Virus record (IMG/VR): IMGVR_UViG_3300001472_000084
Coordinates: 1,802 to 31,875 of that record
DNA length: 30,074 nucleotides
Reading direction: 5' to 3' (one strand)
Source of the DNA: a virus
A model generated the notes under the pieces. The model did no database searches, had not been told where the DNA came from, and worked only from the letters and a program-made list of their open reading frames with translations. The stretch's first letter is position 1; the number at the start of each line of letters is the position of its first letter. Positions 1-30,074 of the stretch are shown here, piece after piece. Made by a program: the position numbers and the translations under genes.

Positions 1-5
1 AACGA

Positions 6-401
6 ATGAAAGAAATATTAGCAAGACTATTTGGAAAAGGTTCGGGGGTTGTTGAGCAGGTCGGAGGAGTTGTAGACAAATTCATTAGAACCAAAGATGA
101 GAAAGCTAAGTTTGAGAAGGAGATGACAGAGATACTTATCAATGCTGAGGCTGATATGCAGAAGAACGTCACCGAGAGATGGAAGTCAGATATGACTTCA
201 GACTCTTGGTTGTCAAAGAACGTCCGACCATTGGTATTGATGTTCTTGGTTCTGTGTACGATGCTATTGATATTTATTGATGCGGGTCGGCTTGATTTTA
301 AAGTTGAAGCAAATTGGGTAGACCTGTTGCAGATTCTTTTACTCACAGTAATAGCTGCATATTTTGGTGGTAGAACCGTTGAGAAGACAAGAAAGAAATA
401 A
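6..401 (+). CDS. Holin, 3TM (gene-transfer-agent holin) type
   Basis: A 131-aa protein likely to form the inner-membrane lesion that starts lysis. The N-terminal 50 residues are amphipathic and charged. A conserved-looking segment SWLSKNVRP at about residues 67-75 leads straight into a hydrophobic span (about 75-94), and a second span lies at about 105-119, followed by a basic tail ending KTRKK. The W..x..RP step before paired membrane spans is typical of the GTA_holin_3TM family as I know it; the third helix would be the weakly hydrophobic N-terminal one. The start lies only 5 nt inside the window, so its promoter is not visible; the bases before it (aacga) match those before the gene at 10687. 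No endolysin is present nearby. An unrelated small membrane protein remains possible. Confidence 0.68.
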   Translation: MKEILARLFGKGSGVVEQVGGVVDKFIRTKDEKAKFEKEMTEILINAEADMQKNVTERWKSDMTSDSWLSKNVRPLVLMFLVLCTMLLIFIDAGRLDFKVEANWVDLLQILLLTVIAAYFGGRTVEKTRKK

Positions 402-405
402 TTCC

Positions 406-413
406 TATCTTTG
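406..413 (+). promoter_or_regulatory. Bacteroidota-type -7 promoter element TATCTTTG
   Basis: TATCTTTG matches the Bacteroidota primary-sigma -7 consensus TAnnTTTG exactly and sits in the 33-nt gap between the holin and the next gene, 22 nt before its ATG. A -33 TTTG at normal spacing is not clear; the nearest TTG is at 379-381, too far. The element lies inside a short dyad, TTCCTA (402-407) and TAGGAA (414-419). The same 12-mer TATCTTTGTAGG recurs before the gene at 18055. Confidence 0.6.
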
Positions 414-434
414 TAGGAAATAAAATTTAATACA

Positions 435-662
435 ATGAAACTTGATGAAAAAGAATTAGAGACCATCCGTGAGATGCAGGGTGAGTTTCAAAAGGCAAAA
501 CTTGCCTTAGCGGATTTAGAGCTTAACAAGTACCAACTTCTAAAGACTATTGATGTCTTGAAGCAAGACTTCGGTAAGCACGAACAGAAGCTTATAGATA
601 AATATGGAGCCGACTCAGTTATAAATGTTCAAACAGGAGAGGTTACTGAAAATAAAAAATAG
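435..662 (+). CDS. Small coiled-coil protein, unknown function
   Basis: A 75-aa, highly charged, predicted all-helical protein. Residues about 5-58 show leucine-rich heptad character (MQGEFQKAKLALADLELNK), followed by a short conserved-looking tail with YGADSVINVQTGEV. Small proteins of this shape, ending in a yGxxxIdxxTGev motif, are frequent in Bacteroidota phages near lysis or packaging genes, but I know no established function. There is no signal peptide or membrane span, so a spanin is unlikely. It is the first gene behind the 406-413 promoter and ends 2 nt before the next start. Confidence 0.72.
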   Translation: MKLDEKELETIREMQGEFQKAKLALADLELNKYQLLKTIDVLKQDFGKHEQKLIDKYGADSVINVQTGEVTENKK

Positions 663-664
663 AG

Positions 665-943
665 ATGCCAAAGATTAGTACATATGCAACTTCAAGTCCT
701 GTTTTAACAACGGACAAGGTTATAGGAACAAATGTTACAGGAACACCTACTAATGCTACAAAGAATTTTACAGCAGGCTCCATTGCTGCATTGGCAAAAA
801 ATGCAGGGGTGTTAGCTCTTCCTGCTCACGCTGACCAAGCTGCTGCTTCGGGTGCATCATTAGCTGCGGGAGCTTTGTATCAGACTGATGGCACCGCTGC
901 GGCCCCTCTTAATGTAGCGGGTATTGTAATGGTGGTTCAATGA
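665..943 (+). CDS. Small virion fibre/decoration-like protein
   Basis: A 92-aa protein rich in Ala, Thr and Ser. The N-terminus reads like the attachment segment of many phage fibre or head-fibre proteins: STYATSSPVLTTDKVIGTN, then TKNFTAGSI at about residues 32-41. The C-terminal third (ALPAHADQAAASGASLAAG, then LYQTDG and a hydrophobic end) resembles the short motif that closes many phage surface proteins. With no receptor-binding domain between the two, it would be a minimal decoration or adaptor protein. The function is inferred from motif resemblance only. It sits 2 nt after the preceding gene and 1 nt before the next. Confidence 0.6.
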   Translation: MPKISTYATSSPVLTTDKVIGTNVTGTPTNATKNFTAGSIAALAKNAGVLALPAHADQAAASGASLAAGALYQTDGTAAAPLNVAGIVMVVQ

Positions 944-944
944 T

Positions 945-1169
945 ATGGATATTCGAAAGATAGCTATAGGTCCTGACTACAAAGGTGGTGCTATGCACTA
1001 CATTGTAGGTCAGAACGTGCTAAACAATCAGTATACTATACACCTTATACGTCAAGATAAGAATGATGGTAGCATAAAAATTTGGATACAAAAAGATGAT
1101 GAGATAGTAATGTGGAAGAGCTTCACTAATACTATGCCGATATCTGTAGAGTACAATATAAACTTTTAA
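945..1169 (+). CDS. Conserved hypothetical phage protein, 74 aa
   Basis: A 74-aa protein predicted to be mostly beta: it begins MDIRKIAIGPDYKGGAMHYI and ends WKSFTNTMPISVEYNINF. It has no signal peptide, membrane span or catalytic motif that I recognise. The layout IGPDYKGGAMHYIVGQ followed by a WKSF..TMPISVEYNI ending looks conserved, and similar small proteins occur in Bacteroidota phage late regions, but I cannot name a function. It starts 1 nt after the preceding TGA, so it is translated with it. It is followed by a 65-nt gap containing a perfect palindrome. Confidence 0.68.
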   Translation: MDIRKIAIGPDYKGGAMHYIVGQNVLNNQYTIHLIRQDKNDGSIKIWIQKDDEIVMWKSFTNTMPISVEYNINF

Positions 1170-1196
1170 GTTTAAAATTAAATTAATAGAGGTATC

Positions 1197-1214
1197 TACA
1201 TATTTAAATATGTA
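1197..1214. repeat. Perfect 18-bp palindrome in the 1170-1234 gap
   Basis: TACATATTTAAATATGTA is its own reverse complement over 18 bases. With a 3-nt offset and one bulge the pairing extends outward: GGTATC at 1191-1196 faces GATAGCC at 1218-1224. A run of T typical of an intrinsic terminator does not follow. It lies 21 nt before the ATG of the GroES-like gene, so it could be a dimeric-protein operator or a hairpin in the polycistronic mRNA acting as a processing or translation-control element. The function is unknown. Confidence 0.55.
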
Positions 1215-1234
1215 ATCGATAGCCTTGTCTTATT

Positions 1235-1798
1235 ATGAAATCACCATTTTATTTTATAACTAAGCCATACAACGGAAGGAGATACGACAACTTCAAGTCT
1301 ATTGGTGGTATTGATTTTATTACTAGCACATCAGAAGAGGACCATCAGTCATCCAATAGATATGCTGAGGTAATAGAAACCCCTATTGGATATGAAGGCC
1401 CTATAAAGAAGGGAGATACCCTTGTAGTTCATCATAATGTATTTAAGTTCTATAATGATATGAAGGGAAGGCAACAAAGCGGAAAGAGTTTCTTTAAGGA
1501 TGACTTGTTTTTTATAGATGAAGAACAGTTCTTTATGTATAAGCAGGATGGAGAATGGTACTCATACGATAGATACTGCTTTGTAAAACCTGTAAGTACA
1601 TCTGAATCATATATATTTAAGCCTTTTAGTGAGGAGCCTTTGGTAGGTATTATGAAGTATCCTAATGAATACTTAAAATCTAAAGGTATATCTAGTGGAG
1701 ATACAGTATGCTTCAAGCCTGATAGTGAGTATGAGTTCGATATAGATGGTGAAAAGCTATATAGAATGTATGACCATCAGATAACAATAAAGATGTAA
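1235..1798 (+). CDS. Putative GroES-like co-chaperonin with two tandem units
   Basis: A 187-aa protein. Residues about 5-95 follow the GroES order: a first strand FYFITKP, a GGI-containing loop (SIGGIDFITSTS, the place of the GroES mobile loop), a strand YAEVIETP, then a KKGDTLVVHHNVF turn-strand like GroES 'VKvGDrVlF', and DLFFIDEEQFFMY. Residues about 108-187 repeat the plan: YCFVKPV, LVGIMKYP, then SSGDTVCFKP and FDIDGEKLYRMYDHQITI, resembling GroES 'kiDGeeYlimresdIlai'. A phage co-chaperonin (as T4 gp31) would cap host GroEL and help fold the capsid protein. The length is about twice one GroES, fitting a duplication. It overlaps the next start by 1 nt (TAATG). The similarity is my own reading, not a database hit; a different beta-barrel protein is possible. 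Confidence 0.58.
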   Translation: MKSPFYFITKPYNGRRYDNFKSIGGIDFITSTSEEDHQSSNRYAEVIETPIGYEGPIKKGDTLVVHHNVFKFYNDMKGRQQSGKSFFKDDLFFIDEEQFFMYKQDGEWYSYDRYCFVKPVSTSESYIFKPFSEEPLVGIMKYPNEYLKSKGISSGDTVCFKPDSEYEFDIDGEKLYRMYDHQITIKM

Positions 1799-2079
1799 TG
1801 GATAATAAGGATGTAAAGCTAAGGATTATAGATGCAGCTATGAAAGCTGTTGAGCAGCTTATAAAGGTAGCTAAAGAGGATATAATAAAGATAGACCCTG
1901 AAGATGAGCTTGCAGCAGACAGGTTAAAGAATGCGGCAGCTACAAAAAAATTAGCTATCTTCGATGCATTCGAGATACTTACAAAGATTGAAAACGAAAG
2001 AGCGGATATAGATATAGCGGATAAAGGTCCATCAAGGGTAGACACAAAACAGGGATTTGCAGAAAGAAGGTCAAAGTAG
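1798..2079 (+). CDS. Candidate small terminase subunit
   Basis: A 93-aa, charged, helix-rich protein directly upstream of and overlapping the large terminase gene, the usual place of the small subunit that recognises phage DNA. Helical segments run from about residue 5 to 30 (VKLRIIDAAMKAVEQLIKVA) and from about 40 to 70 (AADRLKNAAATKKLAIFDAF), with a polar, basic tail ending AERRSK. No recognisable helix-turn-helix stands out, and it is short for a TerS. The assignment therefore rests on position and general shape. It could instead be an unrelated packaging accessory protein. Confidence 0.42.
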   Translation: MDNKDVKLRIIDAAMKAVEQLIKVAKEDIIKIDPEDELAADRLKNAAATKKLAIFDAFEILTKIENERADIDIADKGPSRVDTKQGFAERRSK

Positions 2080-4306
2080 TTTATACAAGGTGTTAGAGGG
2101 CTATGTTTCTTCTAATGTTATAACCAACAAGAACAGAAACAAGAGTTGGTTGTATGGATATGATACCAAGTATGATATGATAATCATCTCTAAGACAGGA
2201 ATGATTGGAGAGATTATAAATATCAAGGGATTAGTGATAGCACTTCCGGCTGCACCTAAAGACATTTACAAAAGAAGTAAGACTGCATCTGAGCAGTATT
2301 GGGAGCGTAACGAAATACCTAAGCCTTTAGAGAAGATTACATCTATATTCCAATGGAATGAGAAGCCTACCGACTTTAAGAATATATGGGTAGACTATAT
2401 AGAGGGAGAGTTTGATAAGCGGGAGATAGGATATTGGTTTATGAATAACGGTAAGCCTAACTATATTACAGGGCCTCACTATATGTATCTGCAGTGGACT
2501 AGCATTGATGTTGGATACCCTGACTACCGAGAGGCAAATAGAATACTATACATATATTGGGAGGCGTGTAAGGCTGACAAGAGAAGCTTTGGAATGGACT
2601 ACCTAAAGATAAGACGTTCAGGATTTTCTTTTATGAGCTCATCAGAGTGTGTAAACACCGGAACGCTAGCAAAAGATTCTAGGGTAGGTATATTATCTAA
2701 GACCGGTGCTGATGCGAAAAAGATGTTTACCGACAAGGTTGTTCCTATAAACAGCAGGCTTCCATTCTTCTTCAAGCCTATTATGGATGGTATGGACAAA
2801 CCAAAAACTGAGCTAGCCTTTAGGATTCCGGCAGCAAAGATTACAAAAAAGAATATGTACGACACCACCGTAGATGATTTAATGGGGTTAGATACAACAA
2901 TAGATTGGAAGAATACAGATGACAACAGCTATGATGGTGAGAAGCTATTACTATTGGTTCACGATGAGAGTGGTAAGTGGCTAAAGCCAAATAATATATT
3001 AAATAATTGGCGTGTAACAAAGACCTGTCTTAGGTTAGGTAGTAAGATTATAGGTAAATGTATGATGGGCTCAACCTCCAATGCATTAGCAAAGGGTGGT
3101 GAAGAGTTTAAGAAGCTATACAATGATTCTGATGTAACTAAAAGAAACGCCAACGGTCAGACCAAGAGCGGTATGTATTCGTTGTTTATTCCTATGGAGT
3201 GGAATATGGAAGGCTTCATAGATATATACGGTATGCCTGTATTTAGAAAACCGATTAAGGCTATACGTGGGGTTGATGGCGAGATGATTGACAATGGTGC
3301 TATTGACTATTGGGAGGCAGAGGTAGAGTCATTAAAGAATGACCCCGATGCTTTAAACGAGTTCTATCGTCAGTTTCCTCGTACCGAGTCTCACGCATTT
3401 AGGGATGAGAGTAAGCAATCCCTTTTTAATTTAACAAAGTTATATCAGCAGATAGACTATAATGACTCATTAATAAATGAGCATCACCTAACTAGAGGCA
3501 GCTTTCATTGGAAGGATGGAGTTATAGACTCTAAGGTTGTGTGGTCACCTGATAAGAGGGGTAGGTTCCTAGTTAGTTGGCTACCAAAAAAAGGATTACA
3601 AAACAGTGTGATAAATAAGAGAGGTATAAAGCATCCCGGTAACGACCATCTTGGCTCGTTTGGATGTGACTCCTATGACATATCCGGCACTGTAGGTGGT
3701 GGTGGTTCTAATGGGGCACTACACGGAATAACAAAGTTTAATATGGATGATGCTCCTAGCAATGAGTTTTTCTTGGAGTATGTTGCTAGACCACAGACTG
3801 CAGAGATATTCTTTGAGGAGGTGCTTATGGCCTGTGTGTTCTATGGTATGCCTATACTTGTAGAGAACAATAAGCCTAGACTACTGTATCATTTTAAGAA
3901 TAGAGGCTATAGAGGATTTAGTATCAATAGACCTGACAAACATTACAATAGATTATCTAAAACTGAAAGAGAGTTAGGCGGTATACCTAACTCAAGTGAG
4001 GATATTAAACAGGCTCACGCATCTGCTATTGAATCATATATAGAAAAGTATGTGGGTATAGATTTAGAAGGCACATATCGAGATACTGATGAGATGGGCT
4101 TTATGCCTTTTGCTAGAACCCTTGAAGATTGGGCTAAGTTTGATATAAGTAACAGAACAAAATATGATGCCACTATTAGTTCAGGTTTGGCTATTATGGC
4201 AAACCAAAAACAGGTGTATCTCCCTGAGAAAAAAGAGTCGAAAATAAGTATTAACTTTGCAAGGTATACCAATAAAGGTACAAGAAGCGAAATAATTAGA
4301 AGATGA
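2057..4306 (+). CDS. terL: Terminase large subunit (packaging ATPase-nuclease)
   Basis: A 749-aa DNA-packaging motor. The ATPase half has a terminase-type Walker A, KIRRSGFS (R186-S191), a Walker B after a hydrophobic strand, LLLLVHDES (D303, E304), and a coupling motif MMGSTSN (336-342). The RNase-H-fold nuclease half shows acidic residues in GCDSYD (D538, D541) and ILVENN (E603); D649 is a tentative third metal ligand. The length is typical or slightly long. The start used is TTG at 2057, overlapping the previous gene by 23 nt; an in-frame GTG at 2090 is the alternative, since neither has a Shine-Dalgarno site. The stop overlaps the portal start (ATGA), so the two are translationally coupled. 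Assignment is firm; the start is not. Confidence 0.93.
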   Translation: MQKEGQSSLYKVLEGYVSSNVITNKNRNKSWLYGYDTKYDMIIISKTGMIGEIINIKGLVIALPAAPKDIYKRSKTASEQYWERNEIPKPLEKITSIFQWNEKPTDFKNIWVDYIEGEFDKREIGYWFMNNGKPNYITGPHYMYLQWTSIDVGYPDYREANRILYIYWEACKADKRSFGMDYLKIRRSGFSFMSSSECVNTGTLAKDSRVGILSKTGADAKKMFTDKVVPINSRLPFFFKPIMDGMDKPKTELAFRIPAAKITKKNMYDTTVDDLMGLDTTIDWKNTDDNSYDGEKLLLLVHDESGKWLKPNNILNNWRVTKTCLRLGSKIIGKCMMGSTSNALAKGGEEFKKLYNDSDVTKRNANGQTKSGMYSLFIPMEWNMEGFIDIYGMPVFRKPIKAIRGVDGEMIDNGAIDYWEAEVESLKNDPDALNEFYRQFPRTESHAFRDESKQSLFNLTKLYQQIDYNDSLINEHHLTRGSFHWKDGVIDSKVVWSPDKRGRFLVSWLPKKGLQNSVINKRGIKHPGNDHLGSFGCDSYDISGTVGGGGSNGALHGITKFNMDDAPSNEFFLEYVARPQTAEIFFEEVLMACVFYGMPILVENNKPRLLYHFKNRGYRGFSINRPDKHYNRLSKTERELGGIPNSSEDIKQAHASAIESYIEKYVGIDLEGTYRDTDEMGFMPFARTLEDWAKFDISNRTKYDATISSGLAIMANQKQVYLPEKKESKISINFARYTNKGTRSEIIRR

Positions 4307-6738
4307 AGGATGTAAAAGTAAACATTTCATCTACAGGATTTCCAAGTCAATTTGTTTCTGACGCTGAGAAAGCAACAGAAGAGTTCGGATTACAGATTGG
4401 ACAGGCTATTCAATATGAATGGTTTAGAAAGGATGGTCAATCTTGTAGATATTATAGCCAATGGAGAAACTTTAATAGGTTAAGATTATATGCAAGAGGC
4501 GAGCAGTCAATTGCTAAATATAAATCTGAATTGGCGGTAGATGGAGACTTGTCATACCTCAACCTTGATTGGACACCGGTTCCAATAATACCTAAGTTTG
4601 TTGATATTGTTGTAAACGGTATGAGCGATAGACTATTTAAGGTAGATACATATGCTCAGGATGCAATGTCTCAAGCTAAACGTAGTAAGTATCAAGATAT
4701 GATAGAGGGTCAGATGGTGTCTAAAGAGGTGCTGTCTATAATACAAGAAAAGTCAGGGGTAGACCCATTCGCTATGGACCCTGCTAACTTGCCTGAGTCA
4801 GATGAGGAGCTTCAGTTATATATGAATCTAAACTACAAGCCTGCTATTGAAATAGCTGAGGAAGAAGCTATAAATACTATATTTGATGAGAACCACTATC
4901 AAGATATAAGAAAGAGGCTCGACTATGACCAAATGGTTCTAGGAATATCCTGTGCTAAGCACGAGTTCTTACCGGGAGCAGGTGTTCAGCTATCTTATGT
5001 AGACCCTGCGAATATTGTATACAGTTATACAGAGGACCCACAATTTAAGGACTGCTTCTATTGGGGAGAGATAAAGACAATACCAATAACTGAGCTTGTA
5101 AAAATCGACCCATCTTTAACTAGGGAGGACCTAGAGGAAATAAGTAAGTACAGTCAGAGTTGGTACGACTACTATAATACAGCTCAGTATTACGAGAATG
5201 ATATATTCTATAGGGATACCTGTACTGTTATGTACTTCAACTATAAAACCACAAAGAAGGTAGTCTATAAGAAGAAGATACTTGAAGGCGGTGGCTCTAA
5301 GGTTATTGAGAAGGATGACCAATTTAATCCTCCTGCAGATATGATGGAAGAGGGTCGATTCGAAAAGATTGAAAAGACTATTGATGTATGGTATGACGGT
5401 GTTATGGTTATGGGTACTAACATACTATTGAAGTGGGAGATGGCTAGAAATATGGTACGTCCAAAGTCTGCAAGTCAGCACGCACTACCAAACTACGTAG
5501 CATCAGCACCACGAATGTATAAGGGTGTTATTGAATCATTGGTTAGAAGGATGATTCCCTTTGCTGATTTAATTCAGATGACACACCTTAAGCTTCAGCA
5601 AGTAATATCTAGGGTAGTACCTGATGGTGTATATATAGATGCGGATGGATTAAATGAAGTTGATTTAGGTACAGGCTCTGCATACAATCCTGAAGATGCA
5701 TTAAGACTGTACTTTCAAACAGGTAGTGTTATTGGTAGAAGTTATACTCAAGATGGTGAATATAATCAGGGTAAGGTTCCTATCAAGGAGCTTCAATCAT
5801 CATCAGGGGCTAGTAAATCACAGATGCTTATATACAACTACAATCACTATATGGATATGATTCGTGCGGTTACAGGACTGAATGAGGCTAGGGATGGTTC
5901 TGCACCAAACTCAGATGCGTTAGTGGGTCTACAGAAGCTTGCAGCATTGAGCTCTAATACAGCAACTAGACATATACTTGACAGTAGCCTTTACATATAT
6001 AGAACATTAGCCGAGGCATTAACATATAGAGTTGCTGATATATTAGAGTATTCAGACTTTAAGGATGACTTTGTAAATAAGATAGGTAAGTATAATGTAA
6101 GTATACTTAATGATATATCAGACCTATACATCTATGATTTTGGAATCTTTATCGAAGTTAGTCCTGATGAAGAAGAGAAGGCACAGCTTGAGCAGAACAT
6201 TCAGATGGCATTATCACAGAAGGACATCAGCCTTGAGGATGCTATTGATATTCGTGAGATTAGAAATCTTAAGATGGCTAATCAATTATTAAAGCTTAAG
6301 CGTAAGCAGAAGCAAGAGAGAGAGCAGCAGCAACAGATGCAGATGCAGGCAATGCAATCACAACAGCAGATGCAGTCTCAAGAGCTTGCGGCACAGACAG
6401 CTATGCAGAAGATACAGGCAGAGACGCAGTCTAAGATGCAGATTAAGCAGGCAGAGGTTGCATTTGAGATTGAGAAACTTAAGAACGAGGCAGACCTCAA
6501 GAGGCAGCTTATGCAGACTGAGTTTGATTTTAATATGCAGCTTCGAGATATGAGTGAGAATGCCCTACAGAGTAGAGAAACTCAGAGAGAAAACGCTAAG
6601 TCAGACCGTATAAGTCAACAAAATAGTGAGCAGTCTAAGCTTATTAACCAAAGGAAAAACAACCTACCTCCACAGACATTTGAGTCTAACGAGGATAGTC
6701 TTGATGGCTTCGATATGGCAGAGTTTGACCCTCGCTAA
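4303..6738 (+). CDS. Portal protein
   Basis: An 811-aa protein directly after the large terminase and before scaffold and capsid genes, the standard portal position. Length and order fit large podovirus/crAss-like portals, whose dodecamer forms the DNA gateway and terminase dock. The first 600 residues contain the mixed alpha/beta body, including YNYNHYMDMIRAVTGLNEARDG at about 508-529, the kind of segment found next to the portal crown and stem. From about residue 665 to 785 the protein becomes an extended helix rich in Gln, Met and Glu (QQQQMQMQAMQSQQQMQSQ), likely the C-terminal barrel or coiled coil that projects into the capsid. It ends in an acidic tail. It overlaps terL by 4 nt. The body assignment is mainly by context and length. 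Confidence 0.85.
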   Translation: MKDVKVNISSTGFPSQFVSDAEKATEEFGLQIGQAIQYEWFRKDGQSCRYYSQWRNFNRLRLYARGEQSIAKYKSELAVDGDLSYLNLDWTPVPIIPKFVDIVVNGMSDRLFKVDTYAQDAMSQAKRSKYQDMIEGQMVSKEVLSIIQEKSGVDPFAMDPANLPESDEELQLYMNLNYKPAIEIAEEEAINTIFDENHYQDIRKRLDYDQMVLGISCAKHEFLPGAGVQLSYVDPANIVYSYTEDPQFKDCFYWGEIKTIPITELVKIDPSLTREDLEEISKYSQSWYDYYNTAQYYENDIFYRDTCTVMYFNYKTTKKVVYKKKILEGGGSKVIEKDDQFNPPADMMEEGRFEKIEKTIDVWYDGVMVMGTNILLKWEMARNMVRPKSASQHALPNYVASAPRMYKGVIESLVRRMIPFADLIQMTHLKLQQVISRVVPDGVYIDADGLNEVDLGTGSAYNPEDALRLYFQTGSVIGRSYTQDGEYNQGKVPIKELQSSSGASKSQMLIYNYNHYMDMIRAVTGLNEARDGSAPNSDALVGLQKLAALSSNTATRHILDSSLYIYRTLAEALTYRVADILEYSDFKDDFVNKIGKYNVSILNDISDLYIYDFGIFIEVSPDEEEKAQLEQNIQMALSQKDISLEDAIDIREIRNLKMANQLLKLKRKQKQEREQQQQMQMQAMQSQQQMQSQELAAQTAMQKIQAETQSKMQIKQAEVAFEIEKLKNEADLKRQLMQTEFDFNMQLRDMSENALQSRETQRENAKSDRISQQNSEQSKLINQRKNNLPPQTFESNEDSLDGFDMAEFDPR

Positions 6739-6756
6739 AAGGTAAAAAAAAATAAC

Positions 6757-6764
6757 TAACTTTG
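6757..6764 (+). promoter_or_regulatory. Bacteroidota-type -7 element TAACTTTG before the capsid operon
   Basis: TAACTTTG fits TAnnTTTG and lies in the 41-nt gap between portal and scaffold genes, 16 nt before the scaffold ATG. This implies an mRNA leader of only about ten bases. An A-run of nine precedes it. A TTTG at 6724-6727 is 29 nt upstream, longer than the usual -33/-7 spacing, so the -33 element is weak or absent. It would drive scaffold plus major capsid protein. Confidence 0.58.
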
Positions 6765-6779
6765 TAAAAATATAATCTA

Positions 6780-7916
6780 ATGGAAATTAAAGTAAAAGCA
6801 GTAGAGTCCCCGGGCTCTAAATCTGTACAAGAGGTAGAAAAAGAATTGTTAGAAAAACACGAAGACTCATTACAGAGCGAAGAGGTTCAAGCTAACGATA
6901 CAGGAGTGGAAGAAAGCACTGAGGGTGCCACGGCCACACCGGAACAAGAAGAAATACAGCCGCAAGGCGAAGCACAAGAATCCTCAGAGTTAAGTGAGGA
7001 AGACGTTCTTTCATATATTGGTAAAAGATATGGCAAGGATATAAACTCATTCGATGAGCTTATGTCCGAGCGAGAGTCCTCAGAGGAATTACCTGAGGAT
7101 GTAGCTGCCTATCTTAAATATAAAAAAGAGACAGGGCGTGGATTCAATGACTTCCAAAGATTACAGGAAGACTTTGATGATATGGACCCTGACTACTTAC
7201 TAACTCAATATTATAAAGCCACGGAGGCGGGGCTTGATAATGATGATATAGATATTATGCTAAGTGAGTTTGATTACGATGAGGACTTGGATGACGAGAC
7301 TGACGTAAAGAAAATAAAGCTAGCAAAAAAGAAAGTAGTCGCAAAGGCCAAAGGGTACTTTGAGGATATGAAGGAACAATACAAGCTCCCACTTGAGTCA
7401 AGTGGTGGTGAGAGTTCGGGAGTAGACTCCGAGGAGATGGAGGCGTATAAGCGATATACAGAGTCTGCTAAGACCCAACAGGAGCTAGGGGAGCGTAGAC
7501 GAAATTGGTTTACTGAAAAAACCAACGAGGTTTTCGGAGGGGAGTTCAAAGGTTTTGAATTTTCTGTTGATGATAAAGCCGTACTATACTCACCGCAATC
7601 TGCCGATGAGCTAAAGACTAAACAGTCTGACGTTATGAACTTCTTAAATAGGTTTATGAACGATGAAGGTTTAATAGCTGATGCAGAGGGCTACCATAAG
7701 GCGATAGCAGTGGCATCAAACCCTGAGAAGTTTGCTCAGTTCTTTTACGAACAAGGCAAGGCTTCAGCAACTGAGGACGTGGCCCGTAAGATGAAAAACA
7801 TTGATATGTCTACACGGAATACACCTGAGGTTTCTACAAAGGGGGGTATGCAAATTCGAGCTATAAATCCTGACTCGGGGAAGGGCTTGAAAATTAGAAG
7901 TATTAAAAATAAATAA
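6780..7916 (+). CDS. Capsid scaffolding-like protein
   Basis: A 378-aa, strongly acidic, low-hydrophobicity protein located directly before the major capsid gene. The first 75 residues are disordered and Glu/Gln/Ser-rich; the middle contains acidic helical stretches (for example YDEDLDDETDVKKIKLAKKK at about 161-180); the C-terminus is short and basic (GKGLKIRSIKNK). An acidic helical body with a basic C-terminal tail is the usual architecture of phage scaffolds such as that of P22, whose basic C-terminal helix-turn-helix binds the capsid protein. No protease motif is visible, so scaffold removal is presumably by release or by a protein encoded elsewhere. It shares the 6757 promoter with the capsid gene. 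Family membership is inferred from position and composition. Confidence 0.72.
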   Translation: MEIKVKAVESPGSKSVQEVEKELLEKHEDSLQSEEVQANDTGVEESTEGATATPEQEEIQPQGEAQESSELSEEDVLSYIGKRYGKDINSFDELMSERESSEELPEDVAAYLKYKKETGRGFNDFQRLQEDFDDMDPDYLLTQYYKATEAGLDNDDIDIMLSEFDYDEDLDDETDVKKIKLAKKKVVAKAKGYFEDMKEQYKLPLESSGGESSGVDSEEMEAYKRYTESAKTQQELGERRRNWFTEKTNEVFGGEFKGFEFSVDDKAVLYSPQSADELKTKQSDVMNFLNRFMNDEGLIADAEGYHKAIAVASNPEKFAQFFYEQGKASATEDVARKMKNIDMSTRNTPEVSTKGGMQIRAINPDSGKGLKIRSIKNK

Positions 7917-7931
7917 AAAAGAAAAAGAAAA
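7917..7931 (+). promoter_or_regulatory. Purine-only A-rich leader of the capsid gene
   Basis: All 15 bases between the scaffold stop and the capsid ATG are purines, almost all A (AAAAGAAAAAGAAAA), with no Shine-Dalgarno sequence. Bacteroidota translate many genes without Shine-Dalgarno pairing and favour A-rich, unstructured sequence before the start, so this tract plausibly acts as a strong initiation region for the most abundant virion protein. The role is inferred. Confidence 0.4.
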
Positions 7932-9407
7932 ATGTCAGTACAAGCAACACCGGGATTCGACTTGCAGCCGTCTGCAACGCAGATTCCCACAGCAACAAAC
8001 TATATTACCGACTTCAACTTCTTGAATCAGTATCTTCCTGATACTTATGAAAAGGAATTTGAGCGTTATGGTAATAGAACAATCTCATCATTCCTACGAT
8101 TAGTAGGAGCAGAGATGCCTTCTAACTCAGACCTTATCAAATGGGCAGAGCAAGGAAGATTACACACAAAGTATACTCAAGTTGGAACAGCAGCAGCAGC
8201 AGCGGCTCTTAATCCTACATTTAGAGTAAATGACAACCTTGCACCTGCAGGTTCAACAGCAGGAGCTTTAGGAACAGCTACAATGGCTCTTAGAACAGGA
8301 CAAACAATTATGATTGTTCAAAACAACGGGAGTGGAAGTAACAAAGGAGTTATAACAGCAACTAACGTTGGTGGTGTAGCTACTGATTTTACTGTAGCTT
8401 TATATGAGGCTGCAGGTCTTGTTACCGCAGGAACAGGAGCAGTTAACTCTGATGTTACAATATTCATATACGGTTCTGAATTTAGAAAAGGAACAGTAGG
8501 AATGGTAGGTTCTTTAGAGGCTGACGATATTATCCTTGACAACTCTCCAATTATCCTGAAAGATAAGTATGCAGTATCAGGTTCTGATATGGCACAAATT
8601 GGATGGATTGAGATTCAGACTGAGAACGGAGCGACAGGTTACCTATGGTACTTGAAGTCAGAGCACGAGACTCGTCTACGTTTTGATGACTACCTAGAAA
8701 CTGCAATGATTGAAGCGGTTCCTGCAGAGGCAGGTTCAGGTGCTTCTAACGCAGGGGCAGGAGCAGGAGACAACCCTAACTTTGGTAACAAAGGTTCGGA
8801 AGGTATCTTCTATTCAGTAGAGAACAGAGGAAATGTATGGTCAGGTGGTAACCCTGTAGCTTTAGCAGACTTTGATGCTATCATCTCACGTCTTGACAAG
8901 CAAGGTTCTATCGAAGAAAATGTTATCTTCCTAGACCGACAGTTTGGTTTCGACATTGACGATATGTTAGCAGCTCAAAACTCTTATGGAGCAGGTGGTA
9001 CATCTTACGGATTGTTTGACAATGACGAAGAGATGGCACTCAACTTAGGCTTCACAGGATTCCGTAGAGGTTATGACTTCTACAAGTCTGATTGGAAATA
9101 CCTAAATGACCCAACAATGAGAGGTGGTTTACCAACAGGAGCGAACTCAGGTCGTGTAAACGGTCTATTGGTTCCTGCAGGTTCAACTACTGTGTATGAC
9201 CAAATCCTTGGAAAGAACGCTAAGCGTCCATTCCTACACGTACGTTACAGAGCTTCAGAGACTGAAGACAGACGATACAAGACTTGGATTACAGGTTCAG
9301 CAGGAGGAGCACGTACTTCTGACTTAGATGCAATGGAGGTCAACTTCCTTTCTGAGCGAGCGGTATGTACCTTAGGTGCAAACAACTTCTTCTTATTCCA
9401 AGAGTAG
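7932..9407 (+). CDS. Major capsid protein
   Basis: A 491-aa protein after the scaffold gene and closed by a strong terminator: the position, size and isolated transcription unit expected of the HK97-fold shell protein. An N-terminal helical region with TNYITDFNFLNQYLPDTYEK and SFLRLVGAEMPSNSDLIKW at about residues 22-70 resembles N-terminal arms of Bacteroidota-phage capsid proteins. A Gly/Ala/Thr-rich beta segment (about 75-185) could be a surface insertion. The second half is rich in Gly, Asp and Arg with a hydrophobic C-terminus ending NNFFLFQE. Codons such as AAC, GAC, TAC and TTC look more frequent than in neighbouring genes, consistent with high expression. The capsid fold cannot be proven by eye; context supports it strongly. 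Confidence 0.83.
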   Translation: MSVQATPGFDLQPSATQIPTATNYITDFNFLNQYLPDTYEKEFERYGNRTISSFLRLVGAEMPSNSDLIKWAEQGRLHTKYTQVGTAAAAAALNPTFRVNDNLAPAGSTAGALGTATMALRTGQTIMIVQNNGSGSNKGVITATNVGGVATDFTVALYEAAGLVTAGTGAVNSDVTIFIYGSEFRKGTVGMVGSLEADDIILDNSPIILKDKYAVSGSDMAQIGWIEIQTENGATGYLWYLKSEHETRLRFDDYLETAMIEAVPAEAGSGASNAGAGAGDNPNFGNKGSEGIFYSVENRGNVWSGGNPVALADFDAIISRLDKQGSIEENVIFLDRQFGFDIDDMLAAQNSYGAGGTSYGLFDNDEEMALNLGFTGFRRGYDFYKSDWKYLNDPTMRGGLPTGANSGRVNGLLVPAGSTTVYDQILGKNAKRPFLHVRYRASETEDRRYKTWITGSAGGARTSDLDAMEVNFLSERAVCTLGANNFFLFQE

Positions 9408-9426
9408 GAACAGTTATAAAACCAAG

Positions 9427-9456
9427 AGGGGTGTCTTAGGGCACCCCTTTATTTTT
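9427..9456 (+). terminator. Intrinsic terminator after the major capsid gene
   Basis: A 9-bp stem (AGGGGTGTC at 9427-9435 pairing with GGGCACCCCT-side bases 9440-9448, one G-T pair) closes a TTAG loop and is followed by a T-rich tract through 9456. It lies 20 nt after the capsid stop. It should end most transcription of the scaffold-capsid unit; the next gene has no obvious promoter of its own and may depend on readthrough. Confidence 0.85.
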
Positions 9457-9475
9457 AAATTTTAAATTATATCAA

Positions 9476-10222
9476 ATGAAAACAAAAGAAAAATTTGTAG
9501 ACAAGCACTACAGACTAATTAAAGATGTGGCACCATTAACATTTATGTTGCCATCAAGAAACACCCGTAGATTCCCACTGTTGTGGTTTGACGAGGAGAA
9601 AGGTATCAATAGACCACTTCGTTATGCGGTAAATCAAAAGACACCATTCGAGGATGAACAAGACGGAAACGCTATTGTTGAGCCTATTATTTTTGAGGAT
9701 GGATTCCTAATGGTCCCAAGAAATAATCAGGTCCTTCAGCAGTTTCTTAACTATCACCCTATGTATGGAAAGAAATTCACAGAAGTAAACGAGGAGAAGT
9801 CAGCAACCGAGGACGTAGAGTTTTTAAATATAGAGGTTGATGCATTGATTGAGGCTCGTAAGTTATCCTTAGAGCAGCTAGAGAGTATCGCTTCGGTAAT
9901 ATTTGGCACGGATGTATCCAAGACATCTACCGCAGAGATAAAGCGTGATGTATTGATATATGCTCGACAGTATCCGGAAGACTTCTTAAGCATTGTAAGT
10001 GACCCAATGATAAAGCTTCAGGCAAATGTCAAGAAGTTTTTTGATGCAGGATTACTTTCATTTAGAAAGAATCAGCAGGAGGTATGGTTCAATACTCCTA
10101 GTAACAAGAAGCGTATGTTGGTTGTACCTTTTGGTGAAGACGCATTGTTTGTTGTAGCTAACTACCTACAGAGTGATGAGGGTATTGAGGCGTTGAAGAT
10201 ACTAGAGAAACTACTAGATTAA
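9476..10222 (+). CDS. Conserved structural-region protein, 248 aa
   Basis: A 248-aa soluble protein of unknown function. The N-terminal third is beta-rich with aromatic and basic patches (FMLPSRNTRRFPLLWFDEEK at about 23-42, and FEDEQDGNAIVEPIIFEDGF at about 58-77). Residues about 130-170 form predicted paired helices (LSLEQLESIASVIFG, then STAEIKRDVLIYA), reminiscent of a small SAP/HeH-like nucleic-acid-binding helix pair, but without a decisive signature. The C-terminal part returns to strands (KRMLVVPFGEDALFVVANYL). Proteins with this arrangement occur beside capsid genes in Bacteroidota phages as I recall. Its place between capsid terminator and connector genes suggests a head-completion or assembly role. 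No function should be assigned with confidence. Confidence 0.75.
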   Translation: MKTKEKFVDKHYRLIKDVAPLTFMLPSRNTRRFPLLWFDEEKGINRPLRYAVNQKTPFEDEQDGNAIVEPIIFEDGFLMVPRNNQVLQQFLNYHPMYGKKFTEVNEEKSATEDVEFLNIEVDALIEARKLSLEQLESIASVIFGTDVSKTSTAEIKRDVLIYARQYPEDFLSIVSDPMIKLQANVKKFFDAGLLSFRKNQQEVWFNTPSNKKRMLVVPFGEDALFVVANYLQSDEGIEALKILEKLLD

Positions 10223-10228
10223 TTTCAG

Positions 10229-10236
10229 TATCTTTG
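10229..10236 (+). promoter_or_regulatory. Bacteroidota-type -7 element TATCTTTG before the 107-aa gene
   Basis: TATCTTTG lies 7 nt after the stop of the 248-aa gene and 43 nt before the next ATG, giving the longest leader of the five promoter sites. That leader contains a palindrome (10240-10253) and a T-run. No clear -33 TTG is present at usual spacing. It would drive only the 107-aa gene, because a terminator follows. Confidence 0.6.
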
Positions 10237-10239
10237 TGA

Positions 10240-10253
10240 TGAGAATATTCTCA
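10240..10253. repeat. Perfect 14-bp palindrome in a promoter leader
   Basis: TGAGAATATTCTCA is its own reverse complement and begins 4 nt after the TATCTTTG element, around the expected transcription start. With a two-base bulge the pairing extends to TGTG on the left and CACA on the right. It could be an operator for a dimeric regulator or a stable 5' mRNA hairpin. Function unknown. Confidence 0.5.
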
Positions 10254-10278
10254 CATAATTTGCTAAATTTTTTTTATT

Positions 10279-10602
10279 ATGCAAAAGTTTTTATCTATTC
10301 CTATCACAGCGACAGGAGAAACAGCACAATTAATAGCTGTTGATGGTATTGTTCTAATCGAACAAGCGAGCACGACTACGGTTACTATTACTTACGGAAA
10401 TGCAGCGGCACAGGATGTTGTTACATTGACTATTGGTGCGGCTATGGCTGCTAACAATGTTACTGTAAGAGACCGTATTCAGGACTCTGTAATTGCAGCA
10501 CTTCAGACTTCTTGGACAAATCCAAAGTATACGGTAAGTCTTTCAGGTTTATCCGTAGCGTCAGGAGCAGCAGTAACTATTACAGGAATTGCTATCGCTT
10601 AA
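10279..10602 (+). CDS. Small beta-rich virion protein (candidate capsid decoration)
   Basis: A 107-aa protein rich in Ala, Thr, Val and Ile with alternating hydrophobic/polar residues indicating a beta-sandwich. Visible elements are FLSIPITATGETAQLIAVD near the N-terminus, a TTVTITYGN strand (about 33-41), a helix VRDRIQDSVIAALQ (about 63-76) and a repetitive TVSLSGLSVASGAAVTITG end. It is alone in a transcription unit with its own promoter and strong terminator, and lies between head and connector genes. Small, abundant, separately transcribed beta proteins in this place are commonly capsid decoration or cement proteins, so that is the best inference. No homologous family was recognised from sequence. 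Confidence 0.7.
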   Translation: MQKFLSIPITATGETAQLIAVDGIVLIEQASTTTVTITYGNAAAQDVVTLTIGAAMAANNVTVRDRIQDSVIAALQTSWTNPKYTVSLSGLSVASGAAVTITGIAIA

Positions 10603-10627
10603 TACAATTAAGTATTAAAGTAACATT

Positions 10628-10658
10628 AGAGGGCTTTTAAGGAGCCCTCTTTTTTTTT
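10628..10658 (+). terminator. Intrinsic terminator after the 107-aa gene
   Basis: A perfect 8-bp stem, AGAGGGCT (10628-10635) with AGCCCTCT (10643-10650), a 7-nt loop, and nine Ts through 10658. It is the strongest terminator in the window. The promoter element for the tail module starts 4 nt after the T-run, so stop and start signals are back to back. Confidence 0.9.
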
Positions 10659-10661
10659 GCT

Positions 10662-10669
10662 TATCTTTG
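10662..10669 (+). promoter_or_regulatory. Bacteroidota-type -7 element TATCTTTG before the tail module
   Basis: TATCTTTG lies directly after the terminator T-run and 18 nt before the ATG at 10687, implying a very short leader. The element is inside a dyad, TTATCTT (10661-10667) and AAGATAA (10677-10683). A -33 motif is not evident because that position falls inside the terminator hairpin. It would drive the connector and tail genes to about 18023. Confidence 0.6.
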
Positions 10670-10686
10670 TGTAAAGAAGATAACGA

Positions 10687-11640
10687 ATGATTAACTCAGT
10701 AAGAAATACAGTTCTATCTATACTGAACAAGAACAACTACGGATACATCTCTCCATCAGACTTTAACCTGTTTGCTAAGCAGGCACAGCTAGATATATTT
10801 GATAATTACTTTTTCAATTATAACTATCAGATAAATAAAGAGAATGCTAGACAGTCAGGTACAGGATATGCTGACATCAAGAAGGGATATGAGGAAGTGA
10901 TTGAGATGTTCTCAGAGACAAAGTTCTTAACGAATACCAATAACTTAGTACCAACAAATACGTTTCAGCTACCATCAGCTACAACGACAGGAGATGATTA
11001 CTACCTTATAAATAAGGTACTAGGATATCAAGATATTATTACTACGGGTACGACAACAGCTAGTAACCCAAACCTATTAGATGATACTAACGCTACGTTT
11101 GTAAATGATGGTGTGGCTGTGGGGGATATTGTATGTAATACAAGAGATATTCCTGATACTATTGCTACAGTTACAACCACAGGGTCTCAGACATCACTAG
11201 GGATATCATCTACAATATTTACTGTGACAGGCTCAAAATATGTAATATTCAGACCTAAGCAGAATGAGCTTGAGAAGGTTACGCACAGTAAGATAACAAT
11301 GCTTGGAAACTCAATGCTTACAGCACCAAATAGATTATTCCCTGCGTACACTCAGGAAGGAAATATATTAACAACGTATCCATCAACCATAGATGCGGGT
11401 CTACTATGTCAATATATAAGGTATCCTAAGGACCCTAAGTGGACATATGTATCACTAACAAATGGTGAACCTGTGTTTGATTCAAGTCAGACAGATTTTC
11501 AAGATTTTGAGCTTAGTATAGATGACCAAGTTGAATTGGTAAATAAGATTCTTCAGTATGCAGGTATGTCTATCAGAGAGATTCAGGCGGTACAGTTTGG
11601 TAAAACAGAGGAGCAGTATAACGACCAACAAGAAAAATAA
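10687..11640 (+). CDS. Connector/ring-type head-tail protein 1
   Basis: A 317-aa protein opening the tail module. The N-terminal 70 residues are helical and aromatic-rich (SPSDFNLFAKQAQLDIFDNY at about 22-41), as in adaptor proteins that sit under the portal. Residues about 117-188 are a Thr-rich beta segment with the pattern LLDDTNATF, GVAVGDIVCNT, VTTTGSQTSL and IFTVTGSKYVIF, closely like a segment in the 337-aa protein at 17010. After this come a strand-rich part and a helical C-terminus (DFELSIDDQVELVNKILQYA at about 275-294). The order portal-capsid-this gene matches connector/ring genes of podoviruses and crAss-like phages. It overlaps the next start by 1 nt (TAATG). The exact ring position is unknown. 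Confidence 0.66.
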   Translation: MINSVRNTVLSILNKNNYGYISPSDFNLFAKQAQLDIFDNYFFNYNYQINKENARQSGTGYADIKKGYEEVIEMFSETKFLTNTNNLVPTNTFQLPSATTTGDDYYLINKVLGYQDIITTGTTTASNPNLLDDTNATFVNDGVAVGDIVCNTRDIPDTIATVTTTGSQTSLGISSTIFTVTGSKYVIFRPKQNELEKVTHSKITMLGNSMLTAPNRLFPAYTQEGNILTTYPSTIDAGLLCQYIRYPKDPKWTYVSLTNGEPVFDSSQTDFQDFELSIDDQVELVNKILQYAGMSIREIQAVQFGKTEEQYNDQQEK

Positions 11641-12563
11641 TGGCATATATATCACAATACGAATACTACGAAAATAACGGCAAGAATCCTGAAGGAGCTA
11701 ATTGGGGTTCATATCAGTACGTTAGCCTATACGATATAGTGAATAACTATATGTTGATGTATACAGGTAACCACTCGATGATTAATAACGAGGAAAGATA
11801 TAAGGTTTTATTTCACGCAAAGCGTGGTATACAGGAGCTTAACTATGATGCATTCAAAGAGATAAAGGTATTAGAGCTTAACGTATCTGACAACCTTAGA
11901 TTTGTCTTACCTCCTGACTTTGTAAATTGGGTTCGAATATCCTTGTACAAGGATGGTATACTTAGGCCTATGACAGAGAATATTCAGGTTAATAGTGCAG
12001 GGTCATACCTTCAAGATAATAACTCTAAGATTCTTTTCGACCAAGACGGGAATATATTGAAGCCTGAGTATTCAAACCTAGACCTAGATAGAATTAGCGG
12101 AACTAAGAAGAGTATATATCTAAATGAGGCTAGTCAATTTCACGGTATGTTAGGATACAATTGCGATGGATGTTGGTACTTTGATTGTGGTATAGGAGCG
12201 TTTTATGCTCTTAACACAGAGACAGCTAATGCTAACCCTACCTTTAGAATAGATAGACAGGCAGGTGTAATAAATTTTGACTCATCAATGTCTGACGAGA
12301 AGTGCATACTTGAGTATGTCTCTGATGGTATGGAGAATGGTGATGACACCTTGGTAAGTGTCAACAAACTTTTTGAGGATTATATCTATGCATACATAAC
12401 ATATGCACTACAGAACTCCAAGTATGGTGTTCAGGAGTATATGATAAATAGAGCTAAAAGAAACAAGTCAGCTTTATTACGTAATGCAAAGATTAGAATG
12501 AGTAATATTCATCCCGGTAGGTTACTACAGAACCTTAGAGGTCGGGACAAATGGATTAAATAA
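11640..12563 (+). CDS. Connector/ring-type head-tail protein 2
   Basis: A 307-aa protein. Helical N-terminus with YVSLYDIVNNYMLMYTG (about 27-43) and an INNEERYKVLFHAKRGIQEL helix (about 49-68), then strand DAFKEIKVLELNVSDNLRF and the loop VLPPDFVNWVRISLY (about 92-106). The helix bundle followed by a beta-sandwich with a PPDFVNWVRI-type motif recurs in Bacteroidota-phage tail-adaptor genes to my recollection. A C-terminal helical, basic part (INRAKRNKSALLRNAKIRM) ends RGRDKWIK. It is coupled to its neighbours on both sides: a 1-nt overlap before, and no gap after. A tail-tube or gatekeeper role between portal and nozzle is likely, inferred from position. Confidence 0.66.
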   Translation: MAYISQYEYYENNGKNPEGANWGSYQYVSLYDIVNNYMLMYTGNHSMINNEERYKVLFHAKRGIQELNYDAFKEIKVLELNVSDNLRFVLPPDFVNWVRISLYKDGILRPMTENIQVNSAGSYLQDNNSKILFDQDGNILKPEYSNLDLDRISGTKKSIYLNEASQFHGMLGYNCDGCWYFDCGIGAFYALNTETANANPTFRIDRQAGVINFDSSMSDEKCILEYVSDGMENGDDTLVSVNKLFEDYIYAYITYALQNSKYGVQEYMINRAKRNKSALLRNAKIRMSNIHPGRLLQNLRGRDKWIK

Positions 12564-15500
12564 ATGGCGAATTTAAAAAGACACTTTATAGCAGGCAAGA
12601 TGAATAAGTCTGTAGACGAAAGACTTGTGCCTAACGGTGAGTATATTGATGCATTAAATGTAAGGCTTGGTTCTACAGAGGCTTCAGAGATAGGCTCCGT
12701 TGAGAACTCAAAGGGTAATACTAAGATTACAACATTAGAGTACAACGGAACAGCCTTGAGCGATAGTGCAAGGTGTATAGGTGTCCTTGATGATAGTGCT
12801 AACGAGACACTGTATTGGCTTGTACACGACCCGGCATTTACTGTTGGTGCAACAAATAAGCTTGACTTAATAGTGTCAATAGACTTGAAGACTGATGCGT
12901 TAGTTTATCACGTTATTAGTATTCGTAATGGCTCAACATCAGATACAACGCTAAACTTTAATCCAACTTTTTTAGTTACAGGTATTGACTTGGTGGAGGA
13001 CCAACTGTTCTTTACCGATGACTTTAACCCACCTAGGGTTATAAATGTTAAGAGAAACTATGCAAACCCTATTGCAAACGTAGACCAATTTACTGATGAG
13101 GAACTTCTTGTAATTAAGAAGCCACCTGTAGAGGCACCGACATTTACATTGAACCTTACTCCGGGAGAGGAGGACTACCTAGAGGAGCGATTCATATGCT
13201 TTGGATACAGGTATAAATATGCAGACAACCAATACTCAGCGACCTCACAGTTCTCTGAGCCTGCATTTACCCCTAAGCCTTTTTTCTTTTCTCCCGAATC
13301 ACTTCTTAACGAAGGTATGGTAAACTCAAAGAATCAAGCTATAATAACATACAACTCAGGTGGCCCACTTGTCGTTGGTGTTGATTTATTATTTAAAGAG
13401 TCAGGGAATAGTATTATAAAGGTGATACAGAAGCTTGACAAGCAGCAGGAGGGTCTTGCAGATAACACTGACTATACATTTTCTTTTAACAGTAACAAGA
13501 TATTCACAGTCTTACCTGACTCACAGCTACTAAGGTTGTTTGATAATGTACCACGTTTTGCACAGGCACAGACAGTTATGGGTAATAGGTTGGTATATGG
13601 TAACTACGTTGATGGATATGACCTAACCGATAAGAATGGAAGCTTAACAAGGCTAGAGTATCAAGCTGATTTATTATCAAATGAAATTAGCATTGAGTCT
13701 TTAGGTACTTCTTTAAATCCATTCACCTTTAATGTTGATGGAGCTGTTACTATTGCTGATAGTAAGATTATTATTGATTTTACAGGAATACAGCTAACAT
13801 CAGGAAGTGTAATATCATTTTTTTTAAATATAACTCACGATTCTTTTTCAAGCAACACTCCTACCTCTAACTCCGGTGTAACGCCTGTAGCTTATGCATA
13901 TGTTTTGCCTCAAGATTTTGCATCAATACACGACCTCGCAATAAGTACCGACTTTAAAAATTCAATAGGAACTTCTCTTCCATCCGGTACTATACTTCCT
14001 GTATATGACGCATCCAATCCAACTTCCTGTAATGGAGTAACATTTACAGATAGTATGAATTGTAATATAGAAAATGTACTTACAGGAGTATCACCGAATC
14101 CAACGTGGACTAAATATGTATCAGGACAAACATCTGCTATTGCATCACCCGCTACCCCAAGTGCAGGTGAGGGTATGATTATAGGTTCTTCTATTGGTAG
14201 TAATAATTTGGAGTTAACTATAATAGCAATGAGAAGGGTAAATAATGTAGGCGGCCCCACAGCAAATGCCTTTGAATATTTTAAAATTGAGAATCCGCAA
14301 GTAACAATAGCGTCATCTCCATCTGCATTAAGCCTTCATAGTAATAGAAACTATGAGGTAGGCATCATATATATGGATGAGTTTAATAGGTCAACCACAG
14401 CATTAGTTAGTGAGTTTAATTCTGTTAACATTCCTTGTGGTAATGCACACCTTCAGAATAGGATTAAGGTAACAATACCCCCTCAGCAGTTGGCACCCTC
14501 TTTTGCAACACGATACAAGTTCTGTCTTAAGCCTGATAGAGATGGTTATGAAACTATATATTCTAACATTTATTTTACAAATCCTACTACATCATATACT
14601 TTCTTTTTAATTGATGGAGAAAATGCTCAGAAGGTTGAAGAGGGCTCAAGATTAATTGTTAAAAAAGATTCAAATGGTTATGCCTCCACTTGTAAATATG
14701 CAACCGTTCTTGAAAAAGCTTCTCAAGTGCAAGATTTCTTTACATTAGCAGATGTAACAATACCTGCGGGTGTATATATGAAAATACTAGCTAGAGATTT
14801 TTCTGCAGTATTACCTGAAAATTCATTTATTTCTCCGGGTATTGAAGTAACAGTTTCAGATTTTACTACTTGGCCTACACAAGTATACCACGGATTAAGT
14901 GGAGGAACAGGCTCTTCATCATCAAGTGCAGGTTCACCTCCTTATGGATTAACTATCCCTTCGGGAACAAATATAAGATTTAGAGCAGAGTACCTAATGG
15001 CGGGTGTAGGAGGAAACAATAATATGTTAATAGACTTGCAGTTTATATCTCCAAATAATTACAATACTATAATAGAATGGTTCAATGATAATAACATAGA
15101 TGATATATTTCAGTCACAAAAACAAATAATAGAAGAAGCCTCACCCGCAAATCCTATTACTTTAAGTAGAGCCCCTGACACAAATGCTTCAACATCGAAC
15201 TATGGTCTTACATATAATAGTAGCGACCCTTCCAATGTTGAATATGTATGGTTCGAAGACTTAACTACAGGAGAAATAAGGTTTGTTACAAAAGGATTTA
15301 GGGCAACAGGGTTATCAGTTAGTCTTGTTACAACAGAATGGCAAATACTTAGAAGCGGAGCCGATGTGGTATTCGAGACCGAGCCTAGTGATTCACTACC
15401 TGACGTGTGGTTTGAGGGTGCTGACTCATATGCTATTGACCAAGCCACAGGATTCCATAGCGGGTCACCCGCTGCAGGTGGGGGTCAAAACCAAAATGCA

Positions 15501-17006
15501 ACACAGAATGGAATTGTTGTTACTGACTTTGGTAACTGCTACGCATTTGGTAATGGCGTAGAGAGCTTCCGAATCCGTGACTCAATAAAGGGCAAGGCAT
15601 TCAGTCTAGGTGAGAGAGCTTTCTCTACATCTGCTGAGGACTATCAGGAGGCTGATAGGTTTGCATCGCTTACATACAGTGGTGTGTTTAACACTGAGAC
15701 AAATGTCAATAACCTAAATGAATTTAATCTTGGGCTACTAAACTTCAAGAACCTTGAGGAGGTGTTCGGTCCCATACAGATTATATCAGGAAGAGAGACG
15801 GACATACTCACACTACAGGAGGATAAGATATCATACGTACAGTCAGGAAAGAATATTCTATCTGACGCTGCGGGTGCTAGTGCAATAACATCAGTGCCTG
15901 AAGTTTTAGGTAAACAGGTAGCAAGGGTTGAGGAGTATGGCATCAGTCAGAACCCTGAGAGCTTTGTGCAGTATGGATTCAATAAGTTCTTTACCGACTC
16001 TAAGCGTGGAGCATTGATACAGCTACGAGGCTCAGGAACTAGCGAGCAACTTAGTGTAATCTCAGAGATTGGTATGCGTTCCTTCTTTAGAAACTTATTT
16101 ATTGGTAGTGGTAACACTCAGAAGCTTGGAGCCTTTGACCCATATATGAATGAGTTTGTTATCAGCTCAAATGACATCGCTCTACCTGTAGAACCTGTAG
16201 TATTTAACTGTGGTGTAACAAGAACAGTAAATGTATCTTCTGATGGTTCAATAGTACCTCCAACTACATTCGCTGTTAACTTCGGTGAGAATGTTGGTAA
16301 CTGCACAATATCATATAGTGTAACAGCACTTTCAGCAGGGGACTCTGTTCAGATTTCTCAGTCGTATACAGGTACGTCAACATTAGTTACAAGTCCAAGT
16401 TCGGGAACATTGGTGTTTACTAAAAGCACTACACTACCTACAAACGGTAATATAGTAATTACAGCTATTCCTGCAGTTGTAGGAGGAAAAGCTACAGCTA
16501 CAGTTGAGCTTACAGTAGGTTGTCCTGAAGCAAAACAATTAACACTAGTTGAGATATCTATAACTGACCCTGCAGACTCAGGTAAGTTTATTCATAACCA
16601 ATATAATTGGGTTAGCGGAGCATACACTTCACCTTCTCACGTTAAACAGATTGCATTTAGGACATTAGGTTCAGCACCGGGTCCATTTGTCATTGCTGAC
16701 TATAGTCAAGCTACAGCCTTCCAAGGAGGAGGTGTAATACCTGCAGATGGTTCTAGGGTTGATATTACAAGTAATGCTATACCACCAAGTGATAATTATA
16801 CTTTCCCTTCTACAGGAAATAGATTGATGTTCTTGAGAAGTAGCACCCTGTACCCTAATACTGTAACGGGAATTAATAATCTACTAGCAGCAGCTACTGA
16901 TGTAACTCCATCACCAATAGTGTTACCTACGGTTACAGGAACATTTGTGATGCCTAGTGGCAGCAACAATGACTATCTATATATTATTTACGATTACTAT
17001 TCATAA
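12564..17006 (+). CDS. Tail nozzle/hub-like protein, 1480 aa
   Basis: A very long beta-rich virion protein. It begins KRHFIAGKMNKSVDERLVPN with GEYIDALNVR close behind, an opening typical of tail nozzle/stabilisation proteins (P22 gp10- or T7 gp12-position proteins, crAss-like muzzle). Repeated strands such as NYEVGIIYMDEFNRST (about 596-611) fit a beta-propeller body. A Gly/Ser linker (GGTGSSSSSAG) lies near 780-790. LGAFDPYMNEFVIS (about 1189-1202) closes the core; residues about 1213-1322 look like an Ig-like domain with two terminal Cys (CGVTRTV, TVGCPEA), followed by a separate 155-residue C-terminal beta domain ending in tyrosines. The ATG directly follows the previous stop. Base composition shifts to A/T-ending codons in roughly 13690-15330. 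Assigned by N-terminal motif, size and context. Confidence 0.74.
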   Translation: MANLKRHFIAGKMNKSVDERLVPNGEYIDALNVRLGSTEASEIGSVENSKGNTKITTLEYNGTALSDSARCIGVLDDSANETLYWLVHDPAFTVGATNKLDLIVSIDLKTDALVYHVISIRNGSTSDTTLNFNPTFLVTGIDLVEDQLFFTDDFNPPRVINVKRNYANPIANVDQFTDEELLVIKKPPVEAPTFTLNLTPGEEDYLEERFICFGYRYKYADNQYSATSQFSEPAFTPKPFFFSPESLLNEGMVNSKNQAIITYNSGGPLVVGVDLLFKESGNSIIKVIQKLDKQQEGLADNTDYTFSFNSNKIFTVLPDSQLLRLFDNVPRFAQAQTVMGNRLVYGNYVDGYDLTDKNGSLTRLEYQADLLSNEISIESLGTSLNPFTFNVDGAVTIADSKIIIDFTGIQLTSGSVISFFLNITHDSFSSNTPTSNSGVTPVAYAYVLPQDFASIHDLAISTDFKNSIGTSLPSGTILPVYDASNPTSCNGVTFTDSMNCNIENVLTGVSPNPTWTKYVSGQTSAIASPATPSAGEGMIIGSSIGSNNLELTIIAMRRVNNVGGPTANAFEYFKIENPQVTIASSPSALSLHSNRNYEVGIIYMDEFNRSTTALVSEFNSVNIPCGNAHLQNRIKVTIPPQQLAPSFATRYKFCLKPDRDGYETIYSNIYFTNPTTSYTFFLIDGENAQKVEEGSRLIVKKDSNGYASTCKYATVLEKASQVQDFFTLADVTIPAGVYMKILARDFSAVLPENSFISPGIEVTVSDFTTWPTQVYHGLSGGTGSSSSSAGSPPYGLTIPSGTNIRFRAEYLMAGVGGNNNMLIDLQFISPNNYNTIIEWFNDNNIDDIFQSQKQIIEEASPANPITLSRAPDTNASTSNYGLTYNSSDPSNVEYVWFEDLTTGEIRFVTKGFRATGLSVSLVTTEWQILRSGADVVFETEPSDSLPDVWFEGADSYAIDQATGFHSGSPAAGGGQNQNATQNGIVVTDFGNCYAFGNGVESFRIRDSIKGKAFSLGERAFSTSAEDYQEADRFASLTYSGVFNTETNVNNLNEFNLGLLNFKNLEEVFGPIQIISGRETDILTLQEDKISYVQSGKNILSDAAGASAITSVPEVLGKQVARVEEYGISQNPESFVQYGFNKFFTDSKRGALIQLRGSGTSEQLSVISEIGMRSFFRNLFIGSGNTQKLGAFDPYMNEFVISSNDIALPVEPVVFNCGVTRTVNVSSDGSIVPPTTFAVNFGENVGNCTISYSVTALSAGDSVQISQSYTGTSTLVTSPSSGTLVFTKSTTLPTNGNIVITAIPAVVGGKATATVELTVGCPEAKQLTLVEISITDPADSGKFIHNQYNWVSGAYTSPSHVKQIAFRTLGSAPGPFVIADYSQATAFQGGGVIPADGSRVDITSNAIPPSDNYTFPSTGNRLMFLRSSTLYPNTVTGINNLLAAATDVTPSPIVLPTVTGTFVMPSGSNNDYLYIIYDYYS

Positions 17007-17009
17007 GAT

Positions 17010-18023
17010 ATGGCAGGAATTACAGGAAATCATACGCTTACATACAGTGAATCCACAAAGGGATTCCCATCGTTCTATTCATATTTTCCGGATATGATGA
17101 TAGGTATGAACAACTACCTATACTCATTCAAGGGTGGTGACTTATATCGTCATAACACAAATGAGACTAGAAACAATTACTATGGTGTTCAATATAACTC
17201 AACAATAACAAGTGTAATAAATGAGAGCCCACTAGAGAACAAGATATTTAAGACAATATCTTTAGAGTCAGACGCAGCGTGGTCAGGAACATTTACATCC
17301 GACCAACAGACAACAGGAGAGATTAGTGCAGCGTGGTTTGTAAAGAAGGAAGGGGCTTGGTATGCGTTTATGAGAAATACAGGAGCAACACCTGCAGCAG
17401 CAGCGGAATACCCACTGCGTTCCTTAAATGGTATCAGTACATCAACAAGCGTAAACTCAGCGGCACCTGCAGCGGTAGAGGTAAACTTTAATATCAACAC
17501 ATCTATTGGTAGTATACTGAGCGTTGGTGATATACTGTATTTTATATCTTCACCTATTGGTACCAACTCAACATCAGGGACTACATTAACTGATGCTACA
17601 AAAAACTTTACTACTTTAGGTGTTCAACCGGGAGACACTGTAATTAACACGTCTGTTGTGCCAAACACATCAACAACGGTAAGTGTTGTAGGTACCACAA
17701 CTTTGACATTAAATACTAATATATTCCCTACAATTGGACAGAGCTACTCTATACCTGTTGGAGCAAACTCAACACCTACATTATGTGGTACGGTTACAGC
17801 AATAAACATTGACCTACCTGCAGGAACAAATCAGATTGTGGTAAACACCTCATCAGGTGCAATACCTTCGGGACAGGCAGATTACTTTATGTTTATAAAG
17901 AATCAGATTGCTGAGTCACACGGGATATTAGGGCACTACTGTGAGTTCAAACTCACCAATACAGACACCACTGCCACTGAGCTTTTTGCGGTGGAGACAG
18001 AGATGATGAAATCTTTCCCTTAA
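17010..18023 (+). CDS. Tail protein associated with the nozzle, 337 aa
   Basis: A beta-rich protein starting 4 nt after the nozzle gene. Residues about 20-50 carry a distinctive aromatic block (PSFYSYFPDMMIGMNNYLYS, then FKGGDLYRHNT and NNYYGV) that I recall next to, or fused with, nozzle proteins of Bacteroidota phages. Residues about 183-250 contain a Thr-rich domain with LTDATKNF, GVQPGDTVINTSVVPNT, VVGTTTLTLNTNIF and GQSYSIPVG, matching the same-order segment in the 317-aa connector protein. The C-terminal 50 residues (SHGILGHYCEFKLTNTDTT, AVETEMMKSFP) look compact. It is the last gene before the ejection-module promoter. Probably part of the tail tip or nozzle, but without a proven family. 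Confidence 0.65.
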   Translation: MAGITGNHTLTYSESTKGFPSFYSYFPDMMIGMNNYLYSFKGGDLYRHNTNETRNNYYGVQYNSTITSVINESPLENKIFKTISLESDAAWSGTFTSDQQTTGEISAAWFVKKEGAWYAFMRNTGATPAAAAEYPLRSLNGISTSTSVNSAAPAAVEVNFNINTSIGSILSVGDILYFISSPIGTNSTSGTTLTDATKNFTTLGVQPGDTVINTSVVPNTSTTVSVVGTTTLTLNTNIFPTIGQSYSIPVGANSTPTLCGTVTAINIDLPAGTNQIVVNTSSGAIPSGQADYFMFIKNQIAESHGILGHYCEFKLTNTDTTATELFAVETEMMKSFP

Positions 18024-18029
18024 ATTTAT

Positions 18030-18037
18030 TATCTTTG
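18030..18037 (+). promoter_or_regulatory. Bacteroidota-type -7 element TATCTTTG before the ejection module
   Basis: TATCTTTG followed by TAGG is identical over 12 bases to the site at 406-417. It lies in the 31-nt gap between the tail and internal-protein genes, 18 nt before the ATG at 18055. A flanking A/T-only dyad (ATTTATT 18024-18030, AATAAAT 18044-18050) may be chance. The -33 element is not clear. It would drive the three internal virion protein genes. Confidence 0.6.
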
Positions 18038-18054
18038 TAGGTAAATAAATATCT

Positions 18055-18789
18055 ATGCCCGTACTAGCAGCGATTGGTCTAGCGACCACAGCGATATCAG
18101 CAGGTGCATCATTTGTGCAAGCTAACAGACAGAAGAAGATGATGGAGAAAGCCAATGCCGAAGCGGCAAAGGCTATGAAGGAGGCTCGTAAGAGACTTGA
18201 TGTAAATGTATATGACGCACTAACAATCAGCGACACCCCATACGAGAGACAGCGTGAGATGGCAAATGCACAGACTCAGCAGATGATGACAGGCTTTCAA
18301 GAGCTTGGTGTTCAAGGTATGCGTGGTGCTACTGCAGCATTAGCTCAGGGTCAACAGATGCAGGGACAGATTGCTGACGCTAAGACTCAAAGGCTAGAGC
18401 AACTAGAGCAGATGCAAGCTGCTGAGGAAGGGAGGCTAAGAGATATAAACGTACAGCTTGACCTTCAAGAGGTTGAGGGAGCACAGCTTGCAGCAAGAGA
18501 TGCTGAGCAAGCTAGACAAGCGGCACTGCAAAAGGGGATAGAGAGTGGTATAAGTGCAGTAGGTCAGATAGCCGGAATGCCTGAGCTATATAAGCAGGAC
18601 AAATCCGGAGATACATTGGCTAAGTTTCGTCAAGACACTCAAGGGCAAAGAAATCTTAGTATGGATTTAGCGACAGGCAGACCTATACCAACATCAATGC
18701 CTAATATTACAAGCCTAAATGCAGCTTCTCTATATGAAAATCCATTATTACAACAGAGTGCGAATTTAGGACTAACAATACCACAATAA
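18055..18789 (+). CDS. Internal virion (ejection) protein, gp14-like
   Basis: A 244-aa protein with a hydrophobic N-terminus (PVLAAIGLATTAISAGASF, residues 2-20) followed by a basic stretch NRQKK and about 150 residues of Ala/Gln/Glu-rich helix (for example AAEEGRLRDINVQLDLQEVE), then a low-complexity tail. One membrane-prone N-terminal helix plus a long Ala/Gln coiled coil is the plan of small podovirus ejection proteins such as T7 gp14, which are released into the host outer membrane to start a DNA conduit. It is first of three genes behind the 18030 promoter and overlaps the next by 1 nt (TAATG). No sequence-level homology to T7 gp14 is claimed; the role is by architecture and order. Confidence 0.62.
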   Translation: MPVLAAIGLATTAISAGASFVQANRQKKMMEKANAEAAKAMKEARKRLDVNVYDALTISDTPYERQREMANAQTQQMMTGFQELGVQGMRGATAALAQGQQMQGQIADAKTQRLEQLEQMQAAEEGRLRDINVQLDLQEVEGAQLAARDAEQARQAALQKGIESGISAVGQIAGMPELYKQDKSGDTLAKFRQDTQGQRNLSMDLATGRPIPTSMPNITSLNAASLYENPLLQQSANLGLTIPQ

Positions 18790-20270
18790 TGGCAACATAC
18801 TACGGATATGCAGAGAGGAATGCTGAGGACCAAATAGATTGGAATGCTATAGGTAAGTCAATGAATGACACCCTATTGGCTGAGCAGAAGAGAAGAGATG
18901 AACTAAAGGCTCAGATTGATAAGGACTCAGTTGATTTTGGTGAGACACTATCTAATTACCCTGAAGGAAATCATCAGGGTATGGTTGACTCATCTATAAA
19001 CTATGCCTCAGACATTCAGAGCTATCAGCTACTACAACTAAGACTACTTAAGTCAGGAAAGATTAAGCTAAGGGATTATATTAGAAACAGAGAGAACCTA
19101 GTTCAGGGAACTAAGCAATACTACGGTATAATGGAGAAGTATAATGCTAAGTTCGATGAGTTTATGAAGCTTAAGGATGAGGGTAAGACCGGTGCTAGGC
19201 AGGCTTATCTATTAGCAGAGGTAGAGGGTTTTGGTAACCTTGCTAATACAAGACCATATATAAATCCTACCACAGGAGAAATAAGCATTGGTAAGCAGAT
19301 GTTGAAATACCCGAGCGAGCCATACGATGCGGTTTACAATCCGTATACATCACAGATGGGTTCTAAACCTGCAGACTTCAAGACCACACAGCAGTTAGAG
19401 TTTTCATTATTAGGACCACAGATGTCTTACGACTCAAATGTAGCTATTGACGAAACAGTAGAGAGGTTGGGTGCAGATTTCCAAACACTTTCAAAGTCCG
19501 GAAGTTCATCCACAAAGATTACAGACATTACAGAGAACCCCAACTTTGAGGCAGCAATAAGAAACTATTACAATAGTTATTTCGAATCTAACCCTAACAA
19601 CGCAGCAGACTTCCTTACTGACTTTATAATGCGGAGAGATGTGAACGATGTAGCTGTGCCTATAAGCTACGTAGATGACCCTAGCAAGTTGTTAGCTGAC
19701 CCAACAAAGCCTTATAACAAAAAAACTAATCCATATGTCGGATTGATGATGAAGCCTGACCCTGCACAGCCGGGTGGTGGTAGAATGGTTGCAGATATGG
19801 ACTCAGAGAGTGGTAAGGAGCTGAAAGAGTTTGGATATGAAAAGTTCAAAGAGACAGTGGAAGCACAGCTAAAAAAGAAGATTGAGTATCAGAGAGGGTT
19901 TCAATCTAGAGCTCCAATAGGTGGTTCAGGTTCTACAGACAAAGAGCTTAATGACTTCTATCAAAGAGAGCTTCAAAAAATATTTAGCATAGGCACGCTT
20001 CCATCAGGAGAGAGTAAACAATATATTTCTCGGGATAATTTATTTGAGTTTGCGGCTAAGATGAATGTACCTATTACAGAGGTAGAAGGGAAGTATGAAG
20101 GAGACCCTAACCGTTTACAAGTAGGAGATTTGAAATTACCATTAGGTGCAGATAATACAAAAATATTACAGGCTCTTGAATCTCAAGTAAGCACAGCTAA
20201 TTTAAAGGCAGCTAAAATGAAGTTGGGCTCACAAGCCGAGGGTGGAAACTCAATGGAGGTATTTAATTAG
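18789..20270 (+). CDS. Internal virion (ejection) protein, gp15-like position
   Basis: A 493-aa soluble, charged protein between the small membrane-prone protein and the giant protein. It begins MATYYGYAERNAEDQIDWNA, then long helices (about 25-120), a motif ARQAYLLAEVEGFGNLANTR (about 137-156), and PYINPTTGEISIGKQM after it. The middle contains mixed strands and helices (TQQLEFSLLGPQMSYDSN at about 199-216), and the C-terminus is Lys/Glu-rich. No membrane span or enzyme motif is visible. In T7-like phages the middle gene of the ejection trio (gp15) forms the periplasmic tunnel; the same gene order suggests an equivalent role here, but this is inference. It starts on a TAATG overlap and ends 8 nt before the next start. 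Confidence 0.58.
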   Translation: MATYYGYAERNAEDQIDWNAIGKSMNDTLLAEQKRRDELKAQIDKDSVDFGETLSNYPEGNHQGMVDSSINYASDIQSYQLLQLRLLKSGKIKLRDYIRNRENLVQGTKQYYGIMEKYNAKFDEFMKLKDEGKTGARQAYLLAEVEGFGNLANTRPYINPTTGEISIGKQMLKYPSEPYDAVYNPYTSQMGSKPADFKTTQQLEFSLLGPQMSYDSNVAIDETVERLGADFQTLSKSGSSSTKITDITENPNFEAAIRNYYNSYFESNPNNAADFLTDFIMRRDVNDVAVPISYVDDPSKLLADPTKPYNKKTNPYVGLMMKPDPAQPGGGRMVADMDSESGKELKEFGYEKFKETVEAQLKKKIEYQRGFQSRAPIGGSGSTDKELNDFYQRELQKIFSIGTLPSGESKQYISRDNLFEFAAKMNVPITEVEGKYEGDPNRLQVGDLKLPLGADNTKILQALESQVSTANLKAAKMKLGSQAEGGNSMEVFN

Positions 20271-20278
20271 AAAAGTAA

Positions 20279-23200
20279 ATGAACGAAGAAGCATTACAGC
20301 AGTTATACTCTCTAGCGAGAGGAGAGGGGTACTCTAAATCTTTTGAAGACTTTAAAGTTTTGATGGGGTCTAATGAAGATGCAATCAACAATATGTATAA
20401 TGTTGCTCAAAATGAGGGCTACCGAAAAGACATCAATCAATTTAAGACCCTTGTTGGTTTTGGAGGCGGTGAGACTGTAGAGGTTGAGACTCAGGTACAG
20501 GAGGAAGTTCCTGTAAAAAAAAAAGAAGATACGGTATCTCCATCGGGACTTTCTTCATTGGGGTTACCATCGGTTACTGACATTATTGAGGAGAAGGTTG
20601 CCGGTCCTCAAGAGACTGTAGAGGTTGAGACTCAGGTACAGGAACCACAGGCTCCTCCATCATCAGACGGTGAAATAAAACAAAGCTTCTTAGACAGAGT
20701 AGGAGAAAAGGCACAAAGGTCTATAGATAAAAAAGAAGAGTATCAAACATACAATCCTGCTGTCGCACCTAAATCAGCTCCCACTGATTTCACAAAATAT
20801 AAAGACTATCTACCTGCAGGTGTCAAAGAGATACCTAATGCTCTTCAGGTTCTTAAAGGGGAGTACAACGCTGTAGTTCCATTCGACCAAGCAGAGTATG
20901 AAAAAAATCCTGAGGCTTATCAGATTATTTACAACAATAAGGTAAAGGATTACGAAGAGTATCTTAAGGGTGAGAAGGGATATATCAAGGGATATGATGG
21001 AAAGTATTACAGCTCAGATAAGTTCTCTCCGGAAACAATATTAGAGAAGGAGTTGGCTACACTTCGTTCTAGGGACGGTAACCTAATGGATTTAGGAGAT
21101 GAGGCTATCGTAGATAGAATATCTGAGAGACTAGGTAAGTTTGGTTTTGATGTAAAATATGACCCTGCAAAAATAAATATTCCTGAAGGTAGGCTAGGTT
21201 CTGCTATCACTATAACATCACAACACACGGGGAATAAGGTAGAAATTAACACCGATAGAATAAACTTTATCGACTTAATGAGAGGCGATGCTGACCGTGA
21301 GGACGCTCAAGAATTAGATAAACTAAATGCATTTGTTCTAAAGAACTTTGATGAAGATAAGGTCGAGGTAAAGGATTTACTTAAGGGATTGTCTGCTCAA
21401 GACAAGGCATCTATGGGTGCCGAAGCTGAGCGTAAGTATGAGACGCTGAGTGTAGGTAGAACAATCTCAGATGCTGAGGATATGGTTGTTGGTATCGACA
21501 AACAGATTGAGGCCGCCAATAAGATGTTGGAGGAGGCTCAGGCTATGCCTGACTACGAGGAGGCAGTTAGCACAAGTGTAGGCTCAGGAATGTTGATGGG
21601 TACAAGTCTTAGAGGAGTAAATAAAAAGAAAGCCTTAAAGCTTAAGCAGGCTAAGGCTCAGTTAGAATATCTTAATCAACAGAAGAAGGATGCTGATGCA
21701 TTACTAAAGTCAGCAGAGGAAGGTAAGCAGGTACAGGCTACAAAGTTTGCATCAAAGGTTCTTGGTGAGCAGATGATGACCGAGAGTGAGAGACTTGAGA
21801 ATGAAGCCAAGAAGCTTAGCTATACAAAAAAGGTTAGTGATGATATAGATTCTAGGCTTAAAGCAGCAGCAGAAAAAGCAAAGACAGCTACAACTCAGGA
21901 GGAAATAAATGATATAGCTGCTCAGAGTGAAGATGACGTAAAGACATATAACGAGCTCGCAAGGATTGCTACCGAGCAGCAAAACGACTACAGGTTGGAT
22001 GCTGAAAACCTACGAAAAGATGTAGGTCGAAAGATAATCCTTGACTCTCAGGTAGGTGGCCTTACAGGCTCTATAGTTAGAAGCTTAGCATCAGGTGTTG
22101 GTGGTTTAGCTGAGGGGGCTGTTGAAACATTTTTTGGAGACATATATGCCAACATAAATAATATGTTCTACGATGAGAATGAGGAGGGATATCTTACAGA
22201 TGCGGAACGTAAAAAAATAAAAGAAGATTCAATACAAGATGATTTAGTAGGATATGTAAGCGATAAGTTTGGTATCACTGATGAGGCAATGGAATCATAT
22301 CGAAAGGGCCTTAGCCTTCAGGATATGATAAAGAATGTTAAGGAAGGCAAGGAAGCTTTAGAGGGTAGCAATTGGTTTACTGAAGGTATCTACGGTATGA
22401 TTGAATCATTGCCTGCTATAGCTACATCTCTTATTACTCCTCAAGCTAGCATCTTATCCTTTGCTGCAATGGGTATCAATGGTCTCAACAAGGAGATGGA
22501 AAGCAATCCAATGTTTGCAAATGTATCTGAGAACGAGAAGCTATTACTTACCCTACCATACGGTGTTGTCATAGGTGTACTTGAAAACTATGGATTTAGA
22601 AATGCTCTTAACAACTCATCCCTTGTAAGTAAAATAATGTTCAAGGCTCTTAAAAAATCTAAGAAGACAACAAACAGAAACTTTAGAGAGCTTGTTGTTG
22701 ATGAGGTTGAAAATAAATTACAAAAAGGAGGATTACTTCTTGGTGCATCAACACTTTCAGAAATGGAAACCGGTGCTGCACAGCAGGCGGTAGAGGGATA
22801 TATGAAGGAGGCTTATGATGTAGCCAAGGGTATGGACTACTTCAAGCAGTCTATTGATTTCTTAGATGGCAAGTATATTACCAAAGAGTTTATAGACGAG
22901 GTATGGAAAGCAGGACTGTCAGAGGCAGTTGGAGGTTTTGCAATGGGAGCAATGCCTGCAATCTCACAGGCACGTAAGAATAATACTATAGCGGAGATTC
23001 CTATAGGAGCCTTTATGGTATATGAGAAGGCAATGCTAGACCCTGCAATCAGAAGGGCACAGACAATGAGAATTACCGAGCAGGTTGAGCTTGGATTAAA
23101 AACAAAAGAGCAAGCAGCCAAAGAGGTGCAGGACTACGACATAACAATCGGTCAACTTCGTGCTATACCTAAAGAGTTTGACTTGAAATCAAGACAGCAG

Positions 23201-26200
23201 ATACTTGCACTTGAAAGTCAGAAGAAGATACTAGAGGATAAGATTGAAGGCAAGAGTGTATTTACAACACGAGAGCAGCAGAGACAAATAAAGGTTCTTG
23301 AGGAACGTATCGAGGAGGTATCTGCAAATGCACAGAAGGGTGAGGCTAAGAAGTCAAACCAAGACATACTTACTGAGGAGTTTGTAAAGTCTGCCACCAA
23401 GGAAGAAGTAGTACCGGAGGTTGCAGTTGAGGAAGAGGTGACTACTGAGGAAGCACCTGTAGCTGAGGAGGTTGATGAAGAAGTTACTCAGGAGCAGCTA
23501 GATGAGGTTCGAGCTCTTGAAGAAGATGCACCTGTAGCTGAGACAGTGGTTGAGGAAGAGGTGACTACTGAGGAAGCACCTGTTATTAAAGAGGAACCAA
23601 AGACTGAGACTGCGGGTATGCGGTTATTTAAGAATGAAGAGAAGCTAAGGAAAGATAAAGAGTTACGTATTAAAGAGGCAGAGCAAAGGGCTGAAAAAAT
23701 AAAAAAAATTAAGGAGCTAGAAAAGTCTAAAAGAAAAGGACCTAGAAAGCTCTTAAAAGCCAAGGTCCCTGAGGTGACAAAGGAGCAAGAGGATAGTTAC
23801 AATAACAATGAGATATCTCAAGAGGAGATTAAAGATATTCTTAGGGGTGTATATGCCAAAAGGCAGACGAGAAGTGACGAGGTTTTCGCAAAGGTAAAGG
23901 AGAAGGATATGTCTCCTGAGCTTACAGCTTTTGAACGAAAGGTTCTTAAGGATAACTCAGAGCTTTATTCAGATATTATTGCAACCGAACCTATTAGCAC
24001 TTTGTTTGATAGGTTTACCGGAAAGCCAAAAGCAAAGACGGAGACAAAGGTTGAGACTCCGAAGAAGAAGGCTCCGAAGAAGGAAGCACCTAAAAAGGAG
24101 GTAAAGGTTGAGACACCTAAGAAGGAGACAGGTATTGACGCTAAGCTTCGTGCGATAGCGGTGAAGATGGACAAGGCTGCCAAGGAGAAGGTAAGCAGCA
24201 ATCTAACAAAGGCTGATAGGGAACTAATCAAGAAGAATACTAAACGATTCAATGAGATTAATGATGAGGTTAAGATGCCTACCACCACAGCAGATGGTAT
24301 CCGTAGTGCTATTAAGATGGTTGAGGATAGCTTCAAGGAGAAGGAGGCTAAGCTTAAGGAGCAGATAAAGACAATTGATGACCGGGTTACTGACAGGATG
24401 ACCAAGGATAAGGAACGTCAGAAGAAGAAGGATGAGCTGAGCAAGGCACGTAAGGAGAAGAACGCTAAGGTCAAAGAGCTGAAAGGTAAGCTCACTGATA
24501 TGGGTGCTAAGTTTAGACTCAGTGATGACGTAGCCACTGAAAGTCCTGAAGGGTTTATTACTGAGGATGATATAGTGGAAGGAATGAAGAAGCTTGGTCC
24601 TGTAGAAAAAGGATTCAAGATTCCTAGTGGCATTAAGGAAGGAGACGTTGACCCTATAGCACAGAGTAACTCTACAAAAAAGATTACTGATGCACAGGCA
24701 AAGAAGCTAGGCTTCAAGTCTGTAGCTGATATGCTTAAAAATATTCAAGAGTTCAATGACATACCTATGATAGTAGCAATGTCTGATGTGCTAGCATCAG
24801 GAGTTGTTAAAGATTCAATGGGTAATGATATGCAGGTTGATGGTGGTCTACTTTATAACGTGCTTGGTAGTAACACAGAGCTAGCTTGGGCAGGAGTAAA
24901 CGAGACGGGTGCCAATACTCAATATACTGAAGCCTTGGACTTATATCGTGCTAACAAGGAGTTGTTTGATAGACTATGGAAGGAAGGTAAGCTTCCACAG
25001 AACCACGTTCCGATGGTTGTTCTTAGGATGGGTAACTCTGCTGTAAATTCTAATGAGGCTATGTTTAGATATCTAGCACCATTAATCAAGAGCTTCCCTA
25101 AACAGAATCAAGATGAAGCATTCAGTGTCCTTATGGAATCTATTGAAGGTAAAAAGAATGTGTCTCAAGAAAACAAGTCGGGTAGAGATACCGTCAAGTC
25201 AGCCGAGCAGTTGGAAGAGGTTATTAATAAAAACAAGATAACAGATGTAGGTTCACTCTTTGATTTCATTGTTAAGGATGCAAAGAAAAGAGCGAAGGGT
25301 GACAGTAAAAATACTATACCGCTACCTACTAGAGCATTATTATTTGACCTTGTAGTATCTCCTACAGGTGTTAAGAAAGCTTCAAAGGGTGTAGCTAAGG
25401 CATTGATAAAGGACACACAGTCGGAGGGTCAGGAATTTTTGACTGATAAAATATTATCTGACATAGGAGAGACATCTATGATGGAGTCAGAGTCAGGAGA
25501 TGCGGTAGCAATAATGGGTGTCGATGTTATTAATGGTGGTGTTCGTAAAGCAAACCACAATAACTATGGCTTTGGTCCGAAGGGTAGACTGATTGCATTG
25601 ATTAAGAACCCTATGAATGGCTTAAACATTTTCCCTGAGTGGAGAGCTAAGGCGGTACGAGTATTTAAGAAGGATAAGAAAGGTGAGATGCCTACCCTTG
25701 AAAAAGTATTAAGACAGGTAGGAGGAGCATTCTTTATAGATAAAGCATTTAGAGGAGCTAGAGTTCAGACAGAGCAGTCAGACATAGATGTGATTTCAGG
25801 TAAGATGAGATTCGCATTTCCGGGTGTAAGTGTTTCCCAAACTCAGCAGGAGTTTGATGAGGCATTAAAGCAGGAGGGTATACGTACCGCTGAGTCGAAT
25901 GGGAATACTATCCTTGGTCTAACTAAGGACGGTAAGATATTCTTGAACCCATCTAGAAAGTCTTTGTCTACACCGATTCACGAGTTCGGTCACATATGGA
26001 TTGACTTCCTACGTTCAGATTCATCGAAAACAAAAGGAACTAAACTTCTAAAGAAGGGGCTTGAGTTGGTAGAGGGAACCAAAGCTTTAGAGAGTGCGAT
26101 TAAAAAGTATGGAGACAATGAGCTAGCTAGAGAGGAGGCGTTGGTTGAGCTTATGGGAACAAAGGGTGAGACCATAGCAAATGCAGCCAAGAGGGCTAAG

Positions 26201-29200
26201 TTTATTGAGTGGTTCAATGCATTCTTTAAGTACATAAAGGAGAATCTTACACGATTCAAAGATGTTAAGGTTAAGGACATCAAGGATATTTCACTTGAGG
26301 ACTTTGTTGACATAGGTCTTGCGGAACTATTCTCAGGTCAGGCAGTTGATAAAGATGCAGACGTGAAGTTCAAACCTGAGGAGGCCGCTACATCAGCCAA
26401 GGCTAGGATGCAGATGGAAGAGAAGGGTGTTGACCTGAAGGGTGACATTGAGAAGGTGGTTGCTAGAGCTAGAGACAAAAAGATACCTGAAAATGTTATC
26501 ATTGCATACCTGATGGAGGACAAGGGCTTCGATAGAAAGAAGGCGTTGGCTACCATCAAGCGGGTGAACAAAAATGACCTACGCTCTGCAATCAAGAACC
26601 TATTCGCTAGCGTTAAGGACATCACAAACATAAGCGAGCAGGAGGCTGAGCTAGTAAAGGAACTACTGAAGTATGACCGAGCAACCACTAGAGCAGACAA
26701 GGCAATACAGAAGAAGGCTAAGGAAGAACTTCTAGCACAGGTAAGGGTAATGGCTAGAGCATCTAAAGGAAAGATATCAGCGGCACAGCTATCAGCGGTT
26801 ATATCAAGGCTCACCCGGGTGAACCTTTCAAGGCAGTCTTCCATTGATGGTTTTGTAGACTATATGCGTAAGATATTTAGTAATGCTGACTACGCACAAA
26901 AGATTGTAGGTATTAAATCTAAAATCAAGCAGGCTAAAAAGAACATTAGAACCAAGGTTGGTATCGGTCAAGATGGATTGACTTATGAGCTTGAGAATCT
27001 ATTTAACATTGACCCATTACTTATTCCTGACGATGTGTTCAATCTTTTCACAATTGGCGATGTGTTCAATAAGTATGAGAAGATTGTAACATCCTTCGGG
27101 TCAAGGAAGACTGTACTTTCACTACCCGAAGCGAGCGAATTAAAGAGTGATATCGCTGATATTAATGATGCCCTAAATACACAAAACTCATTAGTGGGCG
27201 AGCTTACAGAAAGATTTAATTCATTTGAAGATAAAAAGATTACCAAGGATGGTAAGGTTGAATATGCCCCCACCGTTAAACGTATGCTTAAGGATAACAT
27301 AATCACTGAAGAAGAGTCCAAGCTTATGACTAAGTTCTCTAAGGAGATAAACCCTAGAGAAGAGAAGGAAGGTAAGAGCGAAGAGCAAAAGCAGAAAGAG
27401 ATAGAGGAGGAGAAGAAGGAGCTTATCCAAGAGGTAAAGGATTCAGACATAGATACAAGTGGTATCACCAATAGACTAGCTAAGCAGGTAGCTGAGTCAT
27501 TATCTGAGATGATAAAGACTGAGGCTATCAATGAGTTAAGTAATCCTCAGCTAAAGAATCTTATCAAGGCCATTGATAATATCAATAGCGGATACGTTAA
27601 CCACTACTCACAGCTAGCGTGGGAGAATCTTATGAGTACAAACTTTGCTAAGACAGCAACTGAGTCTGTCAATAAATCCAAGCCTTTAAAGACGAGCAGG
27701 TTTATTGCTAAGGTGAAAAGTATATTCACAGGAAAATCTGACATAACAACAATGATTGAGAGGACACCACTGTTCTATATGGATGCTGTACTAGGAGACT
27801 TTACAAGTAAAAAAATATTTGAATCTATTATAGAGAATCCTGCTCAAGCTATGTCAACATATCAAACAGATTTACAAAGGGTATATGACAAGTTAGAGGA
27901 TGCTGAAAGTAAATTAGCAAAGTCATTGATTAGTAATAGAGATGCAATTATTGAGTCTAAGTATAAGCAGATGGCTTATATGGTTCAACTTGAGCACGAG
28001 TCTAATGTTGATAATAAACAGACAAGACCCGCATCAGAAGTTATGAAGGCCACTATTACTAGGCTTGAAAGAACCAATCAAAAAGAGAACGCAAAGATAC
28101 TTAAAGACATTCTTGATAATGATAAATTCTCTACTGATGGAGAGATAGACTTGAATAAAATAAAGAAGAGCTTTAGTAGTGCTGAAAAGAATATGATTAA
28201 AGCTGTACAAGAAGTAAACGCTTCTTTAACAGAGAAGGCTGTGTTTACTGCAGCAATAATAAGAGGCGAAGCTATTGACCCACTTAATAATTACATACAT
28301 CAGCAGGTTCTTAGTGACCAAGGTTCGGTAGCTGACAACGTAGATAAGTTATCCGAGTCTTTTACAAACAACGCTAAGCCTTCAACAAAAGCAAAGAACT
28401 TAATCGAGCGTGTATCCAAGGTTAGTCCTATAAACTTTGACATCCTATCAGCCACTAAGCGTGGAGCTAAGATGACCCTTATGGACTTCCATTTGACCTC
28501 ACCACTTCGTGTGGCAAACAAAACCTTAAGCAAGATGAATGAAAGTATTCAGGAGTCAGGTGAACAGAGAGAAATATTTGAGGGCATAAAAGAGGGATAC
28601 AACCAAGCTATAAAGGATGTTATTGGAGATAACTTTACTAGCAGTGATATATCAACAGAGTTATTTGATTATGTAGCTAAGACAGGATACCGAACTATGC
28701 TTGTAGGCTTAGGGCGTATGACAAGTGAATTTTTAAGCAACGTACTGTTTACTATAAGTAATCCAAACATTTTTATAAAAGGTGTTGGGTATGGTAAGAT
28801 GATGTTTTCAAGCGAGGGTTCTGAGATTATGAATAATGTTCGCAGTAAACAAACTCAAAGGTTATATGGCTCAGGGTTAAGTGGTAGATTAGTTGACCCG
28901 TCAATACTTTCTAAGAGAGGTGGTACTGCAAGAGCTCAGAAAGCTAGAGGTAAAAGTTTATTGGGACGTATAAGAACCAAACTTGGACAGGCAGGAAGTC
29001 TATTAAGTTTATATCCTAAAGCAATTGAGACAGGTGCAGATACTATTATATCCTCTCCTGATAAAATGGTTACTAGACCTATATGGTTTGGAACTTTTGC
29101 TACTGAGTTTAAGAAGTTGACGGGGCAGGAAGTTGACTTCAATAAGATTGCAGAGAATGACGCTGAGTATATGTCTAAGTATAAAAAGGAAATAGAGAAA

Positions 29201-30074
29201 GCAAAGAGAGAGGCTGATACTAAGTCTGTTGAAATAGGAGCTACAGATAATCCTTTGATGGGTATTCTTAAAAACAAAAAGAGACCGGGTGAGCCATTAA
29301 GAAATGCTTGGAAAAATTTTAATGGATTTATGCAGAGGTTTTTGATATTTGAATTTAATGCATTTAGAAAAGGATTATATGCAGCTATAGGTAGAGGTGA
29401 AATATCTAAGCTAAAAGGAGGTATGTTAATGGCTGCTGTTGTTGGTCGTATGACAGCATATACATTGCTTACAGGAACGCTTACAAATATGGTGGCTTCA
29501 ACTTTAGGTCAAGCTTTAGGAGCTGCAGGTGATGATGACGATGAGGAAGATAAGAAAGGAACAACTTCTCAAAAGGTTGCTAGAGCTGTCGCTTCTACAA
29601 CAACATCACTTTTATTAGGAAGAAGTTTTGGTGCAGGTATTAAAGCTATTCAGAACAGATTCATTGAGTTAGCTAACAAGGAGTACGGAGATGATATAGG
29701 ATTTAGAGATGGTGAATACGATAGATATAACAATTCAATTGCATTTGATATATTTCCGGAGTCAAAATCATACAAGCAACCCGACCCTATATCTGACCTT
29801 GTACCAAAAATGTTGGGACCTTACTCTAATATAGGTGGATTGATTCGGGTTGGAGCGAGAGCCTACGGTCCTGAGATAGGATACGGGGAGAAAAAGAAGA
29901 CTGAAGAAGGTGAGGCTAGAAGAGAAAAGGAAAAGGATAGATTTCTTTTTGAAGTAGGAGGAAACCTAGGATTGGTTCCTCTTTACAAGGAGCTTAGGAA
30001 AGCTATGATGAAAGACATTTACAAAGATTTAGGTAAGAAGAAAAAATCATCGGGGAAAAGCTCAAGACCTAAGA
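20279..30074 (+). CDS. Giant polyvalent virion protein with zincin peptidase motif (right end cut off)
   Basis: An open frame of at least 3265 codons running off the window edge; I read it in frame at eleven places without a stop. In order: two 30-residue repeats (1-60, GY..s...FK.L.G pattern); hydrophobic segments between about 590 and 900 (SLPAIATSLI near 710, LPYGVVIGVLE near 760); Glu/Val-rich and Lys/Pro-rich linkers (about 1050-1105 and 1248-1283); a conserved-looking domain with YTEALDLYRANKELFDRLW (near 1550); a zinc-peptidase signature IHEFGHIW (H1901, E1902, H1905) with a candidate third-ligand glutamate in REEALVE (1951-1957); long helical regions; and a hydrophobic segment near 3048-3085 followed by DDDDEED. 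Multi-domain giants like this (large polyvalent proteins) are packaged and injected with phage DNA. Its place matches T7 gp16. The basic tail at the edge suggests the true C-terminus is close. Confidence 0.85.
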   Translation, partial: MNEEALQQLYSLARGEGYSKSFEDFKVLMGSNEDAINNMYNVAQNEGYRKDINQFKTLVGFGGGETVEVETQVQEEVPVKKKEDTVSPSGLSSLGLPSVTDIIEEKVAGPQETVEVETQVQEPQAPPSSDGEIKQSFLDRVGEKAQRSIDKKEEYQTYNPAVAPKSAPTDFTKYKDYLPAGVKEIPNALQVLKGEYNAVVPFDQAEYEKNPEAYQIIYNNKVKDYEEYLKGEKGYIKGYDGKYYSSDKFSPETILEKELATLRSRDGNLMDLGDEAIVDRISERLGKFGFDVKYDPAKINIPEGRLGSAITITSQHTGNKVEINTDRINFIDLMRGDADREDAQELDKLNAFVLKNFDEDKVEVKDLLKGLSAQDKASMGAEAERKYETLSVGRTISDAEDMVVGIDKQIEAANKMLEEAQAMPDYEEAVSTSVGSGMLMGTSLRGVNKKKALKLKQAKAQLEYLNQQKKDADALLKSAEEGKQVQATKFASKVLGEQMMTESERLENEAKKLSYTKKVSDDIDSRLKAAAEKAKTATTQEEINDIAAQSEDDVKTYNELARIATEQQNDYRLDAENLRKDVGRKIILDSQVGGLTGSIVRSLASGVGGLAEGAVETFFGDIYANINNMFYDENEEGYLTDAERKKIKEDSIQDDLVGYVSDKFGITDEAMESYRKGLSLQDMIKNVKEGKEALEGSNWFTEGIYGMIESLPAIATSLITPQASILSFAAMGINGLNKEMESNPMFANVSENEKLLLTLPYGVVIGVLENYGFRNALNNSSLVSKIMFKALKKSKKTTNRNFRELVVDEVENKLQKGGLLLGASTLSEMETGAAQQAVEGYMKEAYDVAKGMDYFKQSIDFLDGKYITKEFIDEVWKAGLSEAVGGFAMGAMPAISQARKNNTIAEIPIGAFMVYEKAMLDPAIRRAQTMRITEQVELGLKTKEQAAKEVQDYDITIGQLRAIPKEFDLKSRQQILALESQKKILEDKIEGKSVFTTREQQRQIKVLEERIEEVSANAQKGEAKKSNQDILTEEFVKSATKEEVVPEVAVEEEVTTEEAPVAEEVDEEVTQEQLDEVRALEEDAPVAETVVEEEVTTEEAPVIKEEPKTETAGMRLFKNEEKLRKDKELRIKEAEQRAEKIKKIKELEKSKRKGPRKLLKAKVPEVTKEQEDSYNNNEISQEEIKDILRGVYAKRQTRSDEVFAKVKEKDMSPELTAFERKVLKDNSELYSDIIATEPISTLFDRFTGKPKAKTETKVETPKKKAPKKEAPKKEVKVETPKKETGIDAKLRAIAVKMDKAAKEKVSSNLTKADRELIKKNTKRFNEINDEVKMPTTTADGIRSAIKMVEDSFKEKEAKLKEQIKTIDDRVTDRMTKDKERQKKKDELSKARKEKNAKVKELKGKLTDMGAKFRLSDDVATESPEGFITEDDIVEGMKKLGPVEKGFKIPSGIKEGDVDPIAQSNSTKKITDAQAKKLGFKSVADMLKNIQEFNDIPMIVAMSDVLASGVVKDSMGNDMQVDGGLLYNVLGSNTELAWAGVNETGANTQYTEALDLYRANKELFDRLWKEGKLPQNHVPMVVLRMGNSAVNSNEAMFRYLAPLIKSFPKQNQDEAFSVLMESIEGKKNVSQENKSGRDTVKSAEQLEEVINKNKITDVGSLFDFIVKDAKKRAKGDSKNTIPLPTRALLFDLVVSPTGVKKASKGVAKALIKDTQSEGQEFLTDKILSDIGETSMMESESGDAVAIMGVDVINGGVRKANHNNYGFGPKGRLIALIKNPMNGLNIFPEWRAKAVRVFKKDKKGEMPTLEKVLRQVGGAFFIDKAFRGARVQTEQSDIDVISGKMRFAFPGVSVSQTQQEFDEALKQEGIRTAESNGNTILGLTKDGKIFLNPSRKSLSTPIHEFGHIWIDFLRSDSSKTKGTKLLKKGLELVEGTKALESAIKKYGDNELAREEALVELMGTKGETIANAAKRAKFIEWFNAFFKYIKENLTRFKDVKVKDIKDISLEDFVDIGLAELFSGQAVDKDADVKFKPEEAATSAKARMQMEEKGVDLKGDIEKVVARARDKKIPENVIIAYLMEDKGFDRKKALATIKRVNKNDLRSAIKNLFASVKDITNISEQEAELVKELLKYDRATTRADKAIQKKAKEELLAQVRVMARASKGKISAAQLSAVISRLTRVNLSRQSSIDGFVDYMRKIFSNADYAQKIVGIKSKIKQAKKNIRTKVGIGQDGLTYELENLFNIDPLLIPDDVFNLFTIGDVFNKYEKIVTSFGSRKTVLSLPEASELKSDIADINDALNTQNSLVGELTERFNSFEDKKITKDGKVEYAPTVKRMLKDNIITEEESKLMTKFSKEINPREEKEGKSEEQKQKEIEEEKKELIQEVKDSDIDTSGITNRLAKQVAESLSEMIKTEAINELSNPQLKNLIKAIDNINSGYVNHYSQLAWENLMSTNFAKTATESVNKSKPLKTSRFIAKVKSIFTGKSDITTMIERTPLFYMDAVLGDFTSKKIFESIIENPAQAMSTYQTDLQRVYDKLEDAESKLAKSLISNRDAIIESKYKQMAYMVQLEHESNVDNKQTRPASEVMKATITRLERTNQKENAKILKDILDNDKFSTDGEIDLNKIKKSFSSAEKNMIKAVQEVNASLTEKAVFTAAIIRGEAIDPLNNYIHQQVLSDQGSVADNVDKLSESFTNNAKPSTKAKNLIERVSKVSPINFDILSATKRGAKMTLMDFHLTSPLRVANKTLSKMNESIQESGEQREIFEGIKEGYNQAIKDVIGDNFTSSDISTELFDYVAKTGYRTMLVGLGRMTSEFLSNVLFTISNPNIFIKGVGYGKMMFSSEGSEIMNNVRSKQTQRLYGSGLSGRLVDPSILSKRGGTARAQKARGKSLLGRIRTKLGQAGSLLSLYPKAIETGADTIISSPDKMVTRPIWFGTFATEFKKLTGQEVDFNKIAENDAEYMSKYKKEIEKAKREADTKSVEIGATDNPLMGILKNKKRPGEPLRNAWKNFNGFMQRFLIFEFNAFRKGLYAAIGRGEISKLKGGMLMAAVVGRMTAYTLLTGTLTNMVASTLGQALGAAGDDDDEEDKKGTTSQKVARAVASTTTSLLLGRSFGAGIKAIQNRFIELANKEYGDDIGFRDGEYDRYNNSIAFDIFPESKSYKQPDPISDLVPKMLGPYSNIGGLIRVGARAYGPEIGYGEKKKTEEGEARREKEKDRFLFEVGGNLGLVPLYKELRKAMMKDIYKDLGKKKKSSGKSSRPK
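20471..20502 (+). repeat. 32-nt direct repeat, copy 1 (copy 2 at 20612-20643)
   Basis: The 32-base stretch is repeated exactly at 20612-20643, 141 nt later. That spacing is a multiple of three, so both copies encode ETVEVETQVQE. It lies in the Glu/Val/Pro-rich linker after the N-terminal repeats of the giant protein. Exact identity at the DNA level, including wobble bases, points to a recent in-frame duplication or to recombination. Confidence 0.85.
20515..20524 (+). other. A10 homopolymer inside a coding region (possible slippage site)
   Basis: Ten consecutive A residues lie inside codons 79-82 of the giant protein gene (V-K-K-K-E). It is the longest coding homopolymer I saw in the window. 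Gain of one A would reach a stop about 19 codons later and loss of one about 32 codons later. Such runs allow transcriptional slippage or phase variation, but could equally be a plain lysine run in an A-rich genome. Confidence 0.5.
23426..23460 (+). repeat. 35-nt direct repeat, copy 1 (copy 2 at 23549-23583)
   Basis: The 35-base sequence recurs exactly at 23549-23583, 123 nt apart (a multiple of three), encoding VEEEVTTEEAP twice. A further shared piece, gcacctgtagctgag, occurs at 23453-23467 and 23528-23542. The region is an acidic, probably unstructured linker between the membrane-prone and helical parts of the giant protein. Confidence 0.85.

Follow-up and report, generated by a model that had tools for sequence, protein, structure and literature searches.

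The last gene of a phage structural operon, carried on the 30,074-nucleotide stretch of DNA analysed here (the window), encodes a giant protein whose domain Z is, as judged from sequence conservation and a predicted fold, a genuine gluzincin-type zinc peptidase domain, with H1901, E1902, H1905 and E1953 as its putative active-site residues and catalysis as a prediction. Relative to Pfam, NCBIfam and PHROGs, Z appears from its sequence to be an uncatalogued zincin subfamily. Considering its relatives and its position in the gene block, the giant is probably virion cargo on which the zinc peptidase is a variable module.

Phage context and extent of the giant protein

This is a phage with a crAss-like tail, similar to Elemovirus, Pachyviridae and Pervagoviridae. 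Genes for TerL, portal, MCP-like, ring-like and muzzle proteins lie upstream of the giant, whose operon also includes those for TerL and portal, and TerL is 76% identical to that of the uncultured phage ctfjg026, 46% to Elemovirus and 33-38% to Pachyviridae/Pervagoviridae. Given these related phages, the hosts are probably Bacteroidota. The muzzle (window 12564-18023) is coded by two genes here, whereas phi38:1/phi40:1 and elemovirus each use a single gene; the two parts found here align to one and the same protein of phi38:1/phi40:1. The features discussed below are the following.

12564..17006, + strand: large part of the crAss-like muzzle, 1,480 aa (phrog_14478, 9e-215; phi40:1-type gp97, 3e-70)
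17010..18023, + strand: separate gene for the C-terminal domain of the crAss-like muzzle (PF25729 crAss_MUZ_C, 4e-17; matches the C terminus of phi40:1-type gp97)
18055..18789, + strand: first gene of the putative cargo/ejection block, 244 aa (distant relationship to elemoE gp20, which in turn is related to the MS/MS-detected phi40:1 gp99)
18789..20270, + strand: the block's second gene, 493 aa (in synteny with phi40:1 gp100, detected by MS/MS; related to ctfjg026 12353-14287)
20279..30074, + strand: giant ORF, predicted virion cargo/ejection protein (location from relatives), 3,265 codons up to the contig end, last gene of the structural operon
20279..20728, + strand: N-terminal region, aa 1-150, opening with two degenerate ~36-residue LYxxAxxxGYxxxxxxFxxLx repeats; common to about 19 of 83 relatives
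21983..23344, + strand: middle region, aa 569-1022, common to about 8 of 83 relatives; the most hydrophobic stretch, without a clear transmembrane helix
24566..25813, + strand: partner domain P, aa 1430-1845, immediately N-terminal of the peptidase and confidently modelled jointly with it
25793..26428, + strand: predicted zinc metallopeptidase (zincin) domain Z, aa 1839-2050, from alignment, AlphaFold2 model and zincin structural matches; present in 83 relatives
25979..25993, + strand: HEFGH, residues 1901-1905, with predicted zinc ligands H1901 and H1905 and predicted catalytic base E1902
26135..26137, + strand: E1953, predicted third zinc ligand, on the next long helix
27416..30074, + strand: C-terminal module, aa 2380-3265 (phrog_32588, 2e-62)

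The giant ORF starts at ATG 20279, 8 bases 3' of the preceding gene, and runs without a stop to window base 30074, where the 31,875-base virus record finishes, in agreement with the original prediction of an open frame of more than 3,265 codons. A relative (L002) with 92% identity over the common C-terminal part terminates about 13 residues past the window end, so the giant protein should be about 3,278 aa long and is nearly complete, with about 13 C-terminal residues missing. The tandem repeats at its start (window 20279-20458) also begin the giants of several relatives, and a packaging signal is possible. Membrane-prone segments had been proposed along the protein, but the highest 19-residue Kyte-Doolittle mean is only 1.36, which does not support membrane helices. 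A single catalytic domain was recognisable in the giant protein, where a polyvalent protein combines several disparate activities. When the C-terminal or the partner region was searched as a single sequence, only 1-2 relatives were retrieved.

The case for a virion location comes from relatives. The window genes of 244, 493 and more than 3,265 aa match in order phi40:1 gp99, gp100 and gp101, all annotated from experimental MS/MS proteomics, and the syntenic last gene of phi18:3, gp123, is likewise annotated from MS/MS data. Elemovirus gp20 matches phi40:1 gp99 at 2e-31 and, weakly, the 244-aa protein of the window at 5e-4, and elemoE gp18 matches phi40:1 gp101 (5e-7), phi18:3 gp123 (2e-10) and the C terminus of the window giant. 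A direct profile match of this C terminus to phi40:1 gp101 or phi18:3 gp123 was not detected. The giant is the largest and last of a three-gene block (18055-18789, 18789-20270 and 20279-30074), an arrangement comparable with the ejection blocks of T7 and DEV (PMC10925440), although the lytic transglycosylase domain of the T7 gp16 N terminus gave no Pfam match in it. The idea of a packaged protein at a T7 gp16-like ejection position is thus upheld on homology and synteny with the MS/MS-detected proteins of phi40:1 and phi18:3. Such large proteins were described as cargo ejected before the DNA in the structure of crAss001 (PMC10172136) and in the N4-like phage DEV (PMC10925440). The two Cellulophaga phage giants, phi40:1 gp101 and phi18:3 gp123, are virion proteins from the last gene of the same block but lack HExxH, which indicates that a virion protein of this kind can acquire or lose the peptidase as a module.

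Conservation and predicted fold of domain Z

HEFGH is the sole HExxH in the giant protein, against 0.0024 expected from composition, a value this low because the protein contains only 9 His. The motif is at H1901, E1902 and H1905, as the original prediction had it, and the preceding strand (GKIFLNP, 1885) and the downstream REEALVE (1951) are also where they had been described. The third ligand had been sought in REEALVE, and the invariant Glu found there, E1953, 48 residues past H1905, is its predicted counterpart.

Our first search for relatives had IHEFGHIW among its patterns and all 80 relatives recovered carried HEFGH, a count that was set aside because the search used the motif and was circular. 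It was replaced by a search with a profile of the domain preceding the peptidase, which gave 53 loci, 52 of them extending into the peptidase, and 31 sequences at less than 90% identity. In this motif-unbiased set H1901, E1902 and E1953 were each kept in 30/31 sequences and H1905 in all 31, while the x positions of the motif varied (F/Y/M and G/A). HExxH is therefore under constraint in these 31 relatives, as in a gluzincin-type zinc metallopeptidase, and chance occurrence was rejected by the composition expectation together with this conservation. The expectation that homologues would keep HExxH accordingly stands for 30 of the 31 non-redundant relatives, but not for the syntenic Cellulophaga phage giants.

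The one exception, L127, reads VGQFGH in place of HEFGH and has lost both H and E. Its giant ORF (starting at 5903) has the altered site in the aa 1860 region and contains a second HExxH at aa 763 (HEAFH...EEMFVE). Gene breaks in L127, L038 and L040 may be sequence errors, the L127 case being ambiguous. Natural fission was rejected for L040 and L038 because the broken genes have no proper start codon, and L039, whose Z is near-identical to that of L040, is intact.

AlphaFold2 modelled the 212-residue Z domain from 47 sequences with a pLDDT of 90.5 and a pTM of 0.89. In the model, HExxH lies on helix 59-74 and the predicted third-ligand Glu (E115 in model numbering, E1953 in the protein) on a helix C-terminal to it, 109-151. 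Alignment against the PDB with VIA-align gave best chains that were mainly HExxH + Glu zinc peptidases, at middling Z scores of 5-6.3, from the lethal-factor type, Pro-Pro endopeptidases, PprI and ACE2; many rows are duplicate entries of one protein, and in a few the aligned part is the non-catalytic N domain of lethal or edema factor. The top alignment was to the lethal-factor type (Z 6.3, 134 residues, rmsd 4.3 A). Foldseek against the PDB returned nothing with an E below 2.7, zincins appearing only with VIA-align, and in BFVD the model matched giants of Gundel_1, elemovirus, crAss-like phages and phi17:2. The consistency of the matched families, despite middling Z scores, and the pLDDT point to a zincin fold. 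Lethal-factor (M34)/PPEP-type and PprI-type zincins are thus the closest structural counterparts of Z, but share 8-16% identity with it and give no PDB match at the sequence level. Profile searches and structure prediction, both called for by the original prediction, give Z a predicted zincin-type fold, and no sequence family of Pfam, NCBIfam, PHROGs or the PDB covers it; conservation and predicted fold support the zinc metallopeptidase originally proposed, with activity as a prediction.

The partner domain P (416 residues) matches no Pfam or NCBIfam family, and in the alignment of relatives its invariant residues are SNE and HxNY. A YTH-like structural match was weak (Z 5.6, within the background level stated by the tool) and was set aside for that reason, as was a match to an anti-CRISPR structure (E 0.041), a likely helical chance. 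P (window 24566-25813) could conceivably be a second active domain. It is found with Z in Z's own clade, and Z is central in very divergent giants.

Related giants and polyvalent proteins

Among cultured phages, gp74 of Tenacibaculum phage Gundel_1 (Pachyviridae), annotated as a 'structural protein', has the same Z domain with HEFGHLW (hhalign 99.9%), but is 2,482 aa long, lies directly upstream of the terminase gene and gave no P match. Elemovirus elemoE gp18, a 3,694-aa 'structural protein' at the same gene position, has a related C-terminal module and a related zincin with HEIFH (hhalign 96%); its peptidase is divergent and no P match was found. The first zincin of ctfjg026 (HEFGHW at 1615) was discarded as a Z homologue for want of a convincing profile match. 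In two relatives, L037 and L080, the peptidase-bearing protein stops 120-130 residues past Z, and a separate gene with its own ATG codes for the next large protein. A ferritin-family gene (PF00210) sits between the split giant genes (L037:9883-10374, 6e-23; L080:11086-11577, 1e-7) and may code for cargo. Giant ORFs with the Z domain also occur in genomes of the Bacteroidota Dyadobacter, Aquimarina, Runella, Spirosoma and Microscilla (L147-L151), probably as prophages; LPD3/LPD23 or another HExxH domain is present in some of them. A 2,645-residue giant of this phage type, with 65% identity in the peptidase domain, is encoded on a contig assigned to Aliivibrio (L146) that is probably misbinned phage DNA.

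Zincin-like metallopeptidases are the commonest domain of polyvalent proteins, for which Iyer et al. (2017) set out 12 clades and proposed autoprocessing or host targeting (PMC5512222). With 3,265 codons in a phage that has portal and terminase genes, the giant has the size and context of such a protein and, with its zincin domain, would fit the zincin-bearing group, the link to the domain network running via relatives only. A search for LPD-family domains had been proposed, and the Pfam search found none along the giant protein; the MPTase/LPD Pfam models gave no match in it and none among the matches listed for the Z domains of relatives. LPD23, LPD3 and DUF6782 do occur in relatives that share this Z domain. 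The MPTase prototype, aa 2130-2448 of the N4 virion RNA polymerase gp50 (PMC5512222), resembles Z in its HExxH with a downstream helix Glu, its lethal-factor-like fold and its place in a virion protein of more than 3,000 residues that is last in a small/medium/giant block (N4 gp52/gp51/gp50). Their hhalign alignment spans 133 columns with HExxH in register and is weak (probability 33%, pairwise P 5e-4). The two giants differ in that no RNA polymerase domain was recognised in ours (no Pfam or PHROGs match to a T7-like single-subunit RNAP domain) and in that the partner domain P is new.

Possible roles of the peptidase

The explanation we prefer, with a confidence just short of even, is that an injected zincin processes the giant itself or its partners; catalysis, timing and substrate are all predictions here. 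Of three cargo/ejection proteins in a crAss-tailed podovirus, the giant would be the last and largest; it would be packaged, pass through the tail as a threaded chain and enter along with the DNA. Z would then cut the giant chain or co-packaged partners and detach the C-terminal module from the N-terminal/partner-peptidase part. Synthesised and packaged as a single chain, the protein would in this way act as several. The genes split just behind the peptidase in L037 and L080 favour such processing. The splits imply that the modules can function unjoined, which suits, without proving, proteolytic separation of the fused form. Further support comes from P1 DdrB, which is processed before packaging, and from the autoprocessing proposed for these domains (PMC5512222). 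On the other hand, N4 virion RNAP, which has been studied better than any other analogue, is packaged uncut though it carries such a domain (PMC5512222), no cleavage site or product was seen for the giant protein, and the MS/MS-verified relatives that have no peptidase mean that processing cannot be universal. A bolder version, which we consider rather doubtful, is a self-cleaving virion polyprotein of crAss-tailed phages in which the new zincin subfamily, paired in its own clade with the new partner domain (possibly a YTH-like reader with a helical insert), would cut the ~3,300-residue chain after ejection to give parts that act separately.

The split genes bear also on a different role, the chief competitor and the leading idea of the original prediction, in which the injected peptidase would cleave host envelope-barrier, defence or regulatory proteins at entry; we regard this as possible but unlikely. 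L037 and L080 retain HExxH despite the split, which speaks against a domain that cuts only its own chain, since loss would then be expected. The module is also variable in the manner of an effector, since some relatives lack it and others have another HExxH domain besides, and secreted or injected proteases are among its best structural matches. However, host cleavage has no candidate target, and a single Z family central across very divergent giants, with a conserved P in its own clade, fits a built-in role equally well. Literature precedent, as we read it, leans at least equally to self-processing as to host cleavage (PMC5512222). An action during assembly, in which Z would trim scaffold or other cargo in the prohead or ready the giant for encapsidation and later be inert, has a low probability in our assessment: N4 vRNAP requires the region with its metallopeptidase domain to be encapsidated, and the cutting of P1 DdrB precedes packaging (PMC5512222), but related phages with homologous muzzle and cargo block do not have Z, making a general maturation role unlikely. 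That Z is catalytically dead or structural, its fold kept without protease function, is very improbable, for each of the four residues H, E, H and E persists in 30 or more of the 31 non-redundant sequences while neighbouring positions vary; L127, which keeps the fold with VGQFGH, would suit a dead zincin, yet has its second HExxH (HEAFH at 763).

Most giant virion proteins in crAss-related and flavobacterial phages bear the label 'structural protein', and a conserved catalytic site in one of them offers an activity that can be tested directly. Because cultured Gundel_1 and elemoviruses carry related domains, post-entry processing or host-protein cleavage can be tested in these phages. None of Pfam, NCBIfam and PHROGs contains the Z family, so that a model built for it would add an annotation to dozens of giant proteins of phages and prophages.
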